Source of the DNA: Leucobacter luti | GTDB taxonomy: Bacteria; Actinomycetota; Actinomycetes; Actinomycetales; Microbacteriaceae | Direction: 5' to 3' | Assembly (NCBI RefSeq): GCF_019464495.1 | Contig: NZ_CP080492.1 | Location: 1,674,001 to 1,738,000 of the forward strand | Length of the DNA stretch: 64,000 bases | In this document: piece after piece, positions 1-64,000 of the stretch | Position numbering within the stretch: position 1 is the stretch's first letter | Layout: the number at the start of each line of letters is the position of its first letter | Notes under the pieces: model-generated | What the model was told of the DNA's origin: nothing | What the model saw: the letters and a program-made list of their open reading frames with translations, nothing else | The model's database searches: none | Program-made: the position numbers and the translations under genes

Positions 1-39
1 AGATTTGCACTATTGGCAAGAGGAAAGCACGGGTACCGC

Positions 40-618
40 GTGGCACACGACGAACTGGCACAGCTGGGGCCGCGGCTGCGCGCGGCCAGGCAGGAGCGCG
101 GCTGGACGCTGGAGGAGCTCGCCGGGCGTGCCAGGCTCTCGGTCAGCACGCTGAGCCGCCTCGAATCAGGCAAGCGCCAAGCGAGTCTCGAACTCCTCCT
201 CCCCCTCACACGGCACCTCGGGATCCGGGTCGACGATCTCCTCGAGCCGCACGACCGCGACCCGCGCGTGCGACGACGCCCGATCACGCGCGACGGCCTC
301 ACCATTGCACCCCTCACACACGAGGCGTCCGACGTGCGCGCATTCAAGATCACCTACCACCCCGAAGCTCCCGAGCGAGCACCGCAGGTGCACGACGGGC
401 ATGAGTGGCTCTACGTCCTCTCTGGCCGCCTGCGCCTGACGCTGGGCGAGCAAGAGCTCGTGCTGGAGCGCGGCGAGGCAGCCGAGTTTGACACGACCAC
501 CCCGCACCGCATGCGCGCCGAGGGCGGCCGGAAGGCCGAGGTGCTGAGCATCTTCAACGCGGTGGGTGAGCGGCTGCACTTGCACTCCCACGTGGATCCC
601 GCGCCGGCACCGGCATGA
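40..618 (+). CDS. XRE-family regulator with C-terminal cupin domain
   Basis: Two-domain transcription factor of the HTH_3 plus cupin_2 type. The first ~65 residues form a lambda-repressor-like helix-turn-helix (LRAARQERGWTLEELAGRA, then STLSRLESGKR). The C-terminal ~100 residues form a small beta-barrel cupin (HDGHEWLYVLSGRLRL, later HRMRAE) that in this family senses a small ligand. The GTG at 40 is preferred because AGGAAAG lies about 13 nt upstream. A TTG at 13 is in frame, and the frame stays open to base 1, so a longer N-terminus outside the window cannot be excluded. It converges on the flavin reductase gene across a long inverted repeat. A role in controlling the neighbouring oxidation genes is inferred from position only. 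Confidence 0.85.
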   Translation: MAHDELAQLGPRLRAARQERGWTLEELAGRARLSVSTLSRLESGKRQASLELLLPLTRHLGIRVDDLLEPHDRDPRVRRRPITRDGLTIAPLTHEASDVRAFKITYHPEAPERAPQVHDGHEWLYVLSGRLRLTLGEQELVLERGEAAEFDTTTPHRMRAEGGRKAEVLSIFNAVGERLHLHSHVDPAPAPA

Positions 619-626
619 GCGCAGAG

Positions 627-707
627 CTGACCCCCGAGTGAACTGCTGACCCCTAACTGAAGCGAATATCGCTTGAATTGGGGGTCAGGAGTTCACTCGA
701 GGGTCAG
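627..707. repeat. Long imperfect inverted repeat between convergent genes
   Basis: Arms at 627-653 and 681-707 are each 27 nt and pair at 25 positions (mismatches at arm positions 8 and 19). The 27-nt spacer holds a second short stem, AAGCGA/TCGCTT. Each arm itself contains CTGACCC twice. It lies between the stop of the XRE-cupin gene and the stop of the flavin reductase gene, so a bidirectional terminator is the simplest reading. There is no T-run, and the arms are longer than a normal terminator stem, so a palindromic mobile remnant is possible. Confidence 0.8.
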
Positions 708-754
708 TTGTGAGTTCGGGGAGCGTTGGGGCGGGGCCGCCGGATGCGCACCAG

Positions 755-1345
755 CTAGATCATGTACTCCAGCTCGCGATACGCGCCGCGGTAGAAGAGC
801 AGGGGCGCGCGGCTCGGGTCTGTCGAGACCCCTGCCACCCGCACGAGGAAGATCAGGTGGTCGCCCGCCTCGATCTCTTGCTCGATCTCGCCGGCCACCC
901 AGCCAGTGCCACCGGCGAGCGTCGGCGCTCCGTTTGCCTCGGACGGGAACCACTCGACCCCCTGCCACTTGTCAGTTCCGGATCGCGCGAACTGCCCGCT
1001 GAGGTGCTGCTGCTCGGCACTCAGGAAATTCACCACGATGTTGCGGTGTTCGCGTACCGCGGCGAGACTCTTGGCAGTGCGCGCGATTGAAAACGAGATC
1101 AGCGGCGGATCAACCGAAACGCTGTAGAACGACTGGCAGGTGAAGCCCACTGGGCCGTCCGGGCCACTCGTGGTGATCACTGTGACGCCAGATGCGAAGC
1201 CGCCCATCGCATCTCGGTACACTCGCTGGTCGAATGCGCTGGGGGCCACCGCTGGAGCAGAATCAACCACGGCTGGAGCGGGATTGACCGCAGGGGCTGA
1301 TCCCGCACCCGAAGGCGCGTCCACTTCAATCAGCTCTGCACTCAT
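755..1345 (-). CDS. Flavin reductase-like domain protein (FMN reductase)
   Basis: A 196-aa flavin reductase-like domain protein (HpaC/RutF/SnaC type). These use NAD(P)H to reduce FMN, which two-component monooxygenases consume. Diagnostic stretches are FDQRVYRDAMGGFASGVTVIT, then GFTCQSFYSVSVDPPLISFS, and the C-terminal FYRGAYRELEY. The ATG at 1345 overlaps the stop of the upstream FMN reductase gene by four bases (ATGA), so the two are coupled. The first ~35 residues are Ala/Pro-rich and probably unstructured. It is a likely FMNH2 supplier for the two luciferase-like monooxygenases encoded divergently from 2058. Confidence 0.85.
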   Translation of the reverse strand: MSAELIEVDAPSGAGSAPAVNPAPAVVDSAPAVAPSAFDQRVYRDAMGGFASGVTVITTSGPDGPVGFTCQSFYSVSVDPPLISFSIARTAKSLAAVREHRNIVVNFLSAEQQHLSGQFARSGTDKWQGVEWFPSEANGAPTLAGGTGWVAGEIEQEIEAGDHLIFLVRVAGVSTDPSRAPLLFYRGAYRELEYMI

Positions 1346-1863
1346 GCTGCCACCTCTGCAACCCGCGCCGCACGAGCGAGCAACGGCCCCTCGGTCTCGA
1401 ACCACTCATCGAGCACGGCGGCACGGCGATCAAAGCGCGGTGTGGGGAACGCAAGCCCGCGCGTCGGCACACTCGCCCCCAGCTCCACGAGCAGGGGGCG
1501 CAGCGTGAATTCGACGGCGAGGGCGTGCTCTTCTGAGGCTGTCGTGAACACGGGCACTGCGACCACCCCGGCGAGCCCTCGTGCGGGATAGCGATCCAGG
1601 AACGACTTGAGTAGCCCCGTGTAGCTGGCCTTGTATGTCGGCGTCGCAATGACGGCGATTGCGCTCGTGCGTAGCCGTTCGGCGATGGCATCGAGTTCTG
1701 GCGCCGGCCAGCGGAAGAGATCGGCGGAGTGATCGATCAGGTCGACGGTCGGGTGCAGGTGTGCCCCTGTCTCGGCCGCGATTCTGGCGGCGAGTTCCTC
1801 GGCAATCTGTCTCGTGCGTGAGGCCGGCTTGGGATTGCCGACGATGACGGAAATGTGGGACAT
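1342..1863 (-). CDS. NADPH-dependent FMN reductase (SsuE/MsuE-like)
   Basis: A 173-aa flavodoxin-fold NADPH-dependent FMN reductase (PF03358). Visible motifs are ISVIVGNPKPASRTRQIAE at the N-terminus (phosphate-binding loop) and TPTYKASYTGLLKSFLD in the middle, the typical SsuE/MsuE signature. The start at 1863 is chosen because GGAG lies 6-7 nt upstream and the flavodoxin fold begins right there; in-frame codons extend upstream but encode nothing recognisable. It is the first gene of a two-gene leftward operon with a second flavin reductase and is divergent from the monooxygenase operon. SsuE-type enzymes commonly serve sulfonate- or sulfide-oxidising FMN monooxygenases, which fits the neighbours. 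Confidence 0.85.
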   Translation of the reverse strand: MSHISVIVGNPKPASRTRQIAEELAARIAAETGAHLHPTVDLIDHSADLFRWPAPELDAIAERLRTSAIAVIATPTYKASYTGLLKSFLDRYPARGLAGVVAVPVFTTASEEHALAVEFTLRPLLVELGASVPTRGLAFPTPRFDRRAAVLDEWFETEGPLLARAARVAEVAA

Positions 1864-2057
1864 GGCGCTCCAAACGTGGGTTGCGTGAGTGTTCCACGGT
1901 GGGGTGTCGCGGAGCGGCAACCGGATCTCATCCAGTGCAACTGGAAGCCAGTGTAGGTGCCGTGCTCGCCCGCAACAGATCCGCTGCAACAGAGCGTAAT
2001 GGTCATTTTCCGTCATCTTCTTGCGAGGTTTGCTCCGCAGTCACATAAGTTTGCCGC
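1864..2057. promoter_or_regulatory. Divergent promoter region, flavin reductases / monooxygenase operon
   Basis: This 194-bp gap separates the leftward flavin reductase pair from the rightward monooxygenase operon. Just before the ATG at 2058 there is CACATAAGTTTGCCGC. TAAGTT resembles an actinobacterial -10 (TANNNT) only about 8 nt from the start codon, so the first monooxygenase mRNA may be nearly leaderless. No operator can be named with confidence. Confidence 0.4.
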
Positions 2058-3364
2058 ATGTCTCCCATAACCAAACCCACCACAACGGCGATTCCGTTCA
2101 CCGTCGGTGTTGCCCTCGACGGTGCCGGCTGGCACCCCGCTGCCTGGCGCGATCCGGGCGCGCAGCCTGACGCACTGTTCTCCCCTGAGTATTGGACGGG
2201 CCTCCTCACGGCAGCCGATCACTCCGGCCTCGACTACGTGAGCATCGAGGACGCGCTCACCCTGCAGGGCGAAGCTCGCCACCCGGCGCCCGGCCCCATC
2301 GCGGGGATCGTTTCCGGGCGCTTGGACGCGCTGCTCACCGCGAGCTGGACCGCACCGCGCACGAGCCGGATCGGGATCATCCCCACGGTCACGACTACTC
2401 ACACCGAGCCGTTCCACGTCGCCACCGCGCTCCAGACCCTCGACCACGTGTCCGGTGGCCGCGCGGGCTGGCAGCTCAAGATTTCTGGTGACGCCGCAGC
2501 CGCAGCCGCGTTCGGACGCCGCCCCGCGCCTGAGATCAACCGCGACCGCGTACGTGCCGGGTTGCCGGAACCCGCGCTTACCGAGCTGCTCGACGAAGCT
2601 GGCGACGTCACCGAGGTCGCCAGGTCGCTCTGGGATAGCTGGGAGCACGACGCCATCATTCGCGACGAGGCTACCGGACGTTTCCTCGACCGGGATCGCG
2701 TGCATCACATCAACTTCGAAGGTGAGCATTTCTCCGTCACGGGCCCATCGATCGTGCCGCGCTCACCACAGGGCCAGTTGCCCATCACCCTGCTCGCGCA
2801 TTCCCCCGCGGTCTACGCGCTTGCAGCCCGCGGGGCAGACGTGGTCTTCGTGACACCGGGCACGCAGTCGGCCGCAGACATCATTGGCCAGGTGCGCGCC
2901 GCGGAGCACGCAGCCGCCGCCGACCGCGCAGCGGCTGGTCTCGCGCCACTCCGAATCGTTGCCGATCTGGTGGTCGCGCTCGACCACGGGAGCGAAACAG
3001 GAGGTGCACGGCTCACCAGGCTCGACCGCACAGCGGGAATCCGCTTCGCGAACGAGGGCAGTGACGCCCGCGTTGTTGCCGGATCGGCTGCGTCCATCGC
3101 TGCCGAGATCGCGGCACTGCAGGAGGCAGGCGTCGATGGCGTGCGGCTGCGGCCCCTCACCCTTCCGGCCGACCTCGCGGCGATCACCCGGGACTTGCTT
3201 CCCGTGCTCGCCGAACGCGGGATCCACACCCCAGACCCGAATCCCACTTCGCTCCGCGCTCGGTTTGGTCTCGATCCGGCAGCGAACCGGTACGCCGCGA
3301 GCCCCCAGGAGGCTCCGCCGACCACACCCCTGCCAACACCGCAGCCCAGGAGGTCGCAGCATGA
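2058..3364 (+). CDS. LLM-class FMN-dependent monooxygenase 1 (frame break near C-terminus)
   Basis: Luciferase-like TIM-barrel flavin monooxygenase of ~430 aa. Family features include TALQTLDHVSGGRAGWQLKI, the long insertion typical of the NtaA/SnaA branch, and SIVPRSPQGQLPITLLAH. The reading frame from 2058 runs on to 3437, ending in low-complexity residues. Adding one C to the C-run at 3302-3306 instead gives a natural end at a TGA (3362-3364) that overlaps the next ATG as ATGA. I therefore read the tail as an indel artefact. It is the first gene of the operon, and FMNH2 is probably supplied by the divergent reductases. The arrangement recalls YxeK/CmoO of B. subtilis S-alkylcysteine salvage. 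The exact substrate is not readable from sequence. Confidence 0.75.
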
Positions 3365-4781
3365 GCACGAAGCAGCCAGCCCGCCAGCCGGCACCACGCC
3401 AGGTCCACCTGGTCGCGCACTTCCCCGGCGTCAATAGCACAACGGTGTGGACCGACCCGGACTCGGGGAGCCAGATCGACTTCGAATCATTTCGCCGCTT
3501 CGCGCAGACCGCCGAGCGCGGCCGCTTCGACTATGTGTTCCTCGCCGAGGGGCTCCGGCTCCGCGAGCACGGTGGACAGATCCACGATCTCGACGTCGCC
3601 GGCCGCCCCGCAACGCTTGCGATCCTCGCTGCCATGGCTTCGGTGACCCGCAATATCGGGGTCGTCGGCACACTCTCCAGCACCTTCAACGAGCCCGTCG
3701 AGCTCGCCCGTCAGCTCGCGACGCTCGACCACCTCTCCGGCGGTCGCGTCGGCTGGAACGTTGTCACCTCCTCGGACGCATTCCACGGCGGCAATTTCCG
3801 CCGCGGTGGCTTCCTGAACCACGCCGATCGCTACACACGCGCCGAGGAGTTCGTGTCGCTCGCAAAGCAGCTCTGGGATTCCTGGGGCCGCGGCGCAATC
3901 GTCGCCGATCGCAGGCGCGGCGTCTTCGCTGATCCGGATCGCGTGCGCGGTGTGGTCCACCGAGGCCCACAGTTCGAGGTGGCAGCCACCAGCACGGTGC
4001 CACGCTCGCCGCAGGGCTATCCGGTCATCGTGCAGGCGGGTGACTCACCTGCAGGCAGAGACTTCGCTGCAGCCAATGCCGAGGTGATTTTCTCGCGCCA
4101 CACGAGCTACGACGACGGCCGCGCGTTCTACCGCGATGTGAAGGGTCGCCTGGGCGCAGTGGGCCGCACTGAGGAGTCGCTGTTGATCCTGCCCGGCGCA
4201 ACGTTTGCGCTCGGGGACACCGACGCCGAGGCCCGCGAGCGCTCCCGTGAGATCTCACTGCAGCAGACCAGTCCACAGACTGCAGTGGCCTGGATCGAAG
4301 CCGTGTGGGGCCGCGAGCTCCCGGGCCTCGATCCCGATGGCTCGCTACCAACGGTTGACCCTGGCACCGGCGAGCAACGCCAGGGTCAGGTCTCTACCCA
4401 GGTGGCGGATCGCGTGGCCCGCGCTGATCAGCTCAGGGCGCGAGCACGCGATGAGGGGCTGACCCTGCGCGAGCTCGTGGCGGCGGAGACCGCGGACCAC
4501 TCGTTCGTTGGCTCCCCGAGACCGTTGCAGCGGAAATCAACCGCTACGTACAGGGGCGCGCCTCTGACGGCTTCGTGCTCGTGCCGCACCTCACCCCCGG
4601 CGGGCTCGACGAGTTCGTGGACCGGGTGGTGCCGCTGCTCCAGGAGCGCGGCGTGTTCCGTTCGGAGTATCCCGCGGCCGAGGGTGGCGCGGCGAACCCG
4701 ACGCTGCGCCGCACCCTCGGCCTGCCGAAGCCGCCGAAGCCGGGGCGCGTCGCCCGAGCCGCGAGCGAGGTCAGCGCATGA
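3361..4781 (+). pseudogene. NtaA/SnaA/DszA-family FMN monooxygenase 2 (one frameshift)
   Basis: Second luciferase-like monooxygenase, ~473 aa when repaired, of the NtaA/SnaA/DszA (nitrilotriacetate, pristinamycin, sulfone) subfamily. Typical stretches are VHLVAHFPGVNSTTVW at the start, ATLDHLSGGRVGWNVVTS, TSTVPRSPQGYPVIVQAG, and the C-terminal LVPHLTPGGLDEFVDRVVP. The frame breaks at about 4516-4520: CCGAG is read where CCGGAG would give the expected GSPETVAAEI. One missing G explains it, and the downstream frame ends at 4781 in an ATGA overlap with the acetyltransferase. It is therefore most likely functional in the organism. By analogy with B. subtilis CmoJ/YtnJ, it could cleave a C-S bond of an N-acetylated S-substituted cysteine; this is inference. 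Confidence 0.75.
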
Positions 4782-5347
4782 CCGGGCCGGTGTCAGCTCC
4801 ACCCATCACGCAGCAGGCACACACGATTCGGATCGTGCGTCCGAGCGACGCGCTCGCGCGCCCGCTCCTGGAAGATCTCGAGCGCGAGTACGACGCCCGC
4901 TACGGCGTCGAGGTGTTTGGCGAGACGGCATCCGTCGAGTTGAACCGCTACCCGGCAGAGCTGTTCGGGCGCCGCGCGGCACCTTTCTGGTGCTGCTCGA
5001 GGGCACCGAACCCGTCTCGGGCGGCGCGTTCATGCCGCACGCTGATGACGCCACCGCAGAGGTGAAACGAGTATGGACCCGCGCGGATCGACGCGGCCTC
5101 GGCCTCGCACGAATCGTGCTCGACGCCCTCGAACGCGAAGCGGTGCGGCTCGGGTACGCGCGGATCTACCTCACCACAGGGCCGCGCCAGCCGGAGGCAG
5201 TCGCGCTCTACCTGAAATCCGGCTACACCCCCGCTACGACCAGACACTGAGCGCCGACGAGATCGGCGTGCACCCCTTGATAAGCAACTCACCCCGCTTC
5301 AGGGGCCGATCGCCAGCACGGCGGCAGAACAGGACCCACGCTCATGA
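4778..5347 (+). pseudogene. GNAT-family N-acetyltransferase (three single-base breaks)
   Basis: GNAT acetyltransferase of ~190 aa when repaired. The acetyl-CoA loop reads TRADRRGLGLARIVLDALE, followed by RIYLTTGPRQPEAVALYLKSGY, the standard C-terminal GNAT beta-strands. Three one-base losses are inferred: near 4970 (giving ELFGPPRGTFLV), near 5230 (GYTPRYDQTL) and near 5276 (HPFDKQL). With these repaired the stop is 5345-5347, again overlapping the next ATG. All three sites are in or next to C, G or T runs. In the yxe and ytmI operons of B. subtilis a GNAT enzyme in the same position N-acetylates S-alkylcysteines before oxidation. The same role is proposed here but not proven. Confidence 0.65.
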
Positions 5348-6428
5348 CGCTCACGACCGACTCCCCGGCACCGACCCGGGGACCGCCGGGCCGGGTACGG
5401 CCGGGCCGGGAACGCCCGGACAGCAAACGCCCACACCCAGCGATGGAGCGCCTGCCGCGATCGTGCCCCGCTCCGCACAGCCCAGCAAACTGAGTGTGGT
5501 TCCGCTCCGTCACTGGTGGCGCTGGAGTTTGAGCGCCGTTGCAGTCTTCATCCTCGCGCAGCTCGTGTGGACGTTCTTCACAAATCCGCAGTGGCGCTGG
5601 CCGGTGTTTGCCGAGTACTTCTTCAACGAGGCGATCCTCCGCGGCCTGTGGCTCACGCTCTGGCTCACTGCGGTGTCCTCCGTGATCGGCTTTGTGCTCG
5701 GCGGGCTCCTCGCCCTCGCACGGCTCTCCGGCTCGGCTCTCCTGAACTCCTTCGCGTGGAGCTTCATCTGGTTCTTCCGCTCGATCCCCCTGATCGTGCA
5801 GCTCGTGATCTGGTACAACCTGGGCTACCTGTTCCCCACACTCGGGATCGGCTGGCCGTTCACCTACGACTTCTGGCTCATCGAGTTCGATACAGTCCGT
5901 CTGCTTTCGGCTTCAGTTGCCGCGATCCTCGGGCTTTCGCTGCACCAGGCCGCGTACTCCTCTGAGATCATTCGCGGCGGGCTCCTGTCGGTCGATCACG
6001 GTCAGCTTGAGGCTGCCCGGGCACTCGGGATCCCCCGCGGCAGGCGGTTCTTCCGGATCATGCTGCCGCAGGCGGCCCGCGCGATCCTGCCCAACGCGTT
6101 CAACGAGGTCATCGGCCTCCTGAAGGGCACCTCGGTCGTGTTCATCCTCGCGCTGCCCGAACTGTTCTACACGGTGCAGGTGATCTACAACCGCAACCAA
6201 CAGGTCGTCCCACTGCTGCTCGTCGCCGCGGTGTGGTACACGATCTTCACGACTGTGCTGAGCGTTGCGCAGTACTACATCGAACGCCGCTTCGCCAGGG
6301 GCGCAGCCAGAGAGCTGCCGCCCACCCCGATCCAGCGCGCCCGCGCGGGTCTCCGCCGCCTCGTCTCCCGCCCTGCCCGTCCGCTCCCACCCGCCTCGAT
6401 CGCGGCCGCCGCCGAGCACGCACGTTAG
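5344..6428 (+). CDS. Polar amino-acid ABC transporter permease (HisM/TcyL type; N-terminal frame break)
   Basis: Inner-membrane subunit of a polar amino-acid ABC importer. It has a Pro/Gly/Thr-rich cytoplasmic N-terminus of about 55 residues, then about five to six membrane helices (LSAVAVFILAQLVWTFF, GLWLTLWLTAVSSVIGFVLG, and others). The coupling loop is HQAAYSSEIIRGGLLSVDHG then QLEAARALGIPRGRRFFRI, the EAA motif that docks on the ATPase. The coupled ATG at 5344 is out of frame with the body. One missing G in the run near 5386-5389 would join them; otherwise translation would have to start downstream, for example at the GTG at 5497. It is followed nine bases later by its ATPase gene. It is a single permease, so it probably acts as a homodimer. 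Confidence 0.85.
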
Positions 6429-6437
6429 GACCCCACT

Positions 6438-7280
6438 GTGTCTGCACTGACCACCCAAGCGGCGCCCACCGCACCTGCCAGCACGTCCAGCTCACCGGCC
6501 TCAGCGCCGGTGCCACCGAAGACCGGACTCGTCGAAATCTCAGGCGTCCACAAGTCCTACGGCGACAATGAGGTGCTCCACAACATCTCGCTCCGGATCG
6601 AACCCGGCCAGGTGGTCACTCTGCTCGGCCCCTCCGGCTCCGGGAAATCGACTCTGCTGCGCGCGATCAACCACCTCGAAACCATCGATGCCGGCTCGAT
6701 CACCATTGACGGGGATTTCATCGGCTATGAACGCCGCGGTGAGCGACTGTTCGAGCTGCGGGAGAAGGAGGTACTCCAGCGGCGCACCCGCGTCGGCATG
6801 GTGTTCCAGAACTTCAACCTGTTCCCGCACCTCACCGCGATCGAGAACATCATCGAGGCCCCGCTCGGGCTGAAGCGTGTGAACCGGGCACAGGCACTGG
6901 AGCAGGCTCGCACGCTGCTGCAGCGGGTGGGCCTCGCCGATCGCGCGGATCACTACCCGCGGCAACTCTCCGGCGGGCAGCAGCAGCGTGTTGCCATTGC
7001 GAGGGCACTCGCCCTGGAGCCCGATGTGCTGCTGTTCGATGAACCAACGAGCGCGCTCGATCCCGAACTCGTCGGCGAGGTACTCAGCGTGATCCGGGGC
7101 CTCGCCCACGGCGGCACGACACTGATCATCGTCACACACGAGATCGGTTTCGCCTCCGAGATCGCCGACCATGTCGTGTTCCTCGACGCCGGCAACGTGA
7201 TCGAGCAGGGCCCGCCCGAGATCGTCCTGCGCGCACCGGAGCAGGCGCGCACCCAGGAGTTCCTCGACTGGGTCATCTGA
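6438..7280 (+). CDS. Polar amino-acid ABC transporter ATP-binding protein (GlnQ/TcyN type)
   Basis: A 280-aa ABC ATPase. Walker A GPSGSGKS is at residues 64-71, the Q-loop is MVFQNFNLFPHLTAIEN, signature LSGGQ is at 177-181, Walker B LLFDEP ends near 203 and the switch His is in TLIIVTHEIGF. The length and the ...LFPHLTAIENI... region place it with GlnQ/HisP/TcyN polar amino-acid importers. The GTG at 6438 has AGGA seven bases upstream. The first ~28 residues (Ala/Pro/Ser-rich) are an unusual extension. It energises the permease encoded immediately upstream; two binding lipoproteins follow after a 126-bp gap. Confidence 0.92.
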   Translation: MSALTTQAAPTAPASTSSSPASAPVPPKTGLVEISGVHKSYGDNEVLHNISLRIEPGQVVTLLGPSGSGKSTLLRAINHLETIDAGSITIDGDFIGYERRGERLFELREKEVLQRRTRVGMVFQNFNLFPHLTAIENIIEAPLGLKRVNRAQALEQARTLLQRVGLADRADHYPRQLSGGQQQRVAIARALALEPDVLLFDEPTSALDPELVGEVLSVIRGLAHGGTTLIIVTHEIGFASEIADHVVFLDAGNVIEQGPPEIVLRAPEQARTQEFLDWVI

Positions 7281-7337
7281 TCCGGAGCCGGCTCCGGCAG
7301 CGCGATGTTCGATCCAGCAGCCGGGATCCCGATCGTG

Positions 7338-7379
7338 CACCCCACCACGTCTGCACCCCACCACGTCTTCACCCCACCA
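7338..7379 (+). repeat. 16-bp tandem repeat, about 2.6 copies
   Basis: CACCCCACCACGTCTG at 7338-7353 is repeated at 7354-7369 with one change and again partially (10 bp) at 7370-7379. It sits in the 126-bp gap between the ATPase and the first binding-protein gene, just upstream of that start at 7407. It could be a local slippage product or a regulator or mRNA-stability element. Confidence 0.75.
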
Positions 7380-7406
7380 GCCTCACCCACACAGAAAGCA
7401 TCACTC

Positions 7407-8453
7407 ATGAACACATCAGTCGCACCACCAACCCGTGCAGGCATTCGCCGCACGCGCCGCGTCGCAGGGGTCGCGCTCGCCGGCCTCACGCTCACCGCAC
7501 TGCTCGGCCTGACCGCGTGCAGCGCAGTGTCCAGCGCCGCGGACGATACCGCAAGCGGCAGCTCAGGATCCGACTCAAGCACCGCGGAGTCACCCTTCGA
7601 CCTCACCACCGCAAACGTCGACGGCAGGCCGCGCATCGATCCGGTGCCTGAGGCCGTCGAGGCGCTCAAGGCGAGCGGTTTCAAGCCGATCCAGGCCGGC
7701 AAATTCACCGTCGCACACTCCGCGTACGAGCCGCCGCTCGGATTCCTCGCAGAGGATGACAACACCACGCTGCTCGGCGTTGAGCCGGATATTGCGCAGC
7801 TCGTGGCAGACGGTCTCGGCCTGGAGTACACCCCGGAGAATGTGGCGTGGGCCGATTGGCCGCTCGGCGTCGAATCAGGAAAGTATGACGCGGTTGTCTC
7901 GAACGTGACCGTGACGGAGGAGCGCAAAGAGCTGTTCGACTTCGCAATCCACCGCGACGACGTGCTCGCCTTTGCGGTGAAGGCCGACAATGAGATCGAC
8001 TCGATCACCGAGGCCAAGGATGTCGCTGGTCTCCGCGTCGTGGTGGGCAGTGGCACCAACCAGGAGAAGATCCTGCTCGACTGGTTTGCTGAAAACGAAA
8101 AGGCTGGGCTTGAGCCGGGTGAGCCGGTCTACTACGAAGACAATGCCGCGGCGCAGCTGGCGCTCGCTTCCGGCCGAGTCGACGCGATCTTCGGCCCGAA
8201 CCCGACCGCCGCGTTCGCCGCAGCGCTCACCGGAGAATCAAAGGTCGTCGGCACGCTCAACGGCGGCTTCCCGCTGAACGCGCAGATCGGTGTCACGACG
8301 AAGAAGGGGAACGGTCTCGCTGAGCCTGTCGCTATCGTGCTCAACAGCATCATCGAGAGCGGGGTCTACGCTGACGCGCTCGAGCGCTGGGATCTCAGCG
8401 ATGAGGCCGTGACCGAATCGCTCGTCAACCCACCTGGGCTGCCGAAGCCATGA
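7407..8453 (+). CDS. Amino-acid ABC transporter substrate-binding lipoprotein 1
   Basis: A 348-aa SBP_bac_3-type solute-binding protein. The signal peptide carries twin-Arg-like basic residues followed by a lipobox LTACS, so the mature protein is probably anchored by a lipid-modified Cys. The binding domain contains GVEPDIAQLVADGLGLEY, WADWPLGVESGKYDAVVSNV, TEERKELFDFA and VGSGTNQEKILL, the standard polar amino-acid binding fold. The ATG at 7407 is chosen over an in-frame ATG at 7305 because the latter would place 34 repeat-encoded residues before the signal peptide. The stop overlaps the ATG of a close paralogue (ATGA). Its ligand is unknown; the operon suggests a sulfur-containing amino acid. 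Confidence 0.88.
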   Translation: MNTSVAPPTRAGIRRTRRVAGVALAGLTLTALLGLTACSAVSSAADDTASGSSGSDSSTAESPFDLTTANVDGRPRIDPVPEAVEALKASGFKPIQAGKFTVAHSAYEPPLGFLAEDDNTTLLGVEPDIAQLVADGLGLEYTPENVAWADWPLGVESGKYDAVVSNVTVTEERKELFDFAIHRDDVLAFAVKADNEIDSITEAKDVAGLRVVVGSGTNQEKILLDWFAENEKAGLEPGEPVYYEDNAAAQLALASGRVDAIFGPNPTAAFAAALTGESKVVGTLNGGFPLNAQIGVTTKKGNGLAEPVAIVLNSIIESGVYADALERWDLSDEAVTESLVNPPGLPKP

Positions 8454-9487
8454 GGACTCTGACACGAACCACGCGCCTCGCGCTGACCGCGACCTCGCTG
8501 CTCGCAGCGCTCACCCTGGTGTCCTGCGCCGCAGTCATCACCGACGACGAGCGGGCTGCAAGCACGGACACCGGCTCCGACACCGCGTCCGATTCGGACA
8601 CCGCAGCCGCTGCCGCCGTCCCCGAGTTCGATCTCACCACGGGCAGCCTTGATGGCCGCCCACACATCGATCCGATCCCCGCCGCCGTTGCGGCCCTCGA
8701 GGAGAGCGGCTTCCAGCCAATCCAGGCTGGCAAGCTTACGGTCGCGCTCGGCGGGGCAGGAACTCCTCCCACGTCGTTCTTCGCCGAAGACGATGCTCAG
8801 ACCATTATCGGCAGCGACCCCGATCTGTCCTCGCTCATTGCCGAGGGGCTGGGGCTCGAGTACACCCCGGAAAATGTGGCGTGGGCGGACTGGCCGCTCG
8901 GTATCGAGTCGGGCAAGTATGACCTCGCGCTCACCAACATCGGGGTCACCGAGGAACGCAAGGAACTGTTCGACTTCGCCACGTATCGTGACGCCGTGAT
9001 GGGCTTCCTCGTGGCCGACGGCAGCGAAATCACCGAGATCTCGAAGCCGGAGGATATCTCGGGGCTGAAGGTGATTGTCGGCAGCGGCACGAATCAGGAG
9101 AAGTTCCTGCTCGACTGGATCGCGCAGAATGAAAAAGCGGGGATCGCGCCTGGCGAGGCCGTCTACTACGAAGACAACGCTGCGGGCCTGCTCGCGCTCG
9201 GATCCGGCCGCGCCGACGTGAGTATCCAGCCGTACTCGCTCGCGAAGTTCCAGGAGCAGACGCTCGGGGAGACGCGCGTGGTTGGCAAGTTCAACAGCGC
9301 GTTCCCCGTCACCGGCCAGGTCGGCGCGGCCACCGCGAGAGGCAGCGGCCTCGCTGAACCTGTCGCGGTGGTAGTGAACGAGCTGATCGAGACCGGTGTC
9401 TACGATGAGGTTCTCACGCGCTGGGGGCAGGGTGATGAGGCGATCACCGAGTCGCTCGTGAACCCTGCTGGGTTGCCGAAGCCATGA
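8450..9487 (+). CDS. Amino-acid ABC transporter substrate-binding lipoprotein 2
   Basis: A 345-aa tandem paralogue of the preceding gene. It shares ENVAWADWPLGIESGKYD, GVTEERKELFDFA, VGSGTNQEKFLLDW and the end ESLVNPAGLPKP. The signal peptide ends in lipobox LVSCA. The presumed ligand-pocket region differs from copy 1 (GGAGTPPTSFFAEDDAQ against SAYEPPLGFLAEDDNT), suggesting a shifted ligand preference. It is translationally coupled on both sides by ATGA overlaps. Two binding proteins feeding one permease/ATPase pair mirrors TcyJ/TcyK of the B. subtilis ytmI operon. Confidence 0.88.
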   Translation: MRTLTRTTRLALTATSLLAALTLVSCAAVITDDERAASTDTGSDTASDSDTAAAAAVPEFDLTTGSLDGRPHIDPIPAAVAALEESGFQPIQAGKLTVALGGAGTPPTSFFAEDDAQTIIGSDPDLSSLIAEGLGLEYTPENVAWADWPLGIESGKYDLALTNIGVTEERKELFDFATYRDAVMGFLVADGSEITEISKPEDISGLKVIVGSGTNQEKFLLDWIAQNEKAGIAPGEAVYYEDNAAGLLALGSGRADVSIQPYSLAKFQEQTLGETRVVGKFNSAFPVTGQVGAATARGSGLAEPVAVVVNELIETGVYDEVLTRWGQGDEAITESLVNPAGLPKP

Positions 9488-11556
9488 GTGCGCCGATCCG
9501 GATCGCCTGCATCGGTGCTGGGCCCGCCGCGGTCATGCTGCTCGAACGAATCACGGCCAATCACCAGGCCGTGGCTCCCGGAGCACAGATCGAGGCGCAC
9601 CTCATCGACCCGCATCGGCCGGGAGGCGGCCGGATCTGGCGCAGAGAGCAGTCTCCGCTGCTGAAGCTCAACTCCATGCTCGAAGACGTCGCGTTCTTCA
9701 CAGATGCGTCGTGCCAGCTCGCTGGCCCCGTTGCACCCGGTCCGTCATTTGCGGACTGGGTGCGCGGGGTGCGCCGCGGCGAGTATCCCTATCCGAGCGG
9801 CACCGACGCGGTGCTGGATCGGGAGCTCGCCACGATTGGTGCCCGTGATTTCCCGACGCGGCGCCTGAACAATGCCTATCTGAGCTGGGCGTTTCACGAA
9901 ACGCTGCGGCGGGCAGGGGAGACGCTCCAGGTCACTTGGCACCGTGATACGGCCACCGCGGTGGCCGGAGACGGGCCCTTTCGTATTCAGCTCGAGTCTG
10001 GGGAACACCTCGCGGCGGATCTGGTTGTGTACGCCGTCGGCCACAACGGGACAGAAGCGACCTCCGAATCGCGGGCGCTCGCTGGGTTTGCGGCGGATCA
10101 CGGCCTGAACTATGTTGCGCCGGCCTTTACGGCCGACGTTGATCTCGACCACGTGCCGGCGGGATCCGACGTGATCGTGCGCGGCATGGGGCTTGCGGCC
10201 ATTGACCTGGTGGTGCTGTTGACCGAGGGCCGCGGCGGCCGCTTCGTCGCGGGCGACGGCGGGGCTCTGCGCTACCTGCCGAGCGGGCGCGAGCCGGTGC
10301 TGCACCTGGGTTCCCGCCGCGGCGTGCCGTACCGCTCGAAGATCACGAGCCAACTGGCGGGAGATCCCGTGACGCTGGAGTATCTGGGGGCCGCATTCCA
10401 CGCCGGACTCGCGGACCGCGAGGTGCGCGGCGAACTGCTGGACTTCGAGCGCGATGCGTGGCCGCTCATCGCCGCCGAGCTCGTCACCGGGTACTACCGG
10501 GAACTGTTCACCGGCCACCCCGAGCGGGTCGCGGTCTCGTGGGAGCGCTTCGCACCACTGCTGCGCGCGGAGCTGGCAGCGAAGCGAGGCTGGGACTCCC
10601 TGGCCTCGCCGATCTGGTGCGCGCACACGTGCCGGATCCGGCGGATCGCTTCGAGCTGGAGGCCTTCGATCGCCCGCTGTCGCGGGTGGCTGACGGTGAT
10701 ACCGTGCCCGGCACGGGACCTGGGGGCGTGCCGGGCTCGGGACTTGGTGACGTGCCGGGCACCGTTCCCAGTGATGCCGTGAATGATCGGGTGCGGGCGC
10801 ACATCGGGCGTGACCTGCGCGATCGCACGACGCAGGCAGGAAGTGCGACGCAGGGGCTATTCCTCACGGCACTGCACGTGTATCTGTCGCTGGCAGAGGT
10901 GCCGGCGAGTGCCTGGAACGCTGAGTCGCACGCGTGCGCTGCCCGGCAGATGGCACACCTTTTTCAGCTACATCGCGAGCGGCCCACCAGGGCATCGCTT
11001 AGAGGAGCTGCTGGCACTCGCTGACGCCGGAGTGGTGCGCTTCCTCGGAGCGGATGTGCAACTCGCGGCCGATGTGACCCGCGGCGTGTTCACCGCGAGC
11101 GGTTCGGCGGTCGTCGCGGATGAGCCCGGGGCGGGCGAGTCCGGGGCGGGCGCCGCCCGAGGTGCGCGGGCGCAGGTCTCTGCGCGCACGCTGATCGACG
11201 CGTGGCTGCCGCAGTCGCGCGCGGCCGAGAGCGACAATCCGCTGCTGCGACACCTCGTCACGAGCGGGCGCGTGCGCGAGGTCGCGGTGCCTGGCGGGGA
11301 GGGTACGCAGGCGACCACCGGGCGGCTGGAGGCTGCCCTCGACGGCAGTCTCGCGGGCGCCCCGCAGCAGTTTGCGCTCGGACCGTTCGTAGAGGGGCCC
11401 ACCGGAGGCGCCTTCACGCGGCCCGGGCTCAACTCGCTCCCGTTCCGGGTGCACGATCGCTGCGCGCGAGCGATTCTCGTGGCTGCCGCCGGGCTTCGTG
11501 CGGCCGAGCTGGCGGCGGATCCGGCACCGGCACTTGCGGCCATGGTGCGTCTGTGA
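9484..11556 (+). pseudogene. FAD/NAD(P)-binding protein, copy 1 (two frame breaks)
   Basis: Large flavoprotein of the NAD_binding_9 (PF13454) type, ~690 aa when repaired. The N-terminal dinucleotide fold is IACIGAGPAAVMLLERI; later parts include VIVRGMGLAAIDLVVLL, RYLPSGREPVLHLGSRRGVPYRSK and the C-terminal NSLPFRVHDRCARAILVA. The frame breaks near 10,602-10,606 (one base lost; restores SLGLADLVRAHVPDP) and near 10,960-10,964 (one T too many; restores AHLFSYIASGPPGHRL). An intact homologue lies at 21191-23305 with the same architecture. It starts in an ATGA overlap with the second binding-protein gene, so it belongs to this operon. The family's reaction is unknown to me; a flavin-dependent redox step is a reasonable guess. 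Confidence 0.75.
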
Positions 11557-11580
11557 AACTCCGGCGGCCGGATGCGAAGC

Positions 11581-11651
11581 CGAGCGGACCACACGGTCTC
11601 GAGCAGACCACTGTTCTTACGCCGAGAAAGTGTTGAAAAGTGGTCCGCTCG
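11581..11651. repeat. 12-bp perfect inverted repeat with nested stems
   Basis: CGAGCGGACCAC (11581-11592) pairs perfectly with GTGGTCCGCTCG (11640-11651). Inside are GGTCT/AGACC and CACT/AGTG short stems, and another GTGGTCCG copy follows the right arm. It begins 25 bp after the end of the FAD protein gene, so a terminator role is plausible despite the long loop. Confidence 0.65.
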
Positions 11652-11748
11652 AAGAGCTGTGGTCCGGTGTGGCGTGGGGCCACATACACGCCCGGGGCCT
11701 GAGGGCGGGCGGGGGGACTACGCGATGAGAGTCGAGCTCAGCACGGGG

Positions 11749-11814
11749 ATTCGAGCTCGCGCAGGAAAGAATCACGGGATGCTTCCTGTGTGAGCTCGAA
11801 TTTCCTGCGTGAAG
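11749..11814. repeat. Palindromic intergenic repeat, copy A
   Basis: Arms 11749-11767 and 11783-11801 pair at 17 of 19 positions around a 15-nt loop. The 30 nt at 11785-11814 (beginning CCTGTGTGAGCTCGAATTTC) match 50838-50867 at 25 of 30 positions. Both copies lie between convergent gene ends. It has no coding potential and looks like a REP-type dispersed element. Confidence 0.7.
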
Positions 11815-11952
11815 TGCAACGGCCTGCAGCCGCCCGAGCTCCACGCGGCGACTTTGATGAGACGCGCAGCAGCAGCAGGAGCAGCAGCTGTAGCTACAGC
11901 AGCATTTCGAATCTTCACACACCGCTGGTGTGAGATATTGCGAACACTCGCC

Positions 11953-12462
11953 CTACTCTCCGGCGGCGTAGGACTCCGCCCAGGCGCGAACGCGAGCTGT
12001 GCTCTCCTCTTCAGAGAGGTCTTCAACACGGGTCATGATCGACCAGCGCACACCGAAAGGGTCTCGGATGCTCGCGAAACGATCCCCCGAGACGAAGTCT
12101 GCAACGGGCTCGCGAACGGTGGCCCCTGCCGCGACTGCTGCAGCGACGGTGGCGTCCACGTCCGGCACGTACAGCGCGAGCGAATAGCAATCGTCGTCAC
12201 CGCTTGGCGGCGCGACGAGGTGATACTCGGGCATCGGCTCCCCCAGCTGGAGATGCCCCATGCCGAAATCGAGCTCAGCGTGCGCCACCACGCCGCCGAA
12301 CTCGGTGACATCGACGACGCGGGCACCAAAGATGGTGCGGTAGAACTCGATCGCCTCGGCGGCTCGCGCAATGGCGAGGAACGGGGTGAGGCTGGTCGCA
12401 CCATTGGGGCGGCCGTTGGTCGTGTGCGCGCCGGTCGCGGCGCGGGTCTCGTGTGTGCTCAT
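11953..12462 (-). CDS. VOC-family (PhnB/glyoxalase-like) protein
   Basis: A 169-aa VOC superfamily protein of the PhnB/DUF1428-like subgroup. Core stretches are LTPFLAIARAAEAIEFYRTIFGA, AHAELDFGMGHLQLGEPMPEY and RDPFGVRWSIMTRVEDLS, the last being the family's usual C-terminal strand. The ATG at 12462 is preceded by GGTGGGGAC. The upstream gene is divergent (AraC type, start 12535), with only 72 bp between starts. VOC proteins range from resistance proteins to dioxygenases; the specific activity cannot be told here. Confidence 0.85.
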   Translation of the reverse strand: MSTHETRAATGAHTTNGRPNGATSLTPFLAIARAAEAIEFYRTIFGARVVDVTEFGGVVAHAELDFGMGHLQLGEPMPEYHLVAPPSGDDDCYSLALYVPDVDATVAAAVAAGATVREPVADFVSGDRFASIRDPFGVRWSIMTRVEDLSEEESTARVRAWAESYAAGE

Positions 12463-12534
12463 GTCCCCACCATAGAATCGGGGAACGCGATCGCGCTTGC
12501 GGATTTGCGACAGCTTTCGGGGACGGGGTGCGCT

Positions 12535-13356
12535 GTGATCACCGAGTCTCGCCGCGGCGTCCTGTACCCGGAACGCCTCCCCGAGTTTCACCGCATTGCG
12601 CCGCCTCGCGGGCTCGACTTCGCCGTGCGCTGGTTCTGGATCCCCGAGTGGAATCTGCCGGCCGGGGTGTCCTCGCGGCAGGAAATTCTCCCGTTCCCCG
12701 CCTGCAATCTGGTGGTTGAGCCGAGCGGGGTAACTGTCGTTGGCCCGCCGACGCGGCGCTCCGAACGCGTGCTGACCGGATCGGGCTGGGCTGTCGGAGC
12801 ACTGTTGCTGCCAGCGGCGGTTCCCGGCGTACTGGCCAGCCTCGCGGATCCCACCGGCGCTGCCGATCGGGCCGGCTCTGTTCCCGAGGCGGCGCCGGAT
12901 CCCGCGCGGCTGCGCGATGCGGTCGCGCCGCTCGCTGCGTCGGAACTGTGGGAGACCGTCTCCGCCGCGATGACCGACTCTGGGCGTGCAGGCGACGGGC
13001 GTCGCGCTGCGGCGGTCGCCGCGGTGTCTGACTGGCTGCTGGCGAGTGTGCCCGAGCCGGATGCTGAGGCCGCGCTGGCCAACGCGCTCGCGGTGGCACT
13101 GCAGGATCCGGGTGTGACCCGCGTTGACGAGCTTGGCCCGCGCCTGCACAGCTCAACGCGAACGCTGCAGCGCATCGCGGCCAGGTATTTCGGGATCTCA
13201 CTGCACGCGATGATCCGGCGCCGCCGCTTGCAGGAGGGTGCCGAACGGCTGCGCGAACACCCCGAGCTCAGGATCGGCGAGCTCGCCGCGGAGCTGGGCT
13301 ACTCCGACCACGCTCACTTCACGACGGACTTCGCGTCCGTCCTCGGTGTCACCTGA
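12535..13356 (+). CDS. AraC-family transcriptional regulator
   Basis: A 273-aa regulator with an N-terminal ligand domain of the DUF6597-like kind (PPRGLDFAVRWFWIPEW) and a C-terminal AraC/XylS double helix-turn-helix (SSTRTLQRIAARYFGISLHAMIRR, then GELAAELGYSDHAHFTTDF). The GTG at 12535 is taken as start because the domain begins immediately after it and GGACGGGG lies upstream. The in-frame codons before it run antisense through the VOC gene and look non-coding. It probably controls the divergent VOC gene from the shared 72-bp promoter region. Confidence 0.82.
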   Translation: MITESRRGVLYPERLPEFHRIAPPRGLDFAVRWFWIPEWNLPAGVSSRQEILPFPACNLVVEPSGVTVVGPPTRRSERVLTGSGWAVGALLLPAAVPGVLASLADPTGAADRAGSVPEAAPDPARLRDAVAPLAASELWETVSAAMTDSGRAGDGRRAAAVAAVSDWLLASVPEPDAEAALANALAVALQDPGVTRVDELGPRLHSSTRTLQRIAARYFGISLHAMIRRRRLQEGAERLREHPELRIGELAAELGYSDHAHFTTDFASVLGVT

Positions 13357-13493
13357 GCCAGTTCCGCGCCGGGGCTCACCTCAACTGAGGCGATCCCGTC
13401 AGCTCAGGCGTCGAATTGTTCGCGAGTTGCTCACGAGCGTGACAACACGGGCACGGCAGCAACGGCGGGGATACGCGACCGCTTCGAGCGTCC

Positions 13494-14240
13494 TCACACT
13501 CCGAGACTGACGGCCTCACCGCTCGGCCCGCGCAGCGTCAGGCGGTAGCCGGGATCCTCGCCGGGCTCGCCTCGCAGCACCCGGGCAACACCGGCGCCAA
13601 GGCCCAGGGCCGCGAGCTCGCGCTCCAGCCGCTCGGCAGCCGCCGGATCAGGCTCAACGCGCGCGAATTCCAGCAGTTCAACGACCGGATCGGTGCTTTC
13701 GCCTGGGTGCCGGGTGGCACCCCAGTCGATCAGGAACGGCAGCTCCGGCCTCGCCGCCTGCTGGCCATCGGCTCCCAGGGTCAGTCGCCACTCGAGCAGC
13801 GTGCCGTCCGGCGCCAGCCGCGACAGCTCGCGCACCGGGCCAAGCTCCACGCCGGCGGCGTGCGCCAGCGCCACGGTCTCCGCGATCCGCGGAGGGTGCA
13901 CCGCGTAACTGTGCACCCACGGCTCAGCGGCTGCACCGCACGATCCGATGCCGAACACGGCTGGCAACTCAGGTGACGCGCGATCCGGATCCGGGCCAAT
14001 CAGCTCAAGGTACTGCGGCCCGCGCGCGCCAGCAATGCTGAGCGCGACGAGCGCGTTGGCGCTCCCCGTGGGGTGCGCTCCGCCTGCAGCTGCCCGCACG
14101 CCCGTGAGCTCGGCAAACCAGTCGACCAGGTGCGCCAGATCAGGGCCAGCAACCACCACGTGATCAAGCAGCCCTGGCAGCTCTGCCAGCCCGGACGCGC
14201 CGGATCCACCGACCCCGCTCACCCCAGCTCCGCCCATCAC
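13494..14240 (-). CDS. Glyoxalase-like domain protein (Glyoxalase_3 type)
   Basis: A 248-aa VOC-fold protein of the Glyoxalase_3 type: LLDHVVVAGPDLAHLVDWFAELTG at the start, GPQYLELIGPDPD in the first module and RLTLRGPSGEAVSLGV at the end. An N-terminal Gly/Ser-rich stretch of 18 residues precedes the domain. It overlaps the upstream CMD/peroxidase gene by four bases, so it is the distal gene of the ABC transporter operon that reads left from 20962. A role in handling the product of an oxidised substrate is inferred from operon membership. Confidence 0.78.
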   Translation of the reverse strand: MMGGAGVSGVGGSGASGLAELPGLLDHVVVAGPDLAHLVDWFAELTGVRAAAGGAHPTGSANALVALSIAGARGPQYLELIGPDPDRASPELPAVFGIGSCGAAAEPWVHSYAVHPPRIAETVALAHAAGVELGPVRELSRLAPDGTLLEWRLTLGADGQQAARPELPFLIDWGATRHPGESTDPVVELLEFARVEPDPAAAERLERELAALGLGAGVARVLRGEPGEDPGYRLTLRGPSGEAVSLGV

Positions 14241-15613
14241 TGCCCCGCACGCCGCGCGGGCACCTGCGGCTCCCCGAGCGACAGCATCAGGCGGTTTGCC
14301 CAGTTGAAGAACGCGGCCCCGTTGATCACGTCGACGACCTCTCCATCGTCAAGGCCAGCCGCGCGCAGCTGCTCGATCTCGCCGGTGCCGAATCGCAGCG
14401 GCGTATCCGTCAGCGCCACTGAGGCCGCGACCACCGCGTTCCACACCGGGTCACCGAGATCCGCGCCCACACCGTCGTCAAGCAACCGCTGGACCGTCTC
14501 GCCGCGACCAGACTCTCGCGTCGCCGCTGCCGAGTGTACCGAGGCGCAGAACACACAACCGTTGTGGCGCGAGGCCGCAGTGGCCGCCAACTCGCGCTCG
14601 GCGCGGCCGATCCCGTCGGTCACCGTAAAGAAGATGTCGAGGTCGGTGAGCGTGCGCGCCTTCAGGGCTGCCGGATCGCGCGCGAGCAACCGGAAGTACG
14701 GCATCTTCGCGCGCGCGGGCTCGATCAGCGCGTCCAACTGCTGCGCCGTCAGGTCTGCCTCAGCAACCGGTTCGAGCCACGGCACCCAGCCCAGGCCCTC
14801 CTGCGTGAACCGCTCAGGGCGAGCAAGATCGGGGTACGCGTGGATCCCGGCAGGCAGCTCGGCAGGCTCGGACCCACCGGCCGCAGCAGGCGCCGGATCA
14901 GCGCCGCCCTCGCCCGCGCCACCCTCGCCCACGGCGACGGCCGAAGCGGCACTCGGAGCAGCTGTCGCGGTCCCGGCGAGCACGCGTAGCCCCCATGCCG
15001 CGCGCAATTGGAAGGCGAGGAACGACACGAGCTGCGACAGTGTCACGATGTCGTCGGCCGACCACCCGGCGTTCACAAGCTTCGCGAGATCCGTCTCACG
15101 GGATTCACGCGGCCGGAACACGAGCCCGTGCGTGTGCGCAAGCGCCGCAGCGAGACGATCCCCCACCGCAGCGGTGAGCTCAGCGTCTGGCGTCCAGCGC
15201 ACGGCGGGTGTGCTTTCGTCGCGCAGCGCGGGCTCGCGGTACGCCCCAACGGGTCCGTTCGTGCGCGCTCCAACAGCCGCCGCGCGCAGCGGCTCAACGA
15301 GTTCAGCGGCCTCGTCCCGCAGCACGTCGACAGTGAAGTCGATTGCGTCGGGGAACTCGTGCAGCAGCGCAACAAATGCCGCGACCGCGTAGCGCTCGCT
15401 GAGCGGGAAACTGCCCGGCTCCTCCGGTTCGAGGAGCGCGACGAAACTCGCCTGCGCGTTTTCCCTCGCCTGCGGCCGGCGGTCCCGGATCGCGGCGAGC
15501 CGGCTCCCCGGCGCGATCCCCGCAAGCAGATCGATGAGATCGGCCTGGGCATGCGTCCCGGGGCCACCAGCCCCGGCCTCGGAAGAAACGGCGGCGGCAT
15601 TCTGCTCTGTCAT
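14237..15613 (-). CDS. CMD-domain / alkylhydroperoxidase-domain fusion protein (Avi_7170 + Avi_7169 types)
   Basis: A 458-aa protein with two halves. The N-terminal part (DLIDLLAGIAPGSRLAAIRDRRPQ) resembles the CMD-domain Avi_7170 family. The C-terminal part, from about residue 270, resembles the Avi_7169 alkylhydroperoxidase family. A CxxC with a nearby His (NGCVFCASVHSAAA) matches the AhpD redox centre. A low-complexity Ala/Gly/Glu linker (about residues 220-250) joins them. The two families are usually separate neighbouring genes next to peptide-type ABC transporters and luciferase-like monooxygenases, so a fusion is notable. It lies 21 bp downstream of the ABC ATPase gene. Confidence 0.75.
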   Translation of the reverse strand: MTEQNAAAVSSEAGAGGPGTHAQADLIDLLAGIAPGSRLAAIRDRRPQARENAQASFVALLEPEEPGSFPLSERYAVAAFVALLHEFPDAIDFTVDVLRDEAAELVEPLRAAAVGARTNGPVGAYREPALRDESTPAVRWTPDAELTAAVGDRLAAALAHTHGLVFRPRESRETDLAKLVNAGWSADDIVTLSQLVSFLAFQLRAAWGLRVLAGTATAAPSAASAVAVGEGGAGEGGADPAPAAAGGSEPAELPAGIHAYPDLARPERFTQEGLGWVPWLEPVAEADLTAQQLDALIEPARAKMPYFRLLARDPAALKARTLTDLDIFFTVTDGIGRAERELAATAASRHNGCVFCASVHSAAATRESGRGETVQRLLDDGVGADLGDPVWNAVVAASVALTDTPLRFGTGEIEQLRAAGLDDGEVVDVINGAAFFNWANRLMLSLGEPQVPARRAGQ

Positions 15614-15634
15614 GGGGTCCTTTCAGGGATCAGA

Positions 15635-17425
15635 TCATGGTCGCTGCAACAGCAGCGGCTCGGCAGGATTCACGGCAGCAGGCCTAGCGGCACCCGCACC
15701 AGCGGCACCGGCTCCGGCGGCACCGGCAGCCTCGGCCCCAGGCCCGACGCGCAGCCCGGCGCCGGGAATCGCCGCGAGCAACGCACGCGTGTAGTCGTGC
15801 TGCGGATCCGCGAAGACCTGCTCCGCAGTCCCGAACTCAACCTGCGTGCCGTGCTGCAGCACTGATACCGTGTCGGCGATCTGCCGCACCACCGCGAGAT
15901 CGTGGGAGATGAAGATATAGGTCAGTCCAAGCTCGGACTGCAGTTCAGAGAGCAGGCGGAGAATTTGAGCCTGCACGGTGACGTCAAGCGCCGAGACGGC
16001 CTCATCGAGCACCACAAGCTCCGGCTCAACGATCAGCGCGCGGGCAATGGCAACGCGCTGACGTTGGCCACCCGAGAGCTCGTGCGGCTTGCGATCGCGC
16101 AGCTCAGGCGCGAGCGCGACGAGGTCAAGCGCGCGTGCGATGCGGTCATCCCGATCTCGCGGCGAGCCGATCTTGAAGTTGCGCAGCGGCTCCCCCAGCA
16201 CTGCGCCAATGGTTTGGCGCGGATCCAGCGATCCATAGGGGTTCTGGTACACGAGCTGAGTGTGCCGACGGAACGCTCGCACATCGCGCAATTGCGTCAC
16301 GTCGGTGTCACCGACAGTGATGGTGCCGGAGGTGGGGTGTTGGAAGCCCGCGATGGCGCGACCAGTGGTGGTCTTGCCGGATCCAGATTCGCCGACGAGC
16401 GCGTGTGTCGTGCCGCGCGGCACAGTGAAGGACACGTCATCGACGGCGACAAAGGAGCTCGAGCGCCCCGCGACGCGGAACTCCTGCCGCAACCCCGAGA
16501 CCGTCACCAGCGGCTGCGTCGTGGCACCGCGGCTCGCACCACCACCGGCACGTGCACCGGCAGCAGCACCACCGGGCTTCGCCTCCCGCGTCACCACGCG
16601 CGTCAGCGACGGCGCATCGCTCAGCAGCTTCGCTGTGTAGGGCGAGGCTGGAGCCGACAGCACTGCCGCCGACGGCCCGGCCTCCTGCACCTCGCCGCCG
16701 CGCATCACGACAATCGTGTCTGAGCGATCCGCGGCTACCGCAAGATCGTGCGTGATGAACAGCACTCCCATACCGGTCTCCGCTCGCAGCCCGTCGAGCA
16801 GATCGAGCACGGTCTGCTGGATCGTGACGTCGAGGGCACTGGTTGGCTCGTCGGCGATGATCAGCTCGGGCTCCAGGGCGAGCGCCGCAGCGATCAGCAC
16901 CCGCTGCCGCATGCCACCGGAGAGCTCGTGCGGGTACTGCTGCGCGCGCGTCTCAGGATCGTCGATGCCGACCCGCTCCAGGAGTTCAAGCACACGCGCC
17001 TGGACACGGCGGCGATCGCGCCAGCCGTGGATGCGGAGTGCTTCGCCGACGCTCGCCCCGATCTTCGCGACCGGGTTGAGTGAGTTCCCCGGATCCTGCG
17101 GGATCAGGCCGATTCGGCGCCCGCGCACTTGGCGCCAGCTGCGCTCCGAGAGCGTATCGAGGCGCTCGGTGCCGTTGAGCTCACTGTGCAGAGTGATGTC
17201 TCCAGCAGTGACCGTGCCGTTGCTTGCGAGCAGCCCGATCACGGACTGCGCGACCGTGGTCTTTCCCGACCCGGACTCACCAACGAGCGCGGTGACCTGG
17301 CCTGGCGCGACTTCGAGCGAGACGCCTCTGACGGCGTGCACTGGTCCGTGGCTGGTGCGGTATTCGACCGCGAGATCACGGACGCTGAGTAGCGGAGTGG
17401 TGCTGAGCACTGGGGTGACGCTCAT
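15635..17425 (-). CDS. Dual ATP-binding protein of a peptide/nickel-type ABC transporter (DppD-DppF fusion)
   Basis: A 596-aa protein with two full ABC ATPase domains. The first has Walker A GESGSGKTT (about residues 49-57), signature LSGGMRQRV and Walker B LIIADEPTSALD. The second has its own GESGSGKTT, LSGGQRQRVAIARA and VVLDEAVSALD. This equals DppD and DppF in one chain, common in Actinobacteria. The start at 17425 has GAGGAG upstream and overlaps the permease stop (ATGA). The C-terminus carries a low-complexity Ala/Gly repeat. It powers the DppB/DppC-like permeases encoded directly upstream. Confidence 0.9.
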   Translation of the reverse strand: MSVTPVLSTTPLLSVRDLAVEYRTSHGPVHAVRGVSLEVAPGQVTALVGESGSGKTTVAQSVIGLLASNGTVTAGDITLHSELNGTERLDTLSERSWRQVRGRRIGLIPQDPGNSLNPVAKIGASVGEALRIHGWRDRRRVQARVLELLERVGIDDPETRAQQYPHELSGGMRQRVLIAAALALEPELIIADEPTSALDVTIQQTVLDLLDGLRAETGMGVLFITHDLAVAADRSDTIVVMRGGEVQEAGPSAAVLSAPASPYTAKLLSDAPSLTRVVTREAKPGGAAAGARAGGGASRGATTQPLVTVSGLRQEFRVAGRSSSFVAVDDVSFTVPRGTTHALVGESGSGKTTTGRAIAGFQHPTSGTITVGDTDVTQLRDVRAFRRHTQLVYQNPYGSLDPRQTIGAVLGEPLRNFKIGSPRDRDDRIARALDLVALAPELRDRKPHELSGGQRQRVAIARALIVEPELVVLDEAVSALDVTVQAQILRLLSELQSELGLTYIFISHDLAVVRQIADTVSVLQHGTQVEFGTAEQVFADPQHDYTRALLAAIPGAGLRVGPGAEAAGAAGAGAAGAGAARPAAVNPAEPLLLQRP

Positions 17426-18291
17426 GCGGAATCTCCTCCTCGGATTGCCTGGCTCAGGCGGTTCGTGGCGAGCACAATAGCGACGACGACAACACCGGGA
17501 AGCACAGTGAGCCACCATGCCGTTGCGACATAGTTGCGGCCCTCTGCAATGAGCAGGCCCCACTCCGGTGTGGGCGGCGGTGCACCATAGCCGAGGAAGC
17601 CGAGTGTCGAGATCTGCAGGATCGCGGATCCGAGCTGCAGTGCCGCGAGCGCGATCACCGGGGTGAGCGAGTTCGGGAGAATATGGCGCCACAGGACACT
17701 GGCGAAGGTGCCACCGGATCCATACGCGGCCTCAACGTACTCGCTGACGCGCACGCTGACCACCTGTGACCTCGCTAGGCGGGCGAACACCGCGATCGAC
17801 GTCACACCGACAGCGATCGCCGCGTTCGTGGTGCCGAAGCCGAGCAGAATCACGATCGTGAGTGAGAGCAGAAGGGCCGGGATCGCGAGCAGCACATCGA
17901 CAAGGCGCATCAGGATCTCATCGAGGAAGCCGCCGACGGATCCGGCGAGCACACCGATCGTGGTGCCGATCACGAAGCCGACAGCGACGGCGACGATCGC
18001 GCCAACGATCGACTCGGATGCACCGAAGATCACGCGCGTGTAAACGTCACGCCCCGTCGCATCGGTGCCAAACCAGTGTGCGCCACTCGGGGCTTGCAGC
18101 GCAGGGCCGACCGTCTCAGTGGGGCTGAATGAGGTGAACAGGCCAGGCGCGATCGCCCAGGCGAGCCCAAGGACGATGACGAACACCGGGAGCGCGAAGC
18201 GGAGCCAGGTGATAGAGCGCTCGCGGCGCCAGAACACCTGCGTGGTGCGGGGGCCAGCGCCGAGCTGCCGCGTCGGTCGTGTGAGAGTCAT
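17422..18291 (-). CDS. Peptide/nickel-type ABC transporter permease (DppC-like)
   Basis: A 289-aa permease with a cytoplasmic N-terminus and about six helices (FALPVFVIVLGLAWAIAPGLF first). HWFGTDATGRDVYTRVIFGA is the hallmark DppC loop, and the coupling region is VRVSEYVEAAYGSGGTFASVLWRHILPNSL. It overlaps both neighbours by four bases. It forms the permease pair with the DppB-like protein encoded upstream. Confidence 0.9.
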   Translation of the reverse strand: MTLTRPTRQLGAGPRTTQVFWRRERSITWLRFALPVFVIVLGLAWAIAPGLFTSFSPTETVGPALQAPSGAHWFGTDATGRDVYTRVIFGASESIVGAIVAVAVGFVIGTTIGVLAGSVGGFLDEILMRLVDVLLAIPALLLSLTIVILLGFGTTNAAIAVGVTSIAVFARLARSQVVSVRVSEYVEAAYGSGGTFASVLWRHILPNSLTPVIALAALQLGSAILQISTLGFLGYGAPPPTPEWGLLIAEGRNYVATAWWLTVLPGVVVVAIVLATNRLSQAIRGGDSA

Positions 18292-19302
18292 CGCAGCGCT
18301 CCCTGCGTGGCAGCGGGCTTCGCGGTCTGCTCCGGCGCGGGCTGGGATGCGGGCTTCGGTGCTGGCGCCGGGGCCTTCACGCGCAGCCGGGCGTCAAGCA
18401 CCGGGTAGAGCAGATCGACGATGAGGTTAATGAAGACGAATACGACCGTGCTGAGCACCACGACGGCGAGCAACACCGGCGTATCGCGGTTCGCGACCGC
18501 CTGCGCCGTGAGCTGGCCCACACCAGCGCGGGCGAAGACCGTCTCTGTGATGACGGCGCCGCCGACAAGCTCGCCGAACAGCAGCCCGGCCATCGTGAGC
18601 GTGGGGAGCAACGCGTTTCGTGCAACGTTGCGCCACAGCAGCCAGGATGTGCTCGCCCCGCGCGCGCGCGACCGTGACGAACGGCTGCGCGCGCACCTCG
18701 TCAATGCTGCGCATCAGCACTTGGGCGAGGGGCGCCGCGATCGGGATCGCAATCGTGATCACTGGGAGGATCAACGCTTCTGGCCCGGTGGCACCGATCG
18801 CAGGGACGAGGCCGAGCTGGAACGAAACGACTTGGATCAGGATGATTCCGATCCAGAACACCGGCAGTGAGACAAAGAACGGCGGCAGATTGCGAAACAG
18901 GCGGCGCAGCCACTGCGCCGAGCCGTAGGTCGCGGTGAAGGCAATGGTCACGGCGAGGAATACCGCGAGCGCAAGTCCGAGCACCGCGAGAGTGAGCGTG
19001 GAGGGCAGCGCCGCCAGGATCAGCGTCGAGACCGCCGTGCCGCTGTAGACGGAGTAGCCGAAGTCGCCCCGCAGGAACGCCCCGAGCGATTCGAAGTAGC
19101 GCGCGAAGAACGGCCGATCCGAACCGTAGGTGGTGCGGATCTCATCGAGTTGCTGCGGTGTCAGTCCCAGGTCTGGGTTGCCATAGCGCGCCAGCACGGC
19201 GTCGCCAGGCAGCGCAGCAAGGAGGATGTACACCGCGGTGTACGCGAGCGCGAGCACCAGCAGTGCTTGCAGCAGGCGCCGCACAACAAATGAGATCCGC
19301 AC
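18288..19302 (-). pseudogene. Peptide/nickel-type ABC transporter permease (DppB-like; one frame break)
   Basis: DppB-type permease, ~338 aa when repaired. The first frame (from 19302) gives RLLQALLVLALAYTAVYILLA, the periplasmic DppB loop LTPQQLDEIRTTYGSDRPFF and five helices. It loses sense in the alternating CG tract at 18660-18670. The second frame continues STSWLLWRNVARNALLPTLT and the last two helices to 18288. Two missing bases (one CG unit) would give the expected EAA motif VARARGAS; one extra base is the alternative. The C-terminal tail is Ala/Pro/Lys-rich. It lies seven bases after the binding-protein gene. Confidence 0.8.
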
Positions 19303-19309
19303 CCCGCAC

Positions 19310-20962
19310 CTACCGGTTCAGCCAGGTGCTGTAGAAGGACGGGCGGCCGACGGACTCGGTGTGGAAGCCCTGCACTGCGTCGGTGAGACCGAAGACCTGC
19401 GGCTCCTCGAAGATCGGCAGGATATAGGCCTGCTCAGCAAGGCGCTGCTGGGCAGCTGCCGATGCGGTGGCCCGATCCTCAGCGCTGGGCTTGGACGCGA
19501 CATCGGAGAGCAGCGTGTCGAGCTCCTGATCACCGATCGAGTTGTCCGCAGGATCGAGGTTCAGCAGGGTGTTGCGGTTCGCCGAGAAGTACTGCGACTT
19601 GAGCACGTCGTAGTCGGCACGGCCGACCATGGAGTGGTACACCTGGATGGTGTCGAGCTCGAGGCGCGCTGCATCCTGTGCTGCCTGGTCTCCGCCGTAG
19701 AGCTTGACCTCGATGCCGAGCTTGCCGAGCTGCTCCTGGATCAGGGTCACCACCTCTTTCGAGCGCGGCTGCGGCAGTGCTTCGTTGAAGGTGAGGGAGA
19801 GACGCTTGCCGTCTTTTTCAAGGATCCCGTCACTGCCGGCCTTCCAGCCAGCTTCGTCGAGGAGCTTCGCCGCGAGCTTGGGGTCGTACGTGTAGAACTC
19901 CGAGGTGTCCGTGTACCCCAGCGCGGTCTTCGCGAGCGCTCCGGTGGCGAGCGGGTAGCTGTCCGTGAACAGTGTGCTCACGATCGTCTCACGATCGATG
20001 CCTGCGATGATCGCCTCACGCACTTTGATGTCGTTCAAGAGCGGGTGGCGGAAGCGGAAGCTCAGGCCATTGTTCACACCGTTGGTCGAGGCGGCGAAGA
20101 TCGAGAGGCCGTCCGCAGCGAACTGCGGCTCGTCAGGCGCCTCGATCTGACGGGCGATGTCCGCCTGCTTCGACACGACGGTGCCCACACGCACGCTGCT
20201 CTCGCTTGCGACCACGATGGTGATCCCGTCAAGGAAGGGGCTGCCCTGGTGCTCGACCGACGGCGGCGCCCAGTCGTAGTCGTCGCGCGCCTCGAGATCG
20301 ATTTCGGTGCCGATCTTCTCGTCGGCGATCACGAACGGGCCGCTGCCGATGATCTGCGTCGCGTTGCCAGGACCAAAGCCCTCGGCATTGAGATCGAGCG
20401 TCGCATCGGACACAAGACCCGAGTTGATCGTGGAGACGGCCTGCGCGAAGCCCGGCGACGGAGCGGAGAACACGAACTTCACTGTGTGTTCGTCAACGAC
20501 CTCGCCGTGGTCGTAGTTGTTGATGGCCTCGGAGACGGTGAGGGCGCGATCCGGATCGCCAGCGCCGAAGAGGTCGAGGTTCTTCACGACGTTCTCCGCC
20601 GTCAGCGGAGTCCCATCGGAGTAGGTGACGTCGTCGCGCAGCGTGAACGTGTACTCCGTCGCGTCGGCGTTGACCTCGGGGAGCGCGGTCGCGATCCAAG
20701 GCTCCAGCTCGAGCGTCTCCGGGTTCTGGTAGAGCAGCCGGTCCGTGATGTTGTTCACGATCCCGCCGTTGGGGTAGAAGCCGGCGGCCGGCGGGTAGAG
20801 CGTGTTCCAAGTCTGCGGTTCGAGATAGGAGAGTGTGCCACCAGCTGTGGGCTCACCCACCGGAGCGGCGCTGTCGCTCGCCCCTGAGGCGCATCCGGCC
20901 AGGAGCGCTGTCGTGGCGGCCAGGGACAGTGCGGCGAGGGCCGCACGGCGATTACGTGACAT
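19310..20962 (-). CDS. Peptide/nickel-type ABC transporter substrate-binding lipoprotein (SBP_bac_5)
   Basis: A 550-aa family-5 solute-binding protein. The signal peptide ends in lipobox LLAGCAS. The body shows YTFTLRDDVTYSDGTPLTAENVV, a near-universal stretch of this family, and HPLLNDIKVREAIIAGIDRE. The ATG at 20962 begins MSRNRRAALAAL, a proper signal peptide; an in-frame ATG 33 nt upstream is less likely. It is the first gene of the leftward transport operon. The cassette context (CMD/peroxidase, luciferase-like monooxygenases nearby) resembles that of the KPN_01854 binding-protein family, though assignment needs an HMM. Confidence 0.9.
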   Translation of the reverse strand: MSRNRRAALAALSLAATTALLAGCASGASDSAAPVGEPTAGGTLSYLEPQTWNTLYPPAAGFYPNGGIVNNITDRLLYQNPETLELEPWIATALPEVNADATEYTFTLRDDVTYSDGTPLTAENVVKNLDLFGAGDPDRALTVSEAINNYDHGEVVDEHTVKFVFSAPSPGFAQAVSTINSGLVSDATLDLNAEGFGPGNATQIIGSGPFVIADEKIGTEIDLEARDDYDWAPPSVEHQGSPFLDGITIVVASESSVRVGTVVSKQADIARQIEAPDEPQFAADGLSIFAASTNGVNNGLSFRFRHPLLNDIKVREAIIAGIDRETIVSTLFTDSYPLATGALAKTALGYTDTSEFYTYDPKLAAKLLDEAGWKAGSDGILEKDGKRLSLTFNEALPQPRSKEVVTLIQEQLGKLGIEVKLYGGDQAAQDAARLELDTIQVYHSMVGRADYDVLKSQYFSANRNTLLNLDPADNSIGDQELDTLLSDVASKPSAEDRATASAAAQQRLAEQAYILPIFEEPQVFGLTDAVQGFHTESVGRPSFYSTWLNR

Positions 20963-21190
20963 GGATTCAATCTCCGGGTGGTGGGTGATTCGCACTAAAC
21001 ATGCGCTGCGCTTCTACGAGGTATTGCGAAAGGTTATTGTTCCACGCGGAGCGCTCCGCACACAATCCGAGCGAGACGCGCGCCGTCACACTGCGTAATC
21101 GTGGGGGTAGCGCGGATCAGGGTCTCAGCTCTTCCAAGTTAGGCTTATAGCAACCATCATCAAAACGAAAGTGACGCGGACCCCGCCACC
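20963..21190. promoter_or_regulatory. Divergent promoter region with GCGGAGCGCTCCGC palindrome
   Basis: This 228-bp gap lies between the divergent binding-protein gene and the second FAD/NAD(P)-binding gene. A perfect 14-bp palindrome, GCGGAGCGCTCCGC, is at 21046-21059 and is flanked by ATTGT/ACAAT, extending the symmetry. It is a good candidate operator for both directions. TTATAGC near 21146-21152 could be part of the rightward -10. Confidence 0.5.
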
Positions 21191-23305
21191 ATGACACACG
21201 CCCCCGCCCCAACACCGCAACACGCGACACCGAGCATCGCCATTGTCGGCCTCGGGCCACGCGGTGTCTCACTCGTCGAACGCCTCGGAGCTCACCTCAG
21301 CGCCGCGCCACTCGCCGCACGGCAAGGCATCGAGCTGCACCTGATCGACGACGCGCAGGCAGGGGCCGGCCGGATCTGGCGCACCGACCAGGAGCGCGAG
21401 CTCTGCATGAACACGCTGGCACACGCAGTCACGCTATTCACTGAGCCGGGAAGCTCGGTGCGTGGACCAGTGCAGCAGGGGCCAACGCTCTACGAGTGGG
21501 CGATACTGGTGCGCGACGCAGGACTCTTGGCCCAGGCTTCGGCACACACCGCGGCGGTCGAACCGATCCCCGCGTCTCACACCGCGACGTTTGCGACCCA
21601 TCCGGTGCGCCCCGGCCTCGCGGACGACTACCGCGCCGAGCTCGCCAGTCTGCGGCCGGAGTCGCACCCGAGCCGCGCACTGTACGGCGAATATCTCGTG
21701 TGGTGCTTCGAACGCGCCATCACCGCGCTCCCCTCACCCGTCACCGTGGTCCGGCACCGCGCCCGCGCAGAGCAGATCGAGCGCGTGGGCGGACGTGAGC
21801 TGATCACACTCAGCTCCGGCCCCTCCATTGCCGCCGACTCCGTCATCCTCGCGACCGGATGGCTGCCCCGGGCTTCGACAGCGGCCGAGCGTACCCTCGA
21901 AGCGGCACTCGCGAACCGGCCCGAGCTGAACTGGGTGCGCCAGGGCAGCCCCGTGGATCAGGATCTCAGCGAGGTCGCCGCAGGGGCTCCCGCCATCGTC
22001 CGCGGCCTTGGCATGGGTTTCTTCGACACCATGGCGCTCCTGACGCTCGGTCGAGGCGGATCCTTCGCCCCCGATCCGAGCGCGTCTGGTGGGCTGCGCT
22101 ACGCTCCCTCCGGGCGCGAGCCGATCTTGCACGTGACCTCGCACCGTGGTGTCCCGTTCCGAGCGAAGTCGCTGTACCGTTCACTTCCACCGCGAGCCGA
22201 GCAAACGCTGCTGCGCGAGGTGGACTGGGAGTCGGTCCCCCGCCCCATCAACTTCGACCAACTGCTCTGGCCACGCATCGTTGCTGACGCATTCATTGCT
22301 CACGCGAGCACGCTGCGCGAGAGTTCGCCGACGGCGCTCGGCGCTGATCCGGCAGCCGCCGACGCGACGCTCGGTGCCATCGTGGCGGCGGCCCGGGCCG
22401 CGATCGCACCGATCCTCGATGGCACCGTGCCCGCGACTCTGGATGAGCCGGTGTCACGGGTCGCCGCTGTGGTCGCTCCGTTCATCGCAGATCCCGCAGA
22501 CAGCTTCGACCTCGCAGCGGAAATTCACCCCGTGACCGAAGCGTTCCGGGACCCCACCAGCTTTGATGCGTGGATCTCCGCCCGGGTCGAAGCAGATCTC
22601 GACGCAAGCGCACAGGGCCGCACGAACGCCGTAAAGGCAGGACTCTGGTCCATCAGTTCGGCCCGCGCCCTCACCGGGCGCATCGGCACGCTGGGCGGCT
22701 TCGACGCTGAGTCGCGCGCGAGCGGCTACGCACAGCTTCACGCCGTGGGCGGCATGGTGGGATCTGGCCCTCCGGCATTCCGCGCCAGCCAGCTACTCGC
22801 GCTCGCGGATGCTGGGCTCGTGCACTTCATTGGCCCAGAAGCCGAGGTGACGGTGACTGAGCGCGGTTTCGTCGCGGCGTCCCCGCTCGTCGCAGGATCC
22901 GAGGTCACCGCCACGACGCTCATCGACGCATGGATGCACTTCCACCGCATCAACGAAAGCACCGATCCGCTGACCCGCAGCCTCCTTTCCGCTGGCCGCG
23001 CGCGCCCGTTCCGGATCACCGCGCGCGGGGCCGACGCACCGCTCGTCGCCACTGGCGGCTTCGACATCGATGGCGCCACGGGTCTCCTCGTCGGCGCGGA
23101 GGGTACGCTGGATGCTGCCGTGCACGTCGCCGGGATCCCGGTCGACGAGACACTGCACGATACGATCATCAGCCCGATGCCAGGCACTGATCCGCCCATG
23201 CTCCGCGAGACCGATCGCGTTGCACTGAGCGCGCTGCGCATCGCGCGCGCGGCCGCGCACCAGGGCGGCCCCGTCCTCACCAGAACAGGAGCCCACCATG
23301 ACTGA
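21191..23305 (+). CDS. FAD/NAD(P)-binding protein, copy 2 (intact)
   Basis: A 704-aa homologue of the broken copy at 9484-11556. The N-terminal Rossmann fold is IAIVGLGPRGVSLVERLG (PF13454 type). Shared landmarks are DAQAGAGRIWRTDQ, YAPSGREPILHVTSHRGVPFRAK, GPPAFRASQLLALADAGLVHFIG and TLIDAWMHFHRINESTDP. It overlaps the downstream SDR gene by eight bases. The enzyme's reaction is not known to me; the family occurs beside luciferase-like monooxygenases and amino-acid or peptide ABC importers, as in both places in this window. Confidence 0.85.
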   Translation: MTHAPAPTPQHATPSIAIVGLGPRGVSLVERLGAHLSAAPLAARQGIELHLIDDAQAGAGRIWRTDQERELCMNTLAHAVTLFTEPGSSVRGPVQQGPTLYEWAILVRDAGLLAQASAHTAAVEPIPASHTATFATHPVRPGLADDYRAELASLRPESHPSRALYGEYLVWCFERAITALPSPVTVVRHRARAEQIERVGGRELITLSSGPSIAADSVILATGWLPRASTAAERTLEAALANRPELNWVRQGSPVDQDLSEVAAGAPAIVRGLGMGFFDTMALLTLGRGGSFAPDPSASGGLRYAPSGREPILHVTSHRGVPFRAKSLYRSLPPRAEQTLLREVDWESVPRPINFDQLLWPRIVADAFIAHASTLRESSPTALGADPAAADATLGAIVAAARAAIAPILDGTVPATLDEPVSRVAAVVAPFIADPADSFDLAAEIHPVTEAFRDPTSFDAWISARVEADLDASAQGRTNAVKAGLWSISSARALTGRIGTLGGFDAESRASGYAQLHAVGGMVGSGPPAFRASQLLALADAGLVHFIGPEAEVTVTERGFVAASPLVAGSEVTATTLIDAWMHFHRINESTDPLTRSLLSAGRARPFRITARGADAPLVATGGFDIDGATGLLVGAEGTLDAAVHVAGIPVDETLHDTIISPMPGTDPPMLRETDRVALSALRIARAAAHQGGPVLTRTGAHHD

Positions 23306-24023
23306 GCACACCCCCGTAGCCCTCGTCACCGGAGCGACCGGCGGCATGGGCCAGGAGATCGTGACCGAGCTCTCCCGCACGCACCACGTCATTGCAGTTG
23401 GCCGCAACGAAGCACGGCTCGCGGCGCTCGCAGCCGATATCGCCGCTGGGTCAGCGGAGTCTGCTCCAGCACGCATCGAGACGTGGCAGCTGGACCTTTC
23501 CGATCCTGCGGCCGTTGGCACGCGGATCGCAGCGCTCGATCGCCTTGACGTACTCGTGCACGCGGCGGCGATCAGCCGGAACTACCGCGTCGACGCCGCA
23601 ACCCCAGCCGATTGGGCCGAGCACTTTGCCGTGAATGTCACCGCACCCGCGGAGCTCACGCGCCTGTCCTTGCCGCTGCTGCGCGACTCCGAGGGCACCA
23701 TCGTGTTCATCGGGTCGGGGGCAGGCACCAAGCCGGTGCCCGGCAACGTGGTGTACTCAGCGAGCAAGTATGCGCTGCGCGGGCTCGCCGATGCGCTGCG
23801 CATCGAAGAAGAGCCGCAGCGAGTGCGTGTGGTGACCCTCGCTCCCGGCCAGACCGACACGGAGATGCTGCGCGGCTTGGTGCCAGCGGAGCAGTACGAC
23901 TCCGGGCGCTATATCCAGCCGTCCTCGGTTGCCGGAGTGGTCCGCTTCCTGGTGGACGCGCCTGCTGACGTGCAGATCACGGACGTCGCGGTACGCCCGC
24001 GCCAGGAGATTGTTCGGCTGTAG
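23298..24023 (+). CDS. Short-chain dehydrogenase/reductase (SDR)
   Basis: A 241-aa classical SDR. The cofactor motif is VTGATGGMGQEI (TGxxxGxG) near the N-terminus. LDVLVHAAAISRNY supplies the NAG-like strand, and the catalytic Ser-Tyr-Lys is IGSGAG...VYSASKYALRG (Tyr-x-x-x-Lys). VTLAPGQTDTEML completes the fold. It overlaps the FAD protein gene by eight bases, so the two are translated together. The substrate is unknown. A strong hairpin follows about 60 bp after the stop. Confidence 0.88.
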   Translation: MTEHTPVALVTGATGGMGQEIVTELSRTHHVIAVGRNEARLAALAADIAAGSAESAPARIETWQLDLSDPAAVGTRIAALDRLDVLVHAAAISRNYRVDAATPADWAEHFAVNVTAPAELTRLSLPLLRDSEGTIVFIGSGAGTKPVPGNVVYSASKYALRGLADALRIEEEPQRVRVVTLAPGQTDTEMLRGLVPAEQYDSGRYIQPSSVAGVVRFLVDAPADVQITDVAVRPRQEIVRL

Positions 24024-24082
24024 GGCGCGCGCTGGTCGGCACGGCTCTGCGCACCCTCCCAACCCACCACACCCCGCCGAGC

Positions 24083-24129
24083 GCACAAAATGTGCGGTCG
24101 AGACACGATCTCGACCGCACATTTTGTGC
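24083..24129. terminator. Perfect 21-bp stem-loop between convergent genes
   Basis: Arms 24083-24103 and 24109-24129 pair perfectly around a 5-nt loop (CACGA). The outer part (GCACAAAATGTGC) is itself nearly palindromic. It sits between the rightward SDR stop and the leftward amidase stop, so it can serve as a terminator in both directions. A protein-binding palindrome or mobile remnant is the alternative. Confidence 0.7.
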
Positions 24130-24162
24130 ATTTGGCGCTTGGGTGAGGACTACGCGCGGTAG

Positions 24163-25536
24163 TCAGTCACCAAGCGATAGATGAACGCCGCCACCGCTTC
24201 GCGAAAGAACATGGTCGTCGGCCAGCAACACCGGCGCCACTTGGCGCGCAAGAGCGAGCAATGCGCGGTCGTGCGAGCGGAGCCCCTCGATCGAGATTCC
24301 CACAGGTAGTCCGTTTGTTGAGCGACCAGCAGGCAGCGAGACGACTGGGTGGCCTGCTACGGAACCGGGATTGACGTTTCTCGTGCCCCACGCAAATATC
24401 TCCGGGTCCGCGCTGCGACCTGGGCCGACAACTCGCGGGGCCACACGGGGCACGCTGGGGTACAGCAAACCTGCGAGACCAAGGTCAGCCATGAGGGTTG
24501 TGTACACACTCTGCAGTTTCAGCCTTCGGCGTAGCGCGCTTGCATACGCAGGCTCCGCTGTCGCGAAGCGAGCAGATTCGCTGAGCAGATCCCCGACGTC
24601 CGAGCGAGCCACCTGATCGAGCAGGTCCCGAAAGCTCACCGGGATAGGAAGTCCCCCGAGATATGCGGAGAGCGCGTGCGAAATCTCAAAGAACTCGATC
24701 TCTGTGCCGCACGATGCTTCGAGTCGATGGAGCGCGGAGGTGTCGACGGGCACCAGCTCAACGAAGCCAGATTCGCACAAGCGTTCCTGTGCACGCACCC
24801 ATCCCGTGTGAATGTCCGCATCCAGTTCGCGCGTGTAACCGGAATTCTGCAGAGGCACGCCGAGCCGCACTGCGGTACCGACGCGTCCGCCACGAGACAC
24901 CGTCGCAGCGGCTCGGCGTCGCCCAGGCACGTTGCACACCACTCTGTCTACGAGTTCGAGGAGCTCAGCGCTCTCGGCAATAACCCCAACGGTGTCACGA
25001 GTGGGAGAGAGCGGCACGATCCCTCTGGAGGGCCACCGCCCCGTGCTCGGGCGAAAGCCAAATACCCCGCACCAGGAGGCGGGGATTGAAATCGACCCAC
25101 CGGTGTCGGTGCCGAGCGCGAAGGGCACGATTCCCGCCGCAACTGCCGCAGCGCTCCCACCGGAGGACCCTCCAGGGGACCGCATTGGATCCACTGGGTG
25201 AAGTGTCGCGGGAAAAGCGGCAGCACTCGTCGTAATTCCGAGTGCGAGCTCATGCGTGTTCGTTTTACCAACGAGCTGAGCACCAGCCGCCAGCAGTCGC
25301 GCAACGACCGGGTTGTTGCGCTGCCGCCCCATCCCGAGCAAAGCTGGCGTGTTCGCGGTTGTCGGCAGCGCTCGAGTATCGATGTTGTCTTTCACCGCGA
25401 ACGGGACACCACGCAGTTCGCCGGCTGTGGCACCAGCGACCTCCGGGATCGTGCACTCGCGTTCGGCCGAGATCGCGACAAAGCTGCGAGTCCTGTCCGC
25501 GTGCGCACGACGAACCGCTTCCGAAAAGCTGTGCAT
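24163..25536 (-). CDS. Amidase (amidase-signature family)
   Basis: A 457-aa amidase-signature hydrolase. The Ser-cisSer-Lys triad is visible: Lys in GVPFAVKDNID, the glycine/serine-rich loop in RSPGGSSGGSAAAVAAG and the nucleophile Ser in FALGTDTGGSISIPASWCG. The start at 25536 has a strong GGGGGGAAG ribosome site; the in-frame codons upstream encode only Arg-rich filler. It hydrolyses an amide to acid and ammonia; the substrate is unknown. It lies 133 bp downstream of the NCS1 permease gene and may be its partner in using an imported amide or N-heterocycle. Confidence 0.88.
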   Translation of the reverse strand: MHSFSEAVRRAHADRTRSFVAISAERECTIPEVAGATAGELRGVPFAVKDNIDTRALPTTANTPALLGMGRQRNNPVVARLLAAGAQLVGKTNTHELALGITTSAAAFPATLHPVDPMRSPGGSSGGSAAAVAAGIVPFALGTDTGGSISIPASWCGVFGFRPSTGRWPSRGIVPLSPTRDTVGVIAESAELLELVDRVVCNVPGRRRAAATVSRGGRVGTAVRLGVPLQNSGYTRELDADIHTGWVRAQERLCESGFVELVPVDTSALHRLEASCGTEIEFFEISHALSAYLGGLPIPVSFRDLLDQVARSDVGDLLSESARFATAEPAYASALRRRLKLQSVYTTLMADLGLAGLLYPSVPRVAPRVVGPGRSADPEIFAWGTRNVNPGSVAGHPVVSLPAGRSTNGLPVGISIEGLRSHDRALLALARQVAPVLLADDHVLSRSGGGVHLSLGD

Positions 25537-25669
25537 GATCTTCCCCCCTGCTCTGGCCGAAGAGGCCCGAAGAGGCCCGAATTGCCCGGATCGCAGTGGT
25601 GGCCGGCGGGGAATCCTCGCCGGCCACCCGACAGTGAGGAGCCCCCGCCTGCCACCTCGGCGGTGGTCG

Positions 25670-27094
25670 CTACTGCCCCGCGTCGACGAGCTCGCGAAGC
25701 GGTGAACGGCGCTCCGATGCGCGCTGCGCGAAGAAATAGACCGGACAAATGATGAGCAAGCCGACGATCCAGGAGATGTCCACTCCCCCAAGCGCTGCCC
25801 CGATGGGCCCGGTATACAGCTCGGTCACCATGAATGGCACCTGCACCAGAGCACCGAGGATGTAGCACCCGATCGCAACCCAGTTGAAGCGGCCATAGAT
25901 TCCGCCGTCCTGCCGGAAGAAATCAGACACTCGGTACTGGCCATGCTTCAGCAGGTAGTAGTCAACGAGGTTGATCGCGGTCCACGGCACGAGCACGTAC
26001 AACAGCAATGCCAGGAAGTTGGAGTAGTACACCAGGAAGTTGTCTGCTCCGACGAGCGCGAGGGTGAGCGCAACTGCGAAGATAATGACCGCTGTCACTG
26101 CTCGGGTACCAGCCCGCGGTGTCCACTTGGGCCGGAACGTCTGCACAACCGTCAGCGTCGACAGCACTCCGCAGTACAAGTTCATCGAGTTCGTTGCTGC
26201 GACGCCGAGGGAGAAGATCCCCACGATCAGGACGGTGAGCGGTTCCATGAGCACGCCCATACCCTCGACCACGTTGTCGGCGTTCATGCCGAGCGCGAGG
26301 AGCTTCGCGCCCACCAGGGCCCCGAGGATCATCGGCAGGGTCGCGCCCAGCACACAGCCCCAGTACGAGGTCCAGAACGCCTGCTTTGAGCCGATGCCCT
26401 GCGGGAGGTAGCGCGAGTAGTCGGACACATAGGGCGCGTAGGCGATCTGCCAGAGCGCTGCCACGGACAGGGTGCCCATGAACCCGCTCCAGTTGAATCC
26501 GCCAGCGGCAACTGCCTCGCTGGCACCGCCCATCGTCGTCATCAGCAGGATGAAGGCCACGATCAGTGCAAGTCCAGAAACCACACTGAGGATCCGCGTA
26601 TATGCGTGGATCAGTCGGTAGCCATAGATCGTTGCGACCACGCTCGCGATGCCGATGATGATGATCCCGGCGGGAACGGGCAACCCGGGGATAATCGTCG
26701 AGAGCGCCTGCCCGCCGAGCACCAGGTTCGCCGCGAAGAAGCCCACATACATGAGCACGGTGACGATCACTACGAGGAGCGAACCGTATGAGCCGAACTG
26801 GCCACGGGTCTGCACCATCTGGGGCACCCCGAGCTGTGGGCCTTGCGCGGAGTGCAGCGCCATAAAGATCGCGCCGAGGAGATTGCCTATGGCGACTGCC
26901 CCGACTGCGCTCCAGAAATCGAGGCCGAACACCGTGGTGCCAAGTGCCCCTGTCACGATGGTCAGCACCATAATGTTGGAGCCAAACCAGATCGTGAAGA
27001 GATCCCGTGGTTTGCCGTGCCGCTCGTCGAGCGGGATCGGTTGAATCGTTTTGTCCTCAATGGTGGGAACTTGTGAGTGCGTCGTTGCAGTCAT
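25670..27094 (-). CDS. NCS1-family nucleobase/hydantoin-type permease
   Basis: A 474-aa membrane protein with 12 predicted helices. The family signature near the first helix reads RDLFTIWFGSNIMVLTIVTG, and later AYAPYVSDYSRYLP and PWTAINLVDYYLLKHGQY are conserved in cytosine/purine/uracil/thiamine/allantoin (NCS1) transporters. Such transporters are cation-coupled importers. It precedes the amidase and follows an SDR by 37 bp on the same strand, within the catabolic cluster controlled by the divergent LysR gene at 32044. The imported compound is not readable from the sequence. Confidence 0.9.
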   Translation of the reverse strand: MTATTHSQVPTIEDKTIQPIPLDERHGKPRDLFTIWFGSNIMVLTIVTGALGTTVFGLDFWSAVGAVAIGNLLGAIFMALHSAQGPQLGVPQMVQTRGQFGSYGSLLVVIVTVLMYVGFFAANLVLGGQALSTIIPGLPVPAGIIIIGIASVVATIYGYRLIHAYTRILSVVSGLALIVAFILLMTTMGGASEAVAAGGFNWSGFMGTLSVAALWQIAYAPYVSDYSRYLPQGIGSKQAFWTSYWGCVLGATLPMILGALVGAKLLALGMNADNVVEGMGVLMEPLTVLIVGIFSLGVAATNSMNLYCGVLSTLTVVQTFRPKWTPRAGTRAVTAVIIFAVALTLALVGADNFLVYYSNFLALLLYVLVPWTAINLVDYYLLKHGQYRVSDFFRQDGGIYGRFNWVAIGCYILGALVQVPFMVTELYTGPIGAALGGVDISWIVGLLIICPVYFFAQRASERRSPLRELVDAGQ

Positions 27095-27131
27095 GTCAGG
27101 ACTTCCTTCGTAGTGGTGGTGGGCGCCTGAC

Positions 27132-27902
27132 CTACTTGGTCAGGAACCCGCCGTCAATGGGGAGCGAGACTCCCGTAATGAAGCCGGCATCGTCAGACAG
27201 CAGAAACGCGATCCCGGAAGCAATTTCCTCCGGCTGCGCGAGACGACCCATGGGGATCGGGGCTGCGAGTTCTGCCTTGGCAGCCTCGAGCTCTGCACCT
27301 TCAACGCCGAGCAGACCCGCAATCAGCGGCGTATCGCAGTCGGAGGGCAGGACCGCGTTCACGCGGACCCGATCCTGCGCGTGCTGCACTGCCATCTGAC
27401 GGGTGAGGTTGATCACAGCGCCCTTCGACGCGGCGTAGCCGCACTCATCCGGGTTCGCGACCATCCCGAACACTGAGGCGATGTTCACGATTGAGCCGCC
27501 GCCAGATGCAATGATCTGCGGGATTGCATACTTGCCGGTGAGGAAGATGCTCTTCACATTGATCGCCATGGTCTTGTCCCACGCAGCCTCACTGCACTCC
27601 ACCACACCCCCTTCGCCAAAGGCGACACCCGCACAGTTCACGACGAAGTGCACGCCGCCGAACGCATCGTTCAGCTGTGCCACACCGGCTTCGACCTGCG
27701 CGGCCGAGGTCACGTCGGCGACAACGACGAGCGCTTCGCCGCCCGCCGCGGTAATCTCCTCGGCGACGGCCTGCGCTGCCTCCTCGCGAAGGTCAACGAC
27801 CCCCACGCGAGCCCCCTCGCGAGCCAGTCGCAGCGAGACCTGTCGGCCGATTCCCGAACCGCCGCCAGTGACGAATGCCACCTTTTGAGCCAGACCATTC
27901 AT
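27132..27902 (-). CDS. Short-chain dehydrogenase/reductase (FabG-like)
   Basis: A 256-aa classical SDR. The coenzyme motif is FVTGGGSGIGRQVSLRLA, the acidic residue after strand 2 (VVDLREE) suggests NAD(H) preference, NCAG is in VNCAGVAFG, and the Ser-Tyr-Lys catalytic set is in NIASVFGMV...YAASKGAV. It ends with the usual ITGVSLPIDGGF. Its own upstream gap (170 bp) contains a sequence resembling the LysR-side motif, so it may start a second transcript that includes the permease and amidase. Confidence 0.92.
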   Translation of the reverse strand: MNGLAQKVAFVTGGGSGIGRQVSLRLAREGARVGVVDLREEAAQAVAEEITAAGGEALVVVADVTSAAQVEAGVAQLNDAFGGVHFVVNCAGVAFGEGGVVECSEAAWDKTMAINVKSIFLTGKYAIPQIIASGGGSIVNIASVFGMVANPDECGYAASKGAVINLTRQMAVQHAQDRVRVNAVLPSDCDTPLIAGLLGVEGAELEAAKAELAAPIPMGRLAQPEEIASGIAFLLSDDAGFITGVSLPIDGGFLTK

Positions 27903-27991
27903 GTCTTCGTTACTCCTTCTGCGTCATTGCAATCCGTGCCTGCTCTGGCACGGCTCCCAAGCTCAGTTTCACCGCGTTCGCTAGATAACGG

Positions 27992-28005
27992 AAATACTGA
28001 AAATG
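27992..28005. promoter_or_regulatory. Candidate shared operator half (AAATACTGAAAATG)
   Basis: AAATACTGAAAATG in the SDR upstream region closely matches AAATACTCAAAACG (31942-31955) in the LysR/RidA intergenic region, with 12 of 14 positions the same. Both lie upstream of leftward genes in the same catabolic cluster, suggesting a common regulator such as the divergent LysR protein. Confidence 0.4.
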
Positions 28006-28072
28006 GCTGTTCTCGATCTCCAAATCAGATGGAGTTCCACACACTAGCTCCCCGGCACCCGGGGAAGCAACG

Positions 28073-29563
28073 TCAGCCCCACTGCATCCAAGTCGTCTTG
28101 TAATCCGTATAGTTTTCGAGCGCGTGGACCGAGAGATCTCGCCCGAACCCGGACTGCTTGAACCCGCCAAACGGCGTCGTGAAGCCGAGCGCATCGACCG
28201 TGTTTACCGACACTGTGCCTGCGACGAGGCGCTCCGATACGCGGTGCGCACGCGCGAGGCTCCCAGTCCACAGCGATGCGGCGAGCCCGAACGGAGTGTC
28301 GTTTGCACGCGCGATCGCTTCGTCCTCGGTGTCAAACGGGGCCACAACGGCAACCGGACCGAAAATCTCACGCGTGTGAACCTCGTGGTCAGCAGGCACA
28401 TCCGTGACGATTGTTGGCTCGATGAAGGCGCGGGAACCAGCAATCTCTGGCCGCCTCCCGCCCGCAACAATGGTGCCGTCCCTGCGGGCGTTTTCAATCG
28501 TCGCCCACACCGTGTCGGCGTGCGCTTCGGAGACCAGTGATCCGGTGCCGCTCGCGGGGTCCAATGGATCACCAGGAGCGTACGCGCTGGCCGCTGCAGC
28601 GTACAGGCGCAAGAACTCCTCGTACACCGGCCGCTCCACGAAGATCCGCGAATTCGCCGAGCACACCTCACCCTGGTTGTAGAAACTCCCGAAGGCGGCC
28701 TTCGCCGCAGCGAGCGCGAGATCATCGCAGTCCGCAAAGATCAGGTTCGAGCTCTTCCCTCCCGCCTCCAGCGCGAGTCGCTTCATATTCGACTGGCCAG
28801 CGTACTGCTGCAGCTGCTTCGCCACCTCGGTCGACCCGGTGAACGCGAGCATGTCGACGTCTTCGTGCAGCGCGAGCGCTTTCCCCACCACCGAGCCGCG
28901 GCCGGGCACCACGTTCAGAATGCCGGCGGGGATCCCGGCTTCCAACGCCAACTCCGCAAGCAGCAGCGTGGAGTGGGACGCCTCAACCGGAGGCTTGACG
29001 ACCACTGCGTTTCCTGCGGCAAGCGCCGGAGCAAGCTTCCAGGTCGCAATTTCGAGCGGATAGTTCCAGGCCACGATCACCGCAACCACTCCGAGCGCCT
29101 CGCGCGTCACGAGTGCGGTCGCCCCGGGAGGGGTGACCGGGATCAGGTTCTCCTGTTTTTCGATGGCCTCGCCGTAGAACCGATACAGCGCCGCGGAGCC
29201 TGGAGCATCGATCGTCGATGACTCCCGGATCGGCTTTCCCATGTCGAGGGTGTCGTACAGCGCAAACTCGTCGGCCCGCGCCTCGATGAGTCGCGCAAGC
29301 TCCAGGAGCCGTTCGCGCCGGAACCCAGCGCCAGCACGCGACCACACCCCCGATTCGTAGGCAGCGCGTGCCGCGGCGACGGCAGCATCGACTTCGACCT
29401 CGGTGCACTCGTGGATCTGGGAGAGCACCTCCCCGGTCGCGGGGTTCGACTTCGGAATGGTGGTGCCAGAGCTCGCCGTGATGCGGGCCCCGTTGATTAC
29501 CGGGCGGCCATCAAACTGCAGCGCCGCCGCCGCTGCTTGCCACTCTGCGTAGCTGCGGGTCAT
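28073..29563 (-). CDS. Aldehyde dehydrogenase (NAD(P)+-dependent, PuuC/GabD-like superfamily)
   Basis: A 496-aa ALDH. VIVAWNYPLEIATWKLAPALAAG contains the catalytic Asn and KPPVEAS the cofactor-contact Lys. LALEAGGKSSNLIF gives the general-base Glu, FYNQGEVCSANSRIFV the nucleophile Cys, and EIFGPVAVVAPF the second active-site motif. The C-terminus, GGFKQSGFGRDLSVHALENYTDYKTTW, resembles gamma-aminobutyraldehyde-type dehydrogenases. It lies 14 bp after the M20 hydrolase gene. It oxidises an aldehyde to an acid; an amino-aldehyde substrate would fit the cluster, but this is inference. Confidence 0.92.
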   Translation of the reverse strand: MTRSYAEWQAAAAALQFDGRPVINGARITASSGTTIPKSNPATGEVLSQIHECTEVEVDAAVAAARAAYESGVWSRAGAGFRRERLLELARLIEARADEFALYDTLDMGKPIRESSTIDAPGSAALYRFYGEAIEKQENLIPVTPPGATALVTREALGVVAVIVAWNYPLEIATWKLAPALAAGNAVVVKPPVEASHSTLLLAELALEAGIPAGILNVVPGRGSVVGKALALHEDVDMLAFTGSTEVAKQLQQYAGQSNMKRLALEAGGKSSNLIFADCDDLALAAAKAAFGSFYNQGEVCSANSRIFVERPVYEEFLRLYAAAASAYAPGDPLDPASGTGSLVSEAHADTVWATIENARRDGTIVAGGRRPEIAGSRAFIEPTIVTDVPADHEVHTREIFGPVAVVAPFDTEDEAIARANDTPFGLAASLWTGSLARAHRVSERLVAGTVSVNTVDALGFTTPFGGFKQSGFGRDLSVHALENYTDYKTTWMQWG

Positions 29564-29577
29564 GTCTGTCTCGTTTC

Positions 29578-30771
29578 TCAATCGTGTGGGATCGCAGCGC
29601 TTGAGCGCAGCACCCCGCTGCGGTTTCGGGTGACGTCCAGCGCGGTCCACGCAAGCGCCGTTGCGCCGTCTCTGAGGGTCTGCTCTGCCGCAGGTCCCAC
29701 GCATGCCGCCGCGAAATCTGGCTGGTGATTGCTCGCACCCCCGCCAACGCCGATGTAGGGATGGATCGCGTTGACCACCTGAGACACATTGCCCATGTCG
29801 GTGGACGCCCGGTTCATCGTCGCGGAAGCCGGATCGACGTCGAAGTTGCGGCCGAGCGCGCGCGCGTTTTCGCGGTAGCGATCCAGCGCGTCCTCGTCTG
29901 TGCGCATCTCCGCGTAGCGCTCACTCTCCGGTGTGATCGTGAGCGTGGCGCCCGTCGCGAGCGCACCAGCCTCGAAGCACTTCCGCACCCGCTCCTCCAG
30001 TTCCAGTAGCTGCGCCGTGGTCTCGGCCCGCACATACCAGCGGCCCTCCGTGCGCTCCGGGATCGCGTTCGGCGCCTCCCCGCCCCTGGTCTGCACGCCG
30101 TGCACACGTACGCCGGCGGGGAGCTGCTGACGCAGCAGACCGATCGCGAGCTGCGCGATGAGGAACGCATCGTTCGCGTTGACCCCGCGCTCCGGATACG
30201 CGGCAGCGTGGGCCGCCGTGCCGTCGTACTGCACGTGCCAGTGCGTCACCGCGAACGGCCGCGCTTCTGCCACATCCACCGGTGCGGGGTGCGCCATCAG
30301 CGCGAAATCCAGTTCGGTGAACGCCCCGCGCTCGAGCAGCACGATCTTGCCGCCGCCGCCCTCCTCCGCCGGGGTCCCAATAACCTCAACTGCGAGGCCG
30401 AGATCATCCGCCACTGCGGCGAGCGCAATGGCGCCGCCAACGGACATCGCCGAGATAAGGTTGTGCCCACACGCGTGCCCGAGCCCGGGCAGCGCATCGT
30501 ATTCGGCGAGGAAACCTACGGTAAAGCGGTGCGCACCTCGCGGCAGCCGCACGGCACGAAACGCGGTCTCAAGGCCCAGATAGGGCTGCTCAATTGTGAA
30601 ACCGTGTGGTGCAAGCGCAGTCGCGACAACCGCGGCGGAGCGGTGCTCTTGCCACCCAATCTCAGGGTCTGCGTGCAGTTGATTCGACAGTGCACACAGC
30701 TCAGGATCAATCGCGCGTACTCGGTCAGCGATCCGCACCTTCAAGTCGTCGGGTGGCAGTCGTTCATTCAT
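29578..30771 (-). CDS. M20-family amidohydrolase (AbgB/PM20D2-like)
   Basis: A 397-aa di-metal hydrolase. Metal and catalytic residues are visible in FLAEYDALPGLGHACGHNLI, PAEEGGGGKIVL and MAHPAPVD; the dimerisation domain includes YDGTAAHAAAYPERGVNAND. The start at 30771 (MNERLPPDD) overlaps the DUF1028 stop by eight bases. These enzymes cleave N-acyl, N-aminobenzoyl or beta-alanyl amides. M20 enzymes also act as deacetylases (SndA/YxeP) in S-alkylcysteine salvage, and no such gene is in the monooxygenase operon, so a cross-talk role is possible but speculative. Confidence 0.88.
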   Translation of the reverse strand: MNERLPPDDLKVRIADRVRAIDPELCALSNQLHADPEIGWQEHRSAAVVATALAPHGFTIEQPYLGLETAFRAVRLPRGAHRFTVGFLAEYDALPGLGHACGHNLISAMSVGGAIALAAVADDLGLAVEVIGTPAEEGGGGKIVLLERGAFTELDFALMAHPAPVDVAEARPFAVTHWHVQYDGTAAHAAAYPERGVNANDAFLIAQLAIGLLRQQLPAGVRVHGVQTRGGEAPNAIPERTEGRWYVRAETTAQLLELEERVRKCFEAGALATGATLTITPESERYAEMRTDEDALDRYRENARALGRNFDVDPASATMNRASTDMGNVSQVVNAIHPYIGVGGGASNHQPDFAAACVGPAAEQTLRDGATALAWTALDVTRNRSGVLRSSAAIPHD

Positions 30772-31441
30772 CGCCGGGCACCCCGTACGTCGGAGCCGCC
30801 GCCGGGTTGAGCCCGCGGCTGATGTAGTCATCACGCTGCGGCAGCCACTCGGTGAGCACACGTCCGAGCTCTTCGATCGGATCCTCCGACCAGTCAACAC
30901 GCAGATCGGTGACGCGCCAGCCGGCGCTGCCGACCACTGCGAGACCCGCAGAATGGACGGGACCCGCCTCGCCGCCTGCTTCCATCGCCGCCTGCAGTGC
31001 AGCAAAGAGGCGCTCCTCGATTCGGCCAGGGGCTGCGAGGGCAGTGTCCACGAGCGCGTCGAGCACTTCGAGGCTCGCGAGCATATTGCCTCCGGCCACC
31101 GCATTCTCGCGACTGGCGGACCCGAAAACCCCGAGTGCGCGGCCGCCGGAGTACACCGCAGCGCGGCCTCCGGCGTCGAGCGCCAGCAGTTGCCGGTACT
31201 GGATCGTCTCGGGATCAGCGCCAGCCACCACTGCGTCTACGGCCCCCTGCGCGGTCGCGCCTTCCCGCAGTGCCTCAATCAGAGCACCGCCCAGGCGCGG
31301 ATCGGTCACGTTCTGCGAGTGCGCACCCCCGATCCCGTCCGCGAGGTGCACGCAGCGCGCAGCGACGGCGGGCGACGATGAGGAGATCACCGACCCGAAC
31401 TCACCGCTCACGGGATCCCGCAGGATCAAGGAAAATGTCAT
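30764..31441 (-). CDS. DUF1028-domain protein (Ntn-hydrolase-like fold)
   Basis: A 225-aa DUF1028 protein starting MTFSLILRDPVSGEFGSVISSSS, the family signature. It includes GGIGGAHSQNVTDPRLG-type and AVAGGNMLASLEVLDA stretches and ends with a C-terminal VDWSEDPIEELGRV. The start overlaps the RidA stop (ATGA). The family has an Ntn-hydrolase fold and unknown substrate; it is often next to RidA and M20 genes, as here. Confidence 0.88.
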   Translation of the reverse strand: MTFSLILRDPVSGEFGSVISSSSPAVAARCVHLADGIGGAHSQNVTDPRLGGALIEALREGATAQGAVDAVVAGADPETIQYRQLLALDAGGRAAVYSGGRALGVFGSASRENAVAGGNMLASLEVLDALVDTALAAPGRIEERLFAALQAAMEAGGEAGPVHSAGLAVVGSAGWRVTDLRVDWSEDPIEELGRVLTEWLPQRDDYISRGLNPAAAPTYGVPGDE

Positions 31442-31869
31442 GCCGCACCGCCATCGCTCAGCACCGCGGTTGCGTCGATCTCGACGAGCCATTCTGGCCG
31501 CGCGAGCGCCTGCACCACGAGTCCGGTGGAAACTGGGTACACGCCCTTGAGCCATTTGCCGACGGTTCGGTAGACATCCTCGCGGTAGCGCGGGTCGATG
31601 ATGTAGATGGTGACTTTGACGATGTCTCTGAGACTGCTGCCCGCTTCGTCCAGCAGCATCGAGATGTTCTGCATAGCCTGCTCAGTTTGCGCCACGACGT
31701 CACCGATCCCGACGGACTCACGCGTCTCCAGGTCCTGCCCGATCTGCCCACGCAGGTACACCACCCCGTTCGCCACGACGGCCTGGCAGAGGTCATTGTC
31801 GAGGTGTTGCTCAGGGTAGGTTTCCTGGGTGTTGAATTTCCGCAGGCGGAGGTGCGTCGTCGCTGTCAC
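31438..31869 (-). CDS. RidA/YjgF-family deaminase-like protein
   Basis: A 143-aa Rid-family protein: GVVYLRGQIGQDLETRESVGIGDVV, QTEQAMQNISMLLDEAGSSL, DIVKVTIYIIDPRYRED and the C-terminal GLVVQALARPEWLVEIDATAV. The Arg in LARPEWLVEID corresponds to the substrate-carboxylate Arg of active imine/enamine deaminases. It is the first gene of the leftward catabolic operon, divergent from LysR. It probably removes a reactive enamine/imine formed in the pathway, as RidA relatives do in 2-aminomuconate and pyrimidine catabolism. Confidence 0.9.
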   Translation of the reverse strand: MTATTHLRLRKFNTQETYPEQHLDNDLCQAVVANGVVYLRGQIGQDLETRESVGIGDVVAQTEQAMQNISMLLDEAGSSLRDIVKVTIYIIDPRYREDVYRTVGKWLKGVYPVSTGLVVQALARPEWLVEIDATAVLSDGGAA

Positions 31870-31930
31870 AGGGTCTCCTCGGTGAGTGGGTGGCGTGATT
31901 CATCCGTCAGCACCATTGTCGAGACCACAG

Positions 31931-31949
31931 GAGTATCTGTAAAATACTC
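31931..31949. promoter_or_regulatory. Inverted repeat GAGTAT-N7-ATACTC, candidate LysR operator
   Basis: A perfect 6-bp inverted repeat with a 7-bp spacer lies between the divergent RidA and LysR genes (starts at 31869 and 32044). The spacing and position fit a LysR-type recognition site (T-N11-A frame within GTATCTGTAAAATAC). Part of it recurs upstream of the SDR at 27902. Confidence 0.55.
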
Positions 31950-32043
31950 AAAACGAAGATAGGGTATCGGGAAAACAGATGCAGCCCGGGGCGTACGTCC
32001 CGCGCCGGCTCCGGCGCATCCCCCGACCTCAAGGAAGAACGCA

Positions 32044-32973
32044 ATGGTGCACCGCTTCTCGATCACTCTTACCCAGCTCAGCTATTTCACCGAGTGCGCG
32101 AAGACGCTCAATATGACGGCTGCGAGCCAGGAACTGCACGTCGCTCAGTCGGCAGTATCCACGGCAATATCCCACCTGGAGCGCTCGCTCGGCGCTGCGC
32201 TCTTTATCCGTCAGCACTCGAAGGGGCTCATCCTCACCGCGGCCGGTGAGGCGCTCTTGCGCGACACCCACCGGCTGTTCGGTCTGCTCTCCGACACGAT
32301 TGAGACGATCCAGGCGGATCAAGAAGAGGTGCGCGGCGCCATCACCATCGCCTGTTTCCACACGCTCACTCCGTTCGTGCTGCCTCAGCTCCTCAGACTG
32401 CTGCAGGAGCGCCATCCCAACCTCACCGTTGAAGTAGTGGAGGGCGACTCCGAGGAGAACCTCGCAGCCCTCCGCGGCGGCCGCGCCGAAATCGCGATCG
32501 GCTATGACCTCACGGCGCCAGACGGTATCGAGCAGGAGTTCATCGCCGCTGTGCCTCCGCACGTGATCCTGCACACTGATCACCCCCTCGCACAGCGCGG
32601 GTCCGTGGCGCTCGCAGAGCTTGCTGCAGATCCGCTCGTACTGCTCGATCTCCCGGACAGCCGCGAGTATTTCCAGCGCATGCTCCAGGAGGCCGGGATC
32701 ACGCCACACGTGAAGTACCGCACGAAGAACTACGAGGCGGTGCGCTCGCTCGTAGCGATGGGATGTGGCTTTTCGATTCTGAACCAGCGCCCGCGCATTG
32801 AGGAGACCTACACAGGGAGCCGCACGGTGATCGTCGAGATCAGTGACGATGTGCGGGCACTGCACGTGACGGTCTCTTCACTCGCGCAGGTGGAGCGGAC
32901 CGCGCGAGCGCGGGCCGTCGCAACAGCGGTGCGGGAGCTGCTGACTCCGACAGACCCAGCCTCCGATATGTGA
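32044..32973 (+). CDS. LysR-family transcriptional regulator
   Basis: A 309-aa LTTR. The N-terminal winged helix-turn-helix (LTQLSYFTECAKTLNMTAASQELHVAQSAVSTAISHLE) is followed by the periplasmic-binding-like effector domain (ITIACFHTLTPFVLPQLLRLL...). The effector pocket region FHTLTPF and MGCGFSILNQRP are typical. It is divergent from the RidA-DUF1028-M20-ALDH operon and is the obvious candidate regulator. The ATG at 32044 follows AAGGAAG. A stem-loop follows the stop. Confidence 0.92.
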   Translation: MVHRFSITLTQLSYFTECAKTLNMTAASQELHVAQSAVSTAISHLERSLGAALFIRQHSKGLILTAAGEALLRDTHRLFGLLSDTIETIQADQEEVRGAITIACFHTLTPFVLPQLLRLLQERHPNLTVEVVEGDSEENLAALRGGRAEIAIGYDLTAPDGIEQEFIAAVPPHVILHTDHPLAQRGSVALAELAADPLVLLDLPDSREYFQRMLQEAGITPHVKYRTKNYEAVRSLVAMGCGFSILNQRPRIEETYTGSRTVIVEISDDVRALHVTVSSLAQVERTARARAVATAVRELLTPTDPASDM

Positions 32974-32991
32974 TTTTCCGATCACCCCACC

Positions 32992-33020
32992 GCATTGCAT
33001 CGCGGAAAACGATGCAATGC
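32992..33020 (+). terminator. Perfect 11-bp stem-loop after lysR
   Basis: GCATTGCATCG (32992-33002) pairs with CGATGCAATGC (33010-33020) around CGGAAAA. It lies 19 bp after the LysR stop and has no T-run, so it is a probable terminator of the non-canonical actinobacterial kind. Confidence 0.6.
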
Positions 33021-33063
33021 ACCGCGAACGTGTATTGGCTTCCCGCCGCACAGCTGCGCTTTG

Positions 33064-33125
33064 CTGGTCACTATCCGAGCCCCAGTTGACGAGGCTCGGG
33101 TACGGATTCACGGCGCGGTGACCAG
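33064..33125 (+). promoter_or_regulatory. Nested stem structure in the monooxygenase leader (possible cis-regulatory RNA)
   Basis: An outer 8-bp helix (CTGGTCAC 33064-33071 with GTGACCAG 33118-33125) encloses a 7-bp hairpin (CCGAGCC 33075-33081 with GGCTCGG 33093-33099) and an 18-nt single-stranded segment. Both helices are perfect. It ends 56 bp upstream of the ATG at 33182. I could not match it to a riboswitch class that I know. Confidence 0.45.
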
Positions 33126-33181
33126 TGTGGTGCCTCTCCCGAATCTGCTTCGAATCAACACACTCGAGCGGAGAACGAAGT

Positions 33182-34462
33182 ATGTCGACCCCAGAGATCT
33201 GCGTCACGGAAGTCCTCGTCGTCGGCGCCGGCCAGGCCGGTGTGGCGATGAGCGAACACCTCAGCGCACAGCAGGTGCCACACATCGTCGTGGAGCGACA
33301 CCGTATCGCCGAGCGCTGGCGCAGTGAGCGCTGGGATTCTCTCGTGGCCAACGGCCCTGCCTGGCACGACCGCTTCCCCGGCCTCGCGTTTGCTGGCCTG
33401 GCGCCTGATGCGTTCGCAACGAAGGATCAGGTGGCCGACTACTTCGAGGAATACGCCCGCCAGATCGAGGCGCCCATTCGCTGCGGAGTCGAAGTGACGT
33501 CTGTCACACAGCTCGCTGGCGCGGCAGGGTTCCTCGCCGAAACCTCAGACGGCCCGATCCGCGCCCGCTACATCGTCGCCGCAACTGGCGCGTTCCAGAA
33601 CCCGGTGATCCCACCGCTCGTGCCGGCAGACACCGGGATCACGCAGCTCCACTCAGCTGGCTACCGCAACCCGGAGCAGCTGCCGGCTGGCGGCGTCCTC
33701 GTTGTGGGCGCAGGATCCTCCGGCGTGCAGATCGCGAACGAACTGCGGCACTCCGGCCGCCAGGTCACACTCGCCGTCGGCCCGCACGACCGTCCGCCGC
33801 AGCGCTACCGCGATCGCAGCTTTGTGTGGTGGCTCGGGGTGCTCGGCAAGTGGGATGCCGCGACACCGGCAGAGGGGGCTGAGCACGTCACGATCGCAGT
33901 GAGCGGCGCAGACGGTGGCCGCACCATTGACTTCCGAAACCTTGCCGCGGACGGGATCACGCTCGTGGGCCGCGCAAACGCCTTCGAGGGCGGGATCATG
34001 CACTTCGGCACTGACCTCGCGACAAACATCCGGGGCGGCGACGAGAACTACCTCTCCCTGCTCGATGAAGCCGACGCCTACGTCGAGCGCATGGGACTCG
34101 ACCTGCCGGAAGAACCGGAAGCGCGTGAGCTTGGGCCGGATCCCGAGTGCGTCACGAACCCGATTCTCGAACTGGATCTGGCAGCGGCCGGGATCAACTC
34201 GATCGTGTGGGCCACTGGCTACCGGGCAGACTACAGCTGGCTGAAAGTCGCAGCCTTCGACGCCTTCGGCCGGCCAGTGCACCAGCGCGGTGTCTCCCCG
34301 GAGCCCGGTGTGTACTTCCTCGGCCTGCCGTGGCAGTCGCGTCGCGGATCCAGCTTCATCTGGGGCGTCTGGCACGACGCGAAGTACCTCGCGGACCAGA
34401 TCGCGATCCAGCAGGGCTACCGGGCGTATCAGCCAGCACCGCAGTTGATCGAGAGCGCGTAA
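33182..34462 (+). CDS. Flavin-containing monooxygenase-like NAD(P)/FAD oxidoreductase
   Basis: A 426-aa class B flavoprotein. FAD-binding is VLVVGAGQAGVAMSEHL, the second dinucleotide site (NADPH) is GVLVVGAGSSGVQIANEL, and the C-terminal part has IVWATGYRADYSWL, the ATG motif of FMO/Baeyer-Villiger relatives (CzcO-like). WRSERWDSLVANGPAW is typical of this subgroup. The start at 33182 follows GGAGAACGAAG; the structured leader is upstream. It is a stand-alone gene; a role in oxidising a small N- or S-containing compound is plausible. Confidence 0.88.
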   Translation: MSTPEICVTEVLVVGAGQAGVAMSEHLSAQQVPHIVVERHRIAERWRSERWDSLVANGPAWHDRFPGLAFAGLAPDAFATKDQVADYFEEYARQIEAPIRCGVEVTSVTQLAGAAGFLAETSDGPIRARYIVAATGAFQNPVIPPLVPADTGITQLHSAGYRNPEQLPAGGVLVVGAGSSGVQIANELRHSGRQVTLAVGPHDRPPQRYRDRSFVWWLGVLGKWDAATPAEGAEHVTIAVSGADGGRTIDFRNLAADGITLVGRANAFEGGIMHFGTDLATNIRGGDENYLSLLDEADAYVERMGLDLPEEPEARELGPDPECVTNPILELDLAAAGINSIVWATGYRADYSWLKVAAFDAFGRPVHQRGVSPEPGVYFLGLPWQSRRGSSFIWGVWHDAKYLADQIAIQQGYRAYQPAPQLIESA

Positions 34463-34532
34463 CTCCCCGGTCTCGGGTTCCGGGCGCTCGCCAGCCAGCG
34501 CCCGGAGCCCGGGCGCCGCGGCGCACGTCGCG

Positions 34533-34835
34533 CTAGAGCGTGAAGTCTGTTGCGACGCGGGCGACCGCGTACTTCTTGATGACCGCTCCTGCCACGACGT
34601 GGTCGGGGTGCACGACGTATGCGGACAGCCCAGCCTCATCGTCGAAATCGGCAATCAGTGTCACATCGTAGTTATCGCCGTCGAACAGTTCGTTCCGGTG
34701 CGCCGTCAGCGCGTTCAGCGTCGGCACTAACGCCGGCAGTGCCTCAAGCGCCGCAATGATTTCCGCAGCCTGGCCGTCGCGTGCTTCGCGGGTCTCACCG
34801 CTGAGTTTCCAGGAAACAATGTGGCGCAGAGTCAT
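34533..34835 (-). CDS. Dabb-domain stress-responsive protein
   Basis: A 100-aa protein with a single Dabb (stress-responsive alpha/beta barrel, PF07876) domain: LRHIVSWKLSGETREARDGQ at the start, YDVTLIADFDDEAGLSAYVVHPDH in the middle. Small Dabb proteins form dimers; bacterial members have varied or unknown roles. It overlaps the upstream glutaredoxin-like gene by four bases and is therefore co-translated. Confidence 0.88.
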   Translation of the reverse strand: MTLRHIVSWKLSGETREARDGQAAEIIAALEALPALVPTLNALTAHRNELFDGDNYDVTLIADFDDEAGLSAYVVHPDHVVAGAVIKKYAVARVATDFTL

Positions 34836-35137
34836 GATGGGCTGTCCTTTACAAACTGAGAGAAGATGCCGCCACGGGCGGCCTTGTCGATCGCGGCCGT
34901 GAGGCGCACCGCATCGACGCGCCAGATCGCGTGCTGTTTGCCGCCGATCTGAACGACTGGAATGTGTTCGGCGTATTTCCTGGCGAGCGCCGGATCCTGA
35001 AGAATATCGAGCTCCTCGAGCTCGGTGTTGACTCCGCGAGACGCGGCGTCAGCGCGAACGCCCGCGATCACTTCGCGTGCATCGTCGCAGAGGTGACAGC
35101 CCGGTTTCCCGATCAGCGTCAACTTCACCGTGCGCAT
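34832..35137 (-). CDS. Glutaredoxin-like family protein
   Basis: A 101-aa thioredoxin-fold protein of the glutaredoxin/DUF836 kind. The redox motif CHLC is in LTLIGKPGCHLCDDAREVI, and the cis-Pro is in HIPVVQIGGK. The start at 35137 has AAGGGAG at the right distance; an in-frame extension upstream overlaps a terminator and is unlikely. It forms an operon with the Dabb gene. Confidence 0.87.
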   Translation of the reverse strand: MRTVKLTLIGKPGCHLCDDAREVIAGVRADAASRGVNTELEELDILQDPALARKYAEHIPVVQIGGKQHAIWRVDAVRLTAAIDKAARGGIFSQFVKDSPS

Positions 35138-35201
35138 CGGGCTCCCTTCTTCGCTCACGTGCTCCAGTGCGGGGCTGCGCAATTGCCAGCCCCACAACAA
35201 C

Positions 35202-35231
35202 AAAAGGCGCCGGACCTGGGGCCCGACGCCT
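35202..35231 (-). terminator. Intrinsic terminator after bS22
   Basis: On the minus strand AGGCGTCGG pairs with CCGGCGCCT (one G-U) and is followed by TTTTG. It lies just after the bS22 gene stop and before the glutaredoxin-like gene, separating the two units. Confidence 0.7.
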
Positions 35232-35257
35232 ATTATCGGTCGCGCTCTGCGCGCCGA

Positions 35258-35356
35258 CTACTTCTTGTTGCGACGCTGGTGACGCGTCTTACGAAGCAGC
35301 TTGCGATGCTTCTTCTTGGACATACGCTTACGGCGCTTCTTAATTACTGAACCCAC
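35258..35356 (-). CDS. Small 30S ribosomal protein bS22 (AURKAIP1/COX24-like)
   Basis: A 32-aa, extremely basic peptide: starts VGSVIKKRRKRMSKKKHRK and ends in RRNKK. This is the actinobacterial bS22 protein, found in mycobacterial 30S subunits and related to mitochondrial AURKAIP1. The start is GTG at 35356 with a GAGGTGACC ribosome site. An in-frame extension to 35443 lacks similarity. Its own terminator follows. Such short genes are often missed in annotation. Confidence 0.9.
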   Translation of the reverse strand: MGSVIKKRRKRMSKKKHRKLLRKTRHQRRNKK

Positions 35357-35549
35357 GGTCACCTCACAACGTCTCTCGGGCCGCCGGATTCGTGGCCCAC
35401 AAAACAGTAATCCTACTCTGCCCAGCGGCCCAGCGCGAACCAACCGGCGGGAAAAGCCAATTGATTCTCGGTATTTCGAGCGATTTGGCCCGCTTCACGG
35501 CACAATCTCGGTCGTAATCGAGTGCGCGGTGCCGCGAGAACAGAACGCG

Positions 35550-36032
35550 TTAGTCGCGCAGGCGGAAACGCGCGACGAGCTCTTTCACTCGATTCTCAGC
35601 GCGCGCAGCGGCGCGCCCGATCCGCTCGGCCGCGGCTGCTGCCTCTTCAGGAAGCACCTCTTCGCCGTCGTCAAGGTTGGCGAACGCGTCTTGGTCTCCA
35701 GGACCGGGAATCCGCTCGCCGTCCTCCGAGAGGTACTCGACCGTGACCTCAGTGTCGAAGCCCGCGGAGAGGAAGGGGATCACAAAATCCTCGATCATCT
35801 CCAACGGCTCGGGGTTCAGCGAGTAGTAGCGATGCTGCCCCTCCTCACGAACCGTCACGAGTTCCGCCTCGCGCAGCACTTTGAGGTGCTTCGAAACTGT
35901 GGGCTGACTGATCTCCAGCTGACCGACAATCTCAGAGACGCTGATCTCGGCGTCTCGCTGGAAGCGCTCGAGCAGCACCTGCAGGATGTCGCGCCGGGTC
36001 GCGTCGGCAATGACCCCGAAGATATCTGGCAT
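35550..36032 (-). CDS. ArsR/SmtB-family winged-helix regulator
   Basis: A 160-aa regulator. The N-terminal ~80 residues are a standard ArsR winged helix: DATRRDILQVLLERF, SVSEIVGQLEISQPTVSKHLKVLREAELV and the wing REEGQHRYYSL. The acidic C-terminus (GPGDQDAFANLDDGEEVLPEEAAAAAERI) forms a coiled or flexible tail unusual for metal sensors, and no metal-binding Cys cluster is visible. The gene is divergent from ktrB, with 155 bp between starts, but there is no evidence it regulates potassium uptake. Confidence 0.88.
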   Translation of the reverse strand: MPDIFGVIADATRRDILQVLLERFQRDAEISVSEIVGQLEISQPTVSKHLKVLREAELVTVREEGQHRYYSLNPEPLEMIEDFVIPFLSAGFDTEVTVEYLSEDGERIPGPGDQDAFANLDDGEEVLPEEAAAAAERIGRAAARAENRVKELVARFRLRD

Positions 36033-36187
36033 AGCACCCAGGGTAGTGGCCAGGACCGATTCTGTCCCGTTCCCGCGTGCCGCGGCTCAACAATTCACCC
36101 TTGCGGCGCGGCGTGTGTAGCATGACAGCATTGAATCGAGACCGTGAGATCCACGCGCCTCGCGCCGTAACCGGAAAGTAGGGCAAC

Positions 36188-37630
36188 GTGGGGGCACCCA
36201 TGGTGAGCCAACGCGGCTCATCCTCTCTCTCGCGGCGATCGTGGATCGGCGCGATGATCCACTCCTCGCCTGCCCGCTTCGCACTCCTCATTTTCACGGC
36301 CCTGATCTTGGTCTGGACCGCGCTACTTTCACTCCCGATCGCGAGCAGCAGCGGCACGATGACGCCGCTGGCCGATGCGCTCTTCACCGCCGTCTCTGCG
36401 ATCTGCGTGACCGGCCTGTCCACGGTCGATATGTCGACGCACTGGTCACTTTTCGGTGAAATCGTGGTGCTCTCCGGCCTGCAGATCGGCGGGATCGGTG
36501 TCCTCACCCTCGCCAGCATTCTTGGTCTCACCGTCACGCGACGCCTGGGCCTCAGGCAGCGGTTGCTGGCAGCTGGCGACACGAACCCGATGCGCATGGG
36601 GCGCGACGTCTCCGAAAGCCAGGCGGTCGGCCTCGGTGAGATCGGCGGCCTGCTCGGTGCCGTAGCGCTCAGCGTCGTCGTGATCGAGGGCATCCTTACT
36701 CTGCTGATCACGCCGCACCTGATGTTCGCAGCCGGCTACGACTTCCCGCACGCCCTCTGGAACGGGTTCTACCTCTCCGCCTCCGCATTCACGAACACCG
36801 GTTTTGTGCCCCTGGCGGGCGGCCTGGAGCCGTTTGCGACCGATGTCTACCTGCTCACGGTCCTTGCCGTCGGCGTGTTCCTCGGCGCGATCGGGTTCCC
36901 CGTGATTTTCGCCCTCTACCGCTACGTGATCGGCAGCGGGTGGCGCTCGCACAAGCGGCTCGGACTGCACGCCAAACTGACGCTCACCACGACGCTCATC
37001 TTCGTCGTGTTCGGTTGGCTCGCGATCGCAGCGCTCGAGTGGAACAACCAGTCAACATTTGGTCCGCAGAACTTCGGCCAGACGATGTTCAGCTCGGTCT
37101 ACATGTCGATCATGACCCGCTCCGGCGGGCTGGGCATTATTGACCCGCTCGACATGAATGGCTCAACGCTGCTCGTGATGGACATGTTGATGTTCGTGGG
37201 GGGCGGCTCCGCTTCCACCGCAGGTGGCATCAAGGTCACCACGATTGCTGTGCTGTTCCTCGCAGCGTGGGCCGAGGCACGCGGATACAAGGACGTGCAG
37301 GCGTTTGGCCGCAGCATCCCGAACGAGGTGTTGCGCGTATCTGTCTCGATCCTCATTTGGGGTGCCACGATCGTGCTCGCCTCAACGGTGACCATCATGC
37401 ACATGACCGGTGAGTCTCTCGACATCGTGCTGTTTGAGGTGATCTCCGCGTTTGGCACCTGTGGCCTGTCATCGGATCTCTCGGCACAACTCCCCGACGC
37501 TGGGAAATACGTGCTCGCTGCCACCATGTGGGCAGGCCGAGTTGGTACGGTGACACTGGCCGCTGCAATCGCCGCGACCAACCGTTCCCGCCTGTTCCGA
37601 CTTCCTGAAGAAAGGCCGATCGTTGGTTGA
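36188..37630 (+). CDS. ktrB: TrkH/KtrB-family potassium transporter
   Basis: A 480-aa membrane protein with four MPM repeats. The K+ filter segments are SAICVTGLSTVD, SAFTNTGFVPLAGG, SIMTRSGGLGIID and SAFGTCGLSSDL, one per repeat, each with the key Gly. The start could be GTG 36188 (AGTAGG upstream) or ATG 36200 (GGGGG upstream). It forms the K+/Na+-dependent channel-like pore. It overlaps the next gene (KtrA) by eight bases, so pore and regulatory subunit are co-translated. Confidence 0.92.
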   Translation: MGAPMVSQRGSSSLSRRSWIGAMIHSSPARFALLIFTALILVWTALLSLPIASSSGTMTPLADALFTAVSAICVTGLSTVDMSTHWSLFGEIVVLSGLQIGGIGVLTLASILGLTVTRRLGLRQRLLAAGDTNPMRMGRDVSESQAVGLGEIGGLLGAVALSVVVIEGILTLLITPHLMFAAGYDFPHALWNGFYLSASAFTNTGFVPLAGGLEPFATDVYLLTVLAVGVFLGAIGFPVIFALYRYVIGSGWRSHKRLGLHAKLTLTTTLIFVVFGWLAIAALEWNNQSTFGPQNFGQTMFSSVYMSIMTRSGGLGIIDPLDMNGSTLLVMDMLMFVGGGSASTAGGIKVTTIAVLFLAAWAEARGYKDVQAFGRSIPNEVLRVSVSILIWGATIVLASTVTIMHMTGESLDIVLFEVISAFGTCGLSSDLSAQLPDAGKYVLAATMWAGRVGTVTLAAAIAATNRSRLFRLPEERPIVG

Positions 37631-38288
37631 TATTCGCAGTGACGCCCCCGTGCTCGTGATCGGCCTCGGCCGCTTTGGCGCGGCAACGGCAGGTCAGCTC
37701 GACCGCCAGGACCGCGAGGTGCTCGTCGTTGACACCGATCCCACGCTCGTGCAGAAGTGGGCCGACCGCGTCACACACGCCGTGCAGGCTGACGCCCGCT
37801 CAATGGAGGCGCTGCGTCAGATCGGTGCCGACGAGTTTCAGGTCGCCGTCGTCGCCACCGGATCCTCGATCGAGGCCAGCGTGCTCATCGCGGCAAACCT
37901 GGTCGACCTCGAGATCCCTCAGATTTGGGCGAAGGCGATTTCTGCGTCGCACGGCAAAATCCTCGAGCGCATCGGGGTGAACCACGTGATCTACCCGGAG
38001 CGCGAGGCAGGCGAGCGTGTTGCCCACCTGCTCAGCGGAGCGATGCTTGACTTCATCCAATTCGACAACAACTACGTCATCGCGAAGATGTACCCGCCGC
38101 GCTCGATTCGAGGCCGCACACTTTCCGCCAGCGGCGTGCGCACTCGCTACCGCGTAACCGTCGTCGGAGTAAAAACGCCGGGTCAGCCATTCACGCACGC
38201 GACGCAGGACACGCTGATCTCACCACACGACCTGATCATCGTGAGCGGTTCGGCCTCAGACGTCGAGCGCTTCGCCACCATCGCGTAA
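37623..38288 (+). CDS. ktrA: KtrA/TrkA-type RCK subunit of potassium uptake
   Basis: A 221-aa RCK protein: TrkA_N Rossmann domain (VLVIGLGRFGAATAGQL, VVDTDPTLVQ, ADARSMEALRQIGADEF) and a TrkA_C domain at the end (ISPHDLIIVSGSASDVERF). It binds nucleotide (ATP/ADP, NADH) and gates KtrB. The start is TTG at 37623, overlapping the KtrB stop; the rare start and overlap suggest stoichiometry control by coupling. Confidence 0.92.
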   Translation: MVDIRSDAPVLVIGLGRFGAATAGQLDRQDREVLVVDTDPTLVQKWADRVTHAVQADARSMEALRQIGADEFQVAVVATGSSIEASVLIAANLVDLEIPQIWAKAISASHGKILERIGVNHVIYPEREAGERVAHLLSGAMLDFIQFDNNYVIAKMYPPRSIRGRTLSASGVRTRYRVTVVGVKTPGQPFTHATQDTLISPHDLIIVSGSASDVERFATIA

Positions 38289-38341
38289 TCGCTCGGCGCG
38301 AGCCCGAGGTCGAGCGGCGCGAGGCACGGGTCGCGAGGCGC

Positions 38342-38368
38342 GGATCGCACGGATCGCACGGATCGCAC
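38342..38368. repeat. Three perfect 9-bp tandem repeats (GGATCGCAC)
   Basis: GGATCGCAC is repeated head-to-tail at 38342-38350, 38351-38359 and 38360-38368, in the 129-bp gap between the convergent KtrA and LuxR-type genes. It is probably slippage-generated; no function is evident. Confidence 0.8.
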
Positions 38369-38417
38369 GTCGAGCGTGGCCCGGTACGGATCGCCGACTC
38401 GCCGGCTCGCACCCACG

Positions 38418-40985
38418 CTATCGACCCACGGCGAGCCCGTTCATATAATCAACCACGTCAGCGCGTCCGCCCAGCTTCGTCTTGCGGATAATCCGGTTGA
38501 TGTGGCTCTCCACGGTGCGCACGCTGAGCACCAGGCGCGAGGCGATATCAGGGTTGTTCAGCCCCTGAGCGATCATCCCAGCAATCTCGAGCTCGCGAGC
38601 AGTCAGGGTCACCGCGGTTGCGCCAAACCGCGTGGTGTCGATCCGCCGGCTGCCAAACGACTCCACCAACTCGTCGAGGAGCTCCTGCGCTTCCGCTGCA
38701 CGAGCCGTGTCTCCCGCCTCCTGGAACAGCGCACTGGCCTGTTTGAGCGCCTCAACGGCGAGCCCCGGCCTCCCGGTCTCAAGCAGGCGTTCCTCCATCG
38801 CGACCAGCGCCGCTGCGTCTCCGGCCGTTCGGCTGCGGAGGTACTCGAGGTGCGGCAGCACATACGGGCTGTCGAGCTCGGCGATCGCCTCTTCGAGGCG
38901 CTGCATGCGTGCAGGATCCATGCGGATCTCCAACGAAGTGAGCATGCCAAGCACTGCCGAGAATCGTGCGCCACGCGCCCAGAGCGACTCGGACGAAGCC
39001 CACAGTCGCTCAGCCGCCTCAACCTGCTGGCCGTTGAATGCGAGCAACTGCGCATCAGCCCAGGCGCCCGCCTGCACAGGCAACGGGCCGTCAGGCACGC
39101 CACTGCTGAGGACCTCACTCGCGTAGCGCTCACCGAGCGATACATTTCCTCGTCGGATCGCGACGAGCGATGCGATGTTCAGCAACCCGAGCTGGACGGA
39201 GGTCGGGAAGCTCGGCGGTTCCCCCATAGCGAAGAGGGTGTCGAGCAGCTTCTCCGTCGCCGGGTAATCTCCCGAGATTCCAAGGCACAGCGCCGCAAGG
39301 TAGCCGTGCGCTCGCGTGGCATCCGGGTCAAGGTACCCGTGCGCTTCGTCAATCCCGCGCAGCGCCCAGCTGAGGGCTGCGTCGAACTCGCCCAGGCCGA
39401 GAAGCACGAGCCCGTAGAGCATGTTGTGGGCGGTGTCCATCGAGTTCTTGACGTGTTCTGCGAGCGAGTCGAACACCCTGCGGGCGTCACCAAACCGGCC
39501 CAGCGAGATCAGCACCGTCATCTGCGCTTCCAGGAGCGCGAGCTGCACGTCGGCGGGCAGATCGTCTGAGCTCTCGAGTCGCGCAGCGTAGTCTTCCGGG
39601 ATCCCAGTGAGGTTCGTCTCGATCAGCACTGCGCACGCCTCAGCCGAGCGCTCATACGCACCGAGACCGTGAGTATCGGCGCGCAGGCGACGCAGTGCGC
39701 CAAGCATGTCGTTCTCGATGTACGCGGTCCACTGCGCGCGCAACACCGCGAGCGCTACGCGCCCCGCGGGGTCTCCCGCTGCGCTATCCGTTTCCTCAAA
39801 CACTTGCGCGATCTTCTCTTCTGATCCGGGGGTCTGCAGCAGGGCACGCACATACTGCACGGCCGTGCGCGGTCCGGGAGAGTCTTTCCACTCGGCCCGG
39901 GTCACTATCCGCCTGGTCCGTGCCCGCTCCTGGAGCAGCCGAACGAACAGCGCATCGTCCTCACCCAGCGTCTCGCTGCGGCTCGAGCGGGCGATCAGCA
40001 GGTCGAGGGAATCCGACGAGCCCAATCGGTCGATGATGAGCTCGGTCAGCCTGATCCGCCGCGCAGCCAACGGCTCGTTGCGGAAGAACTCGACCAACAA
40101 TGGCGGCACCACTGTCACGAGCTGACGATTTCCGGCTGGCACGATGCGCAGCATCGCGCGTTCCTCCAGCAACTCGAGCGTGTGCCAACTGACAAGCTTC
40201 CGCACGGTCTCAACGTCCGCGACGCCGACGAGCGCGATGATCTCAAGGGCGTCGCGCGCTTCGGACCCCAGATTCTCCAGGTGCGCCTCCAACACGCCCC
40301 GCAGCGCAGGGCTCCAGAGGTCTCGCGCTGCAGACCACACACCATGGTTGTTCACCATGCGCCCCTCACGCACCGCCGCGTCAAGCACGTTCCGCGCAAG
40401 GCCGACGATTCCGCCGGACTTCGCGTAGAGCCGACTCATCGTGCCCGTTTCGATCGTGCCGCCAAGGTGCGCTTCAAGCACCTGCTCAAGCTCTTCGAAG
40501 CGAATCGGATCCATATCGATGACGTACGCGGGTTCGAGCGTTGAAGCCGCAAGGCCACTCGGGGTGTGCCTGGCCCGCAGACCCTGCAACCGGGAGAGCA
40601 CGATCGGCATACCTGTGGTCCGTCGCACAGATTCGGCGACGCCCCAAGACGACTCGTCGAGATCATCCCAATCGTCCAAGAACAGCACCGACTTCGTGCC
40701 GTGTGCCTGCTCACGCAGCGCCTCGACAGTCACCTGAATACTTGAGGCACGCTGATCGTTGGGGCCGCCGATTCCGGCGAGGTGCATGGCCGCGAGCGGG
40801 TGCTGTCGCAGCGACGCAACTCCGCGCACGACGATGACCTTGCACTCGTCTTTCTCAAGCAACGCGCGCAAACTCTGCAGAAAAGCGCTACGCCCGCTGC
40901 CCCGGCTGCCCACCACATCGATGCTCGTGCCAGCCTGGAGCAAACTCACCGCGCTGGCAAGACTGCGATTTCGTCCGATGAGCAT
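38418..40985 (-). CDS. LuxR-family regulator with N-terminal ATPase (LAL-like)
   Basis: An 855-aa (from 40985) STAND-type regulator. The P-loop is VVGSRGSGRSAFLQSLRAL near residue 20, Walker B-like LFLDDWDDLDESSW follows, then a long TPR-like helical region (many Ala/Leu-rich repeats). The C-terminal HTH is TARELEIAGMIAQGLNNPDIASRLVLSVRTVESHINRI, the LuxR signature. The start at 40985 has AAGGA upstream. Such proteins couple ATP-dependent switching to activation of distant genes. It has no adjacent partner; its regulon is unknown. Confidence 0.88.
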   Translation of the reverse strand: MLIGRNRSLASAVSLLQAGTSIDVVGSRGSGRSAFLQSLRALLEKDECKVIVVRGVASLRQHPLAAMHLAGIGGPNDQRASSIQVTVEALREQAHGTKSVLFLDDWDDLDESSWGVAESVRRTTGMPIVLSRLQGLRARHTPSGLAASTLEPAYVIDMDPIRFEELEQVLEAHLGGTIETGTMSRLYAKSGGIVGLARNVLDAAVREGRMVNNHGVWSAARDLWSPALRGVLEAHLENLGSEARDALEIIALVGVADVETVRKLVSWHTLELLEERAMLRIVPAGNRQLVTVVPPLLVEFFRNEPLAARRIRLTELIIDRLGSSDSLDLLIARSSRSETLGEDDALFVRLLQERARTRRIVTRAEWKDSPGPRTAVQYVRALLQTPGSEEKIAQVFEETDSAAGDPAGRVALAVLRAQWTAYIENDMLGALRRLRADTHGLGAYERSAEACAVLIETNLTGIPEDYAARLESSDDLPADVQLALLEAQMTVLISLGRFGDARRVFDSLAEHVKNSMDTAHNMLYGLVLLGLGEFDAALSWALRGIDEAHGYLDPDATRAHGYLAALCLGISGDYPATEKLLDTLFAMGEPPSFPTSVQLGLLNIASLVAIRRGNVSLGERYASEVLSSGVPDGPLPVQAGAWADAQLLAFNGQQVEAAERLWASSESLWARGARFSAVLGMLTSLEIRMDPARMQRLEEAIAELDSPYVLPHLEYLRSRTAGDAAALVAMEERLLETGRPGLAVEALKQASALFQEAGDTARAAEAQELLDELVESFGSRRIDTTRFGATAVTLTARELEIAGMIAQGLNNPDIASRLVLSVRTVESHINRIIRKTKLGGRADVVDYMNGLAVGR

Positions 40986-41410
40986 AGGAGTCCTTTTCCG
41001 CAACGAGTGTTCCCTTCCCAATCCTAGGTCTCACCTGGGGCTGAGCGGAAGAAGCGTGACCGGCTCTGGTGTGCCAGCGCGTGCACCAGAGCCCGCCTGC
41101 GGTGGTTTTGGACAGCACAAATTGCGCCCAGGATGGGCCTCGCGCGGCACCAGCACAGGAATCTCTGGTGGCGTTTCGAATGCTGCTCTCGGGCAACGCT
41201 ACTGGCGGCACGCCGCGATACTGCCCATTCTCACGGGATGCAGTGGGAGCTCGCCGCTTCCTCCGTGCGGCAGGTACGGCGCACCGCTGCCAGGCACCAC
41301 GCACACGTGCGGAGCCGGGCGCGGCTCAGTGCGGCTCAGCGCGGCTCAGCGCGATCGGGGAATGCTCAGCTCCGCATCAGCGTGAATCCCGACGGCTCCG
41401 AACGGTCGGT
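40986..41410. other. 425-bp gap between LuxR-type gene and proC
   Basis: It holds no convincing gene. Visible are a hairpin GGCTCTGGTG/CACCAGAGCC (41062-41093) and a 10-bp tandem repeat GCGGCTCAGY in three copies (41321-41350). It must include the promoter of the leftward LuxR-type gene and the proC 3' end signals. Confidence 0.65.
41321..41350. repeat. 10-bp tandem repeat, three copies (GCGGCTCAGT/C)
   Basis: Copies are at 41321-41330, 41331-41340 and 41341-41350. They lie about 60 bp downstream of the proC stop on the minus strand. Confidence 0.75.
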
Positions 41411-42276
41411 CTACTCCGCTTCGAGCTCCCGCGAGCGCCGCACGTTTGCGGCGAGCGCGCGGTCGAACAGCTCGGGCCAGCCGCCGGCCTGCAGCTCAAT
41501 GATCGCCTGCTCTGTCGTGCCCTTCGGGCTCGTGACGTTGCGGCGGAGCTGCGCGGCGTCCTCACCGCTGGATTCCATCAGTTCCGCGGCTCCCAGCACG
41601 GTCTGGCGCACAAGCTGCCTGGCCTGCGCAGCCTCGAAGCCGAGCCGCTCTGCCGCCGCAATCATCTCTTCGACGTAGAGGAACACGTATGCCGGGCCGG
41701 ACCCGGAGACCGCTGCGACGTCATTGATCTGGTCCTCGCGGACCACGATCACCTGGCCGACCGTCTCGAACAGGCGGCGCACGAGCTCGACATCGGCGGC
41801 ACTGGCCGTGGCACCCCAGCGATCCCGGTCATGCCGCGCCCGATGTGTGACGGAGTGTTCGGCATCGCGCGCACGACGGCGACCCCTGCAGGCAGCACCG
41901 CTTCAATCGCAGCGCTCGGCACTCCGGCCGCGACACTCACGACGACTGCGCCTGGCTCGAGCGCCTGCGCGATCTCGCGTGCTGCGTCGATCAGCAGCCA
42001 GGGCTTCACCGCCAGAATCACGAGGCCAGCCCCCGCGACAGCGCGCCGGTTCGCCTCGGCGTCGTCTTCGAGCGCGATCGCCGTGACATCAGTGGTGTTT
42101 GCATACTCTGCCGCACTCGCCGCTGAGCGAGTGGTAACAACAATTGGGCGCGTAATCGCGACCGAGGGATTTCGCAGTCCCTGCAGGATTGCACCCCCCA
42201 TCGAACCGACACCGATCATCGCGGTGCGGGGAAGGCCGGGCTGCTCGGGCGTCTCACTGGCTGCGTTCACACGCAC
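41411..42276 (-). pseudogene. proC: Pyrroline-5-carboxylate reductase (one frame break)
   Basis: ProC, ~288 aa when repaired; the last step of proline biosynthesis (P5C to proline). The N-terminal Rossmann motif is AMIGVGSMGGAILQGL; AVVRAMPNTPSHIGRGMTGIAG is the family's central motif; the C-terminal domain has VSGSGPAYVFLYVEEM and SPKGTTEQAI. One G is missing in the run at about 41813-41816 (minus strand GGGG for GGGGG); restoring it gives GIAGGATASAADVELVRRL. The rest is perfectly conserved, so a sequencing error is likely. A GTG at 42276 or 42270 is the likely start. Confidence 0.85.
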
Positions 42277-42397
42277 ATTCTAGGAGAGTGCCCCGGCGGG
42301 GAGGGCGAACCGACGCGCCCCAATATGGCCGCCTGGTGCTCCCTCCCGCCATAGAATGGCGCAGAAGAGCACGAACACTCAGCTGGAGGCAACTGAC

Positions 42398-43360
42398 ATG
42401 AGCGCGACAGGCGGCAACAAGGCCATCATCGCGGCGTTCCTCGCCAACATGGGCATTGCGATTACGAAGTTCATCGCGTGGGCCTTTTCCGGTTCCTCGT
42501 CGATGCTGGCCGAGGGTGTGCACTCACTTGCAGACTCCGGAAACCAGCTCTTGCTCCTGCTCGGCGGCAAGCGCGCACAGCAGAAGGCTGACAAGGAGCA
42601 CCCGTTCGGCTACGGCCGTGTGCGCTATGTTTACGCCTTCGTCGTCGCAATCGTGCTGTTCTCGATCGGCGGTGTCTTCTCCGTCTACGAGGGCGTCTCC
42701 AAGATCCAGAACCCGCACCCGCTCGAAATGTGGTGGCTGCCACTGCTCGTCCTCGCAATCGCGATCGGGCTTGAGAGCTTCTCGCTCCGCACCGCGGTCC
42801 GAGAAAGTCGGCCACACAAGGGCGACTCGAGCTGGATCCAGTTCATCCGCCGCTCGAAAGCCCCGGAGCTTCCCGTGGTGCTCCTTGAGGACATTGCCGC
42901 ACTGCTCGGCCTCGTGATCGCGTTCTTCGGTGTTGGCCTCACCGTCATCACCGGCAACGGCCTCTTCGACGGCATCGCCACGATCGCAATTGGCGTGCTG
43001 CTCGTCGCCGTCGCAATCATCATCGGCATCGAAGTGAAGAGCCTCCTCGTCGGCGAAGGGGCGAGCGATGAGGACGTTGCAAAGATCGAAGCAGCCCTGT
43101 TGAAGTCGCAGGATGTGGACCGGATCATTCACATGAAGACGCTCTACGTCGGCCCCGACGAGTTCATGGTTGGGGCAAAGATCAGCCTCGCTCCCGAGCG
43201 CACGATGAACGAGGTCTCCATGATCATCAACCTTGCTGAGCGCCGGGTGCGCGAGGCCGTACCCGCCGCACGGATTATCTACATCGAGCCCGATGTCTAT
43301 CTCGATCCGAATATTGCTCAGCCGACAACGAGCTCAATCGTCATGCTCTCGAGCGACTGA
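42398..43360 (+). CDS. Cation diffusion facilitator (CDF) transporter
   Basis: A 320-aa CDF protein. Metal-site helices read EGVHSLADSGNQLLLLLG (His and Asp of the HxxxD/DxxxD type) and LLEDIAALLGLVIA; about six helices precede a C-terminal cytoplasmic domain (VDRIIHMKTLYVGPDEFMVGAKI). The loop after helix 4 (RESRPHKGDSSWIQFIRRSKAPELPVV) is the CzcD-like/YdbO subtype. The start ATG 42398 follows GGAGG. It exports divalent metals (Zn2+, Mn2+, Fe2+ or similar); the metal cannot be fixed by sequence alone. Confidence 0.9.
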   Translation: MSATGGNKAIIAAFLANMGIAITKFIAWAFSGSSSMLAEGVHSLADSGNQLLLLLGGKRAQQKADKEHPFGYGRVRYVYAFVVAIVLFSIGGVFSVYEGVSKIQNPHPLEMWWLPLLVLAIAIGLESFSLRTAVRESRPHKGDSSWIQFIRRSKAPELPVVLLEDIAALLGLVIAFFGVGLTVITGNGLFDGIATIAIGVLLVAVAIIIGIEVKSLLVGEGASDEDVAKIEAALLKSQDVDRIIHMKTLYVGPDEFMVGAKISLAPERTMNEVSMIINLAERRVREAVPAARIIYIEPDVYLDPNIAQPTTSSIVMLSSD

Positions 43361-43515
43361 GCGCCCCCGCTTCACTCGCTGTTCACCTTCCGGGCACTCC
43401 CGGGTCGCCTCCTGGAAACTGCGCTTCTCTAGCGTTGGATCGGATCGGCGCCGCCTCGGCGGACGTCGCACGCGCCGTACCGGCGATCCGTTCACCCTTT
43501 CCGGAAGGAACACCA

Positions 43516-44673
43516 GTGACCTCTCGCGCACTTCTGCGCTCGGCGACGCTCGTCACGACCGCACTCCTGATCAGCGGGCTCGCAGCCTGCTCTACCGGCG
43601 GCGCCGCTGACCCCGGCACGGGGTCCGGCGACACGGGATCCGGCACCTCAGTCGATGCCGCCACCGCGACCAGCGCCGAAGACTTCGGCGGCATGGATGA
43701 GCTCGTGAAAGCCGCACAGGAGGAGGGCCAGCTCAACGTCATCGCCCTCCCAGACACGTGGGCGAACTACGGCGAGATCATCTCCGGGTTCGAGGAAAAG
43801 TACGACATCACCGTCAATTCGGCCTCCCCCGACGCGTCAAGCGCCGAGGAGATCCAGGCAGCTGACAACCTAAAGGGGCAAGACACTGCGCCCGACGTCT
43901 TCGATCTCGGCACCGCAGTAGCGCTCGCGAGCACCGACTACTTCGCGCCGTACCAGGTGGCGGAGTGGGATTCGATCCCGGCTGAGAACAAGGATCCGGA
44001 GGGCCTCTGGGTCAACAATTACTCCGGCATCATGTCGATTGGGTACGACTCGGACAAGCTGCCCGAACCGAAGACCCTCACAGATCTCCTCGGCTCCGAT
44101 TTCACGGGAGCCGTGGCGCTCAACGGTGACCCGACGCAGGCTGGTGCCGCGTTCGCAGCAATCGGCTCTATTGCGGCGCTAAATGGCGGCGGTGTCGATG
44201 ATTTCGGTCCCGGCATCGACTTTGCCGGAGAGCTGCGCCAGGCAGGGAACTTCCTTTCGCTCGATCCGACACCCGCGACAATCGCCTCAGGCGAGACCCC
44301 GCTCGTGTTCGACTGGTCGTTCAACAACGTCGCGGCCGCCGCTGACAAACCGAGCTGGAAGACGACGGTGCTCCCTGGCGCCGCGTACGTGTCGTTCTAC
44401 AACGAGGCGATCAACAAGGACGCCCCGAACCCGGCCGCTGCCCGACTCTGGCAAGAGTGGATCTTCTCCGACGAAGCGCAGGCGCTCTTCCTCGAAGCGA
44501 ACGCCGTACCCGTGCGGGTCGATGCGCTGACGAAGGCCGGCGCAGCCGATGAGAAGTTGATTTCGCAGGCCACCTTCGGAACCGACTCGGCAGACTGGGT
44601 CTCGCCGACCCAGGAGGAAACCGACGCCGCCAACGCACTGCTCACCGAGCGCTGGGCCACGACGGTTCAGTAG
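43516..44673 (+). CDS. ABC transporter substrate-binding lipoprotein (PotD/FbpA/ThiB-type)
   Basis: A 385-aa extracellular solute-binding protein. The signal peptide ends in lipobox LAACS. The body has ALPDTWANYGEIISGFEEKY and LWVNNYSGIMSIGYDSDKLPEPKTL, typical of SBP_bac_6/8-type proteins that bind spermidine, iron or thiamine. The GTG at 43516 has GGAAGGA upstream. It heads a four-gene ABC operon. No thiamin-pyrophosphate riboswitch is visible upstream. A hairpin follows the stop. Confidence 0.88.
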   Translation: MTSRALLRSATLVTTALLISGLAACSTGGAADPGTGSGDTGSGTSVDAATATSAEDFGGMDELVKAAQEEGQLNVIALPDTWANYGEIISGFEEKYDITVNSASPDASSAEEIQAADNLKGQDTAPDVFDLGTAVALASTDYFAPYQVAEWDSIPAENKDPEGLWVNNYSGIMSIGYDSDKLPEPKTLTDLLGSDFTGAVALNGDPTQAGAAFAAIGSIAALNGGGVDDFGPGIDFAGELRQAGNFLSLDPTPATIASGETPLVFDWSFNNVAAAADKPSWKTTVLPGAAYVSFYNEAINKDAPNPAAARLWQEWIFSDEAQALFLEANAVPVRVDALTKAGAADEKLISQATFGTDSADWVSPTQEETDAANALLTERWATTVQ

Positions 44674-44680
44674 CGGCTCC

Positions 44681-44709
44681 GCGGGGCGTGAGGGACACTC
44701 GCGCCCCGC
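44681..44709 (+). terminator. Hairpin between binding-protein and permease genes
   Basis: GCGGGGCGTGAG pairs with CTCGCGCCCCGC (one G-U) around a 5-nt loop, eight bases after the binding-protein stop and before the permease start (44727). It has no T-run. It could be a partial terminator or mRNA stabiliser giving more binding protein than permease. Confidence 0.55.
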
Positions 44710-44726
44710 TCCGTTCCCCGGTTCCC

Positions 44727-45572
44727 ATGAAACGCCTCCTTCCCGCGTTCGGCCTGACGCCGTTCGTCGCATATGTCCTCCTCTTCCTCGCGGTGCCAAC
44801 ATGCATTGCTATCGCGAGCGGCTTCGTGGGTGAGCACGGGTTCACCCTTGCTGGCCTCGCCGTCCTCACCCAGCCCAACACGCTCTCCGCATTCGGGTCG
44901 AGCATTTGGGTGAGTGCGCTCACCGCGTTGAGCGGTGCCGTGATTGGCGCGATCCTGTGCTGGGCCCTTGCTGCGCTGCCCGAGCGGGGGCCATTGCGCC
45001 GCGTGATCGATGCAGCCAGCTCAGTGCTCGCCCAGTTTGGCGGCGTGATGCTCGCGTTCGCATTCATCGCGACGATCGGCATTCAGGGCATCGTCACGGT
45101 AATCCTGCGCGAGCAATTCGGCCTTGATCTCTTCGCCAAAGGCGTCTGGCTGTATGAACTGCCAGGACTGATCCTCCCCTATCTCTATTTCCAAGTACCA
45201 CTCATGGTGATCACATTTCTGCCAGCGGTCGTGGCGCTGCGACCCGATTGGTCAGAGGCAGTTGCCACGCTCGGCGGATCAAGCGGCGCGTACTGGCGCC
45301 GGGTCGGCCTTCCCGTGCTCGCCCCCGCATTCCTCGGTTCGCTCCTGCTGCTGTTTGCCAACGCATTCTCGTCCTACGCGACAGCCGCGGCCCTCATCAG
45401 CCAGGGCTCCCAGATCGTGCCACTCCAGATTCGCGCGGCTCTCATCGGCGAGACTGGCGCGAGCCAGGCGGCCTCCGCCGGAATTCTGGCGCTCGGCATG
45501 GTGATCGTCATGACGATCGTCATGCTCGGCTACGGCAGGCTCATGTCCCGCGCGGCACGGTGGCAGCGATGA
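44727..45572 (+). CDS. ABC transporter permease 1 (PotB/ThiP-type)
   Basis: A 281-aa permease. It begins MKRLLPAFGLTPFVAYVLLFLAV and has ~six helices and a coupling loop WSEAVATLGGSSGAYWRRVGLPVLAPAFLG. The ATG at 44727 is after the hairpin. The stop overlaps the next ATG (ATGA). It is paired with the following permease. Confidence 0.9.
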   Translation: MKRLLPAFGLTPFVAYVLLFLAVPTCIAIASGFVGEHGFTLAGLAVLTQPNTLSAFGSSIWVSALTALSGAVIGAILCWALAALPERGPLRRVIDAASSVLAQFGGVMLAFAFIATIGIQGIVTVILREQFGLDLFAKGVWLYELPGLILPYLYFQVPLMVITFLPAVVALRPDWSEAVATLGGSSGAYWRRVGLPVLAPAFLGSLLLLFANAFSSYATAAALISQGSQIVPLQIRAALIGETGASQAASAGILALGMVIVMTIVMLGYGRLMSRAARWQR

Positions 45573-46519
45573 GCGCAGCCGCACCCGGACGGCCCTCGCC
45601 CGCCGTCGCACGCACGATTATCGGTGTCATCGGCGGTGTCTTCCTGATCCCGTTGTTCGCGATGCTCGAGTTCACGCTCCGCCGCACGTCCGGGGGGTAC
45701 GGGCCGGAGCACTGGCTCGCACTCTTCGATCCGGATCAGGCGCGGACCTATCGCGTCCTGTTCGAAGGCATCGGCAACTCGGTGCTGCTCGCGCTGCTGA
45801 CCCTCGCAATCGTGCTGCTCGTGTTCTTTCCCACGATCGTGCTCGTGCACTTGCGCTTTCCTCGGCTCCAACGCGGTCTGGACTTGTTGACCGTGCTGCC
45901 CATCGCGATCCCTGCGATCGTGCTCGTCGTCGGGTTCGCCCCCATCTACCGTGTCATCGGGCAGACCATCGGATCCGGTGTGTGGACACTGTCCCTTGCC
46001 TACGGCGTGCTCGTCCTGCCGTTCGCGTACCGCGCGATCGTCTCAGACCTCACCGGCATGGATGCGCGGGTGCGTGCTGAGGCGGCGCGCTCACTCGGTG
46101 CTGGCTGGGGCACCGTGCTGATCAGGATCATCGCGCCCGGCGTGCGGCGCGGATTGCTTGCCGCCGCACTCCTGACCATCGCAATCGTGCTCGGTGAGTT
46201 CACCGTGTCCTCGCTCCTGAACCGGATCACCCTCCAGACTGCGCTCCTGCAGGTCTCCAAGTCCGATCCGTTCATCGCGGTCGCAATCTCGCTCCTGTCG
46301 CTCGTTGGCGTGTTCGTGGTACTGCTGCTCGTCAGCGCAACGGGAGGGCCACCGCGCAGCCGACGCACCACACGTCGGGCTGCTCGCCGCGGCCCGGATC
46401 CGGATCCCAGCGCATCCGCGGTCGCCGCGGCCCACGGCGCACTGCCCAGCGCAATCACCCTGCCGAATTCCCGCCTTCCCCTGCCCTCGCCTTCCAAGGA
46501 GGCCCCACGTGTCCACTGA
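45569..46519 (+). CDS. ABC transporter permease 2 (PotC/ThiP-type)
   Basis: A 316-aa permease. Its helices include TIIGVIGGVFLIPLFAMLEF and LLTVLPIAIPAIVLVVGFA; the coupling loop is DARVRAEAARSLGAGWGTVLIRIIAPGVRRG. The C-terminus is a long Arg/Pro/Ala-rich cytoplasmic tail (~45 residues). It overlaps the ATPase gene by 11 bases. With permease 1 it forms the transporter core. Confidence 0.9.
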   Translation: MSAAAPGRPSPAVARTIIGVIGGVFLIPLFAMLEFTLRRTSGGYGPEHWLALFDPDQARTYRVLFEGIGNSVLLALLTLAIVLLVFFPTIVLVHLRFPRLQRGLDLLTVLPIAIPAIVLVVGFAPIYRVIGQTIGSGVWTLSLAYGVLVLPFAYRAIVSDLTGMDARVRAEAARSLGAGWGTVLIRIIAPGVRRGLLAAALLTIAIVLGEFTVSSLLNRITLQTALLQVSKSDPFIAVAISLLSLVGVFVVLLLVSATGGPPRSRRTTRRAARRGPDPDPSASAVAAAHGALPSAITLPNSRLPLPSPSKEAPRVH

Positions 46520-47612
46520 TTCACCACTTGGCCAGGCCGGTCAGTCCGTCTGCCTCGACGGAGTCACCAAGAAGTACGGATCCACCACAGTGCTCCACGG
46601 TGTCGATCTCGAGCTCTCGCCCGGCGAGCTCATCTGCCTCCTCGGGCCCTCCGGCTGTGGCAAAACGACGGCCCTCCGCTGCATCGCAGGGCTCGAGGCG
46701 GTGTCTGCAGGCCGCGTGCTCATCGGCGGCGCAGAGGTCACGAATGTTCCGGTCAACCGTCGCGATATCGGCATGGTGTTTCAGCAGTACTCACTGTTCC
46801 CGCACCTCACCGTCGCAAAGAACGTGGAATTCGGGCTCGACATGCGACGCGTGCAGAAGCAGGAGCGCCGCACGCGAGTGGGCGAGATGTTGGAGATCGT
46901 CGGCCTCGCGCACCTTGCCGAACGCTTCCCACACGAGCTCTCCGGCGGGCAGCAACAGCGCGTCGCGCTCGCCCGAGCGCTCGTCACACGGCCGCGCGCG
47001 CTGTTGCTCGATGAGCCCCTTTCGGCGCTCGACGCGAAGGTGCGGGTGCGGTTGCGCGAGCAGATTCGCGCGATCCAGACCGAACTGGGGATGACGACGG
47101 TGTTTGTGACCCACGACCAAGAAGAAGCCCTCGCGATCTCCGACCGCGTAGCCGTCATGGAGGGCGGGCGGATTGCGCAGCTCGGCACGCCAGAGGAACT
47201 GTACCGTCGCCCGATTTCTTCATTTGTTGCCGACTTTGTTGGCCTATCGAACCGCGTCGATGGTGACCTTGTGGGCGACCGTGTCCGCGTGCGCGGCACA
47301 GAGCTCCCGCTTCTCGCCGTTCCCTCCGGCACCACCGGTGTCACCGGAGCGCGGGTGACGGCATATGTGCGGCCAGAGCACGTACATCTCAACGGAAATG
47401 CTGGGTCCGCTGGGAGCTGGTCCGATGCTGGCGAGCGCAGCGCCGTCGTGATCTCGAGCGGATTCCTCGGACCGATCCGGCGCACGGTCGTGCAATTTGG
47501 CGACGGCAGCACCGTGGCGGCCCAGCACGGCTCTGAATCGGAGTACCGCGCCGGAGAGCGCGTCGAGGTCTCGTTTACGCGCGAGCCTGTGACGGTGGCG
47601 CCGCGACTCTAA
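46509..47612 (+). CDS. ABC transporter ATP-binding protein (PotA/FbpC-type)
   Basis: A 367-aa ABC ATPase with a C-terminal TOBE domain. Walker A GPSGCGKT is at 46-53, the Q-loop is MVFQQYSLFPHLTV, signature LSGGQ is at 144-148, Walker B is LLLDEPLSALD, and the switch is VFVTHDQEEALAISDR. The TOBE region (VRPEHVHLNG, VQFGDGSTVAAQ) is like PotA/CysA/FbpC. The GTG at 46509 has AAGGAGG upstream. Its stop overlaps the convergent tadA stop by four bases. Confidence 0.92.
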   Translation: MSTDSPLGQAGQSVCLDGVTKKYGSTTVLHGVDLELSPGELICLLGPSGCGKTTALRCIAGLEAVSAGRVLIGGAEVTNVPVNRRDIGMVFQQYSLFPHLTVAKNVEFGLDMRRVQKQERRTRVGEMLEIVGLAHLAERFPHELSGGQQQRVALARALVTRPRALLLDEPLSALDAKVRVRLREQIRAIQTELGMTTVFVTHDQEEALAISDRVAVMEGGRIAQLGTPEELYRRPISSFVADFVGLSNRVDGDLVGDRVRVRGTELPLLAVPSGTTGVTGARVTAYVRPEHVHLNGNAGSAGSWSDAGERSAVVISSGFLGPIRRTVVQFGDGSTVAAQHGSESEYRAGERVEVSFTREPVTVAPRL

Positions 47613-48130
47613 GGGTGACTCGGCCGCGCGGTGGCCCCGGCGGGCCCGCTGCCGTCCGGGCGGCGAGCGGTGAAGAAGCTGCGCAGCAGCGCGATCGACT
47701 CTGCAGCACACACTCCTGCGACGACCTCGGGCACCGCGGAGGGGAGGCGGCCATCGCGCAGCAGATCGTAGACGCTGCCGACAGCCCCGGCCTTTTCGTC
47801 CCATGCACCAAACACGACACGCGGGATACGGGCTGCAAGAATCACCCCGGCGCACATCACACACGGCTCGAGCGTGACCACAAGCGTGCAGTCGGTGAGC
47901 ATGCGATCGCCGAGCGCTTCCGCAGCCGCTCGAATGGCCAGCACTTCCGCGTGACCGGTGGGATCTGGCGCGCTCTCCCGCGCGTTGTGGCCCGAGCCCA
48001 GCAGCTCGCCAGCAGGGCCGAGCACAATGGCGCCGACGGGGATCTCGCCTGCGGATGCGGCACGCTCAGCCTGGGCGAGCGCGAGCCGCATCGCCGCAAT
48101 GTCAGCGGGGGATGGAGGGATGGTGGGCAC
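47609..48130 (-). CDS. tadA: tRNA adenosine(34) deaminase
   Basis: A 173-aa cytidine-deaminase-fold enzyme. The zinc site is H60-A-E62 (TGHAEVLAIRAAA) and C90-C93 (LEPCVMCAGVI), the TadA pattern. It converts A34 to inosine in tRNA-Arg(ACG) and is essential in most bacteria. The start GTG at 48130 is only 17 bp from the divergent upp start, so both mRNAs must begin within or near their codons; an internal ATG at 48091 is a weaker alternative. Confidence 0.93.
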   Translation of the reverse strand: MPTIPPSPADIAAMRLALAQAERAASAGEIPVGAIVLGPAGELLGSGHNARESAPDPTGHAEVLAIRAAAEALGDRMLTDCTLVVTLEPCVMCAGVILAARIPRVVFGAWDEKAGAVGSVYDLLRDGRLPSAVPEVVAGVCAAESIALLRSFFTARRPDGSGPAGATARPSHP

Positions 48131-48147
48131 GGGAATAGAATAGGCGC

Positions 48148-48783
48148 ATGCGAGTTTTCGTTGCGGACCATCCCTTGATCACCCACAAACTGACGGTGCT
48201 CCGCGACGTGAAGACGCCGCAGCCCACCTTCCGGCTCCTCATTGAGGAGCTCATGACATTGCTCGCCTACGAGGCGACCCGTGAGGTGCGCGTCGAGCCG
48301 CACGAGATTCAGACCCCGGTGGCACCCACCACAGGTGTGCGACTCAGCGAGCCGCTGCCGCTCGTCGTTCCGATCCTGCGCGCTGGTCTCGGCATGCTCG
48401 AGGGCATGGTGAAGCTCATCCCTACCGCCGAGGTCGGATTCCTCGGCATGGTGCGAGATGAGGAAACACTGCAACCGACCACATACGCTGAGCGCCTTCC
48501 CGAGTCACTTGCCGGGCGCCAGTGCTTCGTGCTCGATCCGATGCTCGCGACCGGCGGCTCCCTCGCCGGCGCAATTGAATTCCTCTTCGCCCGCGGCGCG
48601 GACGATGTCACTGCGATTTGCGTGCTCGGCACCCCCGAGGGCGTCGAGGCGATTCGCGAAGCAGCGGGCGACCGCGAGGTGACCCTCGTGCTCGGCGCGC
48701 TCGACGATGGCCTCGACGAACACGCGTACATCGTGCCCGGTCTGGGCGACGCAGGCGACCGCCTCTACGGAACCGCGCAGTAG
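48148..48783 (+). CDS. upp: Uracil phosphoribosyltransferase
   Basis: A 211-aa type I PRTase. It starts [20 protein letters not shown], has the uracil-PRTase segment [17 protein letters not shown], the PRPP loop [18 protein letters not shown] and the C-terminal uracil-specific [16 protein letters not shown]. It salvages uracil to UMP. It is divergent from tadA with 17 bp between starts. A strong hairpin follows the stop. Confidence 0.95.
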
Positions 48784-48795
48784 CGCAGCCAGCCA

Positions 48796-48831
48796 CGGTG
48801 TGATCGCGAAGAAACACTCGCGATCACACCG
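48796..48831 (+). terminator. Perfect 14-bp stem-loop after upp
   Basis: CGGTGTGATCGCGA (48796-48809) pairs with TCGCGATCACACCG (48818-48831) around an 8-nt loop, 13 bp after the upp stop. There is no T-run, but position and stability support termination. Confidence 0.75.
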
Positions 48832-48874
48832 TCCGCCCGCAGGCGCCACCCCGCCGCACCGCATTTTTCCGTCA

Positions 48875-48918
48875 TATTGCGCAATAGGTTGACACCCGAC
48901 GCAATACTTTGCTTAACT
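48875..48918 (+). promoter_or_regulatory. Promoter with TATTGCGCAATA palindrome, leaderless-type
   Basis: TTGACA (48889-48894) and TTAACT (48913-48918) are 18 bp apart, giving a sigma70-like promoter whose start would fall at about 48925, i.e. next to the ATG at 48926. The 12-bp palindrome TATTGCGCAATA (48875-48886) lies just upstream of the -35, and CGCAATA recurs at 48900-48906 between the boxes. It is a good candidate operator for the mini-ORF and regulator operon. Confidence 0.6.
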
Positions 48919-48925
48919 GTCCCTT

Positions 48926-49030
48926 ATGTATGACACCCTTCGTCCCCAGTCTGCCTTCGAGGTGAACTTTGGGAATACCGGCATGATGATGGCCGGGCAG
49001 GGTGGCATGCGCTGTCGAATGTGCATGTGA
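48926..49030 (+). CDS. Met/Cys-rich 34-aa mini-ORF, probable leader peptide
   Basis: An unlisted short frame, MYDTLRPQSAFEVNFGNTGM followed by MMAGQGGMRCRMCM. It has six Met and two Cys in the last 15 residues. The ATG lies where transcription from the TTGACA/TTAACT promoter should begin, suggesting a leaderless message. Its TGA overlaps a GTG (GTGA) that opens a second 43-codon frame, and the winged-helix gene follows. Actinobacteria use leaderless Cys-rich leader peptides to sense amino-acid supply by translation-coupled control, which fits; metal binding by the C-x-x-C end is another idea. No homologue is known to me. Confidence 0.5.
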   Translation: MYDTLRPQSAFEVNFGNTGMMMAGQGGMRCRMCM

Positions 49031-49158
49031 ACCGCAGTTCGTTGCGTTCACCACAGCGCCTCCGCTCCGCGGAGCTGCTTCTCCGTGAGCTTCTGAGCCG
49101 CTCGGCTCGCTCACTCAGCACCCTCGCCGCCGCACATGCGCGCCGGCACCCCGCGTAA
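49027..49158 (+). CDS. Small 43-aa ORF coupled to the Met/Cys-rich mini-ORF
   Basis: GTG at 49027 overlaps the stop of the preceding mini-ORF (GTGA). The product begins MNRSSLRSPQRLRSAELLLR, is Leu/Arg/Ser/Ala-rich and ends HARRHPA. It closes 29 bp before the winged-helix gene start. It could be a small regulatory protein, or just a frame allowing ribosome passage through the leader. Coding status is uncertain. Confidence 0.3.
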   Translation: MNRSSLRSPQRLRSAELLLRELLSRSARSLSTLAAAHARRHPA

Positions 49159-49187
49159 CGCGGACCGACAGCCAAGGACACATCATC

Positions 49188-49880
49188 ATGACCACCACCC
49201 AGACTCTTCGCGCAGCTCGCCCCGACCTCACCGCGATCCTGCCGTCACAGCCCACTCCGGAACGCAATGTGCCTGAGGGCACTGAAGTCCGAGGCTTCGC
49301 ACTCTACGTCGGCCTCGCAGACGACAAGATCGCAGACGGCGATCCCCGGCTCGGAGCCATCGTCACCCAGATCAAGCAGCTCGTGGCACAGCTCGCTCCT
49401 GCCGCCGAGACCTACGCAGCAGTAGCTCTCGCCCCGGAGGAAACCGGAGGCCGTGACGTCGACGTAGTGCGCCTCGCCCTCGGAGATCCCGCGGCGCACG
49501 CACGCCAGAAGCAGCACGAGGCGGACGATCAGGATCGCGCAGCCAGCGGTGTGGTGCTCGATCTCTCCCGCAAGCGCGTACTGCTCGACAACGTCGCGGC
49601 GGCACTCACGTTCCGCGAGTTCGAGCTGCTGCAGTACCTCGTGCTCCGCGAGGGCCGCACCGTCAGCCGGGATGAGCTCATCACCGCACTGTGGCATGAC
49701 GCTTCCGACGAAGACACCCCGAGCGAGCGCACGATCGACGTACACATCCGCCGCCTGCGAGTGAAGCTCGCGCAGTACCAGGACATCGTGCGCACGGTGC
49801 GCGGCACCGGATACCGCTTTGACCGTCACGCAGACGTGTCGATCCTCCACACCTCCGGCCCCAGCCCGGACGTCTTCTAG
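49188..49880 (+). CDS. Winged-helix DNA-binding protein (Trans_reg_C, no receiver domain)
   Basis: A 230-aa protein. The N-terminal ~115 residues (EVRGFALYVGLADDKIADGDPRLG, AETYAAVALAPEE) do not look like a response-regulator receiver: no Asp-Asp pocket or phospho-Asp is seen. The C-terminal ~100 residues are an OmpR/PhoB winged helix: LDLSRKRVLLDNVAAALTFREFELLQYLVLREGRTVSRDELI, ERTIDVHIRRLRVKL, VRTVRGTGYRF. It is therefore an orphan DNA binder. The mini-ORF promoter upstream probably drives it. It ends 128 bp before the DUF4870 gene. Confidence 0.85.
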   Translation: MTTTQTLRAARPDLTAILPSQPTPERNVPEGTEVRGFALYVGLADDKIADGDPRLGAIVTQIKQLVAQLAPAAETYAAVALAPEETGGRDVDVVRLALGDPAAHARQKQHEADDQDRAASGVVLDLSRKRVLLDNVAAALTFREFELLQYLVLREGRTVSRDELITALWHDASDEDTPSERTIDVHIRRLRVKLAQYQDIVRTVRGTGYRFDRHADVSILHTSGPSPDVF

Positions 49881-50008
49881 GCCGCTGCGCCGCAACGCGG
49901 TACGGTAATCTGCGCAGGCGATCCGGAAGGAAGAATTCCGGATGTCCTATCCACACGGGTGTGCCTGCGGTAACGTCGTAGTAGATCGTAAGTGCAAAGG
50001 AGATCACC

Positions 50009-50716
50009 ATGAGCACGCTGCCCCCTGAGGGTCACGAAGGCCAGCCCGCCGGCAACCAGCCGGTACCGGGTGTCCCGGCTGAGCCGACCCACGTCCCCAC
50101 CCCCGCTGAGCAGCCGCAGGTCTCCGAGCCGCAGCTGCCGGATCCCACGGAAACCCCTGCCCCGCCGCAGGCCCCGGTTCCCCCGCAGGCTCCGGTCCCT
50201 CCGCAGGCCCCGCAGTTCGGCACGCCACAGCAGCCGGTGCAGCCACCGCAGTACAGTGCCCCGCAGCAGCCGGTGCAGCCGCCGCACTACGCAGCTCCGC
50301 CTGCAGCCGGCCAGTACCAGGCTCCGCCGCCCGGCGGCTATCAGCAGCCGGCCCCAGGCTATGCGCAGCCGGTCGCTGATCCGCTCAGCAACATTCAGCT
50401 GAACTACTGGCTGTCAGTGTTCTTCAGCTGGATCCCCGCCCTGATCTTCTTCCTCATCGAGAAGGACAAGGGCAACCAGCAGGCCTATGTGTACCACCGC
50501 GACAACCTGAACTTCTCGCTCTTGCGCGTCGGTGTTGGGATCGCCACCTGGATCCTTGGGGTCATTCCGTTCATCGGCGGCATCCTTGTCGTGCTGCTGG
50601 GAATCGGCTCAGTCGTGCTGTTCATCTTCCACATCATTGCTGCGGCGAAGGTGAGCGAGAACTACCGCCAGGGCGCTCAGCCCGGATTCATCTTCAACCT
50701 CCCGCTCGTCAAGTAA
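50009..50716 (+). CDS. DUF4870-domain membrane protein with Pro/Gln-rich N-terminus
   Basis: A 235-aa protein. The first ~125 residues are a proline/glutamine-rich region with repeats (APPQAPVPPQAPVPPQAP; QQPVQPPQYSAPQQPVQPPH) and the last ~110 contain DUF4870 (LNYWLSVFFSWIPALIFFLIEKDKG and two further membrane segments). AAGGAG lies 7 nt before the ATG. Function is unknown; DUF4870 proteins are small membrane proteins common in Actinobacteria. A textbook terminator follows. Confidence 0.85.
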   Translation: MSTLPPEGHEGQPAGNQPVPGVPAEPTHVPTPAEQPQVSEPQLPDPTETPAPPQAPVPPQAPVPPQAPQFGTPQQPVQPPQYSAPQQPVQPPHYAAPPAAGQYQAPPPGGYQQPAPGYAQPVADPLSNIQLNYWLSVFFSWIPALIFFLIEKDKGNQQAYVYHRDNLNFSLLRVGVGIATWILGVIPFIGGILVVLLGIGSVVLFIFHIIAAAKVSENYRQGAQPGFIFNLPLVK

Positions 50717-50733
50717 TTCTCGTCGCGGGACAG

Positions 50734-50771
50734 CGCAGGGCTCGAGCTTCGGCTCGGGCCCTGCGTTTTTT
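50734..50771 (+). terminator. Intrinsic terminator with UUCG loop and T6
   Basis: A 14-bp stem (CGCAGGGCTCGAGC with GCTCGGGCCCTGCG, one G-U) closes a TTCG tetraloop and is followed by TTTTTT. It lies 18 bp after the DUF4870 stop. Confidence 0.92.
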
Positions 50772-50784
50772 GCGCCGCCCGGCG

Positions 50785-50867
50785 TCGAGCTCACACAGGA
50801 GATCCTCGCTCAGGCAGTGGGCCTTCTGAGATATCGACCTGTGCGAGTTCGAATCTCCTGCGTGAGC
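50785..50867. repeat. Palindromic intergenic repeat, copy B
   Basis: 50789-50803 (GCTCACACAGGAGAT) pairs with 50853-50867 at 14 of 15 positions. The 30 nt at 50838-50867 match copy A (11785-11814) at 25 of 30 positions. Like copy A it lies between convergent genes. Noncoding; probably a REP-like dispersed repeat. Confidence 0.7.
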
Positions 50868-50941
50868 GCGGCCGCGGGCAAGTGTCAGGGGCGGCAGCAC
50901 GCCGGGACGCGCTGACCGCCAAGCGCTCCCAGTGCACCGCC

Positions 50942-50988
50942 AGCACTACAAAGCACAAGAAAGCACTACAAAGCACCGCCAGCACTAC
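50942..50988. repeat. 20-bp-period direct repeats (AGCACTACAAAGCAC)
   Basis: AGCACTACAAAGCAC at 50942-50956 recurs at 50962-50976, and AGCACTAC again at 50981-50988, a period of about 20 bp. The last copy runs into the end of the leftward PGPGW gene. Confidence 0.7.
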
Positions 50989-51335
50989 TGCGTGGCAGCT
51001 CGGCGAGCCTTCCGGGACGCGCGCCATGCTCCCCAGCGTTCCCAGAACCGGGCGAGCACGCGGCGCAGCCAGCCGAGCAGGCGCCTGGCCCAGTGGTATT
51101 CGGTACCGAGAATGGTGAGGCCGATGAACACGATGAGCCAGCCGGGGCCGGGCAGTGGGACCAGGATCAGTCCAATCACGACAACCAAGAGCCCCAGTGT
51201 GGTGACAATCACCTTGTACACGGTGTTGAGCCACGGCCTACGGCTGATCCAGCGCCGCCAGGTGCTCATGAATCGCCCGAACCGCTTGCTGAGCCGCTGC
51301 GCGCGCGCCGCGTCATCTGCGTATGGGTCCGTCAT
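50985..51335 (-). CDS. PGPGW-motif membrane protein (TIGR02611 family)
   Basis: A 116-aa protein with a basic N-terminus (RLSKRFGRFMSTWRRWISRRPW), two hydrophobic segments around the hallmark LVPLPGPGWLIVFIGLTIL, and a very basic C-terminal tail (WRASRKARRAAT). This is the TIGR02611/PGPGW family of unknown function found in Actinobacteria. The start is ATG at 51335. It is divergent from the aminotransferase gene by 69 bp. Confidence 0.85.
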   Translation of the reverse strand: MTDPYADDAARAQRLSKRFGRFMSTWRRWISRRPWLNTVYKVIVTTLGLLVVVIGLILVPLPGPGWLIVFIGLTILGTEYHWARRLLGWLRRVLARFWERWGAWRASRKARRAATQ

Positions 51336-51404
51336 GATCCGAGTGTACGTTTCAGAACTGGACATCAGCCGGAAGTGCGGGCACTGCTCTCCTACACTGG
51401 ACAC

Positions 51405-52619
51405 ATGACTCAGAGGTGGCGCAGCGTAGCCCGAGCGAGCGGACTCACCGCCCCCGACGGGACCACGCGTCCCACGATCTTTGCGGAAATGACCGCGCTC
51501 GCGCAAGCGACCGGTGCGGCGAATCTGGGGCAGGGCTTCCCAGACGCAGATGGGCCGGAGTGGATCCGCGCCGCCGCGATGGAGGCAATCCGAGCTGGCG
51601 CGAACCAGTATCCACCCGGACGAGGGATCCCTGAGCTGCGGGATGCGATCGCGGCGCACCAGAAACGGCACTACGGGATCGAGTTGGATCCGGCGACCGA
51701 GGTGATCGTCACGGCTGGCGCAACTGAGGCCCTCGCCGCCGCGGTACTCGCGCTCGCAGGGGCGGGCGATGAGGTGGTGACGCTCGAACCGTTCTACGAT
51801 GCGCACGCCGCGGTGATCGCGATGGCTGGAGCGACTCACGTGACCGTGCCGCTCCGCCCGGACCCCACCGGGTTCCGGCTTGATCCTGTTGCGTTCGCAG
51901 CAGCAGTATCGGAACGCACCAGGCTGATCATTTTGAACACCCCGCACAATCCGACAGGCACCGTCCTGAACGATGCGGAGCTCATCACCGTCGCGGAAGC
52001 CGCAGCTCGCGTTGATGCGATCGTAATCACCGACGAGGTGTATGAGCATCTCGTCTTCGGTGAGCAACCGCATCACCCCATCGCAACGCTCCCTGGCATG
52101 GCCGAGCGCACGCTCACAGTGTCTTCCGCAGGCAAGACGTTCTCCTTGACCGGCTGGAAAGTCGGCTGGGTCGCTGGCCCCGCACCCCTGATCGAAGCGT
52201 TGCTCGCGGTGAAGCAATTCTTGACCTATTCGGGCGGCGCCCCGTTCCAGCCCGCCATCGCGCGCGCACTCACCGAAGGCGATGCGGACATCGCTGAGTT
52301 GCGCAGTTCCCTTGCAGCGCGGCGAGACCTCCTTGTCGCTGGCCTGCGCGCGGCGGGCTTCACGCTCGTGGTGCCAGAGGGCACGTACTTCGTGTGCGCT
52401 GATGCAACACCGTTTCTTACGAGCGAGATGCCGGACGGGGCTGCGTTTGCGCGCGCCCTTCCCGCACGCATCGGGGTCGCGTGTGTCCCCCTCTCAGCGT
52501 TTTGTCGGCCCGGGTCGGTCACCTCGGAGGCGCTCTCGTCGTGGGTGCGCTTCACGTTCGTGAAGGACGAGGGCACCCTGCGTAGGGCAATCGAGCGGCT
52601 CGGCACCCTGCGCGAGTGA
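51405..52619 (+). CDS. Class I/II PLP-dependent aminotransferase
   Basis: A 404-aa aminotransferase. Landmarks: LGQGFPDADGPEW, NTPHNPTG with Asn182, ITDEVYEHL with Asp210 and Tyr213, and the Schiff-base Lys244 in SSAGKTFSLTGWKVGW. The fold-type I subgroup resembles methionine/kynurenine (YbdL/KAT) aminotransferases, which use glutamine or keto acids. TACACT (51393-51398) ends six bases before the ATG and would place the start of transcription at the codon: a probable leaderless message. Confidence 0.9.
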   Translation: MTQRWRSVARASGLTAPDGTTRPTIFAEMTALAQATGAANLGQGFPDADGPEWIRAAAMEAIRAGANQYPPGRGIPELRDAIAAHQKRHYGIELDPATEVIVTAGATEALAAAVLALAGAGDEVVTLEPFYDAHAAVIAMAGATHVTVPLRPDPTGFRLDPVAFAAAVSERTRLIILNTPHNPTGTVLNDAELITVAEAAARVDAIVITDEVYEHLVFGEQPHHPIATLPGMAERTLTVSSAGKTFSLTGWKVGWVAGPAPLIEALLAVKQFLTYSGGAPFQPAIARALTEGDADIAELRSSLAARRDLLVAGLRAAGFTLVVPEGTYFVCADATPFLTSEMPDGAAFARALPARIGVACVPLSAFCRPGSVTSEALSSWVRFTFVKDEGTLRRAIERLGTLRE

Positions 52620-52808
52620 GCCGAGCTTCGCGCACACACGTCGTGATGCGCAGACAGCGCTACGCAGCCTGAACCCGGCCGATTTCCCGCCCACGCGCGA
52701 CATGCCCCGTGACGTCGATAGAAGCCGTGCCTCCAGCGGACGCTATGCGTGGCAACGGTCTTGCCGACGCTGCGTCGCGCTCCCCAGCGCGATACCCCCG
52801 GAGACGCG

Positions 52809-52837
52809 AAAACCCCCTGCTGCACACAACAGGGGGT
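52809..52837 (-). terminator. Terminator after tRNA-Ser
   Basis: On the minus strand ACCCCCTG pairs with CAGGGGGT around a 10-nt loop and is followed by TTTT. It lies immediately after the tRNA-Ser 3' end. Confidence 0.8.
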
Positions 52838-52842
52838 CTTGG

Positions 52843-52927
52843 CGGAGGATGGGGGATTTGAACCCCCGAGGGCGTTAACCCAACACGCGTTCCAGGCGTG
52901 CGCCATAGGCCGCTAGGCGAATCCTCC
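52843..52927 (-). tRNA. tRNA-Ser (anticodon GGA)
   Basis: An 85-nt class II tRNA on the minus strand. The acceptor stem is GGAGGAT/ATCCTCC, the anticodon loop CTGGAAC gives anticodon GGA (UCC/UCU codons), a long variable arm (TTGGGTTAACGCCCTC) is present as in tRNA-Ser, and the T-arm is GGGGGTTCAAATCCCCC. The 3' CCA is not encoded. It is preceded by a -10 (TAGACT) at 52955-52960 and followed by a terminator. Confidence 0.95.
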
Positions 52928-53169
52928 TCACTGACTCGAAAGCCAGCGCGCATCAGTCTAGCGTGTTCTGTGCTCAAGACTGAATTCGACCGACCGCTCG
53001 GCGGTGCGCGGAACGCTTTCAGCACCCTTTCGGAACCCAAAATCACGCCGCAGCGCTCCTGTTTGGCCCGAGCCGGTGAACTATTTTGGCCGCAAGCTGG
53101 GTATCAAATTCGCATAATTCCGGGGATTCTTCACCGCGAATCAGGAATTCTCAGCTTCCCGACTTGAAC

Positions 53170-53192
53170 GTAACAGAACGGTAACGCATACT
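53170..53192 (+). promoter_or_regulatory. Direct repeat GTAAC-N6-GTAAC and -10 CATACT upstream of CHAP gene
   Basis: GTAAC at 53170-53174 is repeated at 53181-53185 (11-bp period, one helical turn). CATACT at 53187-53192 is a plausible -10. GTAAC-type direct repeats are recognised by the MtrA response regulator in related Actinobacteria, whose regulon includes cell-wall hydrolases, so an MtrA site is proposed by analogy. Confidence 0.5.
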
Positions 53193-53201
53193 GGTTGAGG
53201 C

Positions 53202-53227
53202 GCACGGGCCAGAGCCCGGCGTTTTTT
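53202..53227 (+). terminator. Hairpin plus T6 in the 5' leader of the CHAP gene
   Basis: CGGGC/GCCCG closes a 4-nt loop (CAGA) and is followed by GCG and TTTTTT (53222-53227). It lies 26 bp before the GTG at 53254 and downstream of the proposed promoter, so it would terminate or attenuate transcription inside the 5' leader. Confidence 0.6.
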
Positions 53228-53253
53228 GTTGGACAACCCCCGGAGTATTACGC

Positions 53254-53886
53254 GTGAAATTTCCTGCCAAAGCATTCATTGTGAGCCTGGTCGCTTCGGT
53301 GACGTTCACCATGGGTGCAGCACCGGCGGTAGCAGCGGTTCCGGTCGAGGATTTCTCACCAGCCTCCGTCCTCCCGGCCACCACGGTCTCCCAGACGCTG
53401 GACACGACGGGCGAGGAGCTTGCTGGCGCAAGCATCGATTCCGTGCTCCAGATTGAAGAGACCCCTCAGATCCCCCACAATTTTGACGTCGCAGCCACGA
53501 TCGCCCTCGCCGAGAGCGAGATCGGCACGAGCCGCCCCACCGGGTGGAGCCAGCCTGGCGAGTGCATCATGTCGGCACAGCGCTGGATCCGCGCCGGGAA
53601 CGGCGCTTGGAACGGCAGCGGCGACCCTGTCGCAAACTACGCTGGCGCGACGCGCATGACGCTCGAAACCGCTGCCCCCGGGGACATCATTCAGTACGAG
53701 AACATCGCATCCCCCACCTCCTGGGTGACCGGTGTTCATACCGTACTCATCACCGCGGTCAACACCGACGGCACCTTCACGATTGTGCAGTCAAACAGCC
53801 CGGGCGGCTCTGGCCTCGTCACTGAGGTAGAAAATTGGGAACCCGAAATGCCGGCGGGTTTCCAGGCCGCCGTATGGCGCTTCTAA
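53254..53886 (+). CDS. Secreted CHAP-like (NlpC/P60-superfamily) protein
   Basis: A 210-aa exported protein. The signal peptide (KFPAKAFIVSLVASVTFTMG, cut after PAVAA) is followed by an unstructured ~50-aa region and a C-terminal peptidase-like domain. The putative nucleophile is Cys104 in QPGECIMSAQRW, the His is His162 in TGVHTVLITAV, and polar Asn is in VQSNSPGG. The CHAP fold is used to cut peptidoglycan cross-links. The start GTG 53254 is preceded by GGAG. A hairpin terminator follows. Confidence 0.78.
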   Translation: MKFPAKAFIVSLVASVTFTMGAAPAVAAVPVEDFSPASVLPATTVSQTLDTTGEELAGASIDSVLQIEETPQIPHNFDVAATIALAESEIGTSRPTGWSQPGECIMSAQRWIRAGNGAWNGSGDPVANYAGATRMTLETAAPGDIIQYENIASPTSWVTGVHTVLITAVNTDGTFTIVQSNSPGGSGLVTEVENWEPEMPAGFQAAVWRF

Positions 53887-53901
53887 GCCCGAAACGTTCG
53901 T

Positions 53902-53932
53902 AACGCCGCGCGCGGTTTCCGTGCGCGGCGTT
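53902..53932 (+). terminator. Stem-loop after CHAP gene
   Basis: AACGCCGCGC pairs with GCGCGGCGTT around an 11-nt loop, 15 bp after the CHAP stop. It lies in the 283-bp gap before the carboxypeptidase gene. Confidence 0.75.
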
Positions 53933-54169
53933 CGTGCGCTTGGAGCGCGACATCCCTGTCACCCGCTTGACCGCGCCGCCATGTCTGGCACTCCCAAAAT
54001 AGCGCGTACACGATCCCTGCAGCCCCCAATACCATGTATGGAGCAGGTGGGGTGCAACAAAGTCGAGGGACATACTCTGTAATGCGCTTTCCTTGACGTT
54101 GGCTGAGTGCCATTGTTAGGCTGCGCGTGTCCATGGTGGACAACTCAATGAAGAGTAGATGGGGGTAAC

Positions 54170-57100
54170 ATGTCGCACAGAAGACTGATAGCGGGGCTCA
54201 GCGGGGTGGCCGTCGCGGCCATGCTGGTCTCCGCATTCGGCCCAGCTGCGTTTGCAGAAGAGGGGCGCGGAGAGGGCACCGCAGATGTCGGCTCCGCTCC
54301 GTACACCGCAGAGATCGAGGTGCCAGGCGACGAGCCAGGTAGTGCACCGAGCGCAACACCCAACGCTGCACCGAACGCGAGTGCCAGCACGAACACCACG
54401 TTCCAAATGCCGACGTCCTACCCGACGCAACCTCGGCTGAACTTCTTCCGGGACAACCCCACCGGTCCCAATGGCGAGCCTGACTACAACACCACCGTAC
54501 CTGGGCTCATGTCACACCCGGAGATCGCACCCAAGCTCACCGAGATCATGGCCAAGAGCGACCGTGTCTCGGTTCAAACCATCGGCAAATCGACACAGGG
54601 CCGAGATCTGTACCTCGTCACCGTCACCGCGCCCGAGACGACAGAATTTACCGCGCAGCAGGAGGCCTGGCGCCTCAAGATTCGCAACAACCCGCTTGAG
54701 GCGAAGACAGACGCCGAGTTGCTCGCCGGGTACAAGTCGCCGATCTGGCTGAGCAACAATATCCACGGCAACGAGTGGGAAGGCACCGACGCCGCACTGC
54801 AGTACATCGAATACTTGGCGACCGCCCCCATGGAGGAAGTCGGTTCGATCCTGCGCAACAACCGCGTGTACTTCTCGCCGTCACTCAACCCCGATGGCCG
54901 CACGAACGCAACGCGTGCGACGGCACTCGGGCTCGACCCGAACCGTGACATGATCACGTTGACGACGCCTGAGGCAACGTCGTACACGCAGACCGCGAAC
55001 GCGATTCAGCCGCTCTACACCGCCGATTTCCACGGCTACACGAGCGTATTGCAGGTCGAGCCGACGGGCCCGCCCCACGGCTCGAACTACGAGTACGACC
55101 TGCTCATTCCGCACAACTACGCGCTCGCACTCGAAGTTGAGAAGCACGTCACGCAGAAGCTGATCCCCGGAAACACGTATCTCACGGGCCCACGTGGCAC
55201 CGTGACGAATACGCCGACCGAGTTCATCAAGATCCCGTACCGCGATACGGCATCCGGATGGGACGACTTCCCGCCCATCTTCACCGCCCAGATCTCGCCG
55301 TTCTACGGGGCGATGACCGCGACGGTGGAGATCCCGAAGGGCCGCACGAACATCTCGGGCCGCAGCCTGATGACCCCGGAAAACGCGGTCATCAACCAGG
55401 CGAACGCGTACGAAACGATGGTCGCGATGGTCAACTACCTGAACACGCCAAACGTGTCGAAGGATCTGCTGAACAACCAGATCGAGACCTTTGCACGCGG
55501 GATCCAGGGGACGCCAATCACAGCGCTCACCACGGAGAACATTGCTGGCGTACCTGGCCCCGATCAGTGGAAGGCTGAGTGGGATGTCTCCGACAACCAG
55601 GAGACGGTCAACCTGCCACGCGCCTACGTCATCCCCGCGGGTGACGGCCAGCGCTCGGCAAGCGACGCGAACCGCCTCGTGCAGCGCCTGCTCGACATGG
55701 GCGTGCAGGTCGGCACGCTTGATGCCGACACGGTTGTCGGTGACAAGACCTACCCGGCGGGCTCGTACATTGTCGATATGCACCAGCCGCTGCGTGGACT
55801 CGCGAACGCGCTGCTTGATCTCGGCGAGGACATCTCGAACAAGCTGCCGTCGATGTACGACATTTCGGCTTGGAGCCTCGGCTATGTTTGGGGCGCGACC
55901 GTCGACAAGGTCGGGGCAACCACAGATCCAGCTCCGATCGGCGCCGCGACCGCGATTTCCGCAGTCACGCCGCACGCAACGGTGCCGGCAGATGGCCACC
56001 TGACGTTCGACCTCGCAGGCGTCGCCGACTATCAGGCAGTCAATGATCTGCTCGGTCAGGGCGTCGCGGTATCGATGCTCGCTGATGGCTCAGCGGTCGT
56101 TGACGCGGCAAACGCCGCGATCGTCGCCGAAACTTCCTCGAAGTACGACATCGCAGTGGAGAAGGCAACGAAGGAAGACCTCGCAGCACTGGCGCAGCCG
56201 AGCACCAAGGGTCTGAAAGACCTGAAGCTGCTCTACGTCGGCAACCAGGACGACAAGCTCTCGCTTGAAGAACTGGGCTTCGATGATCTGACCCGCGTGA
56301 CCGCAGCCGACATCACCGCCAACCCGGCGTTGCTTGACGGCGTCGATGTGATCTGGGTCGGCACGTCTTTCACCTTCAACGGTTCGCAGACAGCCGGCCG
56401 CGATGCGGTGCAGGCGTGGGTTGACGCGGGTGGCTCCATCGTCGGCCGCACGGCCGCGGCATACACCGCTGCGAACACCTTCGGGCTGTTGCAGGCAACT
56501 CCGGTTGCAGGCAACACGTCAGGGAACGGCATTGTGAAAACGGATACTCCTGCCGGCTCGATTCTTGAGCCGTACCGCCAGGACTATGCATTCGTGTACC
56601 CAGCGGTGTCCTTCACGGACCTCGGCGAGGGCACGAAGGCTGAGCAGACCTACGGCGAAGGCAATCCGCTGCTCGCAGGGCACTGGCGCGCAACGAACGC
56701 TACGAACGGCCCCGAGGTTGCTGCGTCGAAGGCATCCGTCATCTCTGGCGAGAAGGCCTCCGGCGGCAAGGCCGTGGTCTTCGGTACCTCCGTCGTGTTC
56801 CGCAACCACCCGAAGGGTGGGCTCAGCCAGGCTGCGCGCGGTCTCTTCTGGGCGGCTCCGGCCGGCACGAAGGTGGTTGCTCCTCCAGTAGCCCCCTTCA
56901 CGGATGTCAAGCCGACGGATAAGTTCGCGAAGGAGATCTACTGGCTTGCCGAGAAGGGTCTGTCGACCGGCATCGAGAAGACTGATGCGAATGGAAACGT
57001 CACGTACGAGTTCCAGCCGAAGTCCGCAATGAGCCGCGAAGCAATGGCCGCGTTCCTCTTCCGCCTCGAGGCTCCCAGCGGCTACAAGGCACCCGCCAAG

Positions 57101-57475
57101 TCACCGTTCTCCGATGTCAAGACCAGCGATAAGTTCTATGAGCAGATCGCCTGGATGTACGACGAGAAGATCTCCACGGGAATCAAGCAGCCGAGCGGAC
57201 AGCCGAAGTTCGGCCCGAAGACCTCGGTGACTCGTGAAGCGATGGCGGCGTTCCTCTACCGCTACAACGATCCCAAGGGCTACAAGGCTCCCGCCAAGTC
57301 GCCCTTCTCGGATGTCAAGACGAACGACAAGTTCTACAAGGAAATCGCTTGGATGTCTGACTCGGGGATTTCGACGGGTATCGAGCAAGCAAGCGGAAAG
57401 CCGAAGTTCGGTCCGAAGAGCTCGACTACGCGTGAAGCGATGGCCGCGTTCATCTACCGTTCGGTAGAGAACTAG
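54170..57475 (+). CDS. Secreted M14-family zinc carboxypeptidase with three SLH domains
   Basis: A 1101-aa exported, surface-attached enzyme. The signal peptide runs to ~residue 29 (GPAAFAEEG), then a Pro/Ala/Asn-rich linker. The M14 domain has the zinc set His199 and Glu202 (NNIHGNEWEGTDAAL), a further His in TADFHGYTSV, and a Glu in ATVEIPKGRT. A middle domain follows (class I glutamine-amidotransferase-like appearance: VDVIWVGTSFTF, AWVDAGGSIVGR). Three C-terminal SLH repeats (about 905-965, 977-1035, 1043-1101) share PF(S/T)DVK and REAMAAF. SLH domains normally bind pyruvylated cell-wall polymer, fixing the enzyme to the surface. It is a distinctive fusion for an actinobacterium. Confidence 0.88.
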   Translation: MSHRRLIAGLSGVAVAAMLVSAFGPAAFAEEGRGEGTADVGSAPYTAEIEVPGDEPGSAPSATPNAAPNASASTNTTFQMPTSYPTQPRLNFFRDNPTGPNGEPDYNTTVPGLMSHPEIAPKLTEIMAKSDRVSVQTIGKSTQGRDLYLVTVTAPETTEFTAQQEAWRLKIRNNPLEAKTDAELLAGYKSPIWLSNNIHGNEWEGTDAALQYIEYLATAPMEEVGSILRNNRVYFSPSLNPDGRTNATRATALGLDPNRDMITLTTPEATSYTQTANAIQPLYTADFHGYTSVLQVEPTGPPHGSNYEYDLLIPHNYALALEVEKHVTQKLIPGNTYLTGPRGTVTNTPTEFIKIPYRDTASGWDDFPPIFTAQISPFYGAMTATVEIPKGRTNISGRSLMTPENAVINQANAYETMVAMVNYLNTPNVSKDLLNNQIETFARGIQGTPITALTTENIAGVPGPDQWKAEWDVSDNQETVNLPRAYVIPAGDGQRSASDANRLVQRLLDMGVQVGTLDADTVVGDKTYPAGSYIVDMHQPLRGLANALLDLGEDISNKLPSMYDISAWSLGYVWGATVDKVGATTDPAPIGAATAISAVTPHATVPADGHLTFDLAGVADYQAVNDLLGQGVAVSMLADGSAVVDAANAAIVAETSSKYDIAVEKATKEDLAALAQPSTKGLKDLKLLYVGNQDDKLSLEELGFDDLTRVTAADITANPALLDGVDVIWVGTSFTFNGSQTAGRDAVQAWVDAGGSIVGRTAAAYTAANTFGLLQATPVAGNTSGNGIVKTDTPAGSILEPYRQDYAFVYPAVSFTDLGEGTKAEQTYGEGNPLLAGHWRATNATNGPEVAASKASVISGEKASGGKAVVFGTSVVFRNHPKGGLSQAARGLFWAAPAGTKVVAPPVAPFTDVKPTDKFAKEIYWLAEKGLSTGIEKTDANGNVTYEFQPKSAMSREAMAAFLFRLEAPSGYKAPAKSPFSDVKTSDKFYEQIAWMYDEKISTGIKQPSGQPKFGPKTSVTREAMAAFLYRYNDPKGYKAPAKSPFSDVKTNDKFYKEIAWMSDSGISTGIEQASGKPKFGPKSSTTREAMAAFIYRSVEN

Positions 57476-57488
57476 TCACCGCCCAAGC

Positions 57489-57547
57489 GCGATCAGCGTC
57501 TTGATCGCGAACAGTACGGCGCCGGGGTGGGAAACCACTCCGGCGCT
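57489..57547. terminator. Two stem-loops between convergent genes, one with GAAA loop
   Basis: The first is GCGATCA/TGATCGC (57489-57508). The second is a 12-bp stem (57519-57530 with 57535-57546, one G-U) closing a GAAA tetraloop. They lie between the carboxypeptidase stop and the leftward glycosyltransferase stop and can terminate both. Confidence 0.75.
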
Positions 57548-57583
57548 GTGCTGTTCAGGGCAACAGCACATGAGCTCTGCAGC

Positions 57584-58811
57584 TCAGATCCGGATCCCCG
57601 CGCGCGCGTACGCGGCAAGCATGACCTCGCTCTGGGCAGACTGCAGAAAGCGCTGAGCATCTTGCTCGCTCACTCTGAGCGCCGCCGAGTGTTCTCGATC
57701 GGTGGCAGCCGCTGCGAGCTGACCCACGGCCGCTCTGAGCGTCGTAGCGAGTGCGCCGATGCTGCGATCTGCCACTCGCCACTCCGGCCATGCAGCGACA
57801 TCGTCGGCAATCTCTGCATCACAGTAGATCGTCGGAGTTCCGAGCGCGGCCGCCTCAAACGGCGTCAGCCCTTGAGTCTCGAAACCCATCGAGGTCTGCA
57901 CGAGGGCGTCGGCATCCCGCATGGCGGCGAGCGCAGCAGCATAGGGCACTGGTCCGGGAATGGTGACACGATCCCCGAGCCCGAGTTGCGCAATACGCTC
58001 TCGCACCTTTGGCAGCAGCAGACCAGCGCCGTGCAGGGCAACGTCCGCGTCGATGCCGGACTCGGCGATTGCTGCGACGAACTCGAGGATCCGTTTCTCC
58101 TGGCTCATACGCCCGAGCCATACGAGTTTCGGCCTGCTTCGCGGCGTACGCGGCACCGTTCGAGCCGCTGCGATTGCCGCATCTGCGACACCACCTGGAG
58201 TGACGAGCACCTCAGGCGCGACCCCGTGTGCTTCTAGCTCGGCGGCGAAGTGTCGTGATGGTGCGGTGACGACGTCCGCGGCGCTTGCGAGTTCTGCAAG
58301 GTAGCGCCACGCACCACGGGCCGCAGGATCGATGTCAGTTGTGGTGCGGCCCACTGCGAGACGACGCCACACCCGCAGCACGGCAAACGCCAGGGGTGCG
58401 AACGGTGTCACCGCACGCGTGCCTGCATCGACGTGATTGTGCATTGTGTGCACCATCGGCACACGCAGTCCCGTGGCGGCGCGGATCCCGATCAGCGCCC
58501 CCCAGAAGTCGCCTTGCACGTGCACGACATCGACCGGGGAGCTCGCGCAGTGCACGGGCGAGCGCCCGGTCGGTGCGCGCACCTGGCCAGCTCAGTCCAT
58601 ACTCGCGATCCCGCGTGATGGGGAACGACGGCAGCTCGATGTACGCCGCACGGTCCGCGGCAGCGGGAACGTACCCAGCGCGGTGCAGAGCTGGCGCCGC
58701 AACGGTGACGCGGTGCCCGCGCCGCTCCAGTTCTTCACGCTGGAGGCGAATCGCCACCTGCACCCCACCGAGGGAGTCCGGGTGCTGATCCGTGACGACG
58801 AGCACGTGCAT
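57584..58811 (-). pseudogene. GT4-family glycosyltransferase A (one frame break)
   Basis: GT-B glycosyltransferase, ~408 aa when repaired. The N-terminal donor-side fold begins HVLVVTDQHPDSLGGVQVAIRLQREELERRGH; the middle VHVQGDFWGALIGIRAA and HTMHNHVD, and the C-terminal KLVWLGRMSQEKRILEFV and GFETQGLTPFEAAALGTPTIYCD (E-x7-E) are standard GT4 motifs. The frame breaks near 58,536-58,539, where one C too many in a run (minus strand CCCC) explains it; the repaired sequence reads ALRELPVDVVHVQGD. Probably a mannosyl- or glucosyltransferase for envelope glycan. It lies two bases after the next gene upstream. Confidence 0.75.
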
Positions 58812-58813
58812 CG

Positions 58814-60000
58814 TCAGCTCGCGGGGGTCTCGCCGCGGTACAACGCTTCAAAGGTGTCGAGGGTGCGATCGATATCGTGCACCTTGACCGCCTCGAGCGA
58901 TGCGCGCTGCATTGCCTGGTACTCCTCTGGTGACAGCCGCAACACGCCCTCGATTCGCTCGGCAAGCTCGCGGTCGTAGCCGGGCTGGAAGAGGTGGCCG
59001 TTCTCTCCCTCGTGCACCAAGTGCGGCAATGCCATGGCGTCGGCCGCGATGATCGGGAGTCCAGAGGCCATCGCCTCCATCGTCGCGATGGACTGCAGCT
59101 CGGCGATGGACGCGATCACGAAAATGCTCGCCTCGGTGAGGCTCGCGCGGAGTTCGGCATCACTGACGCGGCCGGTGAAGTGCACACGATCACGAATTCC
59201 GAGATCTGCCGCGAGTTTCTCGAGTTGCTTGCGCTGATCCCCGTCACCGACGATGGTGAAGCTGACGTTGAGCGCCGGGTCGACGCGCGGGATTGCGCGG
59301 AGGATGACGTCGATTTCTTTCTCAAGCGTGACACGACCGACGAACACGAGCTTGTTCTCGCGCCGCGGAGTGAGGTCTGCCGTGTAGTCCGAGGCCCGCA
59401 ACCCGCAGGAGACGGGGAGCACGCCGCGTCGGTGTGTGTTTCGCTCGAGGAGTCTGCCGCGCGCCGGGTCGGTGTGGTCACCTCGGCTGCGCGCTGCAGC
59501 ACGCGGTCGGCGTCGCGCCACCCCCACCGCACCAGGAGCTTCTTGGCGCGTTCGGGGAGCAGGGTGAAATCAAGGACGTTTTCCGGCATCACGTGGTTCG
59601 TCGCGACGATTCGGATCCCGCGCTTCGCACCCTCTTTGGCCAGCGCTCGGCCGACGATGATGTGCGACTGGATGTGAATCACGTCTGGGTGCAGCCGATC
59701 GAGCAGTTTCCGCGCGTGGCTTCTGGCACGCCATGGCAGCACGAAGCGCAGCCAATCGTGCGGGTACCAGCGCCAGCTCGCCCAGCGATGCACCACCATG
59801 CGTTCGCCCTCGATCGTCTCGACGAAACTGCCCCCGCGGTTGTACTTCACGGCTGGGGCAACCACGTGCACCTCTTCGCCGCGACGGACGAGGCCGGCTG
59901 CGAGCCGCTCGGCGAAGCGGGCCGCGCCGTTGACGTCAGGAAGGAAGGTGTCGCAGCCGATCAGGATGCGTAGCGGGGCCGGACGATCGGTAGTGCTCAC
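58814..60000 (-). pseudogene. GT4-family glycosyltransferase B (one frame break)
   Basis: GT-B glycosyltransferase, ~395 aa when repaired. Start LRILIGCDTFLPDVNGAARFAERLAAGLVRRG; HVVAPAV, HIQSHIIVGRALA, TNHVMPENVL; C-terminal LVFVGRVTLEKEIDVILRAI and MEAMASGLPIIAADAMALPHLV (E-x7-E region). It resembles actinobacterial alpha-mannosyl/glucosyltransferases that build glycolipids. GTG at 60000 gives a normal start. One C is missing near 59,450-59,454 (GACTCC read for GACCTCC), restoring RAADLLERNTHRRG. It forms a pair with glycosyltransferase A. Confidence 0.78.
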
Positions 60001-60177
60001 GATGTGCGGGAGTCCTTCGGTCTGAGACGGAGTGCGCGCCGGTGGGCGAACACTCTCAAGTGTAGGCAACGGCCGCGAGAAATCCCTGGCCACCGCGCGG
60101 TTCAGCGCATCACCAGTACCGGGCGGCCGAGATTCGGTACCAGGGTGCTACGGCTTCCGGTGTGCACGTGGCACGTA

Positions 60178-61364
60178 TCAGGGCACCCAGCGCGCAAAAC
60201 CGGCCGCTCCCAGCACAGCGAGCGTGCCTGCCGCCGCCGCAGCGAGCGGCAATGAGCAGCGGCGATTGCCGAGATCGCGAGCGGGGCCGTCGCGCCACCG
60301 AAGTCGACGAGGGTGCGCCAGGCCGCGAGGAAGGCCGACGGATCCCTGGGGCGCGAGGTCGGCCCCGAGCGTGAGAACGATTCCGCTCGATAGGCCATTT
60401 CCAATCCCGATCACCACCGCACAGATCAGCAGCCAGGTGAGCGCATCGGGCGAATCGTGCGTGAGCGAGAGTCCCAAGAAGGCGACGGCCATGCCGATCG
60501 TTGCAGGCAGCGCAGCCCACAGCCGCCCAAAGCGGTCCATCACCTGCCCACTCGTGTAGAACAGCGCGAAATCGACCGTGCCAGCGATTCCGACCACGAG
60601 CGCCACCCCGGCGGGGTCCATGCCGATTGAGACCGCCCAGAGCGGCAGCAGCACATCTTTGGTGGTGCGCAAACCCGAGAGTATCGCCGCAGAACCACCG
60701 ATGCGCGCGAGCGGGGCGCGGTTGTGGCGCACAGCGGCCCGGATTCCCGCAGTGCGCGGCTCCGCTCCTCAACTGGGCGCTGCACGGGAAGCGCTTGCTC
60801 CGGATCAGGGGCACAGGTGACGAGCAGGGCGGTGAGCGCCAAGCACACCACAAATGCCCGCACCGGGGCGACCGGAGAGGCGGTGAGCGCGAGGATGCCC
60901 GCCGCGGAACGGTCCTCCAAGCGTCCGAGGCGGTGGGAGCCACCGATCAGCGACAGCGCTCGCGCACGAAAGGCGACCGGCACTCGCGTGGTCATGAACG
61001 AGTGCCGGGCGAGACCGAAGGTGGCCGCGGCGAATCCGATGACAAAGACTGCGACACCAAGCGTGCCAGGATTCGGTGCGAGCACAATTCCGATCGCACC
61101 GAAGAAGGCGACTCCCGTCGCGATGAGCATCGCAATTCGTTCTCCAGCGCGAGCCACGATCCACCCTGCCGGGAGGTTCCCAGCGAGCTGACCGACAACG
61201 AGAGCCGAAGCGATGAAACCGGAGAGTCCGATCCCAGCCCCCATGCCGACTGCGATGACGGGGATCAGCGGCATGACCGCGCTTTGTCCCAGCGTAAACA
61301 GGATGGTGGGCCCGTAAATGCTCGGGGCCATCCTGAGCAGCAGCGCACGCGTGGAGTTCGACAT
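60178..61364 (-). pseudogene. MFS transporter (three frame breaks)
   Basis: Major-facilitator protein, ~395 aa when repaired, with 12 helices (ILFTLGQSAVMPLIPVIAVG first; IWVARAG-type loop GWIVARAGERIAM after helix 2). Breaks: near 60,735 (one G lost; AAVRHNRAPLARIGG restored), near 60,345 (one G gained; APQDPSAFLAAWRTL restored) and near 60,255 (one base lost; AIAAAxLPLAAAAAG restored). The start ATG 61364 follows GGGGGTGAA. It probably exports a small molecule; no substrate is clear. Confidence 0.7.
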
Positions 61365-61441
61365 TTCACCCCCAGACTAGTCCGGTGCGCGCCGTACTCA
61401 AGACGAGAGAGACAAGAGGAACGGGAAGAGGGGATGAGGGT

Positions 61442-61468
61442 GAGGAGGGTGAGGAGGGTGAGGAGGGT
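61442..61468. repeat. Three 9-bp tandem repeats (GAGGAGGGT)
   Basis: GAGGAGGGT at 61442-61450, 61451-61459 and 61460-61468. They lie in the 250-bp gap between the divergent MFS and XRE genes. Confidence 0.8.
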
Positions 61469-61614
61469 GAGGCCGTGGATCGAGCCAGGGATCGAGCTCG
61501 TCCAGCCCTGCCCCTTAGCACACGATTTCCTTGCCGATCGTTTACGTTCAGGGCATCTGCGCCCTGGCTCGCAACAGCCTGGAATTCATTGGTCTGAAAC
61601 GTCAAGCTGGGTAA

Positions 61615-61938
61615 GTGGCAAGGATTCACTCGGCGGCCGCACTCAAAATTGGGCAGCGTATTCGCGAGGCGCGAGAGCGCCTCGGCATATCCCTCGAGGA
61701 TTTTGGCGAACTCTCTCAGGTGAGCTGGACAAGCATCGGCCGGATCGAGCGTGGGGCACAGAGCCCCAACGCCGAGACTCTGGTGCGACTCGCGACAGCT
61801 CTCGATGTCGATCCGGGCAGCTTCCTCTCCGGTGTGACTGCCGATGACTATGGCCGACGGCTCCACCGGGTGACTGCGCGCGATCTGATCAACGCGCGGG
61901 CTGAAGCCCTCGACGATCCACGGGAATCAGCGTCCTAG
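61615..61938 (+). CDS. Small XRE-family helix-turn-helix protein
   Basis: A 107-aa protein with one HTH_3 domain: IGQRIREARERLGISLEDFGELSQVSWTSIGRIERGAQSPNAETLVRLATALDVD. A short C-terminal tail follows. The GTG at 61615 is the likely start. Its end overlaps the convergent methyltransferase stop by four bases. It may regulate its divergent MFS neighbour. Confidence 0.8.
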   Translation: MARIHSAAALKIGQRIREARERLGISLEDFGELSQVSWTSIGRIERGAQSPNAETLVRLATALDVDPGSFLSGVTADDYGRRLHRVTARDLINARAEALDDPRESAS

Positions 61939-63268
61939 GTGCTGGTTTTCGGGGCGCTACGCTCCGAGTGATTCGCGGCCCGAGTCGCGGCGAGCACCGT
62001 GAAGGTACGATCGCGTGCAACCTGCCGAGTCTGCCCCACGACCTGCTCGACCAGGTGGCGATATCCCAAGTGTGAGTTGAACACGATGCGCAACTCCCCG
62101 CCTGGCGCCAGCGCACGCTCACACGCCGCGATGAGGCGATGTGCGACACCAGCGTGCACCGTTGCGCCCGTGTGAAACGGCGGGTTGAGCAGGATCAGAT
62201 CGGCCCAGCCATCCGGCACGGCTTCGAGCGCGTCGGCCCGGTGCACACAGACGCCCGCACGGGCTGCGGCACTCGCAGCAGGAACGGGACTCGCAGCAAG
62301 ATCGGGGCCAGCGAGGCGCGCGCTCCCGGGCTTTCGGTCCACGCATGCCCGCAGCCAGCGGCGAGGACCCCGCAGCCGCGGCTGTCTCGAGCGTCGCTTT
62401 CACCGCTGCGGCCGACTGATCTGTGGCGATCACCTGTGCGTCTGGCCTGCTCCGCGCTGCGGACACCGCAAGCACGCCGTTGCCGCTTCCAAGATCGACG
62501 ATTCGCGTGGCTGCAGGGGCCGCGTCCGCGAGACCAGCCAGCAGGAGCCTGCTTCCGTGGTCGAGCGTCGGACCCCGAAGGTCGCACCGAACGCTGCGAC
62601 GCGGAAGTCGAGCTCGGGTCCCCTCCCCAACGCGGGAACGGGGCTGGCCCGGCCTGGATCGGCGCGCTCGCAGTGAGGACCCGTGATTTGCGCCAGCCGA
62701 GCCCCGCCGCGACCTCGCGAAAGTGGCGCGCAAGCACGGTATTCATCGTGTGCGTCATGTGTTTCACCCGGCCACCAGCGAACACGCGCACATCGGGCCT
62801 CGCCCAGCGCGCGATCGCCCAGGCGAGCTCTTCGAGCGCATCGGGCCGCGGGGTAACTGCACGAGCACGACAGCGGCACCGCTCAGCAGAGATGCATCGA
62901 GCGTGTGAGCTGAACGGCAGCTCAGCAGGCACCGATCCGGAATCGGAAGCTGCTGCCGCGTCCGCCTCTGTTCGAGTCCCGAGCCCGATGCGCGCCGCGT
63001 TCGCGTGCAGCGCCCGCTCTCCCAGCACAGGATCCTGAAAGACGCGAATCCCCGTTGCGCCGAGCAACTGCGCTGCGCCAAGGGTGAGGGCGCCGTGGCG
63101 GTCCCCGAGCACTACGAGCTCGCCATGCTGCACAGTACGGATCGCGTCGGAGGCCGTGGCGAGCAGTAGTTCGTCCGTGGCATCGAAGGCTTGCAACTCG
63201 GCAGCTTCGAAGTCTGGTTCGCGCGAGAGCCGAGCGAATAGCGCTGCCGCGCCGGCTACGGTTTCCAC
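61935..63268 (-). pseudogene. Class I SAM methyltransferase, RsmC/RlmG-like (about five frame breaks)
   Basis: Repaired product ~440 aa. The N-terminal domain (METVAGAAALFARLSREPDFEAAELQAFDATDELLLATA) is followed by a methyltransferase domain: IVDLGSGNGVLAVSAARSRPDAQVIATDQSAAAV (SAM loop), LILLNPPFHTGATVHAGVAH (NPPF) and LRIVFNSHLGYRHLV. This is the rRNA guanine-N2 (RsmC/RlmG) type. Breaks are near 62,905-62,915, 62,845, 62,625, 62,575 and 62,345; each is one base and most are in G/C runs. Motifs are intact in all pieces, so artefact is likelier than decay. It overlaps the hspR stop by 13 bases. Confidence 0.65.
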
Positions 63269-63675
63269 ACGACAACTTCAGCGTTGCGGCGCACGCGGGT
63301 GCCGCGACGCAGCGTGACCACTTCGCCCCGGCGGAGCCAGCGGCGAAGACGCGACGATCCGGCCGCTGGAGGCGTTCCTCCGACAGCGCGCGTTCCAGCT
63401 CGCGCACCTGCGCCTGCAACGCTTGGACACGATCCTCCAGCTGGAGCACGCGGCGGATCCCTTCGAGGCTGAGACCTTCTGCTGAGCCGCGCTACCTCGC
63501 GCAGCTGGGCAACGTCGTGCAGGGAGTAGCGCCGGGTGTTGCCCCGGGTGCGCTGCGGCGAAACGAGTCCGATCCGGTCGTATTGGCGCAGCGTTTGCGG
63601 GTGCATCTCGGCGAGCTCTGCGGCCGCCGCGATAGCAAATACGGGCGTGAAGCGATCCATCTGCGGTGTCGCCAT
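63256..63675 (-). pseudogene. hspR: MerR-like heat-shock repressor HspR (two frame breaks)
   Basis: HspR, ~140 aa when repaired. The N-terminal MerR-type helix-turn-helix is VFAIAAAAELAEMHPQTLRQYDRIGLVSPQRTRGNTRRYSLHDVAQLREVARLS; the coiled-coil continues EGLSLEGIRRVLQLEDRVQALQAQVRELE; and the tail is RRGTRVRRNAEVVVWKP, a well-conserved HspR ending. Breaks near 63,480 and 63,335 disturb the frame. It represses the dnaK operon through DnaK interaction; in Actinobacteria it is encoded after dnaJ, as here. The start ATG 63675 has GAGAGGAC upstream. Confidence 0.85.
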
Positions 63676-63708
63676 GATGTCCTGTCCTCTCGTCCCCAAA
63701 ATTATGGT

Positions 63709-63738
63709 GGGTCCGGTCGCCGATTGGCGACCGGACCC
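63709..63738 (-). terminator. Perfect 13-bp stem-loop between dnaJ and hspR
   Basis: GGGTCCGGTCGCC pairs perfectly with GGCGACCGGACCC around a 4-nt loop; on the minus strand it is followed by ACCATAATTTTGG. It lies between the dnaJ stop (63745) and the hspR start (63675) and could reduce hspR expression relative to dnaJ. Confidence 0.7.
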
Positions 63739-63744
63739 TGCACA

Positions 63745-64000
63745 CTAACTTCGTGCGCGCGCGAGCAGGTCCTCGCGCGGATTCTCGTTCGGTTCGACGG
63801 CGCGGAACGCCTCGAGTGCTTCTTTCGCTTCCGGTGAGAGATGCGATGGAACGACGACCTGAACCTCCGCGAGGAGATCCCCCGTCGCCTTCGCGGTCTT
63901 GACCCCTCGCCCCTTGACGCGCAACACGCGCCCGCTCGGGGTGCCGGGCTGGACCTTCAGCTTGACGGGCTCCCCGCCCAGCGTCGGCACTTCAACTGTC
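63745..64000 (-). CDS. dnaJ: Chaperone DnaJ, C-terminal part (cut by window edge)
   Basis: The last 84 complete codons of DnaJ: TVEVPTLGGEPVKLKVQPGT, then GRVLRVKGRGVKTAKATGDLLAEVQVVVP and a C-terminal helix (LSPEAKEALEAFRAVEPNENPREDLLARARS). This is the C-terminal peptide-binding domain; the frame continues past base 64000, so the J-domain lies outside. The hspR neighbour identifies the dnaK-grpE-dnaJ-hspR operon. Confidence 0.93.
   Translation of the reverse strand, partial: TVEVPTLGGEPVKLKVQPGTPSGRVLRVKGRGVKTAKATGDLLAEVQVVVPSHLSPEAKEALEAFRAVEPNENPREDLLARARS

Follow-up and report, generated by a model that had tools for sequence, protein, structure and literature searches.

A flavin monooxygenase operon of Leucobacter luti with a candidate role in the salvage of sulfur amino acids

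What does an actinobacterial operon do that combines FMN reductases, luciferase-like FMN monooxygenases (LLMs), an acetyltransferase, an amino-acid importer and a large FAD/NAD(P)-binding protein? Such an operon occupies positions 755-11556 of a 64,000-nucleotide stretch of the Leucobacter luti genome (contig NZ_CP080492.1; hereafter the window). The initial annotation had likened it to the Bacillus clusters for S-modified cysteines and had read it as a sulfur salvage pathway.

Gene content, layout and recurrence of the locus

All of the families named in the initial annotation were confirmed by Pfam in 755-11556, and the functional set on which the Bacillus comparison was based (acetyltransferase, LLMs, polar amino-acid ABC transporter and two binding proteins) is present in full. 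Two genes lie on the reverse strand: an HpaC/HsaB-like flavin reductase (PF01613, 755-1405; homology to relatives spans 758-1252), which likely supplies FMNH2, and an SsuE-like, NADPH-dependent FMN reductase (PF03358, about 1345-1863), whose open reading frame extends to 2016, the start in the related locus L017 corresponding to position 1863. On the forward strand follow LLM1 (PF00296, 2058-3437; homology to the related locus L018 stops at 3290), LLM2 (PF00296, 3361-4781), a GNAT N-acetyltransferase (4778-5250), the permease (PF00528, 5427-6428, start uncertain, the open frame being longer upstream) and ATPase (PF00005, 6438-7280) of a polar amino-acid ABC transporter, the substrate-binding proteins SBP1 (7305-8453; homology to locus L016 from about 7407) and SBP2 (8450-9487; both PF00497), and the FAD protein (PF13454, 9484-11556). 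The frames of LLM2, the GNAT (both also identified through their L018 relatives) and the FAD protein are broken. ATGA joins were found at LLM2/GNAT (4778-4781), SBP1/SBP2 (8450) and SBP2/FAD (9484), but the earlier description of almost all genes as joined in this way does not hold, because both reductases are divergent and the LLM1 open frame runs about 77 bases beyond the LLM2 start.

The search for this gene set across actinobacteria, as earlier proposed, found the locus in 15 of 36 congeneric (Leucobacter) genomes, with the same genes in mostly the same order. This recurrence is beyond chance and the cluster is real. Relatives of the cluster were also seen in other Micrococcales and in Streptomycetaceae. 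A regulator gene (13-618), having no match in 20 relative loci, was rejected as an operon member. The Opp/CMD cluster (13494-20995) was rejected as a part of the system: at E 1e-25 neither its CMD gene nor the SDR gene (23298-24023) had a counterpart in the 80 named loci, and the identity of the cluster's OppA to oligopeptide binding proteins of these loci reached only 32-39%. No description of a FAD-LLM-GNAT-ABC cluster was found in the titles and abstract openings of the open-licence PMC literature, subscription journals falling outside this scope.

The gap that separates LLM1 from the divergently read FMN reductase contains a conserved, unstranded non-coding block (1894-1933), a candidate operator or promoter element, made up of a 21-mer (1894-1914) and a GGAT-N3-ATCC inverted repeat (1923-1933). 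The perfect 21-mer occurred once per genome in 10 of the 15 genomes searched; the five genomes without it were those with loci lacking the PF03358 FMN reductase. A regulon defined by the 21-mer was rejected. Its zero-mismatch copy was found only upstream of this operon and thus gives no tie from the operon to other sulfur genes, while at three mismatches it gave 10 matches vs. 12 for the reversed control. Rfam searches for a riboswitch or other RNA control element near the operon found none: one gave a tRNA as the sole match in the window, the other only chance-level matches.

Assignment of the flavoenzymes, importer and acetyltransferase

The FAD/NAD(P) protein had been put forward as a new part. 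It proved instead to be a class B flavin monooxygenase of the FzmM/CreE type, though a divergent one. Its intact relatives, on which alignment and fold are based, have full-length homology to the L-aspartate N-hydroxylases FzmM and CreE (8CP2, 8CP5) and share their three-domain fold (FAD, NADP and helical domains). The leading fold match was 8CP2, followed by bacillithiol disulfide reductase and thioredoxin reductases. The catalytic W51 and N62 are kept as W57 and N68 (L016 numbering), invariant in 9 of 9 rows of our alignment. By homology of its fold and cofactor residues, the protein can be assigned to the single-component class B monooxygenases. In contrast, the aspartate entry chamber and sulfate site of FzmM/CreE (R13, R276, R416, N413, R577; R266, R409, R412) are mostly not conserved: the R577 equivalent is kept, R276, R409, R412, N413 and R416 are lost, R266 is Lys, and the R13 position is Ala in five rows (four Leucobacter and Microbacterium gubbeenense) and Arg in four, with a moderate alignment register in the helical domain. 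The context also differs, being catabolic here (LLM, ABC, GNAT) and natural-product biosynthesis for FzmM and CreE. It should be noted that large PF13454 proteins carry the database name 'YdhS'.

TIGR03860 (NtaA/DmoA) was the best NCBIfam match of both LLMs, below the cut-off for LLM1, a divergent member of this family. The best PDB match of LLM1 was 3sdo, called a nitrilotriacetate monooxygenase. The nearest solved structure to LLM2, via its L018 relative, was YtnJ (E 1.4e-78), which we take to be CmoJ, and DszA was also among its PDB matches. Judged by similarity, LLM2 would be a CmoJ-type C-S cleaving LLM. A CmoO-subfamily LLM was not found, TIGR03558/MsnO8, presumably the CmoO type, being absent from the NCBIfam matches of LLM1.

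The best NCBIfam matches of the permease and the ATPase were cystine systems (TcyN for the ATPase), below cut-off; the binding proteins were unspecific, SBP1 resembling glutamine and general amino-acid binders, and family comparison gave a generic match for the GNAT. As the initial annotation had observed, no M20 deacetylase is adjacent, Pfam finding none among the operon genes; two M20D amidohydrolases are encoded elsewhere in the same genome. An M20 deacetylase as a general neighbour in relatives was also rejected. With 7 of the 9 M20 places of the window's genome as queries, M20-like matches appeared in 8 of 130 relative loci. In 7 of these the distance to the FAD gene exceeded 6 kb; the exception is L127, where an M20 gene directly follows it.

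A possible sulfur salvage route and its alternatives

The B. subtilis ytm/ytn operon (CmoO, CmoJ, acetyltransferase and deacetylase) shares with this locus a YtnJ-like LLM2, an acetyltransferase, an FMN reductase, a polar amino-acid ABC transporter and two binding proteins. It differs in that an FzmM-type FAD monooxygenase here stands in place of a CmoO-type LLM, that the operon has neither an M20 deacetylase nor a glutaredoxin-like gene, the latter being present in the Bacillus operon, and that a DUF1684 protein is a frequent neighbour in relatives. The 4S pathway follows a shared logic, S-oxygenation by DszC and then C-S cleavage by the LLM DszA; however, DszC is an FMNH2-dependent two-component enzyme rather than a class B one, whereas the S-oxygenase candidate here is a class B FAD protein. 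The B. subtilis yxe/scm locus for S-(2-succino)cysteine, as presented in PMC9706529, shares a clustered acetyltransferase, LLM and ABC transporter, whereas here there are two LLMs and an FAD monooxygenase, and the operon lacks a YxeP-like M20 gene. That study defines the yxe/scm locus by at least three of YxeK, YxeL, YxeMNO, YxeP and YxeQ; the LLM, GNAT and ABC functions are present here, by function rather than orthology, and no YxeQ-type Pfam match appeared.

We favour, tentatively and with a confidence somewhat short of even, a role for the operon of intact relatives in the uptake and salvage of an S-substituted cysteine or a closely related sulfur amino acid. Judging from their families, the ABC importer and the pair of lipoproteins would import the compound, and the GNAT would acetylate its amino group. 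The FAD protein may oxygenate the sulfur, the step of CmoO in Bacillus. With FMNH2 from the divergent reductases, LLM2 would then split the oxidised compound at its C-S bond in a CmoJ-like manner, as the nearest structure to LLM2 suggests, and LLM1 might handle a second substrate or step. The DUF1684 protein could perhaps reduce the sulfenic product, and an M20D amidohydrolase encoded elsewhere might deacetylate N-acetylcysteine in trans.

What stands of the earlier sulfur salvage claim are the matching functional set, the YtnJ-like LLM2, the below-cut-off cystine-type ABC matches and the Met/Cys neighbours of a few relatives. Against it, there is no riboswitch and no identified sulfur regulator, and the operon is broken here, unless the breaks are sequencing errors. 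MetY, PatB, MetB, MetE or MetF genes adjoin the locus in a few relatives, and SsuD-like neighbours occur in some. Cys/Met PLP enzymes were found in 7 of 80 loci vs. 0 of 20 random stretches of the window's genome, too few to decide, and MetE/MetF in 3 of 80 vs. 1 of 20, which is not above control. The recurrent DUF1684 neighbour has an invariant Cx7C pair and is absent from the window; its sole fold matches at E <0.001 were haloarchaeal DUF1684 structures. A thiol-relay role of DUF1684 in H. volcanii is proposed in PMC9426492. We also counted against sulfur salvage that the sulfur neighbours are limited to a few lineages, that the solved relative of the FAD protein oxidises nitrogen, not sulfur, that LLM1 is best matched by 3sdo, SBP1 is glutamine-like and the GNAT generic, that 34 Microbacterium loci had an oligopeptide transporter in 18 cases, the amino-acid binding protein in 11 and the GNAT in 3, and that DUF1684 is missing in 48 of the 80 named loci.

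The FAD protein could instead be an amino-group N-hydroxylase whose product, an amino acid in N-hydroxy, oxime or nitro form, the GNAT would acylate and the LLMs then degrade. The operon would in that case use a nitro/oxime route to break down some uncommon amino acid, either nitrogenous or sulfur-containing. N-hydroxylase/N-acyltransferase pairing is known from aerobactin-type hydroxamate formation, and a FAD-GNAT fusion in locus L034 would suit such a pair. FzmM, CreE and PcxL, moreover, all oxidise nitrogen (PMC10404684). The lost chamber residues and the Lys at R266 argue against this alternative, as does the fit of the importer, C-S-cleaving LLM kinds and some sulfur neighbours to S-oxidation; we consider it rather unlikely, though a serious rival. 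Were it correct, the operon would represent a nitro or oxime catabolic route, of which we have met no description so far.

A close functional copy of yxe/scm or ytm/ytn, in which LLM1 performs the S-oxidation and the FAD protein is an accessory that regenerates, for example, reduced flavin or thiols, would agree with the common functional set, the second LLM and the disulfide and thioredoxin reductases among the fold matches after 8CP2. It seems to us improbable, given the full-length match of the FAD protein to a monooxygenase, its retained catalytic Asn, and the absence of an MsnO8-family match for LLM1. Breakdown of an aminopolycarboxylate or a metallophore (nitrilotriacetate, EDDS or a nicotianamine-like compound), with C-N bond cleavage by the LLMs, we think likewise improbable: the 3sdo match of LLM1 and the TIGR03860 matches of both LLMs speak for it, and NTA/EDTA monooxygenase operons have TIGR03860-family LLMs and an FMN reductase, also found here as a family fit, but LLM2 is closest to YtnJ/CmoJ, and MetY, PatB, MetB and SsuD-like neighbours occur in some relatives.

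A broader version of the sulfur salvage proposal, possible but doubtful, is that the FzmM/CreE (nitrosuccinate-synthase) flavoenzyme family was recruited from natural-product N-oxidation into sulfur amino-acid catabolism. In this widespread actinobacterial module it would act on thioethers as the S-oxygenase before CmoJ-like C-S cleavage, with DUF1684 as a sulfenate/disulfide-reducing partner. Among the loci, which were picked by their FAD enzyme, lineages would differ in the LLMs that accompany it, a CmoJ-like pair or an SsuD-like type, and in the importer, for polar amino acids or for oligopeptides. The proposal offers a testable role for two families, the large PF13454 proteins and DUF1684, and suggests that organosulfur recycling by a group of soil actinobacteria may use a single-component FAD monooxygenase where Bacillus has a two-component LLM.

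Frame changes in the window's genome

Four frame changes break three of the genes: LLM2 around 4515-4518, the GNAT around 4951-4966, and the FAD gene twice, at about 10578-10605 and 10888-10940. The FAD gene therefore consists of two open frames, 9484-10782 and 10783-11556, which are separated by DNA that is out of frame. In relative loci, each of these genes is a single open frame over each tested part. With three of its proteins interrupted, the pathway is probably off in the window's strain, unless the breaks reflect sequencing errors rather than decay.

Using a codon model under a looser rule, which caught 2 of the 4 known breaks and has low sensitivity, we detected 2 frame-switch signatures in positions 1-12000 of the window (9.6 kb coding) and 4 in its remainder (36 kb). 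A stricter rule gave 3 in the window. Such signatures are more frequent in the window's genome than in relatives, and in the operon they are denser still than the genome average: more widely, the looser rule gave 11 in 268 kb of the window's own genome vs. 6 in 264 kb of relatives (about twice), and the stricter rule 6 in 267 kb vs. 1 in 262 kb (six times). This higher rate favours some genome-wide sequencing error.

A conserved operon, broken in the L. luti sequence

Every gene family that the initial annotation had named from sequence in this operon was confirmed by Pfam, and the gene set recurs in other genomes. Among named genomes, the FAD protein has its closest relatives in Leucobacter. 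A strong match to the substrate-binding protein SBP1 (E below 1e-130) was found in 15 of 36 genomes of the same genus, and all ten gene types occur together in eight congeneric loci (L016-L022 and L026); in the remaining loci, one SBP or at least one of the two reductases is absent, or the locus is truncated by a contig end. Gene order has been broken and re-made in several loci (L021, L023 and L025) with the set still together, which argues for the operon being a functional unit. Two genomes from other families of the order (L034 and L035) also keep the pair of luciferase-like FMN monooxygenases (LLMs), the transporter and the FAD protein, in a different order. In both, the FAD protein occurs as a fusion, with a GNAT in one family (L034:4624-7101) and with a PF03807 Rossmann domain in the other (L035:12392-15091). 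A 4.25 kb contig labelled Stenotrophomonas maltophilia (L090), perhaps a contamination, carries a Microbacteriaceae-like FAD protein (50%) and an LLM.

Three of the genes are broken in the L. luti sequence, a single contig of 3.41 Mb. Compared with the intact proteins of relatives, LLM2 has one frame change (window 4515/4518), GNAT one (about 4951-4966) and the FAD protein two (about 10578-10605 and 10888-10940). The tested part of each is one open frame in the relative loci (L029 ends at a contig end). A break of this kind also occurs elsewhere, the ATPase of L021 being spread over three frames. A frame-switch detector built on a codon-usage frame model, which caught two of the four known operon breaks, gave under its looser rule two signatures at window 1-12000 and four at 12001-64000, and 11 per 268 kb of the L. 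luti genome vs. 6 per 264 kb of relatives; under the stricter rule, the whole window had three, the genome sample six and the relatives one. We read the L. luti operon as either decaying or poorly sequenced. As signatures also occur outside the operon (18319-19263 and 58818-59970), the OppB region being one example, this stretch of the assembly may hold further indels.

Oxygenation and deacetylation steps

The best solved structure for LLM2 (relative L018) was YtnJ/MoxC (E 1.4e-78), followed by the nitrilotriacetate monooxygenase 3sdo, 7e36 and DszA (1.6e-68 to 3.9e-68). By sequence, the operon thus holds an LLM nearest to YtnJ, which we take to be CmoJ. According to PMC10863075, CmoO turns an N-acetyl-S-alkylcysteine into its sulfoxide, and CmoJ then cleaves the C-S bond of that product. 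LLM1 is a divergent member, scoring 217.8 bits against TIGR03860 (cut-off 279.7), with 3sdo as its first-ranked PDB match. CmoO belongs to the MsnO8 family, and this family was not the best match of either LLM1 or LLM2, leaving the S-oxygenation step without the enzyme that normally performs it. The FAD protein, by homology an FzmM-type class B monooxygenase and otherwise lacking an assigned step, would take this step.

As the initial annotation had stated, no M20 deacetylase gene lies in the operon. The genome encodes two M20D amidohydrolases, both away from it; one is nearest to an N-alpha-acyl-glutamine aminoacylase (6slf), its similarity to YxeP being weaker. B. subtilis has three redundant N-acetylcysteine deacetylases, according to PMC12757645, which makes deacetylase supply in trans plausible. 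The Bacillus pathways have a CmoO-type LLM and an in-operon deacetylase, neither of which was found in the L. luti operon, and we therefore do not class it with them. It may well work like these pathways; both its role in salvaging sulfur amino acids and the sequence of its steps are our inference.

A second PF13454 protein, probably another FzmM-type monooxygenase, lies about 10 kb from the operon copy (window 21191-23305, + strand). It is intact (704 aa), matches the L-aspartate N-hydroxylase structure 8CP2 (E 3.4e-71) and is 29-36% identical to the operon's FAD family; its gene overlaps an SDR-like ORF, named by eye (23298-24023).

Sulfur genes and DUF1684 as neighbours

Genomic context was compared in the 80 loci of named genomes that ranked highest for similarity of the FAD protein; they are not independent, as 34 are Microbacterium by assigned label. 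At distances of up to 12 kb from the FAD gene, an LLM1/LLM2-type LLM was present in 67 of these 80 loci, an SBP in 46, the ATPase in 46, the permease in 44, GNAT in 37 and an oligopeptide ABC transporter in 24-25; an LLM lay within 300 bp of the FAD gene in 37. An SsuD-like LLM was nearby in 10, some of them without the LLM pair. In Compostimonas (L107), the FAD gene is followed 14 bases on by a MetY-like gene, then by a PatB-like C-S lyase on the opposite strand, MetF and MetE. Genes for MetB, a MetY-like protein, MetE and MetF lie beyond GNAT in Arthrobacter cheniae (L115), MetE and MetF are neighbours in A. agilis (L117), and a MetY-like gene is a neighbour in Leifsonia (L116). MetE totals 3/80 and Cys/Met PLP enzymes 7/80, vs. 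1/20 for MetE/MetF and 0/20 for Cys/Met PLP enzymes in 20 random 20-kb stretches of the L. luti genome. Given this control, the totals alone are not decisive, and the closeness of the sulfur genes is suggestive.

DUF1684 is a recurrent partner in relatives, being inside the locus in 32 of these 80 loci; in 19 of the 80 a core gene lies no more than 500 bp away from it, and the 20 control stretches contain none. A single sample of 394 genomes from the class had the FAD protein at E 1e-30 or better in 66 (paralogues included) and DUF1684 in 143; by hand count, the two lie within 6 kb of each other in at least 12 of the 66 (G041, G096, G129, G209, G263, G271, G312, G317, G320, G406, G412 and G441). 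The window contains no DUF1684; the L. luti orthologue, 59-75% identical to operon-near Leucobacter copies, is about 475 kb from the operon and adjoins a GNAT-like ORF, named by eye (L197:9511-11105). This pair flanks the operon in some Leucobacter loci (e.g. L066) and is kept together far off in L. luti. A Cx7C motif (two cysteines, seven residues between) is invariant in 17/17 aligned DUF1684 proteins, and a Haloferax volcanii member was put among thiol-relay genes because of this motif (PMC9426492). DUF1684 might reduce the sulfenic product.

Upstream element and adjacent cluster

The gap that separates LLM1 from the divergent FMN reductase contains a conserved block (window 1894-1933), made up of a 21-mer (1894-1914) and then a GGAT-N3-ATCC inverted repeat; no Rfam family was found there. 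The exact 21-mer is operon-specific, occurring once per genome in 10 of the 15 genomes searched, and the five that lack it are precisely those whose locus has no divergent FMN reductase.

Beside the operon, a cluster (window 13494-20995, - strand) encodes a VOC-like ORF, named by eye, a fused CMD/alkylhydroperoxidase (TIGR04029 + TIGR04030), Opp-type ABC subunits and a TIGR04028 binding protein; several of its families are named in NCBIfam only as hypothetical.
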